A stretch of 59,519 bases of DNA, from NCBI RefSeq assembly GCF_016586165.1, contig NZ_BCPR01000024.1, forward strand, positions 1 through 59,519, read 5' to 3'. The stretch is from Dyella sp. EPa41 (GTDB lineage: Bacteria; Pseudomonadota; Gammaproteobacteria; Xanthomonadales; Rhodanobacteraceae). Shown piece by piece: positions 1-59,519 of the stretch. A program made the position numbers and the translations under genes. Each line of letters opens with the position of its first letter. Position 1 is the first letter of the stretch. Below the pieces are notes generated by a model. It did not search any database, was not told the DNA's origin, and saw only the letters and a program-made list of their open reading frames with translations.

Positions 1-2817
1 GCCTTGCCATACGCGTTGAAGCAAAGCCGCTATGTTGCGCGAGTAGGTGAGCCCGGCGGCCAGTTCGTCCTGGCTGACCTGCTCGCGCGGGTCCAGCGCG
101 ACGAGCAGCGGCGCGCGATACGACTTGCCGTCCACGTGAAGCACCACTTGATAGTTGCCCGGCAAGACGAGCGGCCCTTCTGGTGTCACCGGCGTGTCCG
201 AATCCCAGGTGGCGGCGATGCTGTAGCCGTACTCAATTGCCTGCGGGCGCGGATAGCGCAGATCCCATACAAAGCGATGGGTACCGGCCTTAGTGGACAG
301 CGCGGCCGGTGGCTTCACCCAGTCGTCCGCGAAGTACCGCTCAGCGTCGAGCGTCGGTGGTTGATCGGCGCTGGAGAACTGGCGCACGAGTTTGCCGTCG
401 CTGTCGAGGATGTCGAGAGTTACGGGCCCCTTGGCGTTGGCTGCGAGCCGATAGTCGATCACCGCGCCGCCAGGTGGATTCTTGCCAACCGGCGTTTCAG
501 GCGGCAGTGGCGTGTCCTTGTTTTGGTTTGCGCGCACACGCAGTGCCGTTGCCGGTGTATAGAGGTGCGCCGCGGCGCGTTCGGTGCCGACGGTAGCCTG
601 GCGCAAGGGCGTTACGTCGTCGAGAATCCAGATCGCGCGGCCCTGAGTGGCGGCGATCAAGTCGTTGCCGTGCACGAGCAGGTCACGGACCCAGGCGGTC
701 GGCAGGTTGCGTTGCAGCGATTGCCAGTGCGTGCCGTCGTCGAACGAAACAAAGGCGCCGCGGTCGGTGCCGGCGTAGAGCAGTCCGGCACGCACGGGAT
801 CCGCGCGCACGACGCTGACGAAGCTGCCTGCCGGCAATCCCCCGGCGATGTCGGTCCAACTGGCGCCGTAATCCTGCGTGCGCCAGGCATGCGGATTGAA
901 ATCGTCCTGGCGGTGATTGTCCACGGCGGCATACGCGGTGCCCGCTTGCAGCGACGAGACATCCAATGAGCTGACCTGCGCCCACTCGGGCAGGTCTTTC
1001 GGAGTGACGTTGTGCCAGCTCTTGCCGCCGTCCCGCGTGAGCTGGATGAGGCCGTCGTCGGTACCGATCCAGATTTCGTCGTTGCTCCGAGGCGACGGCG
1101 CGATGCTATAGATCACGCCATAGCCGCAGTCGCGCGCTTGTGCCGTGGTGGGGGATTCGTCGCAATGCGTTGCGCCACCTTTCCTGGCGTTCAACTCGGG
1201 ACTGATCACATCCCAGTGCCGGCCCTGGTCGGTACTGCGGAACAGCACTTGCGCACCCAGATACAAGGCATAGGGAGCCTGCGCCGAGAACGCGATCGGG
1301 GTGATCCAGGTGTAGTGGTATTTGAAGTCGGTCGGACGCTCTCCGTAGCTGTTGACCGGCCATGGCGTGACGTTTTGCACGGCGCCCGTGCGCCGATCCC
1401 AGCGCGATACGCGCCCACCGAGGCCGGAGCCGAACACGATGTTGGGGTCGCCCGGGTACGGCAGGTCGTAGTCGCGCTCGTCGCCGCCGACCGGACGCCA
1501 GTCGCGATAGGAAATCGAGCCATAGTCGCTGCGACTGGCGATACCGACGGTGCCCGAGTCCTGCTGGCCGGAATAAATCCAGTACGGAAACTGCTGATCG
1601 GCGCTGAGGTGGTAGAACTGGCCGGTGGGCTGGTTGTACCAGCTGCTCCAACTTTGACCGCCATTGGTGCTGACCACCGCGCCCTGATCGCTGGCGGTAA
1701 TCATCCGCTGCGTATTTTTCGGGTCGATCCACAGGTAGTGGTAATCGTCGCCGCCTGGCGCGCCTTTGAAGACCGTCCAGTGTTGACCGCCGTCATCGGA
1801 ACGGCGGATAGACTGTCCGGCGGAGTAGATGCGGTCGCGGTTGTCGGGATCGACGGTGATGCGGCTGAAGTAGTCGTTGGCGAGCCAGCCTTCGTGACTG
1901 GTCGCGTGCCACGTCGCGCCGTCGTCATCCGATCGGTACAGCCCGCTCTCGCTTTTCGTCGTCGCATCGTTGACTACGGCATAGACGCGACCATGACCCG
2001 CCGTCGCGATGCCAATGCGTGCGAGCGTGTCGCTGGGCCAGCCATGTCCACTGATGCGCTTCCAGCTGATACCGCCGTCGCTGGAGCGGTAGAGCCCGCT
2101 GCCCGGCCCGGCGTTGGGCTGGAAATAGGACAACCACGGATAGTTGCGCACTTGCCAGGCCGCGGCATAAATGATGTTGGGGTGATCGGGATCGGCGGCC
2201 AGATCGACCACTCCGGTACTCGCATCGATGAAGAGTGTCTGTTTCCAGGTCTTGCCTCCATCAGTGGAGCGGAACACGCCGCGCTCCTGGTTCGGGCCGT
2301 AGTAGTGGCCGAGGGCTCCTACCAGCACGGTATCGGGATGCATGGGATCCACCAGGATGGCGCCGATGTGGCGAGTCGCATCCAGACCGACGTGTTGCCA
2401 GTGTTTGCCGCCATCCACCGAGCGATACACGCCGTTGCCCGCACCGACGTCGTAGCGGGCAGCCACTTCGCCGGTACCCACGTAGATGACGTTTGGATCG
2501 GACGGCGCTACGGCCAACGCGCCGACGGGCGAGGCCGATTGTTCGTCGAATAGCGATTGCCAGGTGCGCCCGGCATCGCCGGTCTTCCACACGCCGCCTC
2601 CGGCCGTGCCCATGTAAAACGTATTGGGCTGCGTCGACACACCGGTCGCCATCGTCGCCCAGCCGCCTCGAAACGGTCCTACCTGCCGCCATTCAAGCGA
2701 ATCGAGCACGCTCGAACCCGGCCCAGTGGCGTCAGCCGCCCGGGCCTGATGGGCGCCGGCCAGTAATAAAAGGCCGGCCATCACGATGACGGGACAAAGC
2801 GCTTGGCGTTTCAACAT
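1..2817 (-). CDS. Sortilin-like (VPS10) Asp-box beta-propeller secreted protein, partial
   Basis: I translated the minus strand from the ATG at 2815-2817 and found 939 codons without a stop, so the gene runs off the left edge of the window. The N-terminus is a signal peptide (MLKRQALCPVIVMAGLLLLA then an AxA-type site before ADATG), so the protein is exported. The body carries repeated Asp-box motifs of the SxDxGxxW type (for example KTGDAGRTW, RSVDGGKHW, RSTDGGKTW, RSSDGGISW, RSDDDGATW, LTRDGGKSW). It aligns by eye with the two proteins at 6095 and 9457. Families of this kind are annotated as VPS10/sortilin-like glycosidases, but no catalytic activity can be shown here. It lies 79 bp downstream of the TonB-dependent receptor gene on the same strand, so the two are probably co-transcribed. 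Long open frames on the opposite strand are only its antisense shadow. Confidence 0.9.
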   Translation of the reverse strand, partial: MLKRQALCPVIVMAGLLLLAGAHQARAADATGPGSSVLDSLEWRQVGPFRGGWATMATGVSTQPNTFYMGTAGGGVWKTGDAGRTWQSLFDEQSASPVGALAVAPSDPNVIYVGTGEVAARYDVGAGNGVYRSVDGGKHWQHVGLDATRHIGAILVDPMHPDTVLVGALGHYYGPNQERGVFRSTDGGKTWKQTLFIDASTGVVDLAADPDHPNIIYAAAWQVRNYPWLSYFQPNAGPGSGLYRSSDGGISWKRISGHGWPSDTLARIGIATAGHGRVYAVVNDATTKSESGLYRSDDDGATWHATSHEGWLANDYFSRITVDPDNRDRIYSAGQSIRRSDDGGQHWTVFKGAPGGDDYHYLWIDPKNTQRMITASDQGAVVSTNGGQSWSSWYNQPTGQFYHLSADQQFPYWIYSGQQDSGTVGIASRSDYGSISYRDWRPVGGDERDYDLPYPGDPNIVFGSGLGGRVSRWDRRTGAVQNVTPWPVNSYGERPTDFKYHYTWITPIAFSAQAPYALYLGAQVLFRSTDQGRHWDVISPELNARKGGATHCDESPTTAQARDCGYGVIYSIAPSPRSNDEIWIGTDDGLIQLTRDGGKSWHNVTPKDLPEWAQVSSLDVSSLQAGTAYAAVDNHRQDDFNPHAWRTQDYGASWTDIAGGLPAGSFVSVVRADPVRAGLLYAGTDRGAFVSFDDGTHWQSLQRNLPTAWVRDLLVHGNDLIAATQGRAIWILDDVTPLRQATVGTERAAAHLYTPATALRVRANQNKDTPLPPETPVGKNPPGGAVIDYRLAANAKGPVTLDILDSDGKLVRQFSSADQPPTLDAERYFADDWVKPPAALSTKAGTHRFVWDLRYPRPQAIEYGYSIAATWDSDTPVTPEGPLVLPGNYQVVLHVDGKSYRAPLLVALDPREQVSQDELAAGLTYSRNIAALLQRVWQG

Positions 2818-2896
2818 GAGGCGGCTCTCGCGGCGGAGTGGCGACATCGTTGTGGGAAGAGTAGGGCGGGCGAGCGGCGACGTGCCACGTCGTCCC

Positions 2897-5086
2897 TCAC
2901 AGGGTGAGCTTCACGCCGGTATACCAGGTGCGTCCCGCCGCCGGCTCCAGTCCCGTCTGCCACACCCGACTGTAATACTGGCGATTGCTGAGATTGCCGA
3001 TGCCCCCCAGCAGCTTGACGGTGCGATTGAGCTGCCAGTCGCTCGCGATATCCAACACGGTATAGGCGGGAATCCGTGCCGGCAGATACGTATTGCCGCT
3101 GCCCAGCGGCTGATTGGAGTCCTGCCAATACTGCGCCGCCGAGGACACCGCCGTCAGGCTGAGCTTGACGCGTTGTTCGACGCGCCAGGTCACGCCGGCC
3201 TTCAGCAGATAGCGCGGCGCATAGGCCGGTATCTTGCCGACTTGTCCCGGTATGGCGCTGGCGGTGAAACGGGCATTCAACAGGCTGGCATTGAGGAAGC
3301 CTTCCAGGTGCTCGTCGCGATCAGCCAGCGAGGTCCGCGCGAAGAAGTCGTAGTTGAGCTGCCCCTCCATGCCGCGGCTGCGGGTGTTGCCGGTGTTCAC
3401 CTCGATCACGTCGGTGGCGTTGATGTGCTGCGCCTCGATGCGGTTCTTGAAGTCGATCCAGAACAGGCTCGCGTCGTAGTAGAGGCCGGTGACCGGCACA
3501 CCGTGTACGCCGGCTTCCCAGGACAGCGACTTGGACGGATCAGGCGCACGCCCCGGCACGATATTGGCGAACGGCGAGGCCATGTCGAAGTAGCGCAGCG
3601 GCCGCCAGCCCTGCGACACGTTGAAATAGGTCTCGTTGCCGTGGCCAAAGTCGTTGCCGACGCCCAGCCCGAACAGCGGCACCGTGCGCGCATCCGCCTC
3701 GTTGATCAGCGGGCGGCGGAGGAAGGGCGGTTTGACGGTTTCCTCCACCGCTACCCGTTCGTGCTCCAGTCGAACCGAGGGCACGATATGGAAGCGGTGC
3801 GGCAGACGGAACACGTTTTCGGCGAACACCGAGGCGTAATGCGAGCTGCGCGCCTGCACCAACCGTGGCGTGCCGCTGCGGTCGTCGCGGTCGACGTAGA
3901 GGTCGGTGCTGGTCCACTGCCGGAACGGGTCGTCGCCGTCGAACAAGGTGGTGCCGATGGTGAAGGCATTGCCCTGGCCCCACCGCTTGCGCAGGCGCAG
4001 ATCCAGGCCGGTGCTGCGGAATTGCTCGTCCTGGAGTGTGGTGGTGGACGGTGGCGGCTGGGGCGGCAGTGCCCCGTTGGCCGCACGACTGGCGAGGTCC
4101 TGGTAGGCGAACCACAGCTTGCCGGTCAACAGCCAGCCATCGCCGAACTCGCGACTATGCCCCAGCACCAGCTGGTCGCGATCGACCCAGTCCCGGTTGT
4201 ATGGCGTAGGTGTCGCCTGCGGGTTGGCCTGCCATTGCGGGTAGCTCAGCCGCCCGGCATCGCCGGAGGCCGCGTCGATCACGTGCAGGTCCAGCCACCA
4301 CTGTTGTTGCGCGGTCGGGCGGTAGGCGAGGTAGAGATCCGCCTGGCGCATCTGCGAGTCCGCGTTGGGGCGGGTGCCGTCGCTGCGGACATAGCCGGCG
4401 TCGACGCGGTAGCTCCAGCGTCCGCTACTGCCTTCGAGCGCATTGAAGGTCGAGTACAAGCCGCGGTTGCCCACGACCTGTTCGGTGGTGAACGACAACG
4501 GCGCGTCGGCAGCCGGGCGGCGCGACACCAAGTTGAGCACGGGTGCGGGCTCGGGCCCGTACAACAGGCTGGAGCCGCCACGGATCAACTCCACGTCGGC
4601 GAGGCCTTGGCTGAGCGGCATGGCATACAGGGTGGGAAAGCCGATCCAGTCGCTTTCCAGCGGGATGCCGTCCTGCATCACCAGCACGTATTCGGATTCC
4701 TGCGGATTGCCAAGGCCCCGATAGCTCAGGTTGAACTGGGTTGGGGTTGGCTGCTGGGATACCTGGATGCCGGGAGTGCGTACCAGCAGCTGGTCGAGGT
4801 TGTTGCCTATCACCGTGGGCTGCTGATCCAGATGCGTCACCGTGGTCTTCTTGGTCACGGTGATCAGGGTGCCGTCGACTTCGGCCAGCATGTGCTCGAG
4901 CTTGGCCTTGAGGGTCTGGCGCCAGCTCTGGCCTTTGACTTCGACGACCGGAAGATTGGTCGCCGGCTTTGGCGAGCTCAGGGCATGGTCGACTGGCGTA
5001 TCGGGCGCCTGTTGCGCCAGTGCGGTCATGGAAGCCAAGGACAGGGCCAGGATCAGCGGCCGGGCGGTGTGATTGGGAATCGACAA
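2897..5086 (-). CDS. TonB-dependent outer-membrane receptor (FecA-like)
   Basis: The 729-residue product has a signal peptide ending near LALAQQ and a TonB-box-like stretch (LPVVEVKG, about residues 45-52). A plug domain follows with the typical signatures NLDQLLVRTPGIQVS, LSYRGLG, VLVMQDGIPLE and VELIRGGSSLLYGP, and then a long beta-barrel. It takes up a substrate across the outer membrane using TonB energy. The plug sequence resembles ferric dicitrate and siderophore receptors, but the ligand cannot be read from sequence. There is no N-terminal signalling (STN) domain, so it probably does not control a sigma factor. The C-terminus ends in KLTL rather than the usual aromatic residue. It is followed by the Asp-box protein gene on the same strand and is divergent from the LolA-like gene. 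A 787-codon frame on the opposite strand is a shadow. Confidence 0.93.
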   Translation of the reverse strand: MSIPNHTARPLILALSLASMTALAQQAPDTPVDHALSSPKPATNLPVVEVKGQSWRQTLKAKLEHMLAEVDGTLITVTKKTTVTHLDQQPTVIGNNLDQLLVRTPGIQVSQQPTPTQFNLSYRGLGNPQESEYVLVMQDGIPLESDWIGFPTLYAMPLSQGLADVELIRGGSSLLYGPEPAPVLNLVSRRPAADAPLSFTTEQVVGNRGLYSTFNALEGSSGRWSYRVDAGYVRSDGTRPNADSQMRQADLYLAYRPTAQQQWWLDLHVIDAASGDAGRLSYPQWQANPQATPTPYNRDWVDRDQLVLGHSREFGDGWLLTGKLWFAYQDLASRAANGALPPQPPPSTTTLQDEQFRSTGLDLRLRKRWGQGNAFTIGTTLFDGDDPFRQWTSTDLYVDRDDRSGTPRLVQARSSHYASVFAENVFRLPHRFHIVPSVRLEHERVAVEETVKPPFLRRPLINEADARTVPLFGLGVGNDFGHGNETYFNVSQGWRPLRYFDMASPFANIVPGRAPDPSKSLSWEAGVHGVPVTGLYYDASLFWIDFKNRIEAQHINATDVIEVNTGNTRSRGMEGQLNYDFFARTSLADRDEHLEGFLNASLLNARFTASAIPGQVGKIPAYAPRYLLKAGVTWRVEQRVKLSLTAVSSAAQYWQDSNQPLGSGNTYLPARIPAYTVLDIASDWQLNRTVKLLGGIGNLSNRQYYSRVWQTGLEPAAGRTWYTGVKLTL

Positions 5087-5330
5087 GGGCTACCCAGGGT
5101 GGCGAGGCAAAGCGCTCTTTATCTTCCATTGGCAAGGGCATCGCCATAGGCCAAGCGTTTAGTTCCATGACTTCTGTCCCATCGTGCCACTACTGTGACC
5201 TGTGTAGTGTCGGGAGTCAGCGGCGTCGCCAGGGGATCGGCGCCAGCCTTGCATCCGTCTTCTTGGCCGGTCGCGCTGCGACCGGGTGTGAGTACTTGGC
5301 GCAGGCTTCATCAGCGGGAGGTTTGGTTTC
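5087..5330. promoter_or_regulatory. Divergent intergenic region between the TonB receptor and LolA-like operon
   Basis: This 244 bp gap separates two divergent transcription units, so it must hold promoters for both. I see a good ribosome binding site (GGGAGG, about 8 bases before the ATG at 5331) for the plus-strand gene. I cannot name a Fur box or another regulator site with confidence. Confidence 0.4.
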
Positions 5331-6098
5331 ATGCCTACACAATCGTTGTTCCTGGTGGCCGGGCTGCTGCTCATGGCCACGTCGGCGCACGCCATGACTG
5401 CCGATGAGTTGGTGGCCAAGAACGTCGACGCCCGTGGCGGGCTCGACAAGATCCACGCCATCAAGTCGATCAAGCTCGACGGCAAGCTGCGCGTCGGTGG
5501 CCAGTTCGAGCTGGCCCTTGCCCAGTACAAGAAGGCACCCGATTCGGTGCGCACCGAGGCCACCATCCAGGGCCTGACGCAGATCCAGGCCTGGGACGGC
5601 AAGAGCGCCTGGCAGATCTCCCCCTTCGAAGGACGCCGGGATCCCGAGGCGATATCCGGTGACGACGCCAAGAGCCTGTCCGATGACGCGCCGATAGGCG
5701 GCCCGCTGGTGGACTGGAAGGGCCAGGGCAACAGGCTCGAGTACCTCGGCACCGAAGACATCGACGGCACCGAGGCCCACAAGCTCAAGGTCACGCTGAA
5801 AAACGGCGATATCGAGTACGTCTATCTCGATCCGGACCACTACCTCGAGATACGCACGATCGCCGACCAGGTCGTGCGTGGCACCCACGTCGAGACCGTG
5901 ACCGACTACGGTGATTACGAACAGGTCGACGGGGTGTATTTCCCGTTCTCCATTTCCTCATCGACCAAGGAGGCCGGCCCGTTTGCCAAGCTGCAGATCA
6001 CGATCGAGAAGGCTGTAGCCAACGTGGCGATGGACGACGCCCTCTTCGCTTTTCCGCACACCGGGGCCGCGCACGCCGCTGCAGGAGCGAAGCCATGA
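5331..6098 (+). CDS. LolA-like outer membrane lipoprotein-sorting family protein
   Basis: This 255-residue protein starts with a signal peptide (MPTQSLFLVAGLLLMATSAHA). The mature part begins MTADELVAKNVDARGG, a pattern seen in periplasmic LolA/LolB-fold proteins annotated as outer membrane lipoprotein-sorting protein. The rest is predicted beta-rich (KLDGKLRVGG, NRLEYLGTEDIDGTEAHKLKV, GDIEYVYLDPDHYLE), in line with a lipid-binding half-barrel. Its cargo is unknown. The start is supported by a strong ribosome binding site. The stop overlaps the start of the next gene (ATGA at 6095-6098), so it is translationally coupled to the Asp-box protein and may help in that protein's export or surface placement; that role is an inference. 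Confidence 0.8.
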   Translation: MPTQSLFLVAGLLLMATSAHAMTADELVAKNVDARGGLDKIHAIKSIKLDGKLRVGGQFELALAQYKKAPDSVRTEATIQGLTQIQAWDGKSAWQISPFEGRRDPEAISGDDAKSLSDDAPIGGPLVDWKGQGNRLEYLGTEDIDGTEAHKLKVTLKNGDIEYVYLDPDHYLEIRTIADQVVRGTHVETVTDYGDYEQVDGVYFPFSISSSTKEAGPFAKLQITIEKAVANVAMDDALFAFPHTGAAHAAAGAKP

Positions 6099-9000
6099 AA
6101 CACCTTCCGTGCAAGCTCGCGGTGCTACCCGCCATCGTGCTTCTCTCGTCGTTTTCGTTCGCTGCGGACGCGCAAGCGGCAGCGCCTGACGCGCCGAAAA
6201 CGCCGGCCAAATTCGACGCCGGCGTGATCTCCGGCCTCGGTGCACGCAACATCGGCTCGGCCGCCATGAGCGGACGTATCTCCGCGCTCGCCGCCGTGCC
6301 GGAGAAGGACGGCAAGCTGACCGTCTACGTCGGTGCGGCGAGCGGTGGCGTTTGGAAATCCAGCGACGGCGGTACCACCTACAAGCCGGTATTCGACAAG
6401 CAGGCGGTGCAGTCGATCGGTGATATCGCGATTGATCCGTCCAACCACGAAACCATCTGGGTCGGTACCGGCGAGTCGTGGACGCGCAACTCCGTGTCCG
6501 TCGGCGACGGCATCTACAAGTCCACCGATGGTGGCGAAACGTGGACCAACATGGGCCTGAAGGGCTCCGAACGTATCGCCAAGATCCTGATCGATCCCAA
6601 GGACAGCAATACCGTCTACGCGTGCGCTCCAGGCAAGCTGTGGAGCGATTCGTCCGATCGTGGCCTGTACAAGACCAGTGACGGTGGCAAGCACTGGAAG
6701 CTCGTGCTTACCGGCAAGAATCTCTCCACGGGCTGTGCCTCGATCTCGATGGATCCCAAGGACTCGAGCGTGATCTTCGCCGGCCTGTGGGATTTCCGTC
6801 GCAAGGGCTGGACCTTCCGTTCCGGCGGCGAATCACCGACCGCACCGTCCGGCAGCGGCCTGTTCCGCTCCGCCAATGGCGGCCAGTCATGGACCGAAGT
6901 CACCGCCGCGGCCAACCAGGGTTTCCCGAAGCAACCGTTTGGCCGTATCGCGGTGACGGTGGCGCCTTCGAATCCGGCCATCGTGTACGCCCTGGTCGAG
7001 TCGACGGATTCGGCGTTGTACCGTTCCGACGATGGTGGCAAGACCTGGCAGCAGCGTGACAAGAGCCAGTTGATGGTATGGCGGCCGTTCTACTTCGCCA
7101 GCCTGATCGTCGATCCGAACAACCCGGATCGCTTGTTCAAGCCCGATCTCAGGCTGATCCAGAGTCTCGACGGCGGCAAGAGTTTCTCCAATGTCGGTGG
7201 CGGCGCCCATGGCGATTCGCATGTGCTGTGGATCGACCCGCGCAATACCCGGCATGCCATCGTCGGCGACGACGGCGGACTGTGGTATTCGACGGATGGA
7301 GGCAACAAATGGTGGAAGGGCAACAACCTGCCGGTATCGCAGTTCTACCACGTGAGCGTGGACGACGCCGATCCCTACCGTGTCTATGGCGGCATACAAG
7401 ACAACGCCTGCTGGGTAGGTGATTCCGCCTATCCCGGTGGCATCACCAACCAGCAATGGACGAACTATTGCGGTGGCGACGGTTTCTGGATGTTCGCCGA
7501 CCCGGCCGATGCCGATTACATCTACATGGAGACGCAGGGCGGCAGCATCACGCGCGTCAACCGGCATACCCATGAAGCGCGAGACATTCAGCCCAAGGCG
7601 AACTACCACGAGAAGTTGCGCTGGAACTGGAACACGCCGATCGCGCTGAGCCCGAACGAGAAGGGCACGATCTACATGGGCGCGCAGTTCCTGTTCCGCT
7701 CGCGCGACCATGGACAGAGTTGGCAGCGCATCTCGCCGGACCTGACCACCAACGATCCGAAAAAGCAGGAACAGGAGAAGTCCGGCGGCGTCACCGTGGA
7801 CAACTCCGCGGCGGAAACCTATACGACGATTTACTCGATCAGCGAATCGCCGAAGCAGGCCGGCCTGATCTGGGTCGGCACGGACGATGGCAATCTGCAG
7901 CTCACCCGCGATGGCGGCAAGAGCTGGACCAAGGTTGGCGGCAGTATCAAGGGCCAACCTGCCGACACCTGGGTGTCATGGGTGGAGGCAAGTCCGCATG
8001 AGGCCGGCACCGCCTACGCAGCGTTCGATCGCCACAGCTTTGGCGACATGAACCCGTATATCTACAAGACCACCAATTACGGCCAATCGTGGACTCCCCT
8101 GGTGACAGGGCAGGACAACAAGGGTCTGCGTGGCTATGTGCACGTCATCCGGCAGGATCCGCTCAAGCCGAACCTGTTGTTTGCCGGCACCGAGTTCGGC
8201 CTGTGGATCTCGATCAATGGCGGGGCAAACTGGGCGCAGTTCAAGGGCGGGGACTTCCCGGCCGTGGCCGTGCGCGATATCGCCATCCAGCCGCGCGATG
8301 GCGACCTGGTACTGGCCACCCATGGCCGTGGCATCTGGATCGTCGATGACATCACGCCATTGCGCGCGCTCGATCCCAAGATCCTCGGCAGCGAAGCGAC
8401 GTTCTTGCCGTCGCGGCCGATTCAGCAACGCATCGATGCGTTTGGCGGCTGGCCGGGCGGAGACGCCGGTTTCGTCGGCCAGAATCCCCCGGAGGGCGCG
8501 GTCATCACCTACTACCAGCGCGATCGTCATCTGTTTGGCAAGCTCAAGATCGACGTGCTGGATAGCAAGGGCAACCTGGTCGATACCATTCCGGCCAGTG
8601 TGCGTCGTGGCATCAACCGGGTCCAATGGACGATGCAGACCAAGGCGCCGCGCGTGCCTCCGGCTGCGCAGATCGCTGGCAACTCCATCCAGGGGCCACG
8701 CGTACCGCCGGGCACCTATACGGTGCGCATGACCAAGGGCAAGGACATGTTCGAGAGCAAGCTCGAGGTCGGTCTTGATCGCCGCGACAAGTTCAGCGTG
8801 GCCGATCGCCAGGCGCAGTTCGACGCCGCCAACCGGGTCAAGCAACTGTTTGGTGACATGAGCGACCTGGTGGCCCGGATCAACTCGGTGCGTCACGACG
8901 CTGAGGCCGAAGCCGCCACGCTGCCCGCCGAGGATGCCACCCGCAAACAGCTCGCCGATCTCGGCGACAAGGCGAACGATATTCGCAAGAAGATCGTGGC

Positions 9001-9328
9001 GACGACCGAAGGCGGGGCGATCACGGGTGAGTTGCGCCTGCGCGAGCACACCGATGAACTGTACGGAGCGATCATGTCGTACGAGGGCCGTCCGTCGGAC
9101 TACCAGTTGGCTTCGCTCGACGCGCTCAAGCGCGAGCTCGGTGATGTGCAGAAGGCCTATGCCGATTTCACCGCCGACGACCTGCGCAAGACCAACGCTA
9201 TGCTCAGCGCGAAGCACCTCAAGGAAATCACGGTGCCGGAGACGATGCCGGAGGAGGATGGTGCAGCGGGCGGTGGCAAGGCGGCGCTGGAGGCGGCCAT
9301 GAGGGGCCTGGAGCAAGAGCGCGATTGA
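6095..9328 (+). CDS. Sortilin-like (VPS10) Asp-box beta-propeller secreted protein
   Basis: The 1077-residue product has a signal peptide (MKHLPCKLAVLPAIVLLSSFSF, then ADAQAA). At least ten Asp-box motifs follow, including SSDGGTTY, STDGGETW, TSDGGKHW, SANGGQSW, SDDGGKTW, STDGGNKW, SRDHGQSW and TRDGGKSW, which mark two beta-propellers. After about residue 750 comes a beta-sandwich-like region, and the last 200 residues look helical (VADRQAQFDAANRVKQLF onward). This is the usual architecture of bacterial VPS10/sortilin-like exo-proteins of 1000-1100 residues. Substrate and activity are unknown. The gene overlaps the LolA-like gene by 4 bp and is followed by a hairpin and a paralogue at 9457. 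Long frames on the minus strand opposite it are shadows. Confidence 0.93.
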   Translation: MKHLPCKLAVLPAIVLLSSFSFAADAQAAAPDAPKTPAKFDAGVISGLGARNIGSAAMSGRISALAAVPEKDGKLTVYVGAASGGVWKSSDGGTTYKPVFDKQAVQSIGDIAIDPSNHETIWVGTGESWTRNSVSVGDGIYKSTDGGETWTNMGLKGSERIAKILIDPKDSNTVYACAPGKLWSDSSDRGLYKTSDGGKHWKLVLTGKNLSTGCASISMDPKDSSVIFAGLWDFRRKGWTFRSGGESPTAPSGSGLFRSANGGQSWTEVTAAANQGFPKQPFGRIAVTVAPSNPAIVYALVESTDSALYRSDDGGKTWQQRDKSQLMVWRPFYFASLIVDPNNPDRLFKPDLRLIQSLDGGKSFSNVGGGAHGDSHVLWIDPRNTRHAIVGDDGGLWYSTDGGNKWWKGNNLPVSQFYHVSVDDADPYRVYGGIQDNACWVGDSAYPGGITNQQWTNYCGGDGFWMFADPADADYIYMETQGGSITRVNRHTHEARDIQPKANYHEKLRWNWNTPIALSPNEKGTIYMGAQFLFRSRDHGQSWQRISPDLTTNDPKKQEQEKSGGVTVDNSAAETYTTIYSISESPKQAGLIWVGTDDGNLQLTRDGGKSWTKVGGSIKGQPADTWVSWVEASPHEAGTAYAAFDRHSFGDMNPYIYKTTNYGQSWTPLVTGQDNKGLRGYVHVIRQDPLKPNLLFAGTEFGLWISINGGANWAQFKGGDFPAVAVRDIAIQPRDGDLVLATHGRGIWIVDDITPLRALDPKILGSEATFLPSRPIQQRIDAFGGWPGGDAGFVGQNPPEGAVITYYQRDRHLFGKLKIDVLDSKGNLVDTIPASVRRGINRVQWTMQTKAPRVPPAAQIAGNSIQGPRVPPGTYTVRMTKGKDMFESKLEVGLDRRDKFSVADRQAQFDAANRVKQLFGDMSDLVARINSVRHDAEAEAATLPAEDATRKQLADLGDKANDIRKKIVATTEGGAITGELRLREHTDELYGAIMSYEGRPSDYQLASLDALKRELGDVQKAYADFTADDLRKTNAMLSAKHLKEITVPETMPEEDGAAGGGKAALEAAMRGLEQERD

Positions 9329-9364
9329 AGACGGCGCTCACCGTGAAAGTCGAAAGATGGCAAG

Positions 9365-9390
9365 AATCGGGGCGCCTCGGCGCCCTGATT
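9365..9390 (+). terminator. Hairpin between the two Asp-box genes
   Basis: An inverted repeat AATC...GGGCGCC-TC-GGCGCCC...GATT can fold into a strong GC-rich stem just after the stop at 9328. It lacks a good T-run, so it may be a weak terminator or an mRNA processing/stability stem that lowers expression of the second propeller gene. Confidence 0.5.
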
Positions 9391-9456
9391 CATTCGCGAT
9401 CTGGCCAATGGTTGTCAGCGTCGCATTAACCCTTTGACTCGCTTTGTACCAAGGAA

Positions 9457-12400
9457 TTGCCCATGCTCTTGCGTCACCGCCTTGCCGTTCTCGCCTTTGG
9501 CATCTCCACAGCGCTTAGCGCGCATGCGGCCGTTGATCCTTCGTTGTACCAGGATCTGCACTGGCGCCTGATCGGGCCATTTCGCGGTGGTCGTGTGCTG
9601 ACGGTCGCCGGCATTCCTGGAGACAGCCGCCATTTCTATTTTGGTGCGGTCGATGGTGGCGTATGGGCGACCCAGGATGCGGGACGTACCTGGCAGCCGA
9701 TCTTCGACGGGCAACAGGCTGGTTCGATTGGCGCGTTGGCCTTGGCGCCATCCGACCCGAACACGATCTACGTGGGCTCGGGTGAGGCGGACATGCGCTC
9801 GGACATCGCCCATGGCGATGGCATGTACAAATCAACGGATGCCGGCAAGCACTGGACCCATATTGGCCTGGAAGACACACGGCAGATTGCCAGTGTGCTG
9901 GTGGATCCGCGTAACCCCAAGGTGGTGTTCACCGCCGCGCTTGGCCACGCCTATGGTGCCAATGCCGAGCGCGGCGTATTCCGCACTACCGACGGCGGCA
10001 AGCATTGGGACAAGGTGCTGTTCAAGGACGCCGACACTGGCGCGATCGATCTGGCCTTCAAGCCGGGCGACCCTGACACGATCTACGCGGCGCTGTGGCA
10101 AACGCGGCGCCCACCGTGGAGCGTGTATCCACCCTCGAACGGGCCGGGAAGTGGCCTGTATGTATCGCATGACGGCGGCAATCACTGGAGCCAGTTGCAA
10201 GGCAACGGCTTTCCTGCACATCCGGGCCGCATTGGCATCGCGCTGGCACCAAGTCAGCCCAATCGCGTGTATGCCCTGGTCGACGCTGCAGAGGGCGAGG
10301 GCGGTCTGTACCGATCCGAGGACGGCGGCGCGCATTGGACGCACCTCTCCGACGACGGGCGTATCTGGAAGCGCGGTTGGTACTTCTCACGCCTGACGGT
10401 GGATCCGAAAGATGCCGATCGCGTCTACGTGATGAATACGATCGTGTTGCGCTCCGACGACGGCGGCAAGCAGTTTGTCGCCATGAAGGGCGATCCAACC
10501 GGCGACGATTTCCACCAGATGTGGATCGACCCGACCGAGCCGTCCCGACAGATCCTGGGTGTCGATCAGGGGGCCATCGTTACGCTCAACGGCGGCAAGA
10601 CCTGGAGCACTTGGTTCAACCAGCCAACGGCGCAGATCTATCACGTCAGCACGGACAACCGCTTCCCGTACTGGGTTTACGGTGCGCAACAAGATTCCGG
10701 CGCGGTGGCGCTACCAAGCCGTGGCGGCGGTGATGGGATCACCATGGCGCAATTTCACGAGATCACGCCCGGCGGCGAGAGCGGCATGATTGCCCCTGAT
10801 CCCGACGACCCGGACATCGTCTACGGCGGCAATGTCGACAAGCTCGACACCCATAGCGGGCAGACGCGTGACGTCGACCCCACGCTGGCCTATCCCGCCG
10901 CGCACTATCGTGGCGCGTGGACGCTGCCGCTGACGTTCTCCAAGCGTGATACGAAGGTGTTGTACTTCGCCAACCAGCGGTTGTTCCGCACCGCCGACGG
11001 TGGCGATCACTGGACGCCGATCAGCCCCGACTTGACCCGCGAGGATGCCGGCATACCGTCCAATCTCGACGCGGCCACGGCGGCTGACGACAATCACATC
11101 GATGCGCGCCGTGGCGTGATCTACACCATCGCACCTTCACCGCTCAGCGCCAAGGCGCTGTGGGTAGGCACGGACGACGGGCTGGTCTGGCGTAGCGACG
11201 ACGACGGCGAACATTGGCGCCAGGTGACGCCTGACGCGCTGACGCCATGGTCAAAAGTCGGCGGCATCGAACCGTCCCACTACGACGCCAAGGTTGCCTA
11301 TTTGGCCGTTGATCGTCATCGGCTGGACGACGATACGCCCTACATCTACCGCACCCGTGACGGCGGCAGCAGCTGGACGCGCATCGATGCCGGGCTTCCC
11401 GCCGGCAGCTTCGTCAACGTCGTGCGTGAGGATCCCGCCAAGCGTGGTCAGTTGTACGCCGGTACCGAAAAGGGCATCTACGTGTCCTTCGACGATGGCG
11501 CGCATTGGCAACCGCTACAGCAAAACCTGCCGATGACCTCGGTACGCGACATCGACGTGCATGGCAGCGACCTGGTCATCGCCACGCACGGTCGCGGTTT
11601 CTGGATCATGGACAATGTCACGGCGCTGCAGCAGGTCAGCGACGTGCACGCCGGCGCGGTCACCTTGTTCAAGCCGGCCGACGCGATCCGCGTGCGACCG
11701 CCCGGCTTCACCGGCACACCGTTCCCGAAGGACGAGCCGATGGCGGCGAACCCGCCCGACGGTGCCGTCATCGACTACGCACTGCCCAAAGGCATCAAGG
11801 GCAGCGTGACGTTGACCGTGTTCGACGCACAGGGCAACAAAGTGCGCGCCTTCAGTAGCGCCGACGCGGTGACACCGCCGGATGCGAGCAAGCTCAATGC
11901 CGCGCCGGAATGGGTGCCCGAACCGATACGCCTTTCCACGACCGCCGGCATGCATCGCTTCGTGTGGGATCTGCACTATCCGCAGCCAGTAGCCGCCACG
12001 CCGGACCCCGAGAAGGAAAACCTGGGCGTGTGGGCGCCACCCGGCAACTACACCGTTGAGCTCGATGTCGATGGCCGGCGCTATCGACAGCCGTTGCGGC
12101 TGCTTGTCGATCCTCGCGTGAAGGTTTCCGACGCCGCCTTGCAGCGCGAATTTGCGCTGGCACGCAAGGTAGAGCAAGCCGCCGAACAAACGGGAGTGGC
12201 CACGAACGAGGCCACCCACTTGCTCAAGGAGCTGGACGCGCGACAGGCTCACGCTGACAACACGCTGCACACCCAGATCGCGAGCCTGCTGGACAAGACC
12301 AAGGACCTATCCGGCGTCGAGCTGCATCCCGATCCGCGCAACAGCATGGGCGCACCACCCAGGCGCACCGATAGCCTGAGCGCGCTCTCGATCAACCTGG

Positions 12401-12585
12401 GCAAGCTCAAGCAAGCGGTCGATGGTGCCGATGCCGACCCCAGCAAAGATGCCCTGGCGTCCTACGCTGCACTCACGCAGACACTGACCGCCACGCTGGA
12501 TGCGTGGAAGCAGTTGAAGCATGCCGATCTGGCAGCGATCAATGCACAGCTTAAGGCGGCCGGGCAAAAACAGATCGCCTTGTGA
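9457..12585 (+). CDS. Sortilin-like (VPS10) Asp-box beta-propeller secreted protein
   Basis: The 1042-residue product is the third member of the family in this window. A signal peptide (MPMLLRHRLAVLAFG..., or from the ATG at 9463 MLLRHRLAVLAFGISTALSA) precedes DPSLYQDLHWRLIGPFRGGR, the conserved start of the mature protein. Asp boxes include TQDAGRTW, STDAGKHW, TTDGGKHW, SHDGGNHW, SEDGGAHW, TLNGGKTW, SDDDGEHW and TRDGGSSW. The C-terminal 200 residues are helical and lysine/alanine-rich. The region around residues 60-330 matches the protein encoded at 1-2817 more closely than the one at 6095, so the three probably arose by separate duplications. The start at 9457 gives a plausible signal peptide; the ATG at 9463 is an equally good alternative. 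Confidence 0.92.
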   Translation: MPMLLRHRLAVLAFGISTALSAHAAVDPSLYQDLHWRLIGPFRGGRVLTVAGIPGDSRHFYFGAVDGGVWATQDAGRTWQPIFDGQQAGSIGALALAPSDPNTIYVGSGEADMRSDIAHGDGMYKSTDAGKHWTHIGLEDTRQIASVLVDPRNPKVVFTAALGHAYGANAERGVFRTTDGGKHWDKVLFKDADTGAIDLAFKPGDPDTIYAALWQTRRPPWSVYPPSNGPGSGLYVSHDGGNHWSQLQGNGFPAHPGRIGIALAPSQPNRVYALVDAAEGEGGLYRSEDGGAHWTHLSDDGRIWKRGWYFSRLTVDPKDADRVYVMNTIVLRSDDGGKQFVAMKGDPTGDDFHQMWIDPTEPSRQILGVDQGAIVTLNGGKTWSTWFNQPTAQIYHVSTDNRFPYWVYGAQQDSGAVALPSRGGGDGITMAQFHEITPGGESGMIAPDPDDPDIVYGGNVDKLDTHSGQTRDVDPTLAYPAAHYRGAWTLPLTFSKRDTKVLYFANQRLFRTADGGDHWTPISPDLTREDAGIPSNLDAATAADDNHIDARRGVIYTIAPSPLSAKALWVGTDDGLVWRSDDDGEHWRQVTPDALTPWSKVGGIEPSHYDAKVAYLAVDRHRLDDDTPYIYRTRDGGSSWTRIDAGLPAGSFVNVVREDPAKRGQLYAGTEKGIYVSFDDGAHWQPLQQNLPMTSVRDIDVHGSDLVIATHGRGFWIMDNVTALQQVSDVHAGAVTLFKPADAIRVRPPGFTGTPFPKDEPMAANPPDGAVIDYALPKGIKGSVTLTVFDAQGNKVRAFSSADAVTPPDASKLNAAPEWVPEPIRLSTTAGMHRFVWDLHYPQPVAATPDPEKENLGVWAPPGNYTVELDVDGRRYRQPLRLLVDPRVKVSDAALQREFALARKVEQAAEQTGVATNEATHLLKELDARQAHADNTLHTQIASLLDKTKDLSGVELHPDPRNSMGAPPRRTDSLSALSINLGKLKQAVDGADADPSKDALASYAALTQTLTATLDAWKQLKHADLAAINAQLKAAGQKQIAL

Positions 12586-12593
12586 GATACGTT

Positions 12594-12626
12594 ATAGGCC
12601 ACGCGCTTGCACACGCGTGTGCCTAT
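12594..12626 (+). terminator. Hairpin downstream of the third Asp-box gene
   Basis: The inverted repeat ATAGGC-CACGCG with CGCGTG-T-GCCTAT forms a 12 bp stem with one bulge, nine bases after the stop codon. No T-run follows, so Rho-independent termination is only possible, not certain. Confidence 0.5.
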
Positions 12627-13220
12627 AGACTTGATGGGCCGTTCGAATATGTCCTGGGCTCGTCAATAAACGCGAGTGGTTCGTGTCTTTCGGCCTGTGG
12701 CATGGCTCCCACCTTCCTGACCGAAATTCTGTTCGACACCCCGACCACGGCGCACTGTGCGGGTGGTTACACGTTTCGGCTCAGGTCACTGGTTCTGGCG
12801 CAAAGGCCAACCGGCCCAGGGGCCGACGAGCTCGAAGTGGCAAGTGACCTGGTCTTGCTGTCTGACGACAAGAACGACCGGCGCCTCGTGAGGCTAATGT
12901 AGGTTGGCCTACAACCAGCGATCGGGGATAGGCGTCGGGAGACACGTACGCCAGCACACTCACGCGTTATCCACCTTATCGCATGCGATAAGGCGGTCGG
13001 GGACTACAGGCAAGAGGGCGGCTCTTTGCGCGGACACGGCGGGACCCAAGTCGCGGGCAGCCGGACGCAAGAAATCGCATACAGCTAGGCCGCGCACCGG
13101 TCCAGCCCAAGACGGCTCATGAGTTCCAGGGAAAGTTCCCCGCAGCGGCCAGGTGTGGGGCTCATCGAGCACTTGCAACGCCCCCGATCCCGTGACGGTC
13201 TTCACAGCTTCGCCGACACA
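12627..13220. other. Intergenic region with palindromes, no supported gene
   Basis: I see no convincing coding region here; the 106-codon plus-strand frame from 12582 has no family features and overlaps the previous stop. The stretch holds a short hairpin (TGTAGG-TTGG-CCTACA, 12898-12913) and a perfect 20 bp palindrome at 12974-12993 (CCTTATCGCA / TGCGATAAGG). They could be regulator-binding sites upstream of the peptide locus. Confidence 0.4.
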
Positions 13221-13508
13221 AAATCGTAATTTCTTGTGATAGATTGAATTCAGGGTCCGACGCGCGCAGCGCTCGTTGGTGCCGAGTGATTCAAGGAGGA
13301 GCTCGGTGGGAAGGTGTCTTGAGAGACATATTGTTGAATGGAATCTTAGGGAGCTTGCCTCGTCCAAGCTGTGCGTGTGGGTTGTTCCACGCGTGGCCTC
13401 CTAGCGCCGCATTAGCGGCGCGACTCACCTTACTGCCAAAGCATCGCTTTGGGTTGCCTAACGGGCAGCCCATTACGGCCCTTTGCGGCCATCACAAGGA
13501 GAAGAGGC
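13221..13508 (+). promoter_or_regulatory. Structured 5' leader and promoter region of the RiPP locus
   Basis: An AT-richer patch (about 13221-13252) could hold the promoter. It is followed by a run of inverted repeats before the precursor start: GCGCCGC-ATTA-GCGGCGC (13404-13421), CCAAAGC-ATC-GCTTTGG (13436-13452), nested inside CTGCC/GGGCAG (13433-13468), and GGCC-CTTTGC-GGCC (13477-13490). The ribosome binding site AAGGAG lies at about 13496-13501. The hairpins suggest an untranslated leader that affects mRNA stability or attenuation. This is read from the sequence; no function is known. Confidence 0.45.
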
Positions 13509-13718
13509 ATGTCAGTCAGTGAAAAATTGCGTGCTCAGTTTGCGAAGCACGGGTACGAGACGACACCAAGCGAGGCGACCGAACTCACGCGTCAGCAGAT
13601 CGATGGTATTGCGGTCAGCGGCGCCGACTGGTTTGAACAGTTTCATCAGGACAGCTCCGGGCCAGGCCAGGGCGGCTTCTGGAAGGAAATCCTGCATGTT
13701 GGTCAAATGGCGAGCTAA
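13509..13718 (+). CDS. Putative RiPP precursor peptide (radical-SAM modified)
   Basis: The 69-residue peptide begins MSVSEKLRAQFAKHG. I chose the ATG at 13509 because AAGGAGAAGAGGC precedes it; an upstream in-frame ATG at 13449 has no such site. Residues 25-35 (ELTRQQIDGIA) match the ELSxxELxxVA helix of double-glycine leader peptides. This is followed by VSGA at 36-39 instead of a plain GG, then an aromatic-rich segment (DWFEQFHQD, 40-48). A second stretch, GPGQGG (51-56), precedes FWKEILHVGQMAS at the C-terminus. Two leader cleavage points are therefore possible, after residue 39 or after GG56. The Trp and Phe residues at 41, 42, 45, 57 and 58 are candidate sites for radical SAM crosslinking. 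The gene is followed by a strong hairpin and the maturase gene. The identification rests on context and leader pattern, not on a known family. Confidence 0.7.
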   Translation: MSVSEKLRAQFAKHGYETTPSEATELTRQQIDGIAVSGADWFEQFHQDSSGPGQGGFWKEILHVGQMAS

Positions 13719-13738
13719 AGCCAGGTAAACCGTAAATG

Positions 13739-13766
13739 ATGACGCGCGGAATCATCCGCGCGTCAT
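13739..13766 (+). terminator. Strong intercistronic hairpin between precursor and maturase genes
   Basis: ATGACGCGCGGA-ATCA-TCCGCGCGTCAT is a perfect 12 bp stem with a 4-base loop, followed by TTTCC. Stems like this after RiPP precursor genes often give partial termination or protect the short precursor mRNA, so that much more precursor than enzyme is made. That role is inferred here. Confidence 0.7.
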
Positions 13767-13791
13767 TTCCTGCCAAGGGATGGGAGGGGCG

Positions 13792-15024
13792 ATGAGCAAT
13801 CTGCTGGAAACCGTCTATCACGTCGAAGCAGTTATAAAAGTGGCGGCGCGATGCAATATCAACTGTTCGTATTGCTATGTCTTTAACAAAGGGGAGGAGT
13901 CGTTCAAGGATCGCCCCATCAAGATGTCGCGAAGCGTTATGGCGGACACCGCGGCGTACCTGGCCCAAGGCGTACGAGAGCTCGGCGCCAAAAGTGCGAA
14001 TGTGGTTTTTCACGGCGGCGAACCCCTCATGCTTGGCAAGCGCGATTTTGACGCTTTTGCATTCCTCTTGCGCGACGCGCTAACCGGTGTACCCAGCGTG
14101 CGCCTGGGCGTCCAAACAAATGCCATGCTGCTTGACGATGAGTGGATTGATATCTTCGCGCGGCACCGCATCGGCGTGGGTGTTTCATTAGACGGGACGA
14201 GTTACATCAATGATCTTGAGCGAAAGGATCATCGGGGCCGGGGCACATACCGTCGGACCGTGGACGGTCTGAGGCTACTCCAAAAGCACGCCAAGCTCGG
14301 CGCTTTTCCTTGGCCCGGCGTGATTTCCGTCATTCACCCTCTGGCTAGTGGGAAAGCCACCTATCGTCACTTTGTGGATGATCTTGGTGTGCGTGGCATG
14401 ACCTTCCACTTGCCGATGGATACGCATGACAGCTTCGAGAGCCAAGACGTCATGGTCTACGCCCAGTTCCTATGTGACGTGTTCGATGAGTGGGCCAGGG
14501 ACAACAATCGGGACATCTACGTGCGTATGTTCAGCCAGTTGTTGTCGTTCTTTGCGGGAGGCGAACAACAAACCCAAGACGCCTCAGGACACTCGCGGAT
14601 GCAGCACGTCACCATCGAAAGCGACGGAAGTGTTGGCGTGGATGAGTTGAAGCCCACCCGGCTGAACACCGGGTCGTTCAACGTTCGGACTTCCTCGCTC
14701 CGCGACTTTGCCAACTCCCCAGCCTCCGCCCTGCTGCGGGAACTGCCCACACGACTCGCCGATCAATGTCAGCCGTGCGTTTGGCGTAACTACTGCAAGG
14801 GGGGACTGCAGCACGGCGTCCAGGTCAACCGCTGGAGCGACACCAACGGATTCGATAATGCTTCCGTGCTTTGCGAGGGCTTGATGAAGATCTATTCGCA
14901 CGTGGCTCACCACGCGCTGCTTGCCGGGCTACCCGAGCAGCGCATGCTGGACGCTCTCGAGCATCATCCGCTGCAGTTCGCCTCTTCGCGGGGCCTGCAT
15001 CGCCAGGCCTTCCTGAGGGCGTGA
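13792..15024 (+). CDS. Radical SAM/SPASM peptide maturase
   Basis: The 410-residue protein starts at the ATG at 13792, preceded by GGGAGGGG; the ATG at 13780 is less well placed. The radical SAM cluster motif CxxxCxxC is at residues 21-28 (CNINCSYC, followed by YVF), and FHGGEPLM gives the next conserved motif. The C-terminus has a SPASM-type cysteine set (QCQPCVWRNYCKGG and a later LC) that should hold auxiliary iron-sulphur clusters. The family modifies ribosomal peptides by radical chemistry, including three-residue cyclophanes, thioethers and other crosslinks. The N-terminal layout (VAARCNINCSYCYVFN) is closest to cyclophane-forming SPASM maturases of the XyeB/GrrM/FxsB type, but the bond formed here cannot be read from sequence. 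It sits between the precursor and the S9 peptidase gene, with 1 base between its stop and the next start. Confidence 0.92.
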   Translation: MSNLLETVYHVEAVIKVAARCNINCSYCYVFNKGEESFKDRPIKMSRSVMADTAAYLAQGVRELGAKSANVVFHGGEPLMLGKRDFDAFAFLLRDALTGVPSVRLGVQTNAMLLDDEWIDIFARHRIGVGVSLDGTSYINDLERKDHRGRGTYRRTVDGLRLLQKHAKLGAFPWPGVISVIHPLASGKATYRHFVDDLGVRGMTFHLPMDTHDSFESQDVMVYAQFLCDVFDEWARDNNRDIYVRMFSQLLSFFAGGEQQTQDASGHSRMQHVTIESDGSVGVDELKPTRLNTGSFNVRTSSLRDFANSPASALLRELPTRLADQCQPCVWRNYCKGGLQHGVQVNRWSDTNGFDNASVLCEGLMKIYSHVAHHALLAGLPEQRMLDALEHHPLQFASSRGLHRQAFLRA

Positions 15025-15025
15025 G

Positions 15026-16948
15026 ATGAGGACGTTGGGCCTCGCCGTCCTGTGCATCCAAACTGCGGTGTTCTGGTTGGTCATGGTGGCCGGACAGGCT
15101 CGCGCTGGAACCCTCTCGATCGTCGCCGAAGGCGATGTGTATCACCATGTCCGGCTCTCGAAGGACGGTACCGCTCTCACCTACGTCGAGCGAACGGAAC
15201 GGGGCGAAACTCTTCGACGGCGCCGTCTCAAGGATCAAGGGGTCCAAGATGTTGCGGATTGGCCTTCCACCATGATGGGTTATCAGGTGTCGGCGGACGG
15301 CTCGTCGTACCTCTTGTTCGAACGACCGGACGGAGGACGTCCAGTGTTGCTCTATGTTCCTTCACCGGCAGCTCCGCCGCGCCTCATAGACCTACAGGAA
15401 ACGATCGCCGGGTTTGGGGAGGAATCGGGCGACGCGTTTGTCGTTCTCACGCAGGATCGATCGGCCAATCTTCATGTGCAACGCGTTGACTTTGGTTCGG
15501 GGTACTTGGCCATCGGCGCCGAACTAGGCCGATCGCGCGATGTAGGGTTCGATGGTCGCGGATTGCTGCGCGCGATCCGTCAGCCCGACGGCGCGTGGCG
15601 CGGGCTTAATACAGCGATGGGCCCAGGTTACGTGCCAGCCGGGTCGGACTCCGTTGTCAGTGCCTCCAATAACGGCCGGTACCTGTGGTTTCGGAGCATG
15701 GACGAACAGGGATTTCGCATCCTGAAAAGGATCGATCTACGTGGCGACCAACCCGTGCGCGTGGAGCGGATGACTGAGGCCGATATCACGTGGACAACGA
15801 TCAATCCGACGACGGGCGAGGTCGACGCCTATGCGTCAACCAAGGCAGCACCTTATTGGGTGGCAAGCTCTCTGCTGGCCCCGGAGCTCCAGGCCCTTAC
15901 GTCCAGTCTCCGAGCCTTTCCCTATATCGTCTCGCGCTCTCAGGACGATCGTGTGTGGTTGATCGCCTCGATGTCTGCTCGCGAACCGCCCCGCTACTAC
16001 ATCTATCACCGCTCAAGCGGCGAGCTGACCTATATGTTCGCAGCGCGTCCAAGTGAGCGCGACGGCCCCATGCCAGAAACCATGGTGCACTGGCTGGACG
16101 GCGGCGATGGCGTTCGACTTCAGGTGCTCGTGTCCCCGCCATCACATACATGCCGAGTCACCGCGTGTCCGTTTGTGGTGAAGCTACATGGCGGACCGCA
16201 CCGCCAAGATACGTCAACGTTTGATCCGGAAACGTATTGGCTGCAGTCCTTGGGCTTTTGGGTGCTGCGCGTCAACTTTCGCGGATCCACGGGCTTTGGC
16301 GACCAATTCGCCCACGCCAGTAACCGCGAATGGGGCGGAAAAGTCATTGACGATATCGCTATCGCGGTCGACTGGTTCACTCGCCGCTATCACGTTAACC
16401 GGACGGCAGGCATCTCCATGGGAGGTAGCTTTGGAGGCTTTGCAGCCTTGGCGCTCGCAGCCAAACGACCCGACACGGTTGCTTGCAGCGCATCACTCAA
16501 TGGAGGCGGGGACTTGGAGGCTTTTGCGCAACTGCTGCCGCAGCGCCTTCCAGGGATGGCGACTGATATCCACACGGAAGTGGGGGACGTCCATATAGCG
16601 GAAGAGGCAACCTCTATACGAGCACAGTCGCCTATGACCCATGTGGCTCGAATACAGGCGCGCATGCTGGTCGAATATGGTGACAAGGATACGACGTCGG
16701 TGATGGAGGAGTCCTCGAACTTCGCTTTGGCGGCTCGAGGGACCGGAAAATCCGCGCTGGAGGCGATCTATCGCGGTGAAGGCCATGAGCTTGCGGCGCC
16801 GCCCGCCCGCGCGTACCACTACGAACTGTTGAGACACTTCCTCCACACTTGCGTAGATGCTCGTCTTGCGGAACCGTTGCCCTCACCGCCGCCGAACGTA
16901 TCGATCATTGGCAACTCCGCGCGAATTCTCCAAGAGGGACCCCCATGA
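15026..16948 (+). CDS. S9 family prolyl-oligopeptidase-like peptidase, secreted
   Basis: The 640-residue protein has an N-terminal signal sequence or anchor (LGLAVLCIQTAVFWLVMVAGQARA). A beta-propeller follows to about residue 360, then an alpha/beta-hydrolase domain. The oxyanion region VKLHGGPHRQD and the block NFRGSTGFG are typical of S9. The catalytic triad is visible: Ser near residue 464 (GISMGGSFGG), Asp553 (EYGDKDTTS) and His587 (GEGHEL). It should act in the periplasm or on the membrane's outer face, after the peptide has been exported. Likely roles are trimming the exported peptide or destroying it for self-protection. S9 isopeptidases in lasso-peptide loci are a precedent for the latter; both are inferences. 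The start is 1 base after the maturase stop, so the two are translationally coupled. Confidence 0.9.
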   Translation: MRTLGLAVLCIQTAVFWLVMVAGQARAGTLSIVAEGDVYHHVRLSKDGTALTYVERTERGETLRRRRLKDQGVQDVADWPSTMMGYQVSADGSSYLLFERPDGGRPVLLYVPSPAAPPRLIDLQETIAGFGEESGDAFVVLTQDRSANLHVQRVDFGSGYLAIGAELGRSRDVGFDGRGLLRAIRQPDGAWRGLNTAMGPGYVPAGSDSVVSASNNGRYLWFRSMDEQGFRILKRIDLRGDQPVRVERMTEADITWTTINPTTGEVDAYASTKAAPYWVASSLLAPELQALTSSLRAFPYIVSRSQDDRVWLIASMSAREPPRYYIYHRSSGELTYMFAARPSERDGPMPETMVHWLDGGDGVRLQVLVSPPSHTCRVTACPFVVKLHGGPHRQDTSTFDPETYWLQSLGFWVLRVNFRGSTGFGDQFAHASNREWGGKVIDDIAIAVDWFTRRYHVNRTAGISMGGSFGGFAALALAAKRPDTVACSASLNGGGDLEAFAQLLPQRLPGMATDIHTEVGDVHIAEEATSIRAQSPMTHVARIQARMLVEYGDKDTTSVMEESSNFALAARGTGKSALEAIYRGEGHELAAPPARAYHYELLRHFLHTCVDARLAEPLPSPPPNVSIIGNSARILQEGPP

Positions 16949-17031
16949 CGACCTGTCGTACACCTGAGGGCCGCCGACCAGGTCGACGTCTTGTGGGCGA
17001 TGGCCTCCGGATACACCTTAGGAGCGTCGGG

Positions 17032-18036
17032 ATGCGCGTGGTAACGCTATTCCTGATGGCGCTTGCTGCAGTCACGCACAGCGATGAGGTAGTCACTCAA
17101 CGTGAGGTTAAGCTGAGCCCGGATGGCGCTTGGCTTGCCTATATTGAGAACGTTGGCGCGACACCCTATGTGTGGATCGCCCGCGCCCATAACCCGGCTG
17201 ACCGGAGTGCCCTGACGACGTGGGATCGAGGCGCGGTGGCGTATGCATGGGCCGCTGATTCATCGAACATCGTGATGCAACGTCGCCGGGGAGACGGCGA
17301 CTACGAACTCGGGGTGTTTGCGCTCAGCCGCCAGGCCGTGGTTTGGCACCGCGGCTCTCGCAGTGAATCCTTGCAGCGATTCGGCTTGTCCCATGGCGGG
17401 GTGCTCTTTGCTCTTGAGGTGGACGAACAAGGAGTTCGAACCAAGGTCTTTCCTGAGGGCCGGCCCTCGCAGGAGACCGGTCGTGTTGCCGGCGCAGACA
17501 GGGCCATCCTGGATAAAGCAGGCATGCTGGCAGCTTATCGCCTCGGCGGCCAATGGTATTGGACCGCGTGCGGTCACACCCAAGCTCTGGTAGGTCAGCT
17601 GAATGTCCAACCCATCTCGGTGGAAGCCGAAACCCTCTATGCGACCACGCGCAAGGATGGGGTGGGGCGTCAATTGGTCAGGTATCAGGCAGGAACGCCG
17701 ACAGCCGTGGTCATTGCCTCCCTGGGCGACCAATCCGCGTGGGCGCTGGGTCCCGACGGGCTACTCGCGTTTCGACCAGACGCAGACCAAGCGTGGATTG
17801 GTTTGTCGACCAAAGCCCCGCCATTCCTTGCCTTTGCCACCAGTCGGGGGTTTGGCGCATCCGAGTGGATTCAAGTGTCGGCAGACGGCAGGACATGGTT
17901 GCTGAAACTCGACCCGGTCGCGGTCCCGGGCGCGGCTCGCTACGCGGTCTTTCATGGGGAGTCGATGTCGTTTGCGATGCTGTTTGGGCCCACCGGATCC
18001 GCACTGGGCACGTTTGACCCTCTTCGGGGGCCCTGA
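17032..18036 (+). CDS. Secreted propeller protein related to S9 peptidase N-domain, no catalytic domain
   Basis: I chose the ATG at 17032, which has AGGAG 8 bases upstream and yields a signal peptide (MRVVTLFLMALAAVTHSD). An alternative ATG at 16945 overlaps the upstream stop (ATGA) and would add 29 basic residues in front. The 334-residue product starts VVTQREVKLSPDGAWLAYIEN, the standard first blade of S9 propellers, and continues with blade-like repeats (VAYAWAADSSNIVMQRR, SQVSADGRTWLLKLD-type strands). The GxSxGG nucleophile and hydrolase domain are absent: the protein ends at GTFDPLRGP. It may be a binding partner, a substrate-gating subunit or an immunity protein for the exported peptide. 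It lies between the S9 peptidase and HlyD genes. The function is unknown. Confidence 0.75.
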   Translation: MRVVTLFLMALAAVTHSDEVVTQREVKLSPDGAWLAYIENVGATPYVWIARAHNPADRSALTTWDRGAVAYAWAADSSNIVMQRRRGDGDYELGVFALSRQAVVWHRGSRSESLQRFGLSHGGVLFALEVDEQGVRTKVFPEGRPSQETGRVAGADRAILDKAGMLAAYRLGGQWYWTACGHTQALVGQLNVQPISVEAETLYATTRKDGVGRQLVRYQAGTPTAVVIASLGDQSAWALGPDGLLAFRPDADQAWIGLSTKAPPFLAFATSRGFGASEWIQVSADGRTWLLKLDPVAVPGAARYAVFHGESMSFAMLFGPTGSALGTFDPLRGP

Positions 18037-19292
18037 CTATTAGCCGCAATCGCGACTCGATCTTTCGGCCTGAAGCGCTCGCGGCGGCAGCGTCAACGAA
18101 CCTGCCTTCGATCACGTTACGGCCGCCGCCCGTTGGGTGGCTCTTCTGCGGTTTGGCAGGACTCGTGTTGACGCTGATTGGCTCGGTCCTATGCCTTGGC
18201 AGTTACACCAGCTTTGTCAAAGCCGAAGGCGTCCTTGCGCCCAGCCGCGGCCTTCTGCCCGTCCAGGCCATTGGTGCGGGCGTTGTCACCAGGCTCTATG
18301 TAAAGGAGGGCGATCGGGTGGCGAAAGGCGACCCATTGGTCGAAGTCAGCGACGACCAAGTTACCGAGGCGGTCGGATCGATGCGCTCGGCGCTGGCTGA
18401 AGAAATGGCGGCCAAGCTTGCGCGTTTCCGAGACGACCTGGTGGGCGCAGGCGCCGATACAGCGCGTCGCGCATCGGACCTGAAGACGAAGATTGGATTT
18501 CTGGACGAACAGATAGCGCACCTGAGCAAGGAGATGGCGATTCAGCGGCTCCGGGCCGAAAGTGCGATGTCGCTCTACCTGGCTTGGGACGGCGCCAGCC
18601 ATAGCGGTGTGGTATCGCGCGTCCAGATACTGCAACAGCGCGACACCGCGCTTCAGCTGAAAGCGCAGATCGAGGCTTCCGAGCGTTTGATGGCGGACAT
18701 CACTCACCAGCGCAACGAAACCGCCTCGGATCTCGTCGCACTCCCGGCGGCCTTGGCCGAAAAGCGACGCGCCATTGAAAGGAGTATGGCCGACGTTTCC
18801 CAGGCCATGCTCGAAAACGAGGCGCGGCGATCGCGCATTCTGAACGCGCCGTTGGAGGGGGTGGTCGGAAGCGTACTGGTTCATGAGGGTGATGCGATCG
18901 AGGCCCAGGCTCAGACCATGGCGCTCGTTCCCACCGACTCAGAACCCCGCGCTGAACTGTGGCTGCCAACGGAAAGCATCGGTTTTGTGCAGGTTGGCGA
19001 TCAAGTACGCCTTCGCTACGACGCCTTTGCCTATCGGCGTTACGGCCAGGGGCGAGGAGTCGTGGAAGAAGTCAGTCGGACAGCCGTGTCACCGGATCAA
19101 GTGCAGCGACTCTCCGGGTTGAAGGTAACCACGCCCCGTTATCGTGTCGTCACTCGCCTTTCCAAGACCACGGTAACCGCCTTTGGCAAAGAGCAACCGC
19201 TGCTGCCCGGCATGACGCTGCGGGCTCAGATCATCCTGCAGCGGCGACGGCTCATCGAGTGGGCAGCCATGCCATGGCAATCGATTGACTAG
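18033..19292 (+). CDS. HlyD-family periplasmic adaptor of the peptide exporter
   Basis: The frame is open from 18018 to 19292. There is no ATG, GTG or TTG before 18153, yet the upstream codons read SIFRPEAL, the conserved N-terminus of HlyD adaptors in bacteriocin exporters. The start is therefore placed tentatively at CTG 18033, which overlaps the previous stop (CTGA); ATT at 18039 or TTG at 18153 are alternatives. One membrane helix (WLFCGLAGLVLTLIGSVLCLG) is followed by a lipoyl half-motif (GAGVVTRLYVKEGDRVAKGD). A long coiled coil (about residues 120-230), the second lipoyl half (LNAPLEGVVGSVLVHEGD) and a beta-barrel domain complete it. It should bridge the ABC exporter to an outer-membrane channel such as TolC, which is not in the window. 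It is coupled to the propeller gene and lies 27 bp before the exporter gene. Confidence 0.85.
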   Translation: MTISRNRDSIFRPEALAAAASTNLPSITLRPPPVGWLFCGLAGLVLTLIGSVLCLGSYTSFVKAEGVLAPSRGLLPVQAIGAGVVTRLYVKEGDRVAKGDPLVEVSDDQVTEAVGSMRSALAEEMAAKLARFRDDLVGAGADTARRASDLKTKIGFLDEQIAHLSKEMAIQRLRAESAMSLYLAWDGASHSGVVSRVQILQQRDTALQLKAQIEASERLMADITHQRNETASDLVALPAALAEKRRAIERSMADVSQAMLENEARRSRILNAPLEGVVGSVLVHEGDAIEAQAQTMALVPTDSEPRAELWLPTESIGFVQVGDQVRLRYDAFAYRRYGQGRGVVEEVSRTAVSPDQVQRLSGLKVTTPRYRVVTRLSKTTVTAFGKEQPLLPGMTLRAQIILQRRRLIEWAAMPWQSID

Positions 19293-19319
19293 TCGTATGA
19301 ATCTTCCGGTGATTGGACC

Positions 19320-21437
19320 ATGACCAACGCGGTGACGAGCCCCTTTACCCTCGGCCGGCAGGCACGGCTGAAGCTCATTGTTCAAAGTGAAGTCGCGGAG
19401 TGCGCCTTGGCCTGCTTGGCGATGGTCGCCAACTACCATGGCCACCACGTGGATCTTCCAGGATTGCGCCGCCGCTTCGGGACCTCGTTGCAGGGCATGA
19501 AGCTCGGCCGCGTGGTGGATCTTGCAGCAGCGCTCGGATTGAACGCCCGGACTCTTCGGAGCGAGATTGGCTATCTTTCCAAAGCAAAGACGCCGTGCAT
19601 TCTTCATTGGAATTTCAACCATTTCGTCGTATTCAATGGCGTCCGACGGGGCAGGGCAGATATTTTCGACCCGGCCCGAGGCCGGTACTCGCTTTCACTG
19701 GCGGAGCTGAGCAATCATTTCACCGGCCTTCTGGTCGAACTGACCCCGTCGCCGTCTTTTGCTCCCATCAATGATCGGCGGTCCACGACACTTAAGGCCC
19801 TGATCGGTCCTATTTCAGGACTTCGGCGAACCCTCGCGCAAGTCCTGATTCTCGCGCTCGCCATTGAGCTGCTTGCGCTGGCGCTTCCATTCCAGATGCA
19901 ATTGGTTCTAGACCAGGTCATTCTGTCGAATGACCGATCTTTCCTCGCCGTCACGATCGCCGCCTTTCTCGTGCTGGCTGCGTGCCAGTCTGGACTGACC
20001 CTCATCCGGGGCTGGCTCATCAGCTGGTTCGGCGTCTCGCTCAGCACGCAATGGACGAACAATCTCTTCGGTCACCTCATCAAACTTCCGATCGACTTCT
20101 TTACGAAGCGCCATCTAGGCGACATCGTGTCGCGCTTTTCCTCCATCAAAACCGTGCAAGGAACACTGACCGGCGCCTTTATCGAGGCCCTGCTGAACGG
20201 CCTCATGAGCATTTTCAGTCTGCTGATACTGTGGGTTTACAGTCCGCCATTAACCCTGGTTGTCCTGGCCTGCTTCGCGCTATATGCAACTCTCCGGTTA
20301 CTATCTTATCGGCGGCTGCACGCGATACAGGAGGAGCAACTCGTATACGCCGCGCGTCAACAATCCGAGCTGATGGAATCGATTCGTGGTATTCAGCCGA
20401 TCAAGCTCGCGAACAAGGAAAGGTTGCGCTGGACTCGTATGGCCAATGCGACCCATGAGGCGTCTGACCGGGACATGCGGGCCCAGCAGTTGGCGATTAC
20501 GTTTGGTGCGATTAGTCAGGGGCTATTCGCCGCGCAGCGGACCCTGGTGCTTGCACTGGGTGCGTTGATGGCCATGCGCGATGCATTTTCAGTGGGCATG
20601 CTCGTTGCCTTCCTAACCTATGCCGACCAATTCACACTCAAGTCGAGCGGTTTTATCGACAAATTTGTGGGGTTGAAGTTGCTGAAGCTGCACGGTGAAC
20701 GCATCGGCGAAATCGCCCTGCAGGAGTCGGAGCAAGGACTAAACGACACCAGCATGAAACGACACTCGATCGGGCGCATCGAGTTGCGCGGAGTGAGCTT
20801 CCGTTATGAAAAGGATGGTCCATTCATCTTGCATAACGTCTCATTTTCCATCGAGCCGGGCGAATCCGTTGCCATCGTCGGTAAGTCGGGGTGTGGCAAG
20901 TCCACCTTGGCAAAGATCGTGCTCGGACTGCTAACGCCCAGCAGCGGCATCATCTTGGTGGATGGTGTCGAGCTAAGGACCTATGGCCTCGCCCGTTACC
21001 GCGCTGCGGTAGCCGCGGTGATGCAGGACGATCAGCTGTTTGCTGGCTCGATCTTGGAGAACATCGCGTTCTTTGACACCGAGCCCTGTGTGTCGGAGGT
21101 CGAACAGTGCGCTAGAGATGCGGCCGTTCACGAGGATATTGCCCGATTCCCTATGGGGTACGAGACGCTCGTGGGAGACATGGGGTCGTCCTTATCGGGT
21201 GGGCAAAAGCAGCGTGTGTTACTCGCCAGGGCGCTCTATCAAAAGGCCTCACTACTCGTGCTGGACGAGGCGACCAGTCACTTGGACGCCGACAGCGAGC
21301 GTCAGGTGAACCAAAATATTGGGACCTTGGGGCGCACCAAGTTGGTGATCGCGCATCGCCAAGAGACGGTCAATCAATGCGATCGCGTCCTTTCGCTGGA
21401 GTCGTTGTCCTCCCCGTCGCGACCGGTGCACGCGTAA
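19320..21437 (+). CDS. Peptidase-containing ABC exporter (C39 domain, PCAT)
   Basis: The 705-residue protein has an N-terminal C39 peptidase domain. Its catalytic Cys28 lies in VQSEVAECALACLAM, His101 in HWNFNH and Asp117 in FDPARG, so the protease looks active. The residue after Cys is Ala rather than the usual Gly. Six membrane helices follow (about residues 170-450). The nucleotide-binding domain has Walker A GKSGCGKST, signature LSGGQKQR and Walker B LLVLDEATSHLD. Transporters of this class cut double-glycine-type leaders and export the core peptide in one step. This fits the GG-like sites in the precursor at 13509. It works with the HlyD adaptor encoded just upstream and ends the operon. 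Confidence 0.94.
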   Translation: MTNAVTSPFTLGRQARLKLIVQSEVAECALACLAMVANYHGHHVDLPGLRRRFGTSLQGMKLGRVVDLAAALGLNARTLRSEIGYLSKAKTPCILHWNFNHFVVFNGVRRGRADIFDPARGRYSLSLAELSNHFTGLLVELTPSPSFAPINDRRSTTLKALIGPISGLRRTLAQVLILALAIELLALALPFQMQLVLDQVILSNDRSFLAVTIAAFLVLAACQSGLTLIRGWLISWFGVSLSTQWTNNLFGHLIKLPIDFFTKRHLGDIVSRFSSIKTVQGTLTGAFIEALLNGLMSIFSLLILWVYSPPLTLVVLACFALYATLRLLSYRRLHAIQEEQLVYAARQQSELMESIRGIQPIKLANKERLRWTRMANATHEASDRDMRAQQLAITFGAISQGLFAAQRTLVLALGALMAMRDAFSVGMLVAFLTYADQFTLKSSGFIDKFVGLKLLKLHGERIGEIALQESEQGLNDTSMKRHSIGRIELRGVSFRYEKDGPFILHNVSFSIEPGESVAIVGKSGCGKSTLAKIVLGLLTPSSGIILVDGVELRTYGLARYRAAVAAVMQDDQLFAGSILENIAFFDTEPCVSEVEQCARDAAVHEDIARFPMGYETLVGDMGSSLSGGQKQRVLLARALYQKASLLVLDEATSHLDADSERQVNQNIGTLGRTKLVIAHRQETVNQCDRVLSLESLSSPSRPVHA

Positions 21438-21780
21438 TGGCACATTGTTATGGTCGCAGCTACCGCAGTGAGCTCCTGCAGCGCGTCGACGACACGCAAG
21501 GGAAGGGTGGTCACGTCAGGCATCGTTAGTCATCCGCTGGCCTCCGCCGAGGCGGCGATAACCATGATAGCGAATAAGTGCCATTATTTGCCATTTCATG
21601 CGACGGTATATATTGAGTATATTCAATGTTTTACATAAATTTCTTCATAAGATAGCACATGACTCCTCGCGTAATGCCGGCAGCGCCTCGATCGGCCCGA
21701 CGCGGCATCGCCTCGCACCGTCTCGAACGCTGAGATCGCGATGCGCGACGCTGCCCGGCAATTGCAATGGAGGGGTGGAC
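21438..21780. other. AT-rich intergenic region after the exporter
   Basis: About 340 bp without a supported gene. The part from 21560 to 21660 is clearly AT-rich (TATATATTGAGTATATTCAA and similar) and is a likely promoter area for the small membrane protein gene at 21781. I see no clear terminator after the exporter. Confidence 0.4.
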
Positions 21781-22119
21781 ATGTCTTACGTCGATCGCAT
21801 GTGCGTACGCCTGCTGTGGCCAACCCTGCTGCCGCTGGCGGGGTCAGTCCTGGCGGCGGTTATGGCGCAAGCGCTTTCGAACCTGCCGGCACAGTTGGGT
21901 GGTGTACCCGCCTGGCCCGAGCTACCCGGCCTCATCGTCGAGGGCGGGGCGCTCGTCAGCGCCGCCTATGGCGCGACCCAACTCGTCCGGCTGCTGCGCT
22001 GGCGCCAAGGCCGCACGGACTCGTGCTATGTATGCACCTGCTTGTTGGGGCCTGAACGCCAAGGGCGCCGAGGTGAATATCGACGCTGCCTGGGCTGCGG
22101 CATGACTCATTCCATCTAA
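21781..22119 (+). CDS. Small two-helix membrane protein with C-terminal zinc-ribbon-like motif
   Basis: The 112-residue product begins MSYVDRMCVRLLWP; the ATG at 21781 follows GGAGGGG. Two hydrophobic segments (LLPLAGSVLAAVMAQAL and GLIVEGGALVSAAYGATQLV) are followed by a cytosolic-looking tail. The tail holds CYVCTCLLGPERQGR then YRRCLGC, a CxxCxC and CxxC set that could bind zinc. A clear paralogue lies at 41363 in this window with the same start (MSY), length and cysteine pattern. The function is unknown; I know of no named family. The gene is 10 bp upstream of another small gene at 22130 and probably co-transcribed with it. Confidence 0.7.
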   Translation: MSYVDRMCVRLLWPTLLPLAGSVLAAVMAQALSNLPAQLGGVPAWPELPGLIVEGGALVSAAYGATQLVRLLRWRQGRTDSCYVCTCLLGPERQGRRGEYRRCLGCGMTHSI

Positions 22120-22129
22120 GGAGCAAGGT

Positions 22130-22360
22130 ATGGCGACCAAGCTACCGCGCGGACTGGACGGGCGTACCCGCGACCAGCACTCGCCGAAGGCTGGCGAAAT
22201 CCGCCAAAAGCGCAGCGACACCCTGGTGTCCACGCTGCGGAACGAATATGGCGCGAATTTCGCTCCTGGCATTCGCGCCGACGCCACACTGGGCACGGTG
22301 CGCGAGCGCACTGGCAAAAGTCTGCACCAGCTGGTGCGGGACATACCTAAGACGAAGTGA
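22130..22360 (+). CDS. Small basic hypothetical protein
   Basis: The 76-residue protein starts MATKLPRGLDGRTRDQHS, with a good ribosome binding site (AAGGAGCAAGGT) before the ATG. It is rich in Arg, Lys and Asp, has no signal or membrane segment, and includes STLRNEYGANFAPGIRADATLGTVRERTG, which looks like a folded helical domain. Similar small proteins occur on proteobacterial chromosomes and elements without a known role. It follows the zinc-ribbon-like membrane protein gene by 10 bp. Confidence 0.65.
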   Translation: MATKLPRGLDGRTRDQHSPKAGEIRQKRSDTLVSTLRNEYGANFAPGIRADATLGTVRERTGKSLHQLVRDIPKTK

Positions 22361-22367
22361 CTTTGTG

Positions 22368-22733
22368 CTAAGCATAGGCGCCCGATTGCATCTGACGAAG
22401 CAGTTGGACGAGAAGCTCGCAACCTGCGTCGGAATCCAGGTAGTCAATGGGAAGCTTTTTGCCCAACGCAGGAACGGGATGATGAAGCCAGTCGTCCAAC
22501 CAGCGGGCGGCATCGAACCCAGCGGGCTCGCCACTTTCCGAGACGATCACTGTGACGATCACTGTGACGAGCCCCAGCAGCTCTTGGTACCGGTCACTAG
22601 AGGACATGTCGATCACCGCAGTCTCAGCTTCACGCTTGAGAGCAATGCTAGACCAGTCTGCACGGGCCGGGAATCTGTTGGGCCGACGCGACCACGCCAG
22701 TGCACGAGAAACTAAAAAGACCATCGTCCCCAA
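22368..22733 (-). CDS. MbcA/ParS/Xre toxin-binding domain (DUF2384-like) protein, probable orphan antitoxin
   Basis: The C-terminal half (FDAARWLDDWLHHPVPALGK, then PIDYLDSDAGCELL and a terminal MQSGAYA) matches the toxin-binding domain of Xre/MbcA/ParS antitoxins. In that domain W-L, P-ALGG-P-L-T-G and GAYA residues are conserved. The usual second Gly of ALGG is Lys here. The N-terminal half is short and lacks a recognisable helix-turn-helix, so the ATG at 22733 is uncertain. A short tandem repeat (CACTGTGACGAT twice, about 22545-22568) gives the odd run VTVIVTVIV inside the protein. No RES-type toxin gene follows, so the antitoxin looks orphaned or decayed. Confidence 0.55.
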   Translation of the reverse strand: MGTMVFLVSRALAWSRRPNRFPARADWSSIALKREAETAVIDMSSSDRYQELLGLVTVIVTVIVSESGEPAGFDAARWLDDWLHHPVPALGKKLPIDYLDSDAGCELLVQLLRQMQSGAYA

Positions 22734-23007
22734 GAGTGAACACCAACATCTGCGGAGCTCTCAAAGATGTACACCTTGGATTGCGTCGAGCGAAATGTGC
22801 GCACTCAAATCTGCGCGTAGTGGACATCAGTACTGCGCAGTCAGGCCACTCATCAGTGCGCTCAAGACGCGGGAGTCGAAGTTCCACTGCGGAGAACATG
22901 AGCCAAAGCTGCGCCAGCGGCGAGAATCATCCATAATTTCGCATTCTTGGTAATTACGGGACCTGTTGCGCTCGGAGAGCACCCTAAAATTCAGTGTTTT
23001 CCGATGG
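22734..23007. other. Intergenic, no supported gene
   Basis: Open frames here on both strands are short and arginine/serine-rich, and I recognise nothing in them. The stretch leads into the degenerate repeat copy at 23008. Confidence 0.35.
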
Positions 23008-23224
23008 AATTGGCCAAGAAATCCGTTGTGCCACCCGGAACAGCTCAGCGTTGCGCAACGATTTGAGCATGCCGCAACACTTCAGCGGGCTGTTGCGCGA
23101 TTTCAGGCTTGACCGTGTTGCGTGTCGCCAAGGAAGCCGCAGTGGCCTGCGCCCCTTGCAACTGATTTGCTCGCGGCGCTCGGCGCAAGTTGGCATTTCG
23201 ACCAGCGATTAGGGCAAGTTATCG
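23008..23224 (-). pseudogene. Degenerate copy (R1) of the small gene/repeat at 35.5 kb
   Basis: Read on the minus strand this segment gives TRNTVKPEIAQQPAEVLRHAQ, then a stop, then AVPGGTTDFLAN and another stop. It matches by eye the protein encoded at 35299-35592 and its upstream frame (TRNTVLLEIAQQPTDVLRHD..., AIPGGATAFLAN). The DNA match extends from the shared block AATTGGCCAAGAA to the shared end CAGCGATTAGG, so this is a broken copy of a repeated unit. Confidence 0.6.
23008..23224. repeat. Dispersed repeat, copy R1
   Basis: About 216 bp, similar in order and spacing to 35487-35702 and in the same orientation. Shared blocks include AATTGGCCAAGAA, GGGCTGTTGCGCGATTTCA, GTGTTGCGTGTCG and CAGCGATTAGG. 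I judge identity at roughly two-thirds to three-quarters by eye, not by computed alignment. Confidence 0.6.
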
Positions 23225-23277
23225 AGGGTATGGCGCGCGTCTATCTTCACTTACGCAACGTTACACCCATTGGCCGT

Positions 23278-23487
23278 TCAATACCGCCTCTGCAGACCTA
23301 GCGCGCGGCGGTATTCATCGAGCTGCTGCTCCAGAGTCGGATCTTGAGGCTCGCCCTTCGGCCGGAACCATCTGGGCATATCGGCGTGAGCGGTGCCGTG
23401 GCTGGTGATCTTGGTGGGCATCCCGAGGATCCATGCTTGTGCGTGGCGAATTCGTACGGCCACGCCTTGTGGGCCGGCATCTACCAC
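23278..23487 (-). CDS. Small hypothetical protein or gene fragment
   Basis: A 69-codon frame with a GTG start encodes VAVRIRHAQAWILGMPTKIT and ends EQQLDEYRRALGLQRRY. Its composition is protein-like, unlike the arginine/serine-rich shadows around it. I recognise no family. There is no strong ribosome binding site, and the piece could be the end of a decayed gene, as an in-frame stop lies a few codons upstream. Confidence 0.35.
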   Translation of the reverse strand: MVDAGPQGVAVRIRHAQAWILGMPTKITSHGTAHADMPRWFRPKGEPQDPTLEQQLDEYRRALGLQRRY

Positions 23488-23696
23488 ACATCTTGCCTAT
23501 CCGCTTGCCGCGTTGGTGGCGATGCTGTTGGTCCTTCAGTTAGTGCTACGCGCAGATATTCATTTCTATTGAGATTAGGGCGCAGGTCTGGATCGATTAG
23601 GCTATAGCGGACGGTCGCCCAGCCGCACTCCAGCGGTTTACTCTGAATCACCATAATGCATGACAGCTATCGCACGCCTAATGCGCGTGTCCGCGT

Positions 23697-24662
23697 CTAT
23701 GGCGTTTGCATCGCATGTTGCTTGCGATACTCGGCCGGCGAGACACCTACATGCTTCGTGAAGGCTCGACGCAAAGTATCAACATTGGCGAAGCCGCACT
23801 TGGACGCCACCAGTTTCGGGGTGTCATGGCCGTTTTCAAGCAGCGTCCGTGCTGCAGCAATGCGCGCAGTTTCCACCCATGCTGCGGGTGTGATGCCCAC
23901 TTCGGCATGAAATAGGCGCGCGAAATGCCGGGGGCTCAGACCGGTATGCTCAGCGAGGCTGGCAATGCTGTGGTTCAGTTCGGGTCTCGCAGCAACCCAG
24001 CGCTGCACTTCTTGTAGGACCGAGCGCCCCGTGGGGCGTGTCTCGCCTTTGCGACTGAACTGAAGCTGCCCACCTGGGCGCTTGAAATACATGACCAACT
24101 GGCTCGCAACACGTTTGGCAATGTCACGGCCCAGGTCTTCTTCCACAAGGGCGAGGGCCAAGTCCAGGCCCGCGGTGACACCGGCGGCGGTGCGGAGTTT
24201 GCCGTCCCGCACGTAGAGTGCATCTTCATCGATCCGAAGGGATGGGAACGCACGGGCTAAGTCGTCTACCGCTGCCCAATGCGTCGTGACTCGCCTTCCG
24301 TCGAGCAAACCCGTGGCTGCAAGCATGAAAGCGCCGGTGCAGATCGAGCCATAGCGCCGGCTTCGTGCGGCGGTTGCGCGGAGCCATTGCAGGACGTGAG
24401 AGGACAGTGCGATCTCCGCAGCGTTTGGGGCTCCTGCCACCAATAACGTATCGACGCGCTCGGCACTCTCGCCGGCAACCATATCGGGGAGCAGGCGCGC
24501 GCCGGACGAACTGTGGATGGGACCGTGCTGGCTGCCAACGACTTTCATCGCATAAAACTTCTTGCCGGCCTCAACGTTCGCTTGAGCAAAAACATCAAGT
24601 GGTCCCGAGACGTCGAGGAGTTGGACGCCCGGAAGGGCAACAACGGCGATTGTTTTGGCCAT
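23697..24662 (-). CDS. GlxA-family transcriptional regulator (DJ-1/PfpI domain plus AraC HTH)
   Basis: I place the start at the ATG at 24662 (MAKTIAVVALPGVQLLDVSG), since the preceding in-frame codons do not resemble the family. The 321-residue protein has an N-terminal DJ-1/PfpI-like domain (residues 1-180; LLVAGAP and SICTGAFMLAATGLLDGRRVTTHW with the nucleophile-position Cys). A C-terminal AraC-type DNA-binding domain follows, with two helix-turn-helices (SIASLAEHTGLSPRHFARLF and KLVASKCGFANVDTLRRAFTKHVGVSPAEYR). Such proteins are usually sensors/activators. It is divergent from the HD-domain gene at 24787, its likely target. An intact active-site Cys does not prove enzyme activity. Confidence 0.92.
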   Translation of the reverse strand: MAKTIAVVALPGVQLLDVSGPLDVFAQANVEAGKKFYAMKVVGSQHGPIHSSSGARLLPDMVAGESAERVDTLLVAGAPNAAEIALSSHVLQWLRATAARSRRYGSICTGAFMLAATGLLDGRRVTTHWAAVDDLARAFPSLRIDEDALYVRDGKLRTAAGVTAGLDLALALVEEDLGRDIAKRVASQLVMYFKRPGGQLQFSRKGETRPTGRSVLQEVQRWVAARPELNHSIASLAEHTGLSPRHFARLFHAEVGITPAAWVETARIAAARTLLENGHDTPKLVASKCGFANVDTLRRAFTKHVGVSPAEYRKQHAMQTP

Positions 24663-24786
24663 TTGGGCTAACTCCGCACGGCATGTCCGCTTGACGCGTG
24701 AAATGGCAGTATATGACGTATTACGCCTATTGATGCCACAAATAAGGCTTCCGACAATGGATCTACCCAGCTTATGGAGATCCAGC

Positions 24787-25428
24787 ATGCCCCCCATTAT
24801 CAATGGCGTTGTAGTTCCCGATAGCCAGCTCGCCCGCGAGATCACGGACGTCGTTCGCGATACCGTTTCGCCGCTCCTGTTTCACCACTCCAGTCGTGTG
24901 TACTACTTTGCTGCGCTCACAGGGAGGCGACAGGGGCTGAAGTTCGATGAGGAACTGCTCTATTGCGGTTGCATGTTCCACGATATGGGGCTAGTGCATC
25001 CGCATAGCAGCGCCAACGAGCGCTTCGAAGTGGACGGCGCCAATGCCGCGCGTGCCTTCTTGAAAAGCCATGGCATCAGACAGCAGGACGTCGATACGGT
25101 ATGGACGGCCATAGCGCTCCACACGACACCCGGTATACCGCAGCACATGCACCCCGTGGTCGCGCTAGTCACGGCCGGCGTCGAAATGGACGTGCTCGGC
25201 TTCGCGTACGACCAGTTTAGCGATGCGGATCGGGACGCCATCGTCCAGGCCCATCCGCGTGGAGCGCGGTTCAAGGAAGAGATCATCCAGACGTTCTACA
25301 ACGGCATCAAGCACAAGCCCCAAACGACCTTCGGCAACGTCAAGGCCGACGTGCTCGCGGACAAGGATCCCCATTTTCATGCTGGCAACTTCTGCAGCGT
25401 GATCCGCGCGTCGGCATGGTTGGCGTAA
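24787..25428 (+). CDS. HD-domain hydrolase, cyanamide-hydratase-like
   Basis: The 213-residue protein starts MPPIINGVVVPDSQLA. Metal-binding residues of the HD superfamily are visible: the early His in FHHSSRVYYF, the HD pair in CMFHDMGL and the later His in IALHTTPGIPQHMH. The pattern LLYCGCMFHDMGL...RFEVDGANAAR is shared with HD proteins annotated as cyanamide hydratase-like, which hydrate nitrile-type carbon-nitrogen bonds. Substrate here is unknown. A close paralogue is at 29588. The gene is divergent from the GlxA regulator and 45 bp upstream of the metallo-beta-lactamase-fold gene, probably in one operon. Confidence 0.85.
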   Translation: MPPIINGVVVPDSQLAREITDVVRDTVSPLLFHHSSRVYYFAALTGRRQGLKFDEELLYCGCMFHDMGLVHPHSSANERFEVDGANAARAFLKSHGIRQQDVDTVWTAIALHTTPGIPQHMHPVVALVTAGVEMDVLGFAYDQFSDADRDAIVQAHPRGARFKEEIIQTFYNGIKHKPQTTFGNVKADVLADKDPHFHAGNFCSVIRASAWLA

Positions 25429-25473
25429 AGCCTCCCGTGCAGGTAATGGGCACATCTCAGGAGATCTCTTTTT

Positions 25474-26466
25474 ATGAAACCGCTCTACAGCATGCCGTTC
25501 GCATTGACGTTATTGCTGGCATCTGGTTCCGCCGCGCTACTGTTTCCCGCCATAAGCCTCGCCGTCACCGTGCCGCAAGCTGCATCTAGCTCCAACGTCG
25601 CGCCGAAAGACTACTTCCACTCCGGGGCCGGCGCGCGTTATCTAGCTCGTGCAAAGATGGATCTAGACATCGAGCCGCAACGCGACAACATCACCGTCAT
25701 TTCCGGATCCGGCGGAAACATCACTGTACTGTCCGGGCCGGACGGCAAGTTTCTGGTGGATGCTGGTATCAGCCCTTCAAAGGAAAAACTGCAGGCAGCG
25801 TTCGAAAAGCTCGGGCCTGAGCCTGTCAGGTACGTGGTGAATACGCATTGGCACTGGGACCACACGGATGGCAACAACTGGCTGCATGCTTCAGGCGCGA
25901 CGATCATCGCGCACCCGAATACATTGAAGCATCTGTCGGAGAGCACATACGTCGTTGACTGGAATTGGACCATGGAGCCCGTCCCGGCTGGTGCCCGCCC
26001 CACACTTCTTGTGCAGGCGCGGAAGAACTTCGACTTCGATGGAACCAGGGTTGAAGTGGCAAATCTAGGCCCCGGCCACACCGACGGTGACCTGTGGGTC
26101 TACTTTGCCGAGGCTGACGTATTGGCTCTTGGAGACACGTTCTGGACGGCGGGCTACCCGTTCATCGACAACCAGGACGGCGGAAATATCGATGCGGCAA
26201 TTCATTGGGCCGACCAGGCTATCGCGCTCACGACTAATAGGACGATAGTCGTTCCTGGTCACGGGCCGGTGGGAACGCGCGCTGACCTGATCGCGTTTCG
26301 TGACATGCTTGTAGCCGTCCGAAAAAACGTGGCGACGCTTAAGGAGCAGGGGAAGTCGCTTGACGAAATCATCAAAGCCAAGCCGACTGCCGACTTCGAT
26401 GCCCGATGGGGGCATTTCGTGATCGATCCGACGCACTTCACCAAGCTGGTTTATGCGGGGCTCTAG
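25474..26466 (+). CDS. Metallo-beta-lactamase-fold hydrolase, exported
   Basis: The 330-residue protein has a signal peptide (MKPLYSMPFALTLLLASGSA...). All zinc ligands of the fold are present: NTHWHWDHTDGN (HxHxDH), the His of GPGHTDGD, the Asp of LGDTFW and the late His of VPGHGPVG. It should be a periplasmic di-zinc hydrolase. The sequence looks like the broad MBL-fold hydrolase group rather than a dedicated carbapenemase, and the substrate is not known. It follows the HD-domain gene closely and is likely controlled with it by the GlxA regulator. Confidence 0.88.
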   Translation: MKPLYSMPFALTLLLASGSAALLFPAISLAVTVPQAASSSNVAPKDYFHSGAGARYLARAKMDLDIEPQRDNITVISGSGGNITVLSGPDGKFLVDAGISPSKEKLQAAFEKLGPEPVRYVVNTHWHWDHTDGNNWLHASGATIIAHPNTLKHLSESTYVVDWNWTMEPVPAGARPTLLVQARKNFDFDGTRVEVANLGPGHTDGDLWVYFAEADVLALGDTFWTAGYPFIDNQDGGNIDAAIHWADQAIALTTNRTIVVPGHGPVGTRADLIAFRDMLVAVRKNVATLKEQGKSLDEIIKAKPTADFDARWGHFVIDPTHFTKLVYAGL

Positions 26467-26883
26467 TGCAGCCATTGCGTGTCTACATGACAATCTCGGC
26501 CAGAGCAAGAGTGGTTTTGCTTAGCAACAGCTCAAGGAATACGGACGCGCGCTCGGTCCACGGAAGCGCCAATGAGCTGGCCGGACCACAGCGCTAAAAG
26601 GTCGACTTCGAGGGCCACGACTGCTCACAGATTGGATCAATTCGCGCTGCCAGTAAAAGCTGGACCCGTGCAGTTTATTCACTCGGAAAAGCGGGCAGCG
26701 GAGCCTGTGGCGACTCCGCTGCCGCGCGCCGCTTCCGCGGGCTGCACTAGTTCGCGAGGAGATCCCGAACCCGACCACGCAAGCCTCGGGAGACTAAGAA
26801 TTGCACCGTAGACAATGCGTGAAGTGATGTGAGCGTTTTCGTATTTCGAAGGCCGACGGTTAAGGAAATGGACGGCCATCTCG
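26467..26883. other. Intergenic, no supported gene
   Basis: About 400 bp in which open frames on both strands are short and lack family features. I see no clear terminator or promoter. Confidence 0.4.
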
Positions 26884-26919
26884 TTGCATGATCACGATGT
26901 ATGGGAAGGTGATCGCCCA

Positions 26920-27168
26920 ATGATCTACACGCGAGAAGAACTAGCGGCGATATTCCGCCAACTTGATTCTGAGCTCAGGAGTTTGGCGTCCTCAGGCGCG
27001 CCAGAGGAAGAGCGCTGGGAGGTGGTAGAGGATATGGCTCACATTCCGGCCTCAGCGATTTCCGAGGAAGACCGTCTTTGGTGGTGGCAACAGCTCTACG
27101 ATGCGCTTGAACGGCACGGCCTCACCGAGCTTGGCGCCATCGCCCGCATGAATGTAGAAAACCCCTAG
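26920..27168 (+). CDS. Small acidic hypothetical protein
   Basis: The 82-residue protein begins MIYTREELAAIFRQLDSEL and contains EEERWEVVEDMAHIP and EEDRLWWWQQLYDALERHG, clearly protein-like and rich in Glu and Trp. The ATG at 26920 has GGAAGGTG upstream; an in-frame ATG at 26884 would add 12 residues. There is no signal peptide or membrane segment. I do not recognise a family. It lies between the MBL-fold gene and a convergent MocR regulator. Confidence 0.65.
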   Translation: MIYTREELAAIFRQLDSELRSLASSGAPEEERWEVVEDMAHIPASAISEEDRLWWWQQLYDALERHGLTELGAIARMNVENP

Positions 27169-27191
27169 CCCAAGTTCGCGACTCGGCCGCG

Positions 27192-28598
27192 CTAACGATG
27201 CTGCCCGATCAAATGATCCAGGCGCTCGCATGCAATGGAAAGCTTCGTCTCGTCCGCCGTGGCTATGCCAAGCAGCAGCCCCGATTTCCGCACGCCGTCA
27301 GATGCGAACCATGTCGACAGTGGTTCAGGCGCGAGTCCCAATGCCCGGGCTTCTTTCGCCACAGCGACATCAGGCAAATCGTCAGGCAGGTGCACGATGG
27401 CTGCCAGTCCGCCGATCTGCACCTGATAGCCCTTGCGCTCCATCGCAATTTGAAGCGCTTCGCCTCTCGCCGAGTAGACACGCTTCATTCGACGAAGATG
27501 CCGCATGTAGTGCCCTTCGCTCATGAATCGTGCGGTGGCCTGCTGCACGGCTGGGCCGGGGGACGACCCTAGGCACATCACCGCTTCGTTGAACCTGTCT
27601 ACCAGATCCGCGGGCGCGACAATGAAGCCAAGCCGCAGCGAGGGACTGATGGTCTTGCTGAAAGAACCGATGTGGATGACGCGACCGTGGCCGTCCAGCG
27701 ACGCGAGCGCGGGCGCAGCGCGGCGACGGAGCTGGAGCTCACCCAGGTAATCGTCCTCGATGACCCATGCACCGGTACGCGCCGCCCACTCAATAAGCGC
27801 CACTCGACGGCTAAGCGATAACGTTCCGCCAAGCGGCGCCTGTTGGCCCGGCGTCACCAGGGCAAGCGTCGCGTTGGGAAAGTGCTCCACGCCGTAGGCA
27901 ACGTCCATTCCCTCGTCGTCCACCGGTACCGGCGCGGATACAAGCTGAGCGAGTTCCAGCGCCCGGCGGCTGTGGAAGAACCCTGGATTTTCCATCCATG
28001 CCGTGGCACCCGTCGCCACGCGCAGGACTCGTAGCGTAATCTCCAGCGCACCGGCGAAACCGGCCGTGACGAATATCTGCGACGGGCGGCATTCGATACC
28101 CCGCGCGAGCGCAAGGTGTGCGGCTATTTCCCGACGAAATTCCGATTCGCCGCGGGGGTCGGGATATACCGCCGGTGCGGCGACCTCCCGCCGCGCGGCG
28201 TGCGCCCGCAAGCGGGCAAACAGGCTTACGGGGAAGAAGTCGGACGCAGGCACGCCCATTTGGAACATGGCCGATCCGACGAGCAGGTGTTGATAAAGCT
28301 CGGGTACGGCATCGGAACCGGCTGCCTGCGCGACCCGCGCAGTCGCGGGATGGTCGGCCACACGCGTTCCGCCCGGTCGCGACGAGACAATGACTTGTTC
28401 GTCGGCCAGCCGTTCGTACGCCGATTTGACCGTGCCGCGAGCGACGCCCAGCTGTGCAGCCAAGGCCTGCCACGACGGCAACCGTGCGCCCGGTGCGAGG
28501 GCGCCGCTGCGGATGGCCGCCAGAATGCCGAAGCAAATCTGCTCCGTCAGCGTCGATGCGGCAGACCGATCGATTCGGATATCGAGCGCGTACGGCAT
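27192..28598 (-). CDS. MocR/PdxR-type regulator (GntR HTH fused to aminotransferase fold)
   Basis: I start the gene at the ATG at 28598 (MPYALDIRIDRSAAS), giving 468 residues. An N-terminal winged helix (ICFGILAAIRSGALAPGARL, LAAQLGVARGTVKSAYERL) is joined to a fold-type I aminotransferase domain. The PLP site is visible in WVIEDDYLGELQL and the Schiff-base Lys region IHIGSFSKTISPSLRLGF. These regulators sense PLP or an amine ligand. The gene is divergent from the cupin-AhpD-HD-SDR operon at 28691, which it probably controls. Confidence 0.92.
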   Translation of the reverse strand: MPYALDIRIDRSAASTLTEQICFGILAAIRSGALAPGARLPSWQALAAQLGVARGTVKSAYERLADEQVIVSSRPGGTRVADHPATARVAQAAGSDAVPELYQHLLVGSAMFQMGVPASDFFPVSLFARLRAHAARREVAAPAVYPDPRGESEFRREIAAHLALARGIECRPSQIFVTAGFAGALEITLRVLRVATGATAWMENPGFFHSRRALELAQLVSAPVPVDDEGMDVAYGVEHFPNATLALVTPGQQAPLGGTLSLSRRVALIEWAARTGAWVIEDDYLGELQLRRRAAPALASLDGHGRVIHIGSFSKTISPSLRLGFIVAPADLVDRFNEAVMCLGSSPGPAVQQATARFMSEGHYMRHLRRMKRVYSARGEALQIAMERKGYQVQIGGLAAIVHLPDDLPDVAVAKEARALGLAPEPLSTWFASDGVRKSGLLLGIATADETKLSIACERLDHLIGQHR

Positions 28599-28690
28599 GC
28601 TGTCATGGTACAGCGAAAATATCGATTTCTGGTTCTTTGAAGTAAACCTAGGCAGGCGCAAGATCGCGCCAATCCGAACAGGAGCCCGCC
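28599..28690. promoter_or_regulatory. Divergent promoter region, MocR gene / cupin operon
   Basis: This 92 bp gap holds promoters for both directions and a good ribosome binding site (ACAGGAGCC) before the cupin start. MocR proteins usually bind direct repeats in such gaps; I cannot pick out a convincing pair here. Confidence 0.4.
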
Positions 28691-29101
28691 ATGTCCATCA
28701 AACGCCTGCTTGCCGCTCTGCTAGCCACCGCCGCATTCGCCGGAACTGCCTACGCGCAAGCTCCTGAGGCGACGGTCAAACCCAACTTCGCGCAAGCGAT
28801 CCCGAACCTGCCGGGCAAGTCGCTTGTTGCGGTCGAAGTGAGCTATCCCCCTGGCGGCGCCTCCACGCCCCATCACCACGCCCGTTCCGCGTTCATTTAC
28901 GCGTACGTGGTTTCTGGGGAAATTCAGAGCCAGGTCGACGATGGTCCCATGCGGACCTACCGGGCCGGCGAGTCCTTCTACGAAGCACCGGGCGCTCATC
29001 ACCGCGTCAGCGGCAATGCAAGCAAGACCCAGCCCGCCAAGCTGCTTGCTGTGTTCGTCGTCGACACTGGCGAGCAACCCCTCACCACTCCCGACAAATA
29101 G
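28691..29101 (+). CDS. Cupin-domain protein, exported
   Basis: The 136-residue protein has a signal peptide (MSIKRLLAALLATAAFAGTAYA) and one cupin domain with both motifs. Motif 1 is HHHARSAFIYAYVVSGEI and motif 2 is YRAGESFYEAPGAHHRVSGN, so the metal ligands (three His and a Glu in the usual pattern) are plausible. It belongs to the small single-cupin group, often stress-related, with no defined substrate. It is the first gene of the run cupin-AhpD-HD-SDR, with 7 bp to the next gene. Confidence 0.88.
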   Translation: MSIKRLLAALLATAAFAGTAYAQAPEATVKPNFAQAIPNLPGKSLVAVEVSYPPGGASTPHHHARSAFIYAYVVSGEIQSQVDDGPMRTYRAGESFYEAPGAHHRVSGNASKTQPAKLLAVFVVDTGEQPLTTPDK

Positions 29102-29108
29102 GTCCTCC

Positions 29109-29570
29109 ATGTCCCCCCGCATCGATTACACGCATGTCGCGCCGGACGGCGCCAAGGCGCTCGGCGCTATTTACGCCTACGTCATGCAGTCCGGCCTCGA
29201 TCCCATCCTGGTGGATCTGGTCTACCTGCGCGTAAGCCAGATCAACGGCTGCGCGTACTGCCTCGATATGCATACGCGTGACCTGGTGAAGAAGGGAGTC
29301 ACGATCGACAAGCTCGCGCTTGTACAGGCCTGGCACGAGGCCGGCAAAGTTTTTAGCGAGCGCGAGAAAGCGGCTCTTGCTTGGGCCGAAACCGTGACGC
29401 GCGTTGCGGAGACCGGTGTGCCCGATCGTGACTACCAAGCCGCTTCGGCCGTTTTCAGCGAAAAGGAATTGGTCGACCTGACGTTCGCCATCGGCCTGAT
29501 GAATACCTACAACCGCCTCGCCATCAGCTTCCGCAATCCGCCCACGGCAGCGCTCCAGGCAGAAGGCTGA
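29109..29570 (+). CDS. AhpD-like carboxymuconolactone decarboxylase family protein
   Basis: The 153-residue protein starts MSPRIDYTHVAPDGAKA. The core motif NGCAYCLDMHTRDLVKKG gives the CxxCxxxH signature of AhpD-type alkylhydroperoxidases, where the two Cys carry out thiol-disulphide chemistry. The typical helices (LALVQAWHEAGKVFSEREKAALAWAETVTRV and LTFAIGLMNTYNRLAI) are present. It probably reduces a peroxide or another reactive compound with an unknown reductant. A paralogue of similar length is at 33843. It sits in the cupin operon, 17 bp before the HD-domain gene. Confidence 0.9.
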   Translation: MSPRIDYTHVAPDGAKALGAIYAYVMQSGLDPILVDLVYLRVSQINGCAYCLDMHTRDLVKKGVTIDKLALVQAWHEAGKVFSEREKAALAWAETVTRVAETGVPDRDYQAASAVFSEKELVDLTFAIGLMNTYNRLAISFRNPPTAALQAEG

Positions 29571-29587
29571 TAACCGGAGAAACCATC

Positions 29588-30232
29588 GTGTCGACACCAC
29601 AGATACCGGGTATCCAGATCCCCGACAGTTTGATCGCCCGCGATGCCACCGAGCTCGTTCGCGATACGGAAAGCGAACTGCTGTTTCTGCACTCGATGCG
29701 CGTCTATGCCTGGGGCGCGCTGGCAGGCATGCGCCAAGGTCTGAACTTCGATCCTGAACTGCTCTACGTGGGCGCGATGTTCCATGACCTTGGTTTGGCC
29801 GATCGCTTCCATGGAAGTGCACTGCGTTTCGAAGTCGACGGAGCCAACGCCGCCCGCGACTTCCTGCGTAGCCACGGCCTGCCGGAGCAGGAGATTGCCA
29901 AGGTGTGGAGCGCGATCGCGTTCCACACGACGCCCGGTATTCCGCAGTTCATGCATCCGGAGGCCGCGTTGCTACACATCGCGGCAGGCATGGACGTGGC
30001 CGGCCGCGCCTACGATCAATTCACCGACGCCGAACGCGATGCCGTGACGGCTGCGTGGCCGCGCGAAACCGACTTCAAGCACGCCATTATCGATACGTTC
30101 TACGAAGGCCTAAAGCGTAGGCCTGACAGCACCTTCGGAACGTTCAATGATGACTTCCTCGCCTTCAAGGACCCAGCGTTCCGGCGAGGGGATATCTGCA
30201 GCGTTATCCTTCATTCGGCTTGGGCCCATTAG
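29588..30232 (+). CDS. HD-domain hydrolase, cyanamide-hydratase-like (paralogue)
   Basis: The 214-residue protein is a close paralogue of the one at 24787. Shared blocks include LLYVGAMFHDLGLADRF, LRFEVDGANAARDFL and AIAFHTTPGIPQFMHPE. The HD metal ligands are intact. It starts at GTG 29588 (MSTPQIPGIQI), with GGAGAAACC upstream. Two versions in one window, each tied to a different regulator, suggest the same reaction under different signals. The substrate is unknown; hydration of a nitrile- or cyanamide-like compound is the family precedent. Confidence 0.87.
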   Translation: MSTPQIPGIQIPDSLIARDATELVRDTESELLFLHSMRVYAWGALAGMRQGLNFDPELLYVGAMFHDLGLADRFHGSALRFEVDGANAARDFLRSHGLPEQEIAKVWSAIAFHTTPGIPQFMHPEAALLHIAAGMDVAGRAYDQFTDAERDAVTAAWPRETDFKHAIIDTFYEGLKRRPDSTFGTFNDDFLAFKDPAFRRGDICSVILHSAWAH

Positions 30233-30340
30233 CGCGCCCGTCGGTCTTTACAACGCACCGAATTCGTCGCCCATGGCCGATGCCCCGGCTCGTGCTTGAT
30301 GTGGCAGTGTTGGGCAAGGTGCCTCCCGCTGGAAATATCT

Positions 30341-31063
30341 ATGTCTTCTCGTACGTTCCTCATCACTGGCGCCAGTAAAGGTATTGGTCGCGCTTTGTCC
30401 GAGCGGCTGGCTCGCGACGGCCACCGTGTCGTTGGAATCGCGCGGCAAGGTGGCGATGCCAGCTTTCCCGGCGAACTCGTCGCCTCGGACCTTGCCGACC
30501 GCCAGGCCACCGAGCGCACCCTGCACGATTTGAGCTCGCGCTATGCCTTCGACGGTGTCGTCAACAATGTTGCAATGGTTCGCCCGCACCGTATCGGCGA
30601 AGTCGATATCGACGACCTCGACGCCACGTTCGCACTCAATCTTCACCCAGCCGTGCAGGCCGTGCAGGCGCTGCTGCCGGGCATGCGAGCGCGCGGTTGG
30701 GGCCGTATCGTCAATATATCCAGCCTGACGATCCTGGGCATGATTGAGCGTACTGCCTACGCAGCCGCCAAGAGCGCCATGGTGAGCTTTACCCGCTCGT
30801 GGGGACTGGAGCTGGCTCGCACCGGCATCACCGTCAATGCCGTTGCGCCCGGTCCAACCGAGACTGTCCTGTTTCGCGAGAACAATCTGCCGGGCAGCGA
30901 CGGTGAAAAGCGATACCTTGCCTCGGTTCCCATGAACCGCTTTGGCAAGCCGGAAGAGCTGGCAGCGGCGATCGCCTTTTTCCTGTCGGAGGAGGCGAGC
31001 TTCATTACGGGGCAGACGCTTTACGTCGATGGCGGTGCCTCGATCGGCAAGCTACCGTTCTGA
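30341..31063 (+). CDS. Short-chain dehydrogenase/reductase
   Basis: The 240-residue protein starts MSSRTFLITGASKGIGRAL. It has the Rossmann glycine motif (GASKGIG), NNVAM, the catalytic Ser in VNISSLTILG and the YxxxK pair in YAAAKSAMVS. The C-terminus (ITGQTLYVDGGASIGKLPF) is typical of the FabG-like classical SDRs. The cofactor is probably NADPH; the substrate is unknown. It is the last gene of the cupin operon, about 110 bp after the HD gene. Confidence 0.92.
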   Translation: MSSRTFLITGASKGIGRALSERLARDGHRVVGIARQGGDASFPGELVASDLADRQATERTLHDLSSRYAFDGVVNNVAMVRPHRIGEVDIDDLDATFALNLHPAVQAVQALLPGMRARGWGRIVNISSLTILGMIERTAYAAAKSAMVSFTRSWGLELARTGITVNAVAPGPTETVLFRENNLPGSDGEKRYLASVPMNRFGKPEELAAAIAFFLSEEASFITGQTLYVDGGASIGKLPF

Positions 31064-31312
31064 TCAAGCTGTTACAAGCTAGCCATCAACTGGCTCGACC
31101 TGAGGAAGAAGGGGGTTCCAATTGGAAGCAAGGTCTTCTAGCAGCCGGACGGTAATATCGTGGGTGGAAAGTGTCCGTATATGGCCCCTCCCCGTTGCAA
31201 AGCCCCTGTGCACTGGCGTCCGTGACGACTGCACACGTATAGCAGACACCGGGGCAGGGCGATTAGCCCGTGTTATCGGGGGTAGGGGAGGAAGTTTTTG
31301 CCTCGCCCTCCG

Positions 31313-31924
31313 CTAGGGAGAAAGATGGCGAAAATGTTCCTGCAGAATCCGATCAGCCTGGTCTCTTGACGCAGCCAGCGCCTCGGGACCAAAAGCTGTG
31401 CCCTGAACCGAGAGAAACGTCAGATCGCGCAAGCCAATGATGGCAAACACAGCCTTCAGGTACGGAGTGAGGAAATCCGGCTGGCGCGTACCATCCTCGG
31501 AGAACTTTCCGCCGGAGGATACGGCGACGAAAACGGGTCGATCGCGAAGAAGGGGGACCTTCCCATGATGTCCGACGTTGAAAGTCCAGCGCACGCGCAC
31601 CACGTGGTCTATCCATGCCTTTAGCCCGGAAGGCGCGGTGAAGTTGTGCATGGGAGTACCAATGACGACGATATCCGCGCCTTCAAGCTCCCTGATCAGT
31701 TCGGCCGACGTCGCGGCTGTACCTTCCTGGGAAACATCCTCGGTAGAGTGCTGGGATATCGCGTAATCGGCATCGACATGAGAAAGCGAGCCGTCACCGA
31801 CCATTCGGTCCACCACCGTCGCGGCAGGATGCCTTGCCAGCAAGAGGTCCACGATCTTTCGCGAAAGCCTGTGGCTTTCGGAGGCCCGCCCACGGGGACT
31901 GCTACTGATGTGCAGAATGTTCAT
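31313..31924 (-). CDS. FMN-dependent NADH-azoreductase (AzoR family)
   Basis: The 203-residue flavodoxin-fold protein starts MNILHISSSPRGRASESHRLSR, which is the FMN phosphate-binding loop. TPMHNFTAPSGLKAWIDHVVRVR is the second family signature. Enzymes of this group reduce quinones and azo compounds with NAD(P)H and FMN and often protect from quinone or electrophile stress. The gene is divergent from the MocR-type regulator at 32143, with GGTCCATA repeats between them, so it is a likely target. Confidence 0.92.
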   Translation of the reverse strand: MNILHISSSPRGRASESHRLSRKIVDLLLARHPAATVVDRMVGDGSLSHVDADYAISQHSTEDVSQEGTAATSAELIRELEGADIVVIGTPMHNFTAPSGLKAWIDHVVRVRWTFNVGHHGKVPLLRDRPVFVAVSSGGKFSEDGTRQPDFLTPYLKAVFAIIGLRDLTFLSVQGTAFGPEALAASRDQADRILQEHFRHLSP

Positions 31925-31987
31925 GCCTGGAACCCTGGAGTGTGTAAGAGCAGCCTCAATCCTACAAACGGCGTGACCCGTATCGAA

Positions 31988-32020
31988 GGTCCATAAATGG
32001 AACTTTCATATGGTCCATAA
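31988..32020. promoter_or_regulatory. GGTCCATAA direct repeats in azoR/MocR divergent promoter
   Basis: GGTCCATAA occurs at 31988-31996 and again at 32012-32020, a 24-base period, in the gap between the divergent azoreductase and MocR genes. A third copy (GGTCCATAG) lies at 33752-33760 upstream of the second AhpD gene. MocR regulators usually bind direct repeats in such positions, so these are candidate operators. Confidence 0.5.
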
Positions 32021-32142
32021 CCACGACGTCGTCTGACCGACACAACAGTCCGTTTCCGCTTGTCGTTGCCGACTCCCCTAAGTGCCCCCCGATTTCCGGA
32101 GGTACACTCCATACCTCAATGAACTGCAAGATCGGCTAGTCC

Positions 32143-33564
32143 ATGAACGTGACCCGAAACAGCAGGATGTCGCCGTTGGACCCCACGGCTGCCGAACCTT
32201 TCTATCGGCAGATCTACGACCGGTTCCGCAGCGCCATCGCCAATGGCTTGCTCAAGCCTGGCGACCGCATACCCTCGGCACGCGCGCTGACCAAGGAGCT
32301 GGGCCTAGCCAGAGGGACGATCGAGACAGCCTATTCGCTGCTGGCTGCCGAGGGGTACATTCAAGCCCGCGGCCAGGCGGGAACCATCGTGACGCCGGGA
32401 CTGACGCCACAAATCGCGAAGGCTAGCGCGGCGCCTCGTACGGAACGCGTCGCTGTAGCAAGCGATTTCCGTCCCGACTCGATCTTGCCCTTCCAAATGG
32501 GTTTGCCCGCACTGGATGCGTTTCCCAGAAAAATCTGGGCCCGGCTGGGCGCGCGCTGCATGCGTTCGATGCAGCCGTCGGACATGGTTCATCCTTCCGT
32601 ATTCGGCTTGTACGGCTTGCGCGCCGCCATTGCCACCTATCTTCAAGTGTCACGCGGCATCGACTGCTCTGCGTCTCAGGTCTTCGTCACATCGGGATAT
32701 CGTCATACCCTCGAGCTGATCGCACATGCTTTGTTCAAGCCGGGAGATCGCGTCTGGATCGAGAACCCGGGCTACCCACCCACGCGGGACTTGCTGGGGC
32801 TGATGCACATGACGTCCGTGCCGGTGCCAGTGGATGCGGACGGTATGATTGTTTCTGAGGGATTGAAGCTGGCGCCCCGGGCGCGTGCCGCTGTCGTCAC
32901 GCCGGGTCACCAAAGTCCGCTCTGCGTGTCGCTATCGCTTCCTCGGCGCTTGGCGTTGCTGGACTGGGCAGCACGAAACCAGGGCTGGATTATTGAGGAC
33001 GACTACGACGGTGAATATCGCTACGTCAGCCGTCCTCTGCCTGCATTGAAGAGTCTGGACCGGGATGGGCGAGTGCTTTACGCAGGCACGTTCAGCAAGG
33101 TGCTACTGCCGGCGCTTCGGCTTGCTTACCTTGTTGTGCCGCAAGAGCAGGTACAACGGTTCGAGGACGTCAGTCGCACCTTTGTCGGCGGCAGTCCCCA
33201 GCTTACGCAGGCCATCGTCACGGCATTCATCACGGAAGGACACTTCGCGCGCCATATCCAACGGATGCGCAAGCTCTATGCCGAACGTCGGGAAGCGACC
33301 GCAGCCGGGCTGGAGAGCGTGCTACACAAACACATACGCATCGATCCACAGCCCGGAGGGATGCACCTGATTCTCCGGCTCAAAGGAAGGCGGTCGGATC
33401 GCCGGCTCGTTGCACGCATGTGGGACGAAGGCCTGTACGCAGAGGCGCTGACGGATTGGATGGTGGGCAGCAGTGGCGCTTCGGCCTTGCTACTCAATTT
33501 CACCAATATCAGCACTCAGCGCGGTGCTGAGACGCTTGGCAACCGCATCCTGAAGTTGGTGTAG
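32143..33564 (+). CDS. MocR/PdxR-type regulator (GntR HTH fused to aminotransferase fold)
   Basis: The 473-residue protein starts MNVTRNSRMSPLDPTAAEPF. A GntR-type winged helix (YDRFRSAIANGLLKPGDRIPS, LTKELGLARGTIETAYSLL) precedes an aminotransferase-fold domain. That domain has QVFVTSGYRHTLEL, WIIEDDYDGEYRY and the PLP-Lys region LYAGTFSKVLLPALRLAY. It is a second regulator of the same class as the one at 27192, but the two are not close copies. It is divergent from the azoreductase gene and upstream of an AhpD-like gene. Confidence 0.92.
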   Translation: MNVTRNSRMSPLDPTAAEPFYRQIYDRFRSAIANGLLKPGDRIPSARALTKELGLARGTIETAYSLLAAEGYIQARGQAGTIVTPGLTPQIAKASAAPRTERVAVASDFRPDSILPFQMGLPALDAFPRKIWARLGARCMRSMQPSDMVHPSVFGLYGLRAAIATYLQVSRGIDCSASQVFVTSGYRHTLELIAHALFKPGDRVWIENPGYPPTRDLLGLMHMTSVPVPVDADGMIVSEGLKLAPRARAAVVTPGHQSPLCVSLSLPRRLALLDWAARNQGWIIEDDYDGEYRYVSRPLPALKSLDRDGRVLYAGTFSKVLLPALRLAYLVVPQEQVQRFEDVSRTFVGGSPQLTQAIVTAFITEGHFARHIQRMRKLYAERREATAAGLESVLHKHIRIDPQPGGMHLILRLKGRRSDRRLVARMWDEGLYAEALTDWMVGSSGASALLLNFTNISTQRGAETLGNRILKLV

Positions 33565-33751
33565 CTTGATCGAGAGCGCTCGCCAGAAGTGGGCAAACAG
33601 CCTTACGTCGAGTCGATCGACACCGCCATCAGTTAGGGTGCTCCCCGCACGCGCAAACCCTTCCGCTCATCGAGACCTGTTTGCTGTCGGGAGATTGTGC
33701 CCTCCGTACCTTTGCACGCGACGAGATCGGTGTCTCCGATTGAGAGATCAT

Positions 33752-33760
33752 GGTCCATAG
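33752..33760. promoter_or_regulatory. Third GGTCCATA site, upstream of the second AhpD-like gene
   Basis: A single GGTCCATAG copy lies about 80 bases before the AhpD-like start at 33843. The shared motif links this gene to the azoR/MocR divergent promoter and suggests a common regulator. Confidence 0.4.
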
Positions 33761-33842
33761 GAAATCACCATTCATGGCTCTTCATGAGTGATCCAAGTTG
33801 CAGGACGATGGAACCCTCCAACAACAAGTGAAGGGCTACATC

Positions 33843-34298
33843 ATGAGCAACCGTATCGACTACGCCAAAGCCTCACCCGAGGGATACAAGGCCTTCGGTG
33901 GCGTGTATGCGTCTCTCCTGAAATGCGGACTACCGCAAGAGCTGATCAATCTCGTGTACCTGCGGGTTTCGCAGATCAACGGGTGCGCGTACTGCATCGA
34001 TATGCATACTCGCGACCTGATCAAGGGCGGCCTTAGCATCGAGAAACTGGTCCTGATACCGGTTTGGCATGACGCGGGCAGGGTGTTCACAACCCGCGAA
34101 CGCGTTGCGCTGAGCTGGGCGGAGAGCGTGACGCGCGTCGCCGAGAGTGGTGTTCCCGAGGCAGCATATGAAGAAGCCGCCGCCGAGTTCACCGACAAAG
34201 AGCTTGCGGACCTCACCTACGCGATCGGCCTGATGAACGCGTTCAATCGCTTCGGTATCGCGTTCCGCTCGACGCCTGCAGCTGCTGCGATCGTATGA
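33843..34298 (+). CDS. AhpD-like carboxymuconolactone decarboxylase family protein (paralogue)
   Basis: The 151-residue protein starts MSNRIDYAKASPEGYKAFGG. It carries the same CxxCxxxH core (NGCAYCIDMHTRDLIKGG) as the protein at 29109 and matches it along its length, for example in LVYLRVSQINGCAYC and in LTYAIGLMNAFNRFGIAFR versus LTFAIGLMNTYNRLAISFR. It is likely a thiol-dependent peroxidase or similar. The start is the third in-frame ATG of the open stretch, chosen by family fit. It is monocistronic or read with the guanidinium exporter about 200 bp further on. Confidence 0.9.
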   Translation: MSNRIDYAKASPEGYKAFGGVYASLLKCGLPQELINLVYLRVSQINGCAYCIDMHTRDLIKGGLSIEKLVLIPVWHDAGRVFTTRERVALSWAESVTRVAESGVPEAAYEEAAAEFTDKELADLTYAIGLMNAFNRFGIAFRSTPAAAAIV

Positions 34299-34495
34299 GT
34301 CGCTCCATGAGCGATGGCTAGGGACGGAAACGCCTGCCTTTTTGGCACGTTGTTCATGGACTGGCTTGGCCTGAGACCTGACGCGCTCACTTTAACCAAC
34401 GGCCTGGACACTGTGCGGCAGCTCGGCCTGCCAGGACTCACCGATAACTTCGTCGGGCCTTAGCGCCCGGCGAATCCACGAAGAGACCTTTATTT

Positions 34496-34816
34496 ATGGC
34501 ATGGCTACTCCTCACGATCGCCGGCGTCTTCGAAATCGCCTTTGCACTTTGCATGAAGTGGTCCGATGGATTCTCGCGGCTGTGGCCGGCATCGCTGACG
34601 GTCATAACCGGTCTGTTGAGCGTGTTTCTGCTTTCGTACGCGCTTCGTACGCTACCGGTGGGTACCGCGTACGCCGTCTGGACGGGCATCGGAGCCGCCG
34701 GCACGGCCATTCTTGGAATCATTATCCTGGGCGATTCGATGGCGCCGATGAGAGTGCTTTGCATAGCGTTGATTCTGACCGGGGTCATCGGGCTCAAGCT
34801 CGTCTCCGGAAACTGA
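34496..34816 (+). CDS. sugE: SMR-family guanidinium exporter (Gdx/SugE)
   Basis: The 106-residue protein has four membrane helices. The membrane-embedded glutamate is in helix 1 (IAGVFEIAFALCMK, Glu13), and the Gdx-type block LPVGTAYAVWTGIGA is unchanged from E. coli SugE. The C-terminal IGLKL also matches. Gdx proteins export guanidinium in exchange for protons and work as antiparallel dimers; some export quaternary ammonium compounds weakly. I looked upstream for the hairpins of a guanidine riboswitch and saw none. The neighbours are redox genes and cyanamide-hydratase-like proteins. Confidence 0.92.
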   Translation: MAWLLLTIAGVFEIAFALCMKWSDGFSRLWPASLTVITGLLSVFLLSYALRTLPVGTAYAVWTGIGAAGTAILGIIILGDSMAPMRVLCIALILTGVIGLKLVSGN

Positions 34817-35298
34817 GCCAATTGCCTCGCGAGACGGTTTTCCCATCAGCGCATTGCCTGCAATGCCGCTCGAGTGTGAGCCCATAACGGAAGAACGTGA
34901 TAGGCGGATGCTTTATCTGAGATTAGCCTCTTCAACGTGCTCCTGCCGAAATGACTGCCAGAGGTTCGCAGCCACTTCTCCGAAGAGTCAGAAGCACCGG
35001 AGGCCGGAATCTCGTGGATGCCCGCTCATTCGGACGCCGCGCCTTCATCGCGGCAGGTCACTGAGCAATGCTCGACGAGCTCGGCCCCCTCATGTCCCAA
35101 GGATGGGTCAAGCCATCACTCAATAGACACGTCGCAGGAGATGCACATGAATAGCATGACGATGACCAATCGCTATCATCGCCACACCAGGATGGCGCGA
35201 TGCCGGGGCTGGTTTCGGCGCCAGCCTCATTGCCATTCGCAGCACAGAGCGCGCTGCCGAAACTCTGGCAGTTCGGTTGGCGTACCAGAGCATCATCA
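34817..35298. other. Intergenic, no supported gene
   Basis: About 480 bp without a gene I can support. One plus-strand reading near 35180-35320 (GASLIAIRSTERAAETLAVRLAYQ) looks protein-like but has no start and no family match, so it may be a gene fragment. Confidence 0.3.
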
Positions 35299-35592
35299 TT
35301 AAAGGCCGTACTTGCGCTTCCGATTCTTAAAGGCAGGCTCGGTGCCTTCAAGAATTTCAACGACTGTGTTCTTGATCACTGCCGACTCGATTCCGCCAGA
35401 GATGTAATTGAACGTATTAGTTGCCTTGTCGCGGGTCGCGCAAATGATTTGCTCGGCGTCGCAGACCACGGCCAAGTTCGGATTGCAATTGGCCAAGAAA
35501 GCTGTTGCGCCACCTGGAATGGCCGAGCGTTGCGTACCAGTTCTGTCGTGGCGCAATACATCAGTGGGCTGTTGCGCGATTTCAAGCAGCAC
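35299..35592 (-). CDS. Small conserved-looking protein within repeat copy R2
   Basis: A 97-codon frame with a GTG start encodes LLEIAQQPTDVLRHDRTG, AIPGGATAFLANCNPNLAVV and a C-terminus ending FKNRKRKYGL. The composition is that of a real protein, and a broken copy exists at 23008-23224, which supports coding. The frame is open further upstream (ITTPTTTRNTV), so the true start could be earlier. There is no signal peptide or recognisable domain. It lies 129 bp beyond the end of the restriction-methylation gene. Confidence 0.5.
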   Translation of the reverse strand: MLLEIAQQPTDVLRHDRTGTQRSAIPGGATAFLANCNPNLAVVCDAEQIICATRDKATNTFNYISGGIESAVIKNTVVEILEGTEPAFKNRKRKYGL

Positions 35593-35702
35593 TGTGTTGC
35601 GTGTCGTTGTCGGAGTCGTAATAGCGGCGCTTCTTGCGATTAACGTGTTAGCGGTGCTTGGTCCGGGTTGACATTGCGGCCAGCGATTAGGAAGCGCTAT
35701 CG
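35487..35702. repeat. Dispersed repeat, copy R2
   Basis: This copy matches 23008-23224 in the same orientation. R2 holds the N-terminal part of an intact frame while R1 has stops. The repeat ends 20 bp from the stop of the type IIL-like gene and so marks the edge of the defence island. Confidence 0.6.
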
Positions 35703-35721
35703 CGGCTGGTACTGGTCGATG

Positions 35722-38700
35722 TCAGGTGCCGCTATAGCGATCGTCGCTCGCTCGCGCACGCCCCAAAGCAACCAGCATATCGAGCAGCTGGGGTAGGCGT
35801 TTCTTCCAAGGGCCGCGGGCAGTGAAGCGGGTAGCGATATCGTCCACGCTAAGGGGGACGGAGCTGGCGGCGAGGGTGTCGGCTACGGCTCGAACCTGGG
35901 CCACAGTGTCCTTTGGCCACTGTAGCGGCTTGCTACCAGTGATGGCGGTGATCGGTGCGCTGTCGTCATCGAGTGCGGTATCCAGATCGCGCTGTCCCGA
36001 CGCCACCTGTGCCGAGGGGTTCTGGAATGCCGGGCGCAGCCAGCGCACCTTGCTGCTGGCTTCTTCGGCGGCGCGCTCGGCGTTGAGAGCGATCAGGCGT
36101 TCAAGAATGGCTTCGTCGAAGGCGCGCTTCGCCTCGTCGCAGCTGCTGCCTTCGGCCGGCACGTCGTTGCCGTGAGCCACGCGGAGCAGTGCCAACAGAT
36201 CACTCCAGCCGTAGGCACTAAGCACGGCCGCGTCGATCTCGTCGTGCAGCTGACGCAGCACCGAGACGAGGCCATGCTCGTGGATCACGCGCTCCTTGGC
36301 GGTCAGCGCCTGGCCGCGGCGCAGTTTCTCTAGCACGTTGTACATGCCAGTGAGGGTGAGGTCGGGGTAGGCGGCCTGCTGACGCTTGCGGTGGGCGTCG
36401 AGCTGTTCGGCAAGGCCGTCTAAATGCGTGTGCGCTGATTCGAATGATGGGAACGGAAATGTTTCGAAGCAACGAGTTTTGTTGTAGCGCGGATCATTCC
36501 CAACCCCGAGCCTCCCGCCAGTTGTTAGTGCCCAGACTGTATGGACCTCGCTTGACAGCACGCCGAGTGTCGAGGCTCTTTCGTCTGCAATAGTGACAAG
36601 CGAGCTGTCGGGTGTCGTTGCGGTCGAAAGGAAGCAAAAAAAACGATGTTTGGAGGTTTCAAGCGTCACGATGTAGCGGTCGAGTCCTGCGACAGCTACT
36701 CTAAATTGCTGTCGAGGATGGCCGATAATCCACCAGCGCTCACGGAAGACCGCATTTCGGTTCAAGTCCCGCTCTGGTTTTGCGCGCTCTAGAAGGTGCT
36801 GATAGGGCGCAGGGAAATGCGCACGCACTTGATCCTCTTCCATTCCGTAGAAGTCGATCACATACAGGCCGCGTGGTGTCTGTGATACGTCGCGCCCGTT
36901 GATGTACGGTCTGATATGCTTTTCAAGTCCTGTCGACGTACCAAGCCCCAGTTCCACAGCTCTGGCGCCTTCAATTTGGAACGAAGTTCCGATCGTCTTC
37001 ATGCCGACCGAACAAATAGCTTGATTGGCGTGAAGCGATGCGGCGCGCGTGACATCAACACCAACGCTAAGATCAGCATTGATGCGTCCGAAGCGACTCT
37101 CCATAGTCACGACCAGATCGTCATTTCCATCCTCAGCCTCGGTCCGCTCCTCGGTCACAATGAGCAACTGACCGATGCGCCGTCCCCTGGCCCCTACTGT
37201 GATGGCGATCCGTACAGCAGCGCCGTCCTCGCTATCCACCCAGGGGTGGTCAGGTACCGCGAACGCCAGTGACATTGGTGGCTCGCCATCGAGATGCGGC
37301 TCAACGGCGCGTCGGACATATGCTTGTCGAAGGCTGTTAGTGGTAATAAGCCCGAACCGTTGAAGGCCTCCGTGCGCAGTAAGCAAGGCTGCGTGATGCC
37401 ACCAGCGCATCACAAAGTCGGTCGCTTGTGGAATCTCCGGCCACGCGGCCTGGATCGCATCTACATAGCCGTCACCGAGTGCATCACGCATTCGCTTCGA
37501 CCCAATGAACGGTGGATTTCCGACCACAAAATCCGCTTGCGGCCACGCGGCCTTCCGCGGGTTCACATAGAGCTCCAGTGGTACGCGGCGGCTGTCATCG
37601 GGCACGGCCTCACCGGTAACGGGCGAGGGCTTCATGCTTACGCCGTCCCAGCGACTCATCGGCATGCCGCGCTCGTCAAGCACGTAGTCCACGCGGTCGT
37701 ACGCCAGCACGGCGTCGCGATTCTCGATGTTACGAAAGTCGCGGATCACAGGCTGCGGTGGGTTCACGTCGCCGTGGGTGCGGTAATGCCACTGCAGATA
37801 GCCGATCCACAGCACTACCTCGGCGATAGCTGCGGCGCGCGGGTTGAGCTCGATGCCAAGCAACTGGTGAGGATCCACAGTTTCGCCACCCATTGTGTCA
37901 GCGCGTTCGCCACCCAGGGCTAGACCGGCCTGACGAAAGCCCAGCTCGTCGAGTGCGTTGAGCACCTCACCTTCGAGCCGCTTGAGGTGCTCCAGTGTCA
38001 CATATAGAAAGTTACCGCTGCCGCAGGCTGGGTCGAGCACGCGCACAGTGCAGAGGCGGTGGTGAAAATCCTGGATGATCTTGATGGCCTCGGCCCGCGT
38101 CTCTCGCATACGCTGCGAGAGGTTCTTCTCTTCCTTTGCCCGAGGAGGGAGTTCAGCGATGGACTGCTCAAGCTCACTGGTTTCCGCGGCCTTGATCAAC
38201 GCTGCTGCGTGTGCGTCGTTCCACTCCTCGCGCAGCGGCTCGATCACTGTGGGTAGCACCAGCCGCTCGACGTAGGCACGGGGCGTGTAGTGGGCGCCGA
38301 GCTTGTGCCGCTCTCCGGGATCAAGCGCACGCTCCAGCAGGGTACCAAAGATGGCCGGCTCCACATGCTCCCACTTGGCCTTAGCCGCCTCGATCAGCAG
38401 GGCCACCTGCTCACGGGTGAGGGGTAGTGTGTCTGGCTGCTTAAACAGCTTGCCGTTGAAGCGCAGCACGTCGCTTGCGATGGCGGCGGAAAAACCGCCG
38501 CCGTCCATGTCACGCCACAGCTGGGCGAGCATGCGCATAGCGGTGTCGGGCTGATCGGCGTACTTAAGCAGCAGATCACGGAAGCTGTCGGCTGGCAGAA
38601 GCCTTACGTCTTCGGCAAACATAGTGAACAGACAGCGCATGAGGAACTGGGCCACTCTCTCGGGCGCATGGCCGGCTGCTTCCAGGCTTCGCGCGAGGGC

Positions 38701-39294
38701 GGCCAGTCGGCCGGCGATCTCGCGGGTGACGCGAGCGGATTCGCGACTGGGGTCGAGCGTGAGCGGAGCGGTCCACACCTTTCGCAGGCGGTTGAGGATA
38801 GCTTCGTGGCGCAGGTCGGTAAGCGCGATGCGATGGCTGCGCGGATCGGGGAACGGCGTATAGGTGGCGCCGGAGCGCGAGAACTCCGAATACAGCTCGA
38901 TGCGGTTGCCCACGTCCAGCACGATTAGGAACGGCGGGCGGCCCTCGCTGGCAGGCAGAGCGCGGGCGTACTGCTCGGCCTGACTGCGCGCGCGCAGCAG
39001 GGCATCGTCAAAGCCCTTGGTGTGTGTGGGCGCCTTGAGCTTCTTCGCCTCCAGCACGAAGCAGCCGCGCTTGTAGAGGTCGATGCGCCCAGCCGATTTG
39101 CTGCCGTCGCCGTGAGTAAAGGTCACCGGCCGCTCGAACATGTACTGCTGCTCGGCATCTGGATGCGGCAGCTCCACGCCGAGCAGGTGGCACAGGTCCA
39201 TAGCGAAACTCTGCGCGGTAGACAGCTCCGAGGCGGCGACGCCACTCCACTTGGCGATGAAGTCGTCGCTGGCGTCCTTGTGGATGGAGGTCAT
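35722..39294 (-). CDS. Type IIL (MmeI-like) restriction-methylation fusion enzyme
   Basis: Starting at the ATG at 39294 (MTSIHKDASDDFIAKW), the protein has 1190 residues. Around residues 66-80 the sequence RIDLYKRGCFVLEAKK fits a PD-(D/E)XK nuclease (Asp...Glu-x-Lys). An adenine-methyltransferase domain follows with motif I DPACGSGNF (about residue 418) and motif IV NPPF (about residue 590). The C-terminal part (about 750-1000) has the features of a target-recognition domain, followed by a helical tail. Single-chain enzymes of this type bind, cut and methylate one strand of an asymmetric site. It may also be methylase-only if the nuclease residues are not used. It is the largest gene of the island. 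Confidence 0.87.
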   Translation of the reverse strand: MTSIHKDASDDFIAKWSGVAASELSTAQSFAMDLCHLLGVELPHPDAEQQYMFERPVTFTHGDGSKSAGRIDLYKRGCFVLEAKKLKAPTHTKGFDDALLRARSQAEQYARALPASEGRPPFLIVLDVGNRIELYSEFSRSGATYTPFPDPRSHRIALTDLRHEAILNRLRKVWTAPLTLDPSRESARVTREIAGRLAALARSLEAAGHAPERVAQFLMRCLFTMFAEDVRLLPADSFRDLLLKYADQPDTAMRMLAQLWRDMDGGGFSAAIASDVLRFNGKLFKQPDTLPLTREQVALLIEAAKAKWEHVEPAIFGTLLERALDPGERHKLGAHYTPRAYVERLVLPTVIEPLREEWNDAHAAALIKAAETSELEQSIAELPPRAKEEKNLSQRMRETRAEAIKIIQDFHHRLCTVRVLDPACGSGNFLYVTLEHLKRLEGEVLNALDELGFRQAGLALGGERADTMGGETVDPHQLLGIELNPRAAAIAEVVLWIGYLQWHYRTHGDVNPPQPVIRDFRNIENRDAVLAYDRVDYVLDERGMPMSRWDGVSMKPSPVTGEAVPDDSRRVPLELYVNPRKAAWPQADFVVGNPPFIGSKRMRDALGDGYVDAIQAAWPEIPQATDFVMRWWHHAALLTAHGGLQRFGLITTNSLRQAYVRRAVEPHLDGEPPMSLAFAVPDHPWVDSEDGAAVRIAITVGARGRRIGQLLIVTEERTEAEDGNDDLVVTMESRFGRINADLSVGVDVTRAASLHANQAICSVGMKTIGTSFQIEGARAVELGLGTSTGLEKHIRPYINGRDVSQTPRGLYVIDFYGMEEDQVRAHFPAPYQHLLERAKPERDLNRNAVFRERWWIIGHPRQQFRVAVAGLDRYIVTLETSKHRFFCFLSTATTPDSSLVTIADERASTLGVLSSEVHTVWALTTGGRLGVGNDPRYNKTRCFETFPFPSFESAHTHLDGLAEQLDAHRKRQQAAYPDLTLTGMYNVLEKLRRGQALTAKERVIHEHGLVSVLRQLHDEIDAAVLSAYGWSDLLALLRVAHGNDVPAEGSSCDEAKRAFDEAILERLIALNAERAAEEASSKVRWLRPAFQNPSAQVASGQRDLDTALDDDSAPITAITGSKPLQWPKDTVAQVRAVADTLAASSVPLSVDDIATRFTARGPWKKRLPQLLDMLVALGRARASDDRYSGT

Positions 39295-39551
39295 AATGGT
39301 TCCGTTGGATTCCCTTAAGGCCAGCCTAAAGGAAAGCCTCGCTTCAGGGTAGGTGCGTCGGCGACTTGCCGCGGTCATCCAGCCGAGCCCCTCACTTGAA
39401 GGTGCTCTTTGGCCCCCGATCCTGAGCGATGAGCAGTGGACGCGTCGGCTCGAAGTCTTGGATTGCTCACCCGTGACAGTGGCGATGCGCGCAGGCGCAG
39501 AAATCGTCCGCGTTGGTAGGGCGCGATCCAGCGAATTTGACAGGGCAGCGA

Positions 39552-40796
39552 CTATCCCGTTCCCAGGGTTGGAGCTCGGAGAGCGATGAGCATTTGATCT
39601 ATTCGACTCCTGACTGCGTTGACGAACAGTCCGCGAGCATCAAGTCCGGCCGCTTCGAGCAGTGGCCACGTATATTCACAAAACAGGCCGGGCCGCGGGT
39701 GTGCCTTTTGGCGCTGACTGGCGGTGAACTCCCTGTCGAAAGCTTCCTTGCCCGATGCATCAAGGATGCGATCGTCCTGAAGCGTGGCCAGATACCCCTC
39801 CCATTCTGATCGTGTCAGCTCACGCGATTGCCTGATGTTTTCCACCCAGTACGCGCAATATTTCTCGATGCTGCAAGGCGAGCTTGCCCACGCATATCCC
39901 CCGGCCATGAATCCCCAATGGAAGTTGGACTCGACTCGCCACCCTTGGGACCTGAGCGCAATCAGGTCTCGCACTGATGCCGGGTCCGAAAAAAGAGCTC
40001 GTGCCTGTCCGAGCGTGTCGGCCGGATACATCCGAAGGCTCACGACAGCCGTATCGCTCGGATAGCCCAGCCAAGCCATGAAGATTTTCGGCGTGCAATT
40101 GAAGTCGCGCCAGCCTAGACCCTTGCCTTCCTCGCCGCCCACCGCAAGCCCCTGGATAGCATCCAGGCGCCGCTCCAACCGGAAGCGGTTGTTCCCGCAA
40201 CGGCTGATCGTCGAGTAGGGACCGATATTGGGGAAATGTTCCTCAACAAAGTCCAGGAAGTCGCCGATCACCAGGCGCTCGGCGCCGTGAACTAGGTTGC
40301 GATCAACAAGATCGGAGAGCATCGCCAGCACATCTTGCCATCGCACTGATCGAGGTTGATCCTCAAATTTCACCGGTGCGCCGTGCAGGTTGATACGGTG
40401 TGGCTGCTCAGTCGGTTCGCACCAGTTGATCTTGTTTTCCACGACGACAACCAGTTCGCTGCCGTAGGTGATAATTGCGTCCAGCACCTGCTGCCGATCA
40501 GATACCTCAAAGGTGGCATTGACCTGCTTCGCATCAGGCGCCAACCAGACACTGATTCCCGGGATAGCGTCACCATCCGGCAAGGGTTCCTGCTCTGTCA
40601 CGACGCGCTGGCGTTGCGTTGCGAACTCGGCCGGCGGCAAAGATTGCAGCGAGCATCCGGCTGAAACGAAATGAAGCCATGCCTGATGCGCCATGGGGCT
40701 ATAGCGGAGCACGACCAATAGCGCGCGCGTGAGCTGATTCTCATGCCACGCCGCTGCGGACTGGAAGGGGACGAAGAAATTCAGATGGCTGGTCAT
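39552..40796 (-). CDS. Hypothetical PD-(D/E)XK nuclease-like protein
   Basis: The 414-residue protein starts MTSHLNFFVPFQSAAAWHENQLTRALLVVL, an N-terminal pattern seen in restriction-island proteins. Residues about 100-125 read QVLDAIITYGSELVVVVENKIN, where the strand VVVVENK could be the ExK of a PD-(D/E)XK fold with Asp upstream. The rest is mixed alpha/beta with no motif I recognise. It is encoded on the same strand as the type IIL enzyme, 257 bp upstream of it, and could be a partner or a separate defence protein. The assignment to the nuclease fold is tentative. Confidence 0.6.
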   Translation of the reverse strand: MTSHLNFFVPFQSAAAWHENQLTRALLVVLRYSPMAHQAWLHFVSAGCSLQSLPPAEFATQRQRVVTEQEPLPDGDAIPGISVWLAPDAKQVNATFEVSDRQQVLDAIITYGSELVVVVENKINWCEPTEQPHRINLHGAPVKFEDQPRSVRWQDVLAMLSDLVDRNLVHGAERLVIGDFLDFVEEHFPNIGPYSTISRCGNNRFRLERRLDAIQGLAVGGEEGKGLGWRDFNCTPKIFMAWLGYPSDTAVVSLRMYPADTLGQARALFSDPASVRDLIALRSQGWRVESNFHWGFMAGGYAWASSPCSIEKYCAYWVENIRQSRELTRSEWEGYLATLQDDRILDASGKEAFDREFTASQRQKAHPRPGLFCEYTWPLLEAAGLDARGLFVNAVRSRIDQMLIALRAPTLGTG

Positions 40797-40803
40797 GGTG
40801 TAA

Positions 40804-40815
40804 ACGGATATCCGT
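40804..40815. promoter_or_regulatory. 12 bp palindrome upstream of the PD-(D/E)XK-like gene
   Basis: ACGGATATCCGT is a perfect palindrome 8 bases before the ATG at 40796, a position suited to an operator. Its regulator is unknown. Confidence 0.3.
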
Positions 40816-40892
40816 ATGCCTCAGCGAGGACGATGCAGTCGACGAACCAGCCCCCCCTGCGCTCACCATCACAACGCGCGGGAGGCAGGTGT

Positions 40893-40990
40893 AGTGGCGA
40901 CGCCCCCCGGTTTCAGTAGCGGAGCGAATTAGAGTCCGGGGGTTACTTTAGCTGCTCGGCGTAGGCGGCGGGTGTCAGTCCGCCCAAAGG
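40893..40990 (-). mobile_element. IS3-family insertion sequence remnant (orfB tail and end)
   Basis: On the minus strand 40987-40943 reads LGGLTPAAYAEQLK and a stop, the standard C-terminus of IS3-family OrfB transposases (...LGGLTPxxYA). About 30-50 bases beyond the stop comes CTGAAACCGGGGGGCGTCGC, which looks like the IS terminal inverted repeat. The rest of the IS is absent, so it is a scar of a past insertion. Confidence 0.7.
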
Positions 40991-41067
40991 TTGCATTGCT
41001 GTGATTCTGAAGCAAGCTTGGAGCTAAGATGGCCTTCCTTCCCATGATTCCCTGCGGGGCTACCGTC

Positions 41068-41286
41068 ATGGCAAACATCGAGTTACGTGACCTCCACTTG
41101 GTCAAGAAGGCGTTGGCCATCTCTGTCTTGGTGCTTGAGCGTCAGAATGGACCTCATGAATCATCCAGTGACAGACTCGATATGAAGCTCTTATTGGAGC
41201 GTCTGACTGCTACTGAAGAGCTCGAATATTATTTAAAAGCGGCTCGGATTGCGGCCATGGGCTTTCCCCCTGAAATGGGTGGCTGA
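41068..41286 (+). CDS. Small hypothetical helical protein
   Basis: I start at the ATG at 41068 (MANIELRDLHLVKKALAIS), giving 72 residues; an ATG at 41029 would add 13 unlikely residues. The protein looks helical (LLLERLTATEELEYYLKAARIAAMG) with no signal peptide. No family is recognised. It lies 77 bp upstream of the zinc-ribbon-like membrane protein gene, just beyond the IS3 scar. Confidence 0.55.
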   Translation: MANIELRDLHLVKKALAISVLVLERQNGPHESSSDRLDMKLLLERLTATEELEYYLKAARIAAMGFPPEMGG

Positions 41287-41362
41287 CGCGTCAAGAATCC
41301 TAAGTTCTGAGATGGGGGAGGCGGAAGATGCCGCTAGTCACCATCATCCGAGGAGAGATTCC

Positions 41363-41704
41363 ATGTCGTACAGCACCAAGATGCAGCTAAGAATGCTGCT
41401 GCCGTGTCTTATGCCATTGTTACTAGGTACCCTGGTTTCTTGGGTTTTAAACACGATCGACAGCCTGCCTGGCGGTCTTGGTGGTCAGGCAGTCGAATCG
41501 CAGATGCCGGGATACATCTTTTTCACTGGACTTGCTGTCACAACCTTAGCTTTGGCGTATCAATGCTTTCGACTTTGGCGTTGGAGCAGGGGCGCGGGTG
41601 ACACATGCTATGTGTGTGGTTGCTTGCTTGGCGATGAGAGGCAGGGGCGTTGGGGTGACTATCGACCTTGCTTAGGATGTCCAAAGAACCATGCCCTTCG
41701 CTGA
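41363..41704 (+). CDS. Small two-helix membrane protein with C-terminal zinc-ribbon-like motif (paralogue)
   Basis: The 113-residue product starts MSYSTKMQLRMLLP, with AGGAGAGATTCC upstream of the ATG. Two membrane segments (LMPLLLGTLVSWVLNTI and IFFTGLAVTTLALAYQCF) precede the tail CYVCGCLLGDERQGRWG, DYRPCLGC. The CxxCxC...CxxC pattern and spacing equal those of the protein at 21781. The shared block is stronger in the tail than in the helices, so the putative metal site is what is conserved. A Rho-independent terminator follows directly. Confidence 0.72.
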   Translation: MSYSTKMQLRMLLPCLMPLLLGTLVSWVLNTIDSLPGGLGGQAVESQMPGYIFFTGLAVTTLALAYQCFRLWRWSRGAGDTCYVCGCLLGDERQGRWGDYRPCLGCPKNHALR

Positions 41705-41707
41705 AAA

Positions 41708-41739
41708 TAAAAAGCCCTGCAGCAAGGGGCCTTTTGTTT
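41708..41739 (+). terminator. Rho-independent terminator after the small membrane protein gene
   Basis: AAAAAGCCCTGCAGCAAGGGGCCTTTTGTTT folds into a GC-rich hairpin flanked by A and T runs, right after the stop at 41704. It lies between convergent genes and may serve both strands. Confidence 0.75.
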
Positions 41740-41748
41740 CTTGGACGG

Positions 41749-42444
41749 CTATCCATGACTAGCTCCATCTGGGTTTTCTAGCATGGCGACGACGCGCCTA
41801 CCAATTTCTGTGCCCCTGCCATTGACATAGACATCTGGAGAAGTCTCGTTGAGCACTGTCTTATGGTTGGTGATGACGTTCTTGTTGGCTACCAAGTAGA
41901 AGACGTTTTGCCAGTAGTAGGGTGTTCCTTGTTCGAAGGCGTGAGCCAGCTCTTGTCCTTGCCCATATTGCTCTTCCGTCGGGTACTTTCGTATCTCAGC
42001 GATACGGGTCGCGTAAGGACGCGGGTCGTGATAAAACTTCAAAACTTTCACATGGGACGGCGTGTAGTTGCTGATGACGTCGAGGATGATGCATAGCTCG
42101 TCTTCTGATACGTCAGGCTTCAGCGCGACATTGAGGGCGAAGTTTTGCAGGATTTCGAGTTGTTCTTTCTGGCTTGTTGCTGCGGCAATGTGGATGGTTC
42201 GAAGCAGAATGGCAGAAAAATCTTCGCGCTGGGAAAGTTCTTCAAGGTCTATTTGTCCGGCTTGATGCAGTAACAGTAGACGCTCTTCCACTTTGTCTAT
42301 CCACTTCTCCAGTCGCCTTTGGATCGGTGGGGTGATGATTAATTGAAGTAAGGTGGTTCCTGCTGGAACGAGGCTGGCAGCGGCTTCGACGAGGCGGTAT
42401 ACCTTGTCGGACTCTGGCTCAACGATTGGAAAAACATCATTCAT
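41749..42444 (-). CDS. Unknown protein, last gene of the SIR2-HerA operon
   Basis: The 231-residue protein (ATG at 42444, MNDVFPIVEPESDKVYRL) has one hydrophobic stretch (ASLVPAGTTLLQLIITPPI). This is followed by a helix-rich region (RRLEKWIDKVEERLLLLHQAG, LLRTIHIAAATSQKEQLEILQNFAL) and a mixed C-terminus (YWQNVFYLVANKNVI, YVNGRGTEIGRRVVAML). I recognise no domain. An upstream TTG at 42459 is possible. It is 5-20 bp after the preceding unknown gene on the same strand, so it belongs to the defence operon and may act as an effector, regulator or accessory of that system. Confidence 0.65.
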   Translation of the reverse strand: MNDVFPIVEPESDKVYRLVEAAASLVPAGTTLLQLIITPPIQRRLEKWIDKVEERLLLLHQAGQIDLEELSQREDFSAILLRTIHIAAATSQKEQLEILQNFALNVALKPDVSEDELCIILDVISNYTPSHVKVLKFYHDPRPYATRIAEIRKYPTEEQYGQGQELAHAFEQGTPYYWQNVFYLVANKNVITNHKTVLNETSPDVYVNGRGTEIGRRVVAMLENPDGASHG

Positions 42445-42464
42445 TTTGTCTGTATCCAATATCG

Positions 42465-43118
42465 TCAGGTGATTGCTTTGCTGGTCGAGTCTTGCAGGCT
42501 CTTGCTGCTTTCCCTGGGAATGGGGTTTACCACCTCAAGTTTTCGGTCTTCCTGATTGAAGTGAACTAGAAGCTTTCCACCCATCATGGGAGCTTCTTTG
42601 AGTCCGCTGACAAAATCGGCATCCAGCGCCCCATCATGAAACGATTTCAGGAAGTCCAAGAAGACCGCAATTGCTGCGGCACTTTCATCATTGGATAGAT
42701 GTGGCTCAAGAAGTAGTTTCGCGGTGACGCGTTGACCGACGCGTTCACCTAGCTCTCCAACTACAGAGTAGGTCAGCGAGTATTCCGGGTCGCCAGGCCG
42801 AATCTTGCCCTCGGAAAAAACCACAAAGACCTTCTTGGCTGCCGGGCCAATGTACTCTTTCGTAAGTTTGACCGTCGCCTTCTTCAATAGGTTGTAGTGG
42901 TCCTTACCAGCCTCTTTGAGAAAGCCATCGAAGTAGGACTTCCCGAGGTAAAGGACCACTGCGGTCGGCAGAAGCCACTGCAATCCCGCGTAAGGCCCAG
43001 GAGCCGGCTGTGAAATTCTTTGCACCTCCAGGCCGTCTTGAGCAATGCTTTCGGTAAATTGTTCAGCTGGTTCTGATGACAGCTCGTCAATGTGGACGAC
43101 GATGATGTGAGTGCTCAT
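42465..43118 (-). CDS. Unknown protein of the SIR2-HerA operon, one hydrophobic segment
   Basis: I start at the ATG at 43118 (MSTHIIVVHIDELSS), which has AAGGA about 10 bases upstream; the ATG at 43127 is too close to that site. The 217-residue product contains one hydrophobic stretch (GLQWLLPTAVVLYLGKSYFDGFL) after about 45 residues. An alpha/beta region follows (KKVFVVFSEGKIRPGDPEYSLTYSVVGEL) and then DESAAAIAVFLDFLKSF. I recognise no family. It lies 62-70 bp downstream of the Mrr-like gene and next to the second unknown gene. It may be membrane-associated, which fits abortive defence effectors, but that is a guess. Confidence 0.65.
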   Translation of the reverse strand: MSTHIIVVHIDELSSEPAEQFTESIAQDGLEVQRISQPAPGPYAGLQWLLPTAVVLYLGKSYFDGFLKEAGKDHYNLLKKATVKLTKEYIGPAAKKVFVVFSEGKIRPGDPEYSLTYSVVGELGERVGQRVTAKLLLEPHLSNDESAAAIAVFLDFLKSFHDGALDADFVSGLKEAPMMGGKLLVHFNQEDRKLEVVNPIPRESSKSLQDSTSKAIT

Positions 43119-43189
43119 GTGGCTCATTTCCTTACGAAACCAAATCGTATGTACTGTGCATAAGGTGATATTGAACCCAATGTCCGTGC

Positions 43190-43717
43190 TTAATTTATTT
43201 CTGGTCTATGCTCTTCGATGACATTGCCATCCTTGTCGATGATCTGGACTTTCAGTTGATCACCTATGCTGAATTTTGCTTCAACAGACCTTCCGACACA
43301 GAGCTGTCCAAGAAATTCAATAACGTAATTCGTGGTTGTAGAGTTCTTGTCGAGCTTGACCTCAACAATTTTGGTTGCTGCTGCTACCTTTGCCGCACCT
43401 TTCTGAAGGCCGATTGGCGTTACAAGGATTCCACCATCTGCACCGGTGTCTCGAATCCGCCACGCCAGGCCAGCGGCTACCTCCTGCTCAATTCCACGGG
43501 TGGTATGGCGTTTGCATTCGACGATAAGAAAGGTTCCTTCATCGTCGGTACAACCCTTGGCATCGATTTCCCATGGAGTTCCGCTGATGTTTCCAGTGAC
43601 ATCCTGCTTGCCTTCAAACCTTCCTACGCCAAAGTGTGAGGAGAACTGATTGAGAAGGTGGACTGCTACTTCTTCGTAGGTCTTCCATTCCTTCGGTTTG
43701 CCTTCACTCAATGCCAT
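43190..43717 (-). CDS. Mrr-like restriction endonuclease domain protein
   Basis: The 175-residue protein starts MALSEGKPKEWKTYEEVAVHLL. It has the PD-(D/E)XK core of Mrr/restriction-endonuclease-like proteins: Glu in the first helix, then WEIDAKGCTDDEGTFLIVECKRH, where Asp and Glu-x-Lys form the metal site. RGIEQEVAAGLAWRIRDTGADGGILVT follows as the typical helix-strand, and the C-terminus holds a short beta domain. It probably cuts DNA. It lies 32 bp after the HerA gene on the same strand, within the SIR2-HerA operon. The extra nuclease is not part of the basic two-gene system I know. Confidence 0.82.
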   Translation of the reverse strand: MALSEGKPKEWKTYEEVAVHLLNQFSSHFGVGRFEGKQDVTGNISGTPWEIDAKGCTDDEGTFLIVECKRHTTRGIEQEVAAGLAWRIRDTGADGGILVTPIGLQKGAAKVAAATKIVEVKLDKNSTTTNYVIEFLGQLCVGRSVEAKFSIGDQLKVQIIDKDGNVIEEHRPEIN

Positions 43718-43749
43718 CGAAAATCCCTCTATTCGGCAGTCATTGGCAC

Positions 43750-45594
43750 CTAACCAGCCATGCGCTGAGCAATTTCTTTGAGCTTTTGTTCGTCAAGTCG
43801 CGGAGACGTCCAGCCTTCAGCGAATTTTGCGCTGTGAGAGCGAGGGCGTTGCTCGTCAGTCAAATTCCGGATACGAATACGTGCGGGCAAGGCGGCACCT
43901 TCTCCAACGAAAATTGCTTCCTGTTGTGCGAGGTTTGGCAATGCTTTGGTCATGCCGGAAAGGCCATCGGGCATGAAGCGCGAAACATGTTGCTGATCGA
44001 TTTGATTGGTCAGGCGAAGCACAAGCCAGGTGCCGCACTGTGAAATAACGGTGCTTTCAACGTCGGAAGGTCGCTGGCTCACCAGCATAAGGCCGAGGCC
44101 ATATTTTCGACCCTCTCTTGCAATGCGGCGAACAGCACTCTGCGCAGCGGCATACTCGGCTTCGCCTCTGTCAGGTACATACCGATGCGCCTCTTCGCAG
44201 ACCAAGAGAACGGGATCTCGTGCACGCTCATCTTCGGTCTGATAGACCTTGTATTGAAACAAGAGTCGGGCAAGTGAAGCTGTTAAGGGTCCGGCAACTT
44301 CGTTTGGAAGGCCCGAGATGTTCAAGATTCGAAGGTCTTGGTTGGGCTGGTTTGGAATGGTGCCGACAAACTGGGAGATGATGACATCGAGGGTTGGGTC
44401 ACCATCTTGCCAACTCTTCATCATGAATTTGATGCGAGGATCTCGACGGAGAACAGAGAGCTTATCCAGTACGGATTTGAAGGTCTTCGCAAATTCACCG
44501 GGCGGGACGGGGCTAAGCTTCCCCTTGTCTGTCTTCGCGCCCTGGAGGTAAATAATATGATTGACAAACTCGTCTAACGAGAAAGGCCTTGGTTTGTCGG
44601 GATCAAATTCTTGCAGCCTGTCAGGGTCTATCCCGGCTTTCGGCCTCGGGAAATCTGGTTCATTTCCATCCGCTGGCGCGTTCGCGCCATGGTCATGCGG
44701 GGCTTCGTCCACCAAGCCAGCGGCAACCATACGAGCGTGGGTGAGAGCTTTATAAATTATGTTGTGCTGGCTTGTTGCCTCAAACTCAGTCTTGCCAATG
44801 ACAAGCATGCGGAACTCATCTGCCGACATCAGCCAATAAGGTAGGTGTATTGACTCTCCGGCCTCCTCCTCATGGCGGATAGGATCATAGGCGCGATATA
44901 CCAATGCACGACCTTCGAAAGCCTTTCCATATTCAGCATGAGGGTCGAGGATAATTACCCTTGGATGGCATAGGTCGTCACCCTTTGCTTTGTGCTCAAG
45001 CACGCTGTGCAAAATTGCGGCAACAGCCCCCGACTTGCCCGAGCCCGTTGAGCCAAGCACCGCGCAGTGCATGCTGAACATTTTGTCGATGTTCGCGCGG
45101 CATGGAGCGGAGTCCGCTGCTACGTAGGTTCCAAAGGGGACCAGTGCATCCGCTTGGCCCTCTACCGCCTGACCTTCGGCAGCCGTATATAAGGCGACCG
45201 ATTCTTCTCTCGTGAGTAGATAAACCCCTTGTCTTGGCAGTGGAAAGGTAGTTACACCGCGTATGAAGTTGAGTGATTCCCTGTTTGCCTGCCAGGTTCC
45301 CTCGGCAAACAACTCAACTTCCATGATTCTCTGGTCTGCCTCGGGTGAAATTGTCTGACCTTGCTCAAGAAGCTCCTCTGATCGCATTCGAAGAAGCGTC
45401 ACAAAGCCAAATACGACTCGGCGACCAAAGTGAATCTTTACGACGCTCCCCATTTGGCCAATGGGATACACCCGTCCATCATGTGTGCGCGTTAGTTCAG
45501 TCACCTCTCCATCAAGTTCGATGCGAACCGACGTCCCGGCCACTTCTACAATGTGGCCTATTTTTAGGTCCTTGATGAGGTCAAAGGCAGCCAT
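43750..45594 (-). CDS. HerA-like ATPase (SIR2-HerA defence)
   Basis: The 614-residue protein starts MAAFDLIKDLKIGHIVEVAG. An N-terminal beta-barrel (HAS-type, to about residue 100) precedes a FtsK/HerA motor with Walker A GSTGSGKS (about residue 180) and Walker B VLLVCEEAHR (about residue 458). The arginine/sensor region GTIPNQPNQDLRILNISGLP and SQRPSDVESTVISQCGTWLVLRL are typical of HerA (DUF87). It should form a DNA-translocating hexamer. Its start overlaps the SIR2 stop by 1 base (TAATG), so the two are translationally coupled. HerA next to SIR2 is a known anti-phage pair. Confidence 0.92.
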   Translation of the reverse strand: MAAFDLIKDLKIGHIVEVAGTSVRIELDGEVTELTRTHDGRVYPIGQMGSVVKIHFGRRVVFGFVTLLRMRSEELLEQGQTISPEADQRIMEVELFAEGTWQANRESLNFIRGVTTFPLPRQGVYLLTREESVALYTAAEGQAVEGQADALVPFGTYVAADSAPCRANIDKMFSMHCAVLGSTGSGKSGAVAAILHSVLEHKAKGDDLCHPRVIILDPHAEYGKAFEGRALVYRAYDPIRHEEEAGESIHLPYWLMSADEFRMLVIGKTEFEATSQHNIIYKALTHARMVAAGLVDEAPHDHGANAPADGNEPDFPRPKAGIDPDRLQEFDPDKPRPFSLDEFVNHIIYLQGAKTDKGKLSPVPPGEFAKTFKSVLDKLSVLRRDPRIKFMMKSWQDGDPTLDVIISQFVGTIPNQPNQDLRILNISGLPNEVAGPLTASLARLLFQYKVYQTEDERARDPVLLVCEEAHRYVPDRGEAEYAAAQSAVRRIAREGRKYGLGLMLVSQRPSDVESTVISQCGTWLVLRLTNQIDQQHVSRFMPDGLSGMTKALPNLAQQEAIFVGEGAALPARIRIRNLTDEQRPRSHSAKFAEGWTSPRLDEQKLKEIAQRMAG

Positions 45595-46760
45595 TACTCA
45601 ACCCCTTCTTTGCCGCTTTCGAGGAAGGCCGTCATGCCGTCGAACTTCCACCAGTTGTGTGTTCCGCCGCCTTTGGGTGGGAAAAGAGGGCCTTGCTTAC
45701 CTGCGTACAGACCGCGCTCGGTTAGGACGTACACTCTTTTTCCCCAGTCTGAGGCAAGCCAGCTTTGAACAGCGGATGGCAGTCCATTTCCTTGGAGGCA
45801 AAAGGCAACCAAAGTTGTCTTGTTGTCTTTGGATGACAGTGCTAGCTCAATCTCTTGATTGATATGGTCATCGCCAAAGCTATAGCCGCAAATCGCTAAG
45901 ACGTTTTCTCCCGTGGCGAGCGCCTGCCGGAAGAGTGAAAATTGTGAGGCAAATGGATCGCGCTGTGTTGCAACATACTTTGTTGCTTGAGGGTAGATGA
46001 GAACTCTTCCCTTATTTGGTGGATAGGCATCTGAATCTCTTACGCGAAGAACGGAACCGTCTTCGCTTAGGAACCAATCGATTGACCCATGGAGTTTGAC
46101 GACTATTGCTCTGTACCCGCTTTCCGGTGCAAGTTTTCCAAAGCGATGAGCTCGGAAAGCAATCGCGCCTCCATAGAAGCCATCCCAATAAGTAAGATGC
46201 GCCAGGGAAAGAGCGTCTTCAATCAAGGTGTCGTAATTGGTTGTAAAGATATGCAATGGCTTTCGTCGTTCAGATAAGCCAGCTTGACGCCTTCCGAAAA
46301 GAGCTCTGACGAAGCGAAGATGTTGGTCGATAGACACGACTGGCTTGTCGCGCGTGCCAGTGGTCCACTTGTCGGCACCATCCTCTTTGTCACCCCATCG
46401 AATGACGTTGGCGATACTCACTGCAATCTGGTTATGAGCATCTTCAAGTGTGGGAATGTTGTAGGTCTTGCCCTTGATGATGACCTCTTTGCTTCGACTA
46501 CGGTCGGCCAGTGTGGTGTAGTCACCGAGTTGACTAAGCACGTGCTCGATATGGGCATTCTCTGGGAGCTCATCGAGCAAATCTTTCAGGATCTGCTCAT
46601 AAAGCTTGCCTGCGGATTCTTGAAGAACACGAGTGGTTAGTCTTCCCATTAGAGGGAGGCCCGCGTCTTTGCTGATGCCTGCGCCGGTCAGCCAGACCTG
46701 ATTGGGCCGGCTAAGCAGTTGGTCAACCTGTTCAAGCAGGTCACTATTGATGGCGGCCAT
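45594..46760 (-). CDS. SIR2-domain NADase-like protein (SIR2-HerA defence)
   Basis: The 388-residue protein starts MAAINSDLLEQVDQLLSRPNQVWL. The SIR2 nucleotide site shows LTGAGISKDAG near residues 24-34, IFTTNYDTLIEDAL near 175 and VKLHGSIDW near 222. Bacterial SIR2 defence proteins use this fold to destroy NAD+ when phage is sensed, stopping infection by abortive shutdown. The C-terminus (LAICGYSFGDDHIN) is also typical of the SIR2_2 group. It is the first gene of the minus-strand operon, with the ribosome binding site AGGGAG, and it starts inside remnants of an integrase gene. Confidence 0.92.
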   Translation of the reverse strand: MAAINSDLLEQVDQLLSRPNQVWLTGAGISKDAGLPLMGRLTTRVLQESAGKLYEQILKDLLDELPENAHIEHVLSQLGDYTTLADRSRSKEVIIKGKTYNIPTLEDAHNQIAVSIANVIRWGDKEDGADKWTTGTRDKPVVSIDQHLRFVRALFGRRQAGLSERRKPLHIFTTNYDTLIEDALSLAHLTYWDGFYGGAIAFRAHRFGKLAPESGYRAIVVKLHGSIDWFLSEDGSVLRVRDSDAYPPNKGRVLIYPQATKYVATQRDPFASQFSLFRQALATGENVLAICGYSFGDDHINQEIELALSSKDNKTTLVAFCLQGNGLPSAVQSWLASDWGKRVYVLTERGLYAGKQGPLFPPKGGGTHNWWKFDGMTAFLESGKEGVE

Positions 46761-47146
46761 ACATCTCCCTTGTCTTTAGCGATAGCCTTGAAAGTTCGGT
46801 CAAGAATGGTTGGCGAATATCAAAGTCGTGATGCCGCTCGCCCTTTGCTAGTAGGGTGAACACGCCTTGCTTCGGCAGCTCAATGTCGTAAACCTCGCCG
46901 GTCTTCACCCCGCTAGAGCGAGGTCTAGCAGCCCCTTGGCTCGGTCATGGCGTCCATCCTCAACCGTTCAAATGCTTTGGATAGAGCATAGCCCAGGGCA
47001 GCCGCTATCAATCGGGCTGCGTCAGCCCGGACACCTTGAAGGCTTCGCATCAAGTATTTTGAACCGACCCGAGCTCGCAAATCGCTGGGCACAAAAAAGC
47101 GGACATAAAGTCCGCTTTTTCGGTTCAACAGAAGGGGTTTCGGCAT
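46761..47146 (-). pseudogene. Broken tyrosine integrase (N-terminal fragment, frameshifted)
   Basis: From the ATG at 47146 the frame reads MPKPLLLNRKSGLYVRFFVP, then LRARVGSKYLMRSLQGVRADAARL, the typical N-terminal domain of site-specific tyrosine integrases. It ends at a stop at 46925. In another frame beyond it, GEVYDIELPKQGVFTLL looks like the next part of an arm/core-binding region. The catalytic domain is missing, and the SIR2 gene starts in its place. The gene begins about 80 bases from the tRNA-like site, as is usual for integrases beside attachment sites. Confidence 0.65.
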
Positions 47147-47225
47147 TTGGCACCTCAATTAGTACCCCGAAGGGCGTAAGTGGGGCGCCAAATATCCCTT
47201 TTAAAACAAAGGGTATGACGAGTTA

Positions 47226-47260
47226 TTGGTGGGGTGACGGGAGTCGAGCCCACGTCTCGA
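47226..47260 (-). other. tRNA/tmRNA 3'-end-like sequence, candidate attachment site
   Basis: On the minus strand this reads GTGGGCTCGACTCCCGTCAC then CCCACCA, a T-arm-like stem-loop followed by an acceptor-like strand and CCA. The loop CTCGACT differs by one base from the usual TTCGAxT and the stem needs wobble pairs, so it is probably not a working RNA end. Integrases often use such 3' ends as attachment sites, and a broken integrase lies just beside it. I could not find the matching copy elsewhere in the window. Confidence 0.45.
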
Positions 47261-47307
47261 GGCCCCGGACGTCCGGCACTTTGCTTTCAAGGCCTGCAAC
47301 GGGTTAC

Positions 47308-47868
47308 TTACGTCCCACTGAGGCTTCGCAGCACCTCGACCGGATCATGGCCGGCTTCGATTTTGGCTCTCGCAATTTTGACATCAGCGATGGTCTTGGC
47401 GGGATTTGGGCGAACACCGGTCCCGAAGACGTGACCATTTCTCACATGAAGAAAACTGTTGTCAGCACGGCGCGTCGTGAATATGTAGGGATCCGGAATA
47501 AAGTCAAAACTACGTGCGGATACGTGCGGCACCGGGGTGATACAGGCGTATTCGCCGGCCGGCGACCGGATGACCGCATGCAGTACAAAATTGCCGGTTG
47601 CAACATCTACGATCCAGCCCGTAACGGCTTTCCACTCGCCGGCCGGATCGTTCGCCTCATACCACGCGCAATTGTCGTGACAGAGCCGCTCCTTCATACG
47701 CATCTTGGCCAACTGGTCAGCCGGCACTCTATCGACCCGCACGACAGGAAGTGACTGGATCGCGGCCAGTGCTTCCATTTCTCCGGCAGACGGCTCTGCT
47801 GACCATTGATCGAGCACTCTAAGGAAGTCGGCCCGTTGGCGTATGAGCCTCTTCTTCGCTTCACCCAT
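47308..47868 (-). CDS. Hypothetical protein
   Basis: I start at the ATG at 47868 (MGEAKKRLIRQRADFLRVLDQW), which has a GGGGAACT-type upstream site; a longer frame to 47985 looks non-coding. The 186-residue product is clearly protein-like (AIQSLPVVRVDRVPADQLAKM, CHDNCAWYEANDPAGEWKAVTGWI, NFVLHAVIRSPAGEYACITPV). Cys, His and Asn around CHDNCAWYE could form an active or metal site; I do not recognise the family. It ends about 50 bases from the tRNA-like site and seems to be element cargo or an adjoining chromosomal gene. Confidence 0.7.
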   Translation of the reverse strand: MGEAKKRLIRQRADFLRVLDQWSAEPSAGEMEALAAIQSLPVVRVDRVPADQLAKMRMKERLCHDNCAWYEANDPAGEWKAVTGWIVDVATGNFVLHAVIRSPAGEYACITPVPHVSARSFDFIPDPYIFTTRRADNSFLHVRNGHVFGTGVRPNPAKTIADVKIARAKIEAGHDPVEVLRSLSGT

Positions 47869-48091
47869 TCGTAGTTCCCCTGCTGATGCGGCAATGGTCG
47901 GGATGGGCGATCCAGCCCCTAGGCCAACAAACCCTATCCGCCGCTGATCCTTCACGGCAAGTAGAGATTTGGCCGGTACAGCCATCGGCCTGGGCCCAGG
48001 TTTAGACCTAGAACAAGAGGCCGGCCGACCTGAGGGTGGACCTCTGGCGAGCCGGTGCGAGCATGGCGCGTTGTGCGCCCATTCGCCGCTG

Positions 48092-48349
48092 CTATGACCG
48101 GTCTACCCTCGTCTGAAGTATTTGCTCCAGGTCTGCAATAACCCGATCGGATTCGATATAGAGGCCCGTTTGTCGAGCTCGCTCTGCAGCGGCCAAGCCC
48201 CGGGCAACAAATTCTGCATCAACCTGACGTTTTCGGACGGCCCGCCTGATGGATACATCGAAAAACTGGTCGAGACTTTCGCCGTCTTGGAGCAATGCCT
48301 TGGCAGTCTCCAAGAGCTGGCTGTCTATGCTGACATTTGCTCGGGACAC
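48092..48349 (-). CDS. YacA/RHH-like antitoxin, probable orphan
   Basis: The 85-residue protein starts at GTG 48349 (MSRANVSIDSQLLETAKALL). It has a helical body (SLDQFFDVSIRRAVRKRQVDAEFVARGLAAAERAR), and its C-terminal part (YIESDRVIADLEQILQTR) resembles the toxin-wrapping tail of YacA/ParD-type antitoxins. No ParE-like toxin gene follows on this strand; the next 220 bases hold nothing I can support. It is 1 base after the stop of the XRE regulator gene, so the two form an operon. Confidence 0.6.
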   Translation of the reverse strand: MSRANVSIDSQLLETAKALLQDGESLDQFFDVSIRRAVRKRQVDAEFVARGLAAAERARQTGLYIESDRVIADLEQILQTRVDRS

Positions 48350-48350
48350 T

Positions 48351-48677
48351 TCACTTCCCCTTGCGGCTCGCTAGCTCTCGCAGAAACCGATCCTTGTCGC
48401 TCGAGCTAAGCTTATCGAAGGCCAAAATCATTGCCGCAAGCTTGTCATCTGCGGCGAACAGGTAGGGCAGGGGGACTTGGAGCGCCTTGGCTAGACGCTG
48501 GATAGTGGCCATGTCTGGCTCATGGATGCCTTGCTCATACCGGTTGATGCGGGTACTGGCCACAAACGGGTCGATTCCTGCCTCCATGCCCAGACTCTTC
48601 TGTGAAAGACCCTGGACCTCTCTTGCCTCTCTCAGCCGCCGCTGGAAGATCAGGCGGGCATCGGCTTTACTGGGCAT
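48351..48677 (-). CDS. XRE-family transcriptional regulator
   Basis: The 108-residue protein has an XRE helix-turn-helix (REAREVQGLSQKSLGMEAGIDPFVASTRINRYEQG) in the N-terminal 60 residues and a short helical tail (AMILAFDKLSSSDKDRFLREL). Its own start region faces two near-palindromes at 48701-48715 and 48736-48750, which look like its operators, so it is probably autoregulated and also controls the divergent gene at 48794. Confidence 0.88.
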   Translation of the reverse strand: MPSKADARLIFQRRLREAREVQGLSQKSLGMEAGIDPFVASTRINRYEQGIHEPDMATIQRLAKALQVPLPYLFAADDKLAAMILAFDKLSSSDKDRFLRELASRKGK

Positions 48678-48700
48678 GCAAACAAGTCTCGTAGTCGGAT

Positions 48701-48750
48701 ACTACGAGATTCGTAATTTTGCCTTGAGTCCGATACTACGAATTTCGTAG
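48701..48750. promoter_or_regulatory. Paired palindromic operators between divergent XRE and hypothetical genes
   Basis: CTACGAATTTCGTAG (48736-48750) is a perfect 7+1+7 palindrome, and ACTACGAGATTCGTA (48701-48715) is a closely similar imperfect one. Both follow GATA or CGGATA, and their centres lie 34-35 bases apart. This is the classic layout of an XRE repressor operator region controlling two divergent promoters. Confidence 0.75.
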
Positions 48751-48793
48751 CATGTGGCGCAAGGCCCTTCAGGCAGAAACCTGGGAAACGGTC

Positions 48794-49144
48794 ATGCGGC
48801 TATCGCTCAACAACGAAGATGACCCTATCGCTATTCCGATAGATGACGTCATCCGCGAGGCGTGGACCCTTCAGTATGACCGGGCGCATTACGACGGGGG
48901 GATGGACCGCTTCCGCGAGCGCCTTGCAGTTTGCTTTGCCAACAGCTTGGCGGCGTGTCTCGACACTGATCTGCAGCCGCCAACTGCGGCGCAAATGCAG
49001 TACGCGACATCTATAGCCAGAGAGCTTGGCGTCTCACTACCTTATGAAGCGCTTCGCTTCCGTGGCACCATGTCGGACTTCATTGATAGATACGCTGATG
49101 CGCTACGCGCCAAACGTGAAACCTATCTACGCAACGAGGAGTAG
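48794..49144 (+). CDS. Hypothetical protein controlled by the XRE operators
   Basis: I start at the ATG at 48794 (MRLSLNNEDDPIAIPIDDVI), since an upstream ATG at 48752 lies 2 bases after the operator palindrome and has no ribosome binding site. The 116-residue product includes REAWTLQYDRAHYDGGMDRFRERL and a C-terminal segment PPTAAQMQYATSIARELGVSLP, which resembles a short helical ARE-type motif seen in element-borne proteins. The function is unknown. It overlaps no neighbour and is 3 bp upstream of the gene at 49148, so the two are coupled. Confidence 0.65.
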   Translation: MRLSLNNEDDPIAIPIDDVIREAWTLQYDRAHYDGGMDRFRERLAVCFANSLAACLDTDLQPPTAAQMQYATSIARELGVSLPYEALRFRGTMSDFIDRYADALRAKRETYLRNEE

Positions 49145-49147
49145 CTT

Positions 49148-49459
49148 ATGGCAGATGACGACGATGATCGCTTTGGCATGCCACAGAGCGCATTTGAAGC
49201 GGCACGGGACAGCCATGGGCGGGACAGCCCTGTCTATCGCGTGGGAATGTATGTGCCCACGCGGGGAGAGGTGGCGTCACTACCCGTAGAGGATCTGCGG
49301 GTCATCCTAATCGACTGGATGTGGGAGTGCCCGAGCGAACTCATTCCAAATAACGACCAAATCTCTGCGGTCCGTTCCATTCTCGCAAAACGATCTGACG
49401 CCAGCGACCCTCGGGTGGTTCAGCTAATCTCCGAGTGCGACTCCTATCTCGAAATCTAG
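49148..49459 (+). CDS. Hypothetical acidic protein
   Basis: The 103-residue protein starts MADDDDDRFGMPQSAFEAAR. It has an acidic N-terminus and a central block (RGEVASLPVEDLRVILIDWMWECPSEL) with Trp and Cys. I recognise no family. It is 3 bp downstream of the gene at 48794, in one operon under the XRE operators, and 30 bp from the convergent end of the recombinase module. Confidence 0.6.
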   Translation: MADDDDDRFGMPQSAFEAARDSHGRDSPVYRVGMYVPTRGEVASLPVEDLRVILIDWMWECPSELIPNNDQISAVRSILAKRSDASDPRVVQLISECDSYLEI

Positions 49460-49489
49460 TCTCTTCAGGCGCGGGCGTGATAATTGATT

Positions 49490-49969
49490 TCAACGCTTTG
49501 GCTCGCTGGGCATATCTAAAACATCAGCATGGGGCAGGGCGCCCATTTCCAGAAGCGCCCTCCTGAGTGGCTCAGATCTTTCAAAGAACTTCGACCAGGC
49601 CCCGAACCCACCCATTTCGCCAAGCGCCCGGAGCATCGCGACGTGCGAGGCCTGCAGTAGATCCACCTGGCGCTGAAGCTCGGTCAGCTTGATCTCCTTC
49701 TCTGCGAGCTGCTTCGCTAACGAACCACGAGACTGCTTGTTCGCGTTAGCTGCCACGCGCTGGATGCGCTGCTGATCTAGGCGATATCTTTCCAAAATCG
49801 CTCTGCGCGGTGCTATTCGGGTAAAAGAGCTCGCCGACCTTATGGTTGGATGGCGTCTCGCCAGTTCCCTGGCACTTATCTCCACGCCAGCCTCTAGCAT
49901 GGCGTCGAGAATCCTCGCCATCTCCCCGAGGTCACCCTCCCCAGGTCCGTCTACTTTCTCTCGTGCCAT
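49490..49969 (-). CDS. Small coiled-coil accessory protein of the recombinase module
   Basis: The 159-residue protein starts MAREKVDGPGEGDLGEMARIL. A helix-turn-helix-like part (VEISARELARRHPTIRSASSF) is followed by a long coiled coil (QRIQRVAANANKQSRGSLAKQLAEKEIKLTELQRQVDLL). Position and layout match the fourth gene of known modules: TnpC in Tn554, or the Srap protein of SE elements. It starts 2 bases after the stop of the large recombinase and is the last gene of the operon. It likely helps recombination, by analogy. Confidence 0.65.
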   Translation of the reverse strand: MAREKVDGPGEGDLGEMARILDAMLEAGVEISARELARRHPTIRSASSFTRIAPRRAILERYRLDQQRIQRVAANANKQSRGSLAKQLAEKEIKLTELQRQVDLLQASHVAMLRALGEMGGFGAWSKFFERSEPLRRALLEMGALPHADVLDMPSEPKR

Positions 49970-49971
49970 GG

Positions 49972-52293
49972 CTATATACCGCTTTTACTGGAAGAGAAAT
50001 CCTTTCCATCCGGAAAAGGGGCCCGCCCTGGCTCGGTAAGCAACAGAGCGCGAACTCCATCTAATGTGCGATGAGCATGGTCAAGTTGATTCTGTCTCCC
50101 CAAGCTCGTGGACTCCCGAGACTCAATCTCTTCTACCGCGGCCACCAGCTTTATCTCGAGCTTTTTCAGGTTGGTCCTGGCTACTGGATTGGGGCTGCTC
50201 GTCAGGTGCCTGCATCCGTCGAAACACTGAAGATGCTTAGGGCAGGGGCTCACCGTGAAGCTAGAGACGCACATTCCATAGGGGGTTGCGTGAAAACCAT
50301 CCGCCTCGGCCCGAAGAAAAGTAAAAGCTGCGTCGTCGCCTTCGTCGTCCTGAATTCGACGAAATTCATCGACAATGGGCCCAGTCGCTCTGTCCGCCTT
50401 GATCATTTTGTATACGGTAGCGGTCTTCTCGCCCAGGGCGAATTCCACATCCTCCGGGATCTCGATAGCATCCAGGTCCTCGGCTAGGGTCCGATGATCA
50501 TACTCGTAGCTTTGGGCAATACTCTTTCGGTTAAATCGTTTAGTTATGATCGTGTCCGCAACGCCAAGTCGGAATAGTTCGTTGTTCTGGAAATGTCGGA
50601 GCATGTGAGATCGCAAGACCAGTGCCTTGTCTTCCTCTGTCATTCCATACCGCTGAAAGATCGATTCGGATTGCTCGATTTCTCCTAGAGCGATGTTGAG
50701 GAATTCCGGCCCCGGCCTATTGACGGCAAAGTATCGCGTCAAATCGCAGATTCCATCGGATCGCTCTTCTGCAAGTGAACGCTTGGGATGAATGAACATG
50801 AGCTCCCAAGTCTGAAGCAGGCCACCCTCAAGCCTCAAGGGTTCGACATCAGTGAGCTTTGTCTGTTTGCTCAGGCGCAAGTACTCTTCGAGTTCATCAA
50901 CTCGAATGAAAGCGGCATGCCACTTAAGACGCTCTTGCTCGGATAGTGCGGCTCCATTGGCATGCCGTATGGAGAGACTGCAGTTCTTTGCGCCCGTCTT
51001 CTTCATCCGGTTGAAGTAAACGTATGCCGATCCGGATATTTCACGGTTTCCGTTGCGGTAGTCCTTGATCTGCGAGTGGAAGAGCCGATCAAACTCGCTG
51101 CCCGTAGGATCGCTTCGACACGCGGATTTCCAATGTTCCCGCTCCACGTCGCTGAACTCGGTCCAAAACGGGCTGCCGGACAGATGGGGATACAGATGAA
51201 GCATCGGAACCAAGTCGCTTGGTTCATACCACGGGAGCAGTCGTCCCGTTTCAACTTGGCTGCGCAGCGTTCTTCGGAGAGGCGAAGTGAGCTGCGCGAC
51301 GCGCTCCAGCGTTTCGATTAAGAATTGCTCGAACATGCGGGGCACATAAGTTGTGGTCTCGCATAGCGTCAGGGACGCTCCGCCATCCAAATTCTGCTTC
51401 TCTGCAAAGTGCCGGATCATTGTGGATCGCCCGATGCCACCAAAATTTGAGGCACTTTTCCCTAAAGGTGTGAGGTGCTTTTTCTCAATTTGCCACTCCG
51501 CGGGGAGTAGGGTGGCCTCGCCAATACGAAACCCGGTGACAATCAAAAGTCTGAGTGCGGCAAAACGTAACTCATCCATGAAGGTGAGCGGCTTCTCGGT
51601 CATCACAATTCGAATCAGCTCCCAAAACGCCCTTTTCGAAGGCAGCTTTTCCGAGCGCTTTCTTTGCTCAAGGCTGTCGCGAATCGCGTCCGTTGACTTC
51701 AGATACTTGGCCCGGCGGTCATTGGACTGACCTAGGCGTAGGGTGGCGATCGTCGGATAGAGTGGACCGGTATCAGTGAGGTGATGCTGGTCCAAGACAG
51801 TCTTGACCAGCCCGGCGACCAGATCGCCCAACTTCCCGCACTCTTGGACCCTTTTGGCGGCTCTTACTGCTGCAGCCACTTGGTCAGCGATAATCTGCCA
51901 AGGCTCTGTGCCATCCGCGGCAGTCGCGAGAACACGTAGCGGCCGTATGATCGAGTTGATCACGTGTCCGGTTGAGTTCTTTCTTACAAAGAGTTGCTCG
52001 GCGACCGTTGCCTTGATGAGATCTTGCCAATTCGACGATAGCGCGCCCCCATGCAATTGTTCTGCAGGGCTAGCCGGCAGCTCCTCCTGGAGGGCGTTTC
52101 GGATTTCCAAGTCCGCGCCAAGATTGCTCAAATAGTGAACGGGCCCTGCTACAGCGCCAACCATGGCGCTCAGGTTCCAGGCTTGCCCTTTACTTGCCTT
52201 GCCGTTGCTGTCTAACTCAATCTCCCATTTCAGACCACGGTCTTGAATGAGGCCTTGGCCGAGCTTTACAAAGATCTCGAAGCCCTTATTCAT
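49972..52293 (-). CDS. Large tyrosine recombinase-like protein (third recombinase, IntB-like)
   Basis: I start at the ATG at 52293 (MNKGFEIFVKLGQGLIQ), which overlaps the stop of the previous gene. The 773-residue protein has the family's first catalytic Arg in IVTGFRIGEATLLP and the second pair in LRSHMLRHFQNN (HxxR). A candidate Tyr lies in SIAQSYEYDHRT. The His of the usual GH box is replaced (KRFNRKS). The C-terminus has a Cys cluster (CVSSFTVSPCPKHLQCFDGC) like that of Tn554 TnpB-type proteins. It should be a DNA strand-exchange enzyme or its partner. Confidence 0.85.
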   Translation of the reverse strand: MNKGFEIFVKLGQGLIQDRGLKWEIELDSNGKASKGQAWNLSAMVGAVAGPVHYLSNLGADLEIRNALQEELPASPAEQLHGGALSSNWQDLIKATVAEQLFVRKNSTGHVINSIIRPLRVLATAADGTEPWQIIADQVAAAVRAAKRVQECGKLGDLVAGLVKTVLDQHHLTDTGPLYPTIATLRLGQSNDRRAKYLKSTDAIRDSLEQRKRSEKLPSKRAFWELIRIVMTEKPLTFMDELRFAALRLLIVTGFRIGEATLLPAEWQIEKKHLTPLGKSASNFGGIGRSTMIRHFAEKQNLDGGASLTLCETTTYVPRMFEQFLIETLERVAQLTSPLRRTLRSQVETGRLLPWYEPSDLVPMLHLYPHLSGSPFWTEFSDVEREHWKSACRSDPTGSEFDRLFHSQIKDYRNGNREISGSAYVYFNRMKKTGAKNCSLSIRHANGAALSEQERLKWHAAFIRVDELEEYLRLSKQTKLTDVEPLRLEGGLLQTWELMFIHPKRSLAEERSDGICDLTRYFAVNRPGPEFLNIALGEIEQSESIFQRYGMTEEDKALVLRSHMLRHFQNNELFRLGVADTIITKRFNRKSIAQSYEYDHRTLAEDLDAIEIPEDVEFALGEKTATVYKMIKADRATGPIVDEFRRIQDDEGDDAAFTFLRAEADGFHATPYGMCVSSFTVSPCPKHLQCFDGCRHLTSSPNPVARTNLKKLEIKLVAAVEEIESRESTSLGRQNQLDHAHRTLDGVRALLLTEPGRAPFPDGKDFSSSKSGI

Positions 52294-53815
52294 GCGGGCC
52301 ACCCTCAATGATTGCTATCACGTCTTGAACGCCACCAATGGTTCGCTGCAACTGGAGATATGCGGGCGAAGATGCTTCGGCGTGCGAAGCCTCTCGAAAC
52401 AAGTTCACCGTATCCCGCAATCCACTGAGCACTTCTTTGTGGACTGCGGATTCCTTCAAGGGCATGAACCGCCGGCACGTATAGCAAGACAGGACTGGGT
52501 TGTAGGGGCAGGCCGGCTGACCGGATGAACACCCTCCAATGCCAGCAATCGGTATGCCATGGGGGATGCCGGCCACCTGCTGGTCGCCTTTTAAGGATGC
52601 GAGCTCGGCAGCACTAATAAATCGGTCTTCGGCAATGCCGGCGACACGTACGTACGTCGGAGAAAGACCGAGGGCTCGATTAATTCGCTCGGCCTGCGTT
52701 TCGGATGTCTGGAAGTAGACGAGGGACGTACTGATATCGGAATGACCCAGGAATGCGGCGAGTTCTTCGTGGTTGGCACCCGCATCAACCATGCGCTGAG
52801 CTGCTGAGTGACGAAGGTGAGTGGCTCCAATGTCATCGTCGTCGAGCAGTTCCCGTAGAACTGCCGCGATCCTTTGGCCGGCTTCCGTGTTTGAATGAAC
52901 AGCAAATAGCCGTGTATCCAACGATACGTTCCCTGCGATTGATCGTGCGTAGAGCTCCGCGAACAGGACATTCCATTCTGGCTTGACCCTCCTTACAAGC
53001 GGCGGAGTATTCGCACCGGATCTCTGTTTCACCATAGGAAAGGACAAGTGCACAGCCGATGACGTTCCGTCCGATACTGTCCGGTGCTTGACGTCGCGCA
53101 CTCTCAGACGGGCAATTTGCACCGGGCGAAGACCAAACTGAAAAGCACAGACGACCATGGCGATATCTGCCAACGAACGGTATTGCCAGGTAGTTGGATC
53201 CTTCAATACCGATCTTGCCGAATCATCGATTAGTCCAATAATCGATGCCTCCTGATCCGTCGTAAGGAACGCTTTTCCCGACCGCAAGCTGGCGTACTTA
53301 TCCGTTGGCGGGGTGGCGAGCGATTTGCTTGCAAATTCGGAGTAGCTTGGTGCCCAGCCTGAGACGCCGTACTCGCACATTAGCTGCAAGAGGGCCTTCA
53401 AACCGCCATATACCGGCCGGGAATAGTCGCGAGCGAGGAGGCGAGACCAAATCGGCGCAATTGATTGCGGGCCAGCCAGGACTAGCTCCTCTGCTTCGCC
53501 GGCGGCGAGATGACTGACATGATTCACGTAGCTAGCCGCCGTGCCCTGGGAGAATCCGCGACTTAGGAGCCGGACAAAGGAGTGCTTGAGGAGCAGGGCG
53601 AGGGGGCTAGAAAACTTTCGAAAATCCACAACAAGTTCATTGCCGTTGTAGTGCACGCTAATGCTGTCGGATCGCTCAATGTTGGCTACCGATCGTTGAG
53701 TTTCCTCAAATTCATCGAAGTAGGCCACTCGCTGAGGAAGGGGCGGCAGATTGGATGCGACAGCACTGAGGTGATCATCAATCTTGTCTGCTGCGAACAA
53801 GTCTGGTTGCTGCAT
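52286..53815 (-). CDS. Tyrosine recombinase-like protein (second recombinase, Tfp-like)
   Basis: I start at the ATG at 53815 (MQQPDLFAADKIDDHLS), with GGAG 7 bases upstream; an ORF to 54010 overlaps the previous gene. The 509-residue protein has Arg in FQFGLRPVQIARL, LRH in GATHLRHSAAQRMV, and LGHSDISTSLVYFQT with GH and Tyr. The His of the HxxR box is Thr here (ATHLRH instead of PHDLRH), so activity may be altered. A C-terminal Cys cluster (ACPYNPVLSCYTCRRF) is present. Proteins at this middle position in SE elements are recombinase-fold but partly non-catalytic. It overlaps the next gene by 8 bases. Confidence 0.85.
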   Translation of the reverse strand: MQQPDLFAADKIDDHLSAVASNLPPLPQRVAYFDEFEETQRSVANIERSDSISVHYNGNELVVDFRKFSSPLALLLKHSFVRLLSRGFSQGTAASYVNHVSHLAAGEAEELVLAGPQSIAPIWSRLLARDYSRPVYGGLKALLQLMCEYGVSGWAPSYSEFASKSLATPPTDKYASLRSGKAFLTTDQEASIIGLIDDSARSVLKDPTTWQYRSLADIAMVVCAFQFGLRPVQIARLRVRDVKHRTVSDGTSSAVHLSFPMVKQRSGANTPPLVRRVKPEWNVLFAELYARSIAGNVSLDTRLFAVHSNTEAGQRIAAVLRELLDDDDIGATHLRHSAAQRMVDAGANHEELAAFLGHSDISTSLVYFQTSETQAERINRALGLSPTYVRVAGIAEDRFISAAELASLKGDQQVAGIPHGIPIAGIGGCSSGQPACPYNPVLSCYTCRRFMPLKESAVHKEVLSGLRDTVNLFREASHAEASSPAYLQLQRTIGGVQDVIAIIEGGPHE

Positions 53816-53834
53816 TTCCAATCTCCGGCACTTC

Positions 53835-55049
53835 CTAGGAAATAGCCCGTAACACTGACACTTGACTGTCAAACTGGCTGGACCAAACACCTTCAAGACG
53901 GTCTTCAAAAACCGCGCGTGCGTAACGCATGGGCATGCTCGATGTTCGAGACCAACCGAAGAACGCCCGAAGTTTCTGAGTTGCCTCGTCCATCGAGTCG
54001 CCTTGTGCAAGCAACTGAGTCAAACGAATGACGGCGCATGTATGGCGCAGGTCATGTGGAGTTATGGTCGCCCGTCCGATCCGATCATTGAGTTCTTTTT
54101 TCAACGGTGTGGCGAGGCTGCTGGAGGCCTTCGCGAAGATCTTTGTGAGCGACTCTGTGGACAGCGGGAGATTCTTCTGGGAGTTCAGAAGAAATGAATG
54201 GCTCGTTCTGCCTCGGTAGTTTTCGGCGTATGTTTGGACCAGGCCTGCCATGGTGGAGCTCACCGGAATCTGCCTGATCGATTGCTCAGTCTTAATGCTG
54301 GGCTTCGTGTAGCGCGGATCGTCATGTTCGTCTTCGTAAGGATTGGAGCGAACGTTCAACCAGAATCGCTGCTCTTGACGCCTGGCATCAAAGTCGGTTT
54401 TGACGGCATCCACAGGAAGGAGAAGGATTTCACCCCGCCTTAGCCCCTGATGCAGCATTAGCAAGAAGCTCAGGTATACGAGCCACTTAGTACGCTCTCG
54501 CTTAAAAGGGTTGTTGGGGGACGCGGGATCTAGTACTTGGTAGAGGCCTTCGACAACGCCACCTGGCAGCGACCTGACCGCAGTCGCTTGTCTTGGCTTT
54601 TGAATTCGGAGTTGCTTGTATAGGTGCGATAAACGTCGCGTAGCGGCGTGCACATCGCTAAGCGCCTTGATGTTGGAGGCGGACTTCACTTGCCACGCAA
54701 CGATGAAGCTTACAAAGCCGAAGCCTGTCTGCCAGCGCAACTCATCCGACCCGGATGTTATGGGCTGATTTGCGATGCTAATGAACCAAGTTTCCAGGAT
54801 TTCGGAGAACCGATCCTGGCTCAGAGATCCTAGAGACGCATCCAGCGAGCCGTGACCAAATACTCGGTCTGCATGCCGATAGAGATCGTCGACATGACGC
54901 AGGCGCTTTTCCTGAGTTGAAGGCGCCGCGTCGTTAAGCGTCAGGATTCCCCAGACCGTGGCCCAGTACCGAGGAATGCCTTGGTCATCGACCAGCAGCG
55001 GACCCCGCAGCCGATTCGGCAGGCCTTCCATGGACAACCGCTTGAACAT
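53835..55049 (-). CDS. Tyrosine recombinase (first recombinase, IntA-like)
   Basis: The open frame extends to a TTG at 55082; I place the start at the ATG at 55049 (MFKRLSMEGLPNRLRG), with the ATG at 55031 as an alternative. The 404-residue protein has the catalytic set: Arg in HQGLRRGEILL, Lys near KTEQSIRQIPV, HDLRHTCA (HxxR) and Tyr in MRYARAVF. Trp replaces the last His (FGWSRTSS), a change also found in active enzymes. The N-terminal arm-binding part is conserved in type. It is the first gene of the four-gene operon, with 19 bp to the second. Confidence 0.88.
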   Translation of the reverse strand: MFKRLSMEGLPNRLRGPLLVDDQGIPRYWATVWGILTLNDAAPSTQEKRLRHVDDLYRHADRVFGHGSLDASLGSLSQDRFSEILETWFISIANQPITSGSDELRWQTGFGFVSFIVAWQVKSASNIKALSDVHAATRRLSHLYKQLRIQKPRQATAVRSLPGGVVEGLYQVLDPASPNNPFKRERTKWLVYLSFLLMLHQGLRRGEILLLPVDAVKTDFDARRQEQRFWLNVRSNPYEDEHDDPRYTKPSIKTEQSIRQIPVSSTMAGLVQTYAENYRGRTSHSFLLNSQKNLPLSTESLTKIFAKASSSLATPLKKELNDRIGRATITPHDLRHTCAVIRLTQLLAQGDSMDEATQKLRAFFGWSRTSSMPMRYARAVFEDRLEGVWSSQFDSQVSVLRAIS

Positions 55050-55082
55050 TCGCCACCGGCGCAACAAGGGTAATGACCACAA

Positions 55083-55256
55083 ACTTAGATCTGATTCTGG
55101 TCATTTGCCAAGTGCTAAGCCTTTGACGCAACAGGACCAAAATTACCAGCCATTCGCATAATGTATATTATGTAAAATTATGGATATGCCGTCCAGCCGG
55201 TAAAAGTGGCTCGCCGCCTGGGTCCCCTCTGCGACTCAATCAGCCCAGGCCAGCCA
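55083..55256. other. AT-rich gap at the right end of the recombinase module
   Basis: Between the first recombinase gene and the convergent MarR-GNAT gene lies an AT-rich stretch with the inverted repeat CATAAT-GTAT-ATTATG (55157-55172). It should hold the recombinase promoter and perhaps the element's end. No flanking core repeat could be identified by eye. Confidence 0.35.
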
Positions 55257-56174
55257 TCACAGGTCCAGCGACCATGTCTGACCAACCAGGTCCTTGCCGA
55301 AGCTGTGGTGGGCTTCTTCTTTGACGAGTTGGAAGCCGGCCTTTTCATAGATGCGGCGGGCGTCGGCCAGGACGCTGTTGGTCCAGAGCATCATTTTCTT
55401 GTAGCCGGCTTGTCTCGCGAAGCGCAGGCATTCGTCGACCAGTCGGTGGCCGATGCCCAGGCCGCGTGCGTTGGCGTCTACATACAAGAGGCGCAGTTTC
55501 GCGGTGGCCTCGTCCTGGCGGACGACGAATATCGAGCCGACGACCTGGTTGTCCTTTTCGGCGATCCAGCACCGATCGGAGCGTGGATCGAACGCCTGGA
55601 CGAATTTCGCGACGATCTCCGCAACCAGGGCCTCGAAATCGGCGTTCCAGCCGTACTCCTGGAAATAAAGCAGCCCCTGGCGATGGACGATCCAGCCCAT
55701 GTCGCCGGGCTGCGGATCGCGAAGCAGATAGCTGGTGGATTCCGGTTCGCCCAAAAGGCCCTGTATCTGCCCCATGGCCTGGACCAGTCGCTCCTGTTGT
55801 GGCCCGGACAACGGCCGAAGCATGGCCATGACTTCTTCGCGGGATGCGTCATTGAGCGGCTGGAATGTCCGCCGGCCCTTGTCGGTGAGCTTCAGCTGCG
55901 CCGCGCGTGCATCTCCGGCCGAGCGGTTCTTGGTCAGCAGGCCTTTTTTCTCAAAGCCGCCGATCACCCTGCTGACATAGCCGGCGTTGAGGTCGAGCAT
56001 GCGACACAGGTCCGCGCTGGTAAGCGCGGGCTGTTGGGCCAGCTCGTAGAGGATGCGCACCTCGGTAAGCGAGTACTCGCTTTCCAGTAGCCGCTCTTGA
56101 AGTGCGCCGATAAGTCTTGTGTAGAAGCGATTGAATTGGCGAACTTTTTCTGCGTGATCTTCCAGTAACGTCAT
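55257..56174 (-). CDS. MarR-type regulator fused to GNAT acetyltransferase
   Basis: The 305-residue protein starts MTLLEDHAEKVRQFNRFYT. Residues 1-140 form a MarR winged helix (LTEVRILYELAQQPALTSADLCRMLDLNAGYVSRVIGGFEKKGLL). Residues 150-305 form a GNAT domain with the acetyl-CoA loop (YVDANARGLGIGHRLVDECLRFAR) and WTNSVLADARRIYEKAGFQLVK. Fusions of this type are common and may acetylate a metabolite or protein whose level they also sense. The neighbouring recombinase gene reads away from it, so it is probably outside the element. Confidence 0.93.
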   Translation of the reverse strand: MTLLEDHAEKVRQFNRFYTRLIGALQERLLESEYSLTEVRILYELAQQPALTSADLCRMLDLNAGYVSRVIGGFEKKGLLTKNRSAGDARAAQLKLTDKGRRTFQPLNDASREEVMAMLRPLSGPQQERLVQAMGQIQGLLGEPESTSYLLRDPQPGDMGWIVHRQGLLYFQEYGWNADFEALVAEIVAKFVQAFDPRSDRCWIAEKDNQVVGSIFVVRQDEATAKLRLLYVDANARGLGIGHRLVDECLRFARQAGYKKMMLWTNSVLADARRIYEKAGFQLVKEEAHHSFGKDLVGQTWSLDL

Positions 56175-56340
56175 GGCCGCGCCCTGCTCTTTTAGTTGCC
56201 TTAGGCAAATTTATAATTGCCTGAGGCAACCATGTAAATAGCCCGCTGGCCGCGGTGAATGGAAGATCGGGCCGGTGATCCGTCCACAGGTGCAGACTCG
56301 GACTGCCGGAAAAGCCGGGGCATGGCACGGCCCGATCCAC

Positions 56341-56570
56341 GCCATCAAGAAAGATTGCCGAGGGGACGAAGAACAGGGTGCCTGTGCCCACCCTGCTGAA
56401 GTCCAGGATGCGGTCGTGGGCCCGGCGAACATGTTGGCCAGCATGCGCTCCATACGCGTCGGCGAGCGGGCATGGCCTATGAAGTAGGTACCGAACTGGC
56501 CATTGCCGGCTTCGTCGAACGGCATGACCAAGCGTGTACCGCCCTGCCCGGTGCCTCTCGCTCATCGATG
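56341..56570 (-). pseudogene. Decayed Dyp-type peroxidase, C-terminal fragment with frameshift
   Basis: One frame gives GTRLVMPFDEAGNGQFGTYFIGHARSPTRME, then MLANMFAG, the C-terminal signature of Dyp-type haem peroxidases. From about 56418 another frame continues with DRILDFSRVGTGTLFFVPSA and IFLDG, the end of the same family. A frameshift lies between them, and the haem-binding first half is missing. It follows the 88-residue gene on the same strand and is only a remnant. Confidence 0.75.
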
Positions 56571-56665
56571 ACAAGCACGAGAAAGCACGTGGCTGATGCG
56601 GTGGGCGTTTCACGCGTGATGGCGCAGGCTGCGGCAGAAGGCGACGCGAGACCTGCGTCATCTCC

Positions 56666-56932
56666 TCACGGCAGCCATGCGCTCATCCACGACTCGAACA
56701 GCGCGATCTGGTCGCCGTTCCAGGGAGCGCCACTTGGCGGCATGCGCGGGGTTTCGGTGCCTTTCAGGCGAGCCAGTACATGGTGGGCGTTGGCATAGTC
56801 TGGAAACACGGCGTCACCTTCGGGGTTGGCCATATAGTCGTATTCACGGAGATGCACGCCCGCACCACCCATGCAATGCACATCGCGATCGGTGAACAGC
56901 GGTGCAATGTCTTTGGCGAATGATGTGCTCAT
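56666..56932 (-). CDS. Small protein, partner gene of the lost Dyp-type peroxidase
   Basis: The 88-residue protein starts MSTSFAKDIAPLFTDRDVHCM. It has the FxxDIxPLFTxRD opening typical of small proteins related to cytochrome-c-like domains, though without a CxxCH haem site (HCMGGAG instead). The C-terminus (NGDQIALFESWMSAWLP) is conserved-looking. Such genes often precede Dyp-type peroxidase genes. Here the peroxidase is decayed, so the small protein may be left without its partner. Confidence 0.7.
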   Translation of the reverse strand: MSTSFAKDIAPLFTDRDVHCMGGAGVHLREYDYMANPEGDAVFPDYANAHHVLARLKGTETPRMPPSGAPWNGDQIALFESWMSAWLP

Positions 56933-57149
56933 GGCCTGCCTTTCAAGGATGGACGTTGAAGGGAAGCATCAGCGCGCCGGATCGCTATTGCTGGTCGATT
57001 TGCGCATGGCGAGGGATGTCGAGCGGTCTAGCGCATGGGCCCACGCCTGGATTGACCACATGCGGTTCTCCTGCGTGACGTTCTTCGCTTGATGCAAGCC
57101 TGGCAAACTCTCGACTTCGCGCAGGCGTGCGGGTTCTTGATGTGGCTAT

Positions 57150-58040
57150 TCAGGGCGTCGTGACGGGGCGCCCCGCCAGCCACAGGGCCAGATTGGCGGC
57201 GTAGCGACGTATCGAGCGTCGTGCCTCGGGCGACCGGGCAAGTCCATCGCCAGGAGTTTCGCTGACGAAGCTGGGGCATCCTTGCGATGGATCCCAGTTG
57301 TAATCGGCGAAGTGGTGGAACGTCGAGACGGCCATTGCGGGGCCCGCTTCCGGCGAAGGTTCGAAAGCCACCGCGAGATTGAATGATCGTCCACTCAGCT
57401 TGCTATGGCCGGTGGCGATCACCCGTGCCGACGCATCGTGCCCGGGCTTGCCCACGGCACCCTCATGCGGATGCGATGGCAGGAATCGAATGGCGCCATC
57501 CGGCGCGTCGGGATCGATCAACACGGGATGCAGCGGCAGGTTCGGCTCGATGCGCTGGAAATCGCCGTTGGCTCCCGAGTGATAATTCGGCCACGAAATG
57601 GTGGTGGTGATCGTGTCGTCGACCTGATGGCGCGACGGATCAGGGTCGGGGTTTTTCGTATGGAAGAAATGCGCTGCCCCAACGCCACCCAGGGTGCAGA
57701 CCGAGCTTCCCAGATCCATGTGGTCGCGCGCAACCAGCAGGCCGCCGCCACGCCGGCGGAACCGTCCCACGGCCTGGCAATCGGCCTCCGTGAGTCCGTC
57801 GCCGGTATCCACCGCGAACAGCCACAGTTCGTCGAATGGCGACGTGTCCAGCGTCGACAGGACGCTGTCGGGCGTGCCGAGCGGGTCTCGGTCGCGCGCG
57901 GTCACCTCGAACAGCGGCAAGCCTTCGGCGTCGCGCATGCCCGCAAGATGGTCGCGGAGCAACGTGAAGCGGCCGATATGCCAGTCATCCTCGGCATAGG
58001 GAATGGTGGTCTGCAAAAGGATGCGATGGATATGCCGCAT
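57150..58040 (-). CDS. ThuA-like/amidotransferase-fold hypothetical protein
   Basis: I start at the ATG at 58040 (MRHIHRILLQTTIPYAEDDW), preceded by AGAGGAGAGG; the longer frame to 58535 is not coding-like. The 296-residue product has an alpha/beta fold suggested by PFDELWLFAVDTGDGLTEAD, FRRRGGGLLVARDHMDLGS and HFADYNWDPSQGCP near the end. This order is typical of ThuA-like proteins related to class I glutamine amidotransferase folds. It may bind sugars or act in their oxidation, but no catalytic residue set is firm. It faces the sigma factor gene at 58477. Confidence 0.7.
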   Translation of the reverse strand: MRHIHRILLQTTIPYAEDDWHIGRFTLLRDHLAGMRDAEGLPLFEVTARDRDPLGTPDSVLSTLDTSPFDELWLFAVDTGDGLTEADCQAVGRFRRRGGGLLVARDHMDLGSSVCTLGGVGAAHFFHTKNPDPDPSRHQVDDTITTTISWPNYHSGANGDFQRIEPNLPLHPVLIDPDAPDGAIRFLPSHPHEGAVGKPGHDASARVIATGHSKLSGRSFNLAVAFEPSPEAGPAMAVSTFHHFADYNWDPSQGCPSFVSETPGDGLARSPEARRSIRRYAANLALWLAGRPVTTP

Positions 58041-58476
58041 GGTGGCCTCTCCTCTTTGCGGTCGAACTTCCGCGTCCCGCCACGGGTGTGGCGTCGGCGT
58101 TTCCGTGCGCACCGGTGGCATGCGCGGGCCATGGTGGACCGGCGTGGTCCCGGGCTGTAGGCATGCGCAGGGCGCCATGGTGTTTCCCCGGGCGCACCAT
58201 TGCAAGCGGCGAACTGGGCGACATGTATCGTGCGAACGCGCGTCCTTCCCTGTCAAGGAATGCATGGTTTGTCCCGGCAGCCGGCAGGGTTGACGCTCGC
58301 GATCGGCATGCGAGCCCTCCGCCGTAACGGCTATGGCAAAGACCGAACCGTTGGTTAAGATCGACATGTCCACCGATGCCTCGTGCGGCCTCATCCTGAG
58401 CGTCACGCCCCGAGCCGCCGCGCGTGAAGCGTCGCAACGATGGTTTGCCACAATCTCTCGAACGTGCAGGCGCCCC
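58041..58476. other. Divergent intergenic region, no supported gene
   Basis: About 430 bp between the ThuA-like and sigma-factor genes. In-frame extensions of both reach into it but are arginine/proline-rich and do not look coded. It should hold both promoters; I cannot name the boxes. Confidence 0.4.
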
Positions 58477-59379
58477 ATGGCCGTGAATGACTTGAATCCC
58501 GTCTTCCATCGGCTGCGGGCCCGTTTGCAGAGCATCGCTTACAGCATGCTTGGTTGCGTGGCCGACGCCGAAGACGTCGTGCAGGACGTCTGGCTGCGCT
58601 GGCATGGCGCCGAGCAATCGGTGATCCACAACGTCGAGGCGTGGCTGGTCACCGCCACCACGCGCGCGTCGATTGATCGCTTGCGCGCTCTCAAGGCGCG
58701 CCGAGAGCAATACGTCGGCATGTGGCTTCCCGAACCCATCCTGGGCGACGCGCCGGACACGCCGGAACAGCTGCAGGAGCGATCGAGCGAACTTTCAGTC
58801 GCCCTGCTCTCACTGCTTGAGCGGCTGTCACCGGACGCGCGTGCCGCCTTCGTGCTGCGCGAGGCTTTCGATGTCGGTTACCCCGAAATCGCCGAAATCA
58901 TCGAGAAGAACGAAGCCACCGTCCGCCAGATCGTGCACCGGGCCAAGGCGCAGCTGCGCGAAGAACAGCCACGCTATGCGGTGTCTCACGAGTCGCATGT
59001 GCGTATCGTGACGCGGTTTGCGGAGGCCATGGCCAAGGGTGAATTCAAGCTCATGAGGTCGCTGTTGGCCGAGCAGGCACAGCTCATCGGCGATGGCGGC
59101 GGACACGTGCTGAGTTTTCCCAAGCCCCTGCTCGGCGGCCAGCGCATCGCGCAGCTGTTCTATGCATCCAACCTGCGCTTCAAGGGCGACCTGGGCGTCG
59201 AGCTGGCGACGGTCAATGGCGAGCTTGCCATCCTCCGCTACATCGGCAACCAGTTGGAGTCGGTGCAGTCGTTCGAAACGGACGGCGAGCGGGTCCTTTC
59301 CTGCCTCATCCAACGCAACCCGGAAAAGCTCGCCGCCACCGCGGCCCGACTGGGTGTCGGCCTGTATACGCAGCCCTGA
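58477..59379 (+). CDS. ECF sigma factor, ECF41/SigJ type with SnoaL-like C-terminal domain
   Basis: I start at the ATG at 58477 (MAVNDLNPVFHRLRARLQS), giving 300 residues. Region 2 is in LQSIAYSMLGCVADAEDVVQDVWLRW (the RLxxIAYRMLG-SxxDAEDVVQ pattern of ECF41) and region 4 in LSPDARAAFVLREAFDVGYPEIAEIIEKNEATVRQIVHRAK. After about residue 190 comes an extra SnoaL-like domain (FAEAMAKGEFKLMRSLLAEQAQLIGDGGGH), which in this group replaces an anti-sigma factor as internal control. No anti-sigma gene is nearby. A longer frame to 58333 is unlikely. The partner oxidoreductase/AhpD gene often next to ECF41 is not seen here. Confidence 0.9.
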   Translation: MAVNDLNPVFHRLRARLQSIAYSMLGCVADAEDVVQDVWLRWHGAEQSVIHNVEAWLVTATTRASIDRLRALKARREQYVGMWLPEPILGDAPDTPEQLQERSSELSVALLSLLERLSPDARAAFVLREAFDVGYPEIAEIIEKNEATVRQIVHRAKAQLREEQPRYAVSHESHVRIVTRFAEAMAKGEFKLMRSLLAEQAQLIGDGGGHVLSFPKPLLGGQRIAQLFYASNLRFKGDLGVELATVNGELAILRYIGNQLESVQSFETDGERVLSCLIQRNPEKLAATAARLGVGLYTQP

Positions 59380-59519
59380 GGACATCGCCGGGTTCGCGCC
59401 GGTCCCATGGGATTCGGCGCATCGACCTGGGATGACAGCAAGGAGGTTGGCGTTGACCTGGTCCTGATGGATGGCGTTCGCATCGTGAAACGCCAGGAGC
59501 ATCAGCGAGAACCAATGAC

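Follow-up and report, generated by a model that had tools for sequence, protein, structure and literature searches.

A likely triceptide-type RiPP cluster of Dyella sp. EPa41 with S9 peptidase and propeller-only genes behind the maturase

The available portions of published work described xenorceptides that block BamA of Gram-negative bacteria (PMC12971899) and named Arg, Asn, Asp, Ser, and Ala as third-position acceptors of triceptides (PMC11002830). As far as could be seen, the post-export finishing of triceptides has been little described. For other modified RiPPs, FlaP and MfuP are precedents of S9 or M61 peptidases acting on them (PMC10885120, available in part), and a POP likely acts in the myxarylin pathway (PMC12951456, likewise). 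For Sulfitobacter, one report counts S9 peptidase genes with the core genes of RiPP clusters, with no triceptide link in its accessible part (PMC11278168). In the accessible portions of the literature pairing peptidase kinds with radical SAM and RiPP terms, a scope that left the main triceptide papers outside, the peptidase position considered below was not found described. Here we analyzed a cluster from a 59,519-nucleotide stretch of Dyella sp. EPa41 DNA (hereafter, the window).

Layout and setting of the cluster

The preliminary description had claimed six consecutive genes on one strand that make, modify, and export a RiPP, with an S9 peptidase and a propeller-only protein as added members. 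The ORF list and profile matches supported this: all six ORFs were present on the + strand in the order precursor, maturase, S9 peptidase, propeller-only protein, HlyD, and C39 ABC exporter. The features were as follows.

12642..23206, no strand assigned: accessory segment holding the cluster (flank comparison with the same-genus genome G049)
13509..13718, +: precursor of 69 residues (ORF with an AGGAG ribosome site by eye)
13509-13625, +: precursor leader, residues 1-39
13629..13649, +: candidate cyclophane triplets W41-F42-E43 and F45-H46-Q47 (from sequence; crosslinks predicted)
13680..13688, +: third candidate triplet W58-K59-E60 (or F57-W58-K59), predicted likewise
13738..13767, +: 13-bp perfect hairpin in the precursor-maturase gap (folding against shuffles)
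13792..15024, +: radical SAM/SPASM peptide maturase (NCBIfam profiles, ChlB structure)
15026..16948, +: S9 (prolyl oligopeptidase family) serine peptidase (PF00326, 8.6e-30)
17032..18036, +: propeller-only protein (S9 profile; ATG start and signal-like N terminus by eye)
18033..19292, +: HlyD-type membrane fusion protein (PF13437 above cut-off; TIGR01843 2.2e-38, below the curated cut-off)
19320..21437, +: C39 peptidase-containing ABC exporter, PCAT (PF03412 9.4e-32, PF00664, PF00005)

The locus had earlier been drawn from 13221, which added only upstream DNA to the precursor start at 13509. The flanks of the 12642..23206 segment matched G049 at two distant places, while the segment itself matched neither of the G049 stretches compared, and a maturase search at 1e-20 had no match in that genome.

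The C39 domain, claimed to be intact, was complete in its PF03412 match and fused to an ABC transporter with HlyD alongside. By eye it carried the Cys in QSEVAEC, the His in NHFVV, and the Asp in FDP, which we take to be its functional residues. The HlyD frame had no ATG, GTG, or TTG before 18153; it likely used a rarer start (CTG at 18033 or ATT at 18039) at the propeller stop, judging by eye from a likely homologous N terminus.

Maturase and precursor peptide

The maturase ORF opened at 13780, and 13792 had the better ribosome site by eye. Its expected CxxxCxxC motif was found as C25-x3-C29-x2-C32, and the four cysteines of the C-terminal SPASM region (C330, C333, C339, and C365) were indeed there, invariant in 8/8 aligned maturases. 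The highest-scoring models were XyeB (TIGR04496; 273 bits, E 3.2e-81, 272.9 bits on repeat, under the curated cut-off of 450), YhhB (NF041707; 255.5 bits, cut-off 445), and FxsB (TIGR04269; 237.8 bits, cut-off 370), with DynA, DarW, and DarE far lower (129.6, 109.9, and 86.4 bits). The best PDB sequence match was the ChlB structure 9gm3 (E 8.7e-41). Together with the tree, these matches showed homology to radical SAM/SPASM enzymes that form three-residue cyclophanes. Since the best matches were XyeB, YhhB, and FxsB, all below their curated cut-offs, the maturase represented a new branch within the triceptides, a class already known, rather than the undescribed RiPP class previously proposed.

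In a quick tree of 85 rows, made without bootstrap, the window maturase grouped with that of L022 and three S9-type Azospirillaceae maturases (SH-aLRT 98). Within this group it paired with L022, an M61-like locus (SH-aLRT 87), and not with the S9-type loci, so the S9 peptidase was either gained twice or replaced once. The label "none" on the tree meant no peptidase profile match, not proven absence, and L029 was excluded because of a stop inside its matched stretch. In a search for closer relatives, 12/233 genomes of the family matched at 1e-20, own genome included, none of the others above 40% identity. Further searches returned 5/369 genomes of a class sample at 1e-40 and 5/398 of a phylum sample at 1e-60 (own genome included in both), 1/60 in the family of genome G864 at 1e-60, 4/385 in its class at 1e-80, and 3/82 in the family of genome G1275 at 1e-80, the last three taken, from the contig places, as the genomes of L021, L023, and L024.

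The small precursor was also borne out. In a profile of five relatives' precursors, hand-picked (four for near maturases, L032 for a similar-looking leader), it ranked first of the 1020 window frames (E 1.8e-4; next frame 1.4), thus outranking chance frames. A 17-sequence profile again placed it first but at E 0.49, and comparing single sequences gave no significant match (among the matches listed, the window precursor reached E 0.27 at best). Sequence comparison showed its leader to be related to the leaders of Xye-type relatives. Curated NCBIfam and Pfam gave 0 families for the precursor up to E 0.1.

The leader ended in S37-G38-A39, with the GA of a candidate double-glycine-like site, and in the profile alignment it had two extra residues before SGA compared with relatives. 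According to the available part of PMC10885120, the C39 leader cut follows hydrophobic residues at -4/-7/-12; here this register (L26, I31, and I34) would put the cut after S37, not after GA. The predicted core was DWFEQFHQDSSGPGQGGFWKEILHVGQMAS. By sequence it contained the candidate aromatic-X-X triplets WFE, FHQ, and WKE, although such triplets are common by chance, and the third-position Glu and Gln were not among the acceptors named in the accessible part of PMC11002830. The W-x3-F spacing also occurred in some Xye-type cores (WVNAF in L041, L042, and L052) and was absent from the cores of the nearest relatives, L021-L024.

The strong hairpin between the precursor and maturase genes (z -3.56) was matched by 0/200 shuffles. 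Folding the corresponding gap of 4 relatives, two of them near-copies, showed a hairpin in each. By helix length, 11/21 precursor-maturase gaps exceeded 95% or more of their letter shuffles and 10/21 did not. The hairpin probably attenuates or protects, which would raise precursor mRNA above maturase mRNA. A promoter scan gave 0 sites, and Rfam gave 0 matches at gathering scores.

The peptidase position behind the maturase

As stated in the preliminary description, the 15026-16948 protein was an S9 peptidase with a signal peptide (...GQARA-G; signal peptides were judged by eye from the N termini read). It had the propeller and the alpha/beta-hydrolase domain with Ser-Asp-His, matched S9 structures in the PDB, and kept the presumed triad S468, D555, and H587, invariant in 4/4 aligned sequences, two of them near-copies. 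Against the model of the Atxe2 lasso isopeptidase it gave no match up to E 0.1.

Judged from its sequence matches, the propeller-only protein corresponds to the propeller half of an enzyme of this S9 family and lacks the catalytic domain, ending about where that domain would begin. The S9 profile, which included the window S9, matched it at E 4.3e-11, and the L021 S9 matched it at 33% over 75 residues (E 2e-10); the direct match to the window's own S9 was weak (22%, E 0.006), and PD40 was seen only below the Pfam cut-off. Among NCBIfam models it scored best, though weakly, with that of the Atxe2 lasso isopeptidase (20.5 bits against a cut-off of 400; E 1.7e-4). It was the sole match in its own genome, and a PDB sequence search found none up to E 1. 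Since its AlphaFold model had a mean pLDDT of only 52 (five-row alignment), the propeller assignment rested on sequence.

The search for the six-gene order in other genomes succeeded in part: precursor-maturase-S9-HlyD-C39 recurred in three Azospirillaceae loci (L021, L023, and L024), without the propeller-only gene. Among the 78 named related loci, 25 carried a peptidase match to one of three profiles (S9, M61-like metallo, or retropepsin-like aspartic), which Pfam confirmed as three unrelated mechanisms; in 21 of these 25 the peptidase lay at most 700 bases downstream of the maturase match. The other 53/78 had no counted match to any of the three profiles, and the peptidase was therefore not universal. 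Peptidases already found at this position or close to it were the source of the M61 and aspartic profiles, which biases the counts for these two kinds upward.

Proposed route, alternatives, and comparison with known systems

The product of the cluster is very probably a small peptide of the triceptide family that is cross-linked into rings and exported. The maturase would bind the leader and join ring carbons of Trp41, Phe45, and Trp58 to the beta-carbon of Glu43, Gln47, and Glu60 (i+2), with a loss of two H each. The C39 exporter would cut the leader near S37-G38-A39, and the peptide would leave through a TolC encoded elsewhere. A periplasmic S9 peptidase could then make the last cut or cuts on the cross-linked core: it might trim the remaining N-terminal residues, remove the ILHVGQMAS tail, or cut behind Pro52, the only Pro of the core. 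Pro-specific cleavage as a common rule was rejected because the FDLS/FDLT cores of L021, L023, and L024 had no Pro. The propeller-only protein may be a non-catalytic partner of the S9 enzyme. On the best reading, the S9 enzyme would finish or destroy the product, with chemistry, cleavage sites, and activity all predicted; the product probably acts on competitors. Overall, we considered it likely that this was a triceptide-type RiPP cluster with a new maturase branch, following the route proposed here with its S9 and propeller steps.

Lasso isopeptidases destroy the finished peptide, protecting or feeding the producer. It is a possibility of some weight, though we doubt it, that the window S9 does the same, with the propeller-only protein as a peptide-binding decoy, in line with the weak Atxe2 match of the latter. 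In L045, a cluster of a Gammaproteobacteria MAG, a candidate precursor and a cyclophane-type maturase are immediately preceded by a TonB receptor and two S9 peptidases, which fits this idea. The window, too, encodes a TonB receptor barrel (2990-4240, opposite strand), for which the genome has 49 matches in all. However, the six genes include no TonB receptor, the one in the window lying about 9 kb off and outside the accessory segment. Moreover, aspartic and metallo peptidases also occur at the position behind the maturase, and this would agree equally with processing.

The kind of linkage could differ instead of the fate of the peptide. A four-residue aromatic-X-X-X ring, an ether, or a beta-hydroxylation in place of three-residue cyclophanes seemed rather unlikely. 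In favor of it, the Azospirillaceae cores have four-residue FDLS/FDLT repeats, and the available parts of published reports describe a radical SAM group with Aro-X-X-Asn repeats (PMC9062424) and an ether crosslink made by DarE (PMC9055067), but the DynA, DarW, and DarE models scored far under XyeB, YhhB, and FxsB. It was improbable that the cluster is decaying, with the propeller-only gene a broken S9 duplicate and the leader out of register. The missing catalytic domain, the two-residue leader insertion, and the HlyD frame without a standard start would agree with decay, whereas the frames are all long and open, presumed catalytic residues are retained, and the propeller reaches its last blade and has its own signal-like start. 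We gave hardly any credence to an anaerobic sulfatase maturase beside a chance small ORF; that model did match (171.1 bits), but 102 bits under XyeB and below its own cut-off of 349.45, no sulfatase is among the six genes, and the leader profile test argues against a chance frame.

Returning to the triceptide reading, we tentatively extend it, with more doubt than confidence, to Xye-group clusters at large: a position for an exported peptidase behind the maturase may have been filled independently by S9, M61-like, and retropepsin-like enzymes, each acting on the cross-linked core once it is outside. The S9 of the window might then have its propeller paralogue, which is catalytically empty, as a subunit that confers specificity or restraint, and its substrate would be a peptide with undescribed Trp-Glu and Phe-Gln cyclophanes. 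One step would then perhaps be served by three unrelated peptidases, which is testable by gene deletion or exchange. With the window, this picture gains a new branch of maturases, candidate acceptor residues of an unusual kind, and the propeller-only protein.

The Xye triceptides or xenorceptides (XyeB, XncB; Xenorhabdus and relatives) shared with the window the maturase family by profile, a leader with a putative double-glycine-like end, and the HlyD and C39 exporter. The Xenorhabdus loci also had a signal-like peptidase gene behind the maturase; however, this peptidase was retropepsin-like aspartic, whereas the window had an S9, an extra propeller-only gene, a core that includes a linker and a tail and has Glu or Gln as third residue of the candidate triplets, and a maturase under the XyeB cut-off. 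Nitrospirillum iridis, Niveispirillum lacus, and an Azospirillum MAG (L021, L023, and L024) had the gene order, leader, and gap hairpin in common with the window and maturases 41-43% identical to its own. They differed in their FDLS/FDLT repeat cores and in having no propeller-only gene, and L021 and L023 had a Fic gene nearby. The ChlB, YhhB, and FxsB cyclophane synthases belonged to the same enzyme group, with ChlB the best PDB sequence match, although the window maturase stayed below the YhhB and FxsB cut-offs; their precursors and neighbors presumably differ from those of the window. In the available portions of their reports, FlaP, MfuP, and, likely, the myxarylin POP were S9 or M61 peptidases acting on modified precursors, and MfuP worked beside a C39 exporter. 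They belonged to other RiPP classes (lanthipeptide, biarylitide), and the window S9 had a signal peptide. Finally, the Atxe2-type lasso isopeptidase was, as in the window, an S9 enzyme with a propeller in a RiPP cluster, while neither a lasso macrolactam synthetase (cyclase) nor a leader peptidase B gene was among the six genes.

Layout of the cluster and family of its maturase

The cluster consisted of six open frames on the same strand:

13509-13718, plus strand, precursor of 69 residues
13780-15024 (likely start 13792), plus strand, radical SAM/SPASM maturase
15026-16948, plus strand, S9 peptidase with a signal peptide recognized by eye
17032-18036, plus strand, propeller-only protein (propeller half of the S9 family without its catalytic domain)
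ending at 19292, plus strand, HlyD
19320-21437, plus strand, C39 ABC exporter

This confirmed the six-gene RiPP cluster of the preliminary description. The HlyD frame had no ATG, GTG or TTG before 18153, and sequence that by eye was likely homologous started near 18060 (window 18033-18153). The start was likely a CTG or ATT at the stop of the propeller gene.

The cluster had also been proposed as an undescribed class. It held up as a new branch and a variant in gene content, but the maturase family matches placed it in a class that was already known, the triceptide (three-residue-cyclophane) clusters. Namely, the maturase scored 273 bits with NCBIfam XyeB (cut-off 450), 255.5 with YhhB (445) and 237.8 with FxsB (370), and lower with the anaerobic sulfatase maturase (171.1; 349.45) and DynA (129.6; 450). 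It was the only XyeB-type match in its own genome. The closest solved structure by sequence was ChlB (9gm3, E 8.7e-41), a multiple-cyclophane synthase according to the title of a cited reference. In the excerpt of PMC11002830, the triceptide enzymes XncB, OscB, MscB, YhhB and others were described as bonding an aromatic ring at i to the C-beta at i+2. Because of these family and structure matches and the enzymes described there, the maturase class is, judging from sequence, a known one and its branch a new one.

In a maturase tree of 85 rows (83 different; quick method, no bootstrap), the window maturase grouped with those of loci L022 and L021/L023/L024 (SH-aLRT 98). Inside this group it was paired with L022 (SH-aLRT 87), and the three S9-type Azospirillaceae maturases formed a separate set (SH-aLRT 96).

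Precursor, leader and intergenic hairpin

By eye, the leader resembled those of the precursors at the nearest loci. A leader profile built from L021, L022, L023, L104 and L032, with the window excluded, placed the window precursor at the top of the 1020 stop-to-stop frames with 35 residues or more (E 1.8e-4, against 1.4 for the runner-up). It was again first with a profile of 17 diverse precursors, but with an E of 0.49. Provided that the cut falls after GA, the core was DWFEQFHQDSSGPGQGGFWKEILHVGQMAS. Its W41-x3-F45 spacing was shared by certain Xye-type cores (for example GG-WVNAFGNWSKSL in L052), whereas the cores of the nearest relatives L021, L023 and L024 were FDLS or FDLT repeats. The i+2 residues of triceptides given in the same excerpt (PMC11002830) were Arg, Asn, Asp, Ser and Ala; Glu or Gln as the third residue of the candidate triplets would be unusual.

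The position of C39 cleavage in the window leader was uncertain. L26, I31 and I34 would occupy -12, -7 and -4 only when the cut follows S37 of S37-G38-A39, after which, as a guess, a dipeptidyl S9 enzyme could take off Gly-Ala.

A perfect 13-bp hairpin (13738-13767) separated the precursor and maturase genes (z -3.56; none of 200 shuffles as stable). A strong hairpin was found at the equivalent gap in all four relatives folded (L021, L023, L024 and L104, with L023 and L024 being near-copies). Across a broader set of 21 gaps, the helix in 11 was equalled by no more than 5 of 100 letter shuffles; the other 10 lacked such a helix.

Peptidases behind the maturase in related loci

A contig scan for maturase relatives gave at least 586 stretches and 370 relatives, of which the best 80 were retained, representing 78 loci. 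The order precursor-maturase-S9-HlyD-C39 was present in three of the 78: L021 (Nitrospirillum iridis), L023 (Niveispirillum lacus) and L024 (an Azospirillum MAG). None of these three had a propeller-only gene between S9 and HlyD. Close maturases occurred in 3 of 82 genomes of the family of the compared genome G1275, to which these loci seem to belong. Fic-domain genes adjoined the S9-type clusters (L021 8814-9626, L023 16612-17454, L024 7546-8388), as assigned by Pfam for L021 and L023 and by likeness to L023 for L024.

Ten proteins located behind or near maturases were searched with Pfam, which found S9 in L021, M61 over its cut-off in L022, M61/M1 under cut-off in L047 and L071, and aspartic proteases in L029, L041, L052, L064 and L089. 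It gave no match for the L051 protein. Profiles built from such maturase neighbours were then searched in the frames of 91 sources. The S9 profile matched L021, L023, L024 and the window; the M61-like profile matched L016, L019, L022, L028, L033, L037, L040, L047, L071, L082, L086 and L104; the aspartic profile matched L015, L029, L032, L041, L042, L052, L055, L057, L062, L064, L074, L089, L094, L097 and L107 (by sequence the same locus as L097). Thus, 25 of the 78 named loci (best of 370 relatives) carried a peptidase, leaving uncounted L030 (weak match, 3.3e-4) and L045 and L061 (S9 off-position). In 21 of the 25, the peptidase frame lay no more than 700 bases downstream of the maturase match; it was farther in L032, L071 and L097 and on the opposite strand in L040. 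HExxH was found in 8 of the 9 metallo frames inspected, and all 13 aspartic frames inspected had D-T/S-G. One of the M61-like members, L028, gave no match with Pfam. On the maturase tree, the three peptidase types require five changes among themselves. The most interesting aspect is this seemingly interchangeable peptidase. No description of it was found in the literature searched, and an earlier account may exist in the main triceptide papers.

In L061, S9 was on the opposite strand, 7.5 kb off. In L045 (1764-11122, a Gammaproteobacteria MAG), a TonB receptor and two S9 genes preceded a candidate precursor with GGNFVSAPP repeats and a cyclophane-type maturase. One of these two peptidases ends like a lasso isopeptidase. 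Cyclophane-type maturases were also present on records titled Wolbachia (L030), Chlamydiales (L035), Rickettsiaceae (L040), Rickettsia (L082) and Rickettsiales (L086); in some of these, small candidate precursors or neighbours of the M61-like type were seen.

Genomic setting and proposed route

The left flank (9297-12641, 94%) and the right flank (23207-31288, 99.95%) mapped about 90 kb apart in the same-genus genome G049, and the segment between them had no match in the two G049 stretches compared. In genome G051, the one stretch compared matched the left flank. No other maturase above 40% identity was found among the genomes of the family sample. The cluster seems to have been acquired, or else to be seldom retained. 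A TonB receptor barrel was located outside this segment at 2990-4240 on the other strand; the genome has 49 of them in all. The 8 kb at 23207-31288 reached 99.95% identity to G049, with the counterpart of the left flank about 90 kb off and only 94% identical; this may reflect recent transfer or contamination of the G049 assembly (listed contamination 9). Two large Sortilin/BNR-type repeat proteins (31-2769, minus strand; 9457-12585, plus strand) were divergently transcribed, and relatives of both were also near one another in G049 and G051. At 41000-47000, GC was about 0.50-0.53 vs about 0.57-0.65 across the first 40 kb, possibly a foreign stretch.

The window S9 retained Ser468, Asp555 and His587. 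The S9 profile, built with the window S9 among its members, recovered the propeller-only protein at 4.3e-11. In pairwise comparison this protein was closer to the N-terminal portion of the S9 enzyme of L021 (E 2e-10, 33% over 75 residues) than to the window's own S9 (E 0.006, 22%). Read against both, it reached the last blade and ended about where the hydrolase domain would start. It had its own signal-like N-terminal start and was the sole match in its genome; its AlphaFold model was poor (pLDDT 52).

In the proposed route, the leader would guide cyclophane formation, export would follow with C39 cleavage, and S9 would then cut in the periplasm. A role of S9 in degradation or self-protection is a live rival to such a maturation cut. 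For peptidases acting on modified peptides, the excerpt of PMC10885120 offers two parallels: FlaP (S9) efficiently cleaved only fully modified FlaA, and MfuP (M61), from a pathway with a C39 exporter, cleaves within the modified core. Similarly, in the part of PMC12951456 on myxarylin, a POP likely acts after cross-linking.
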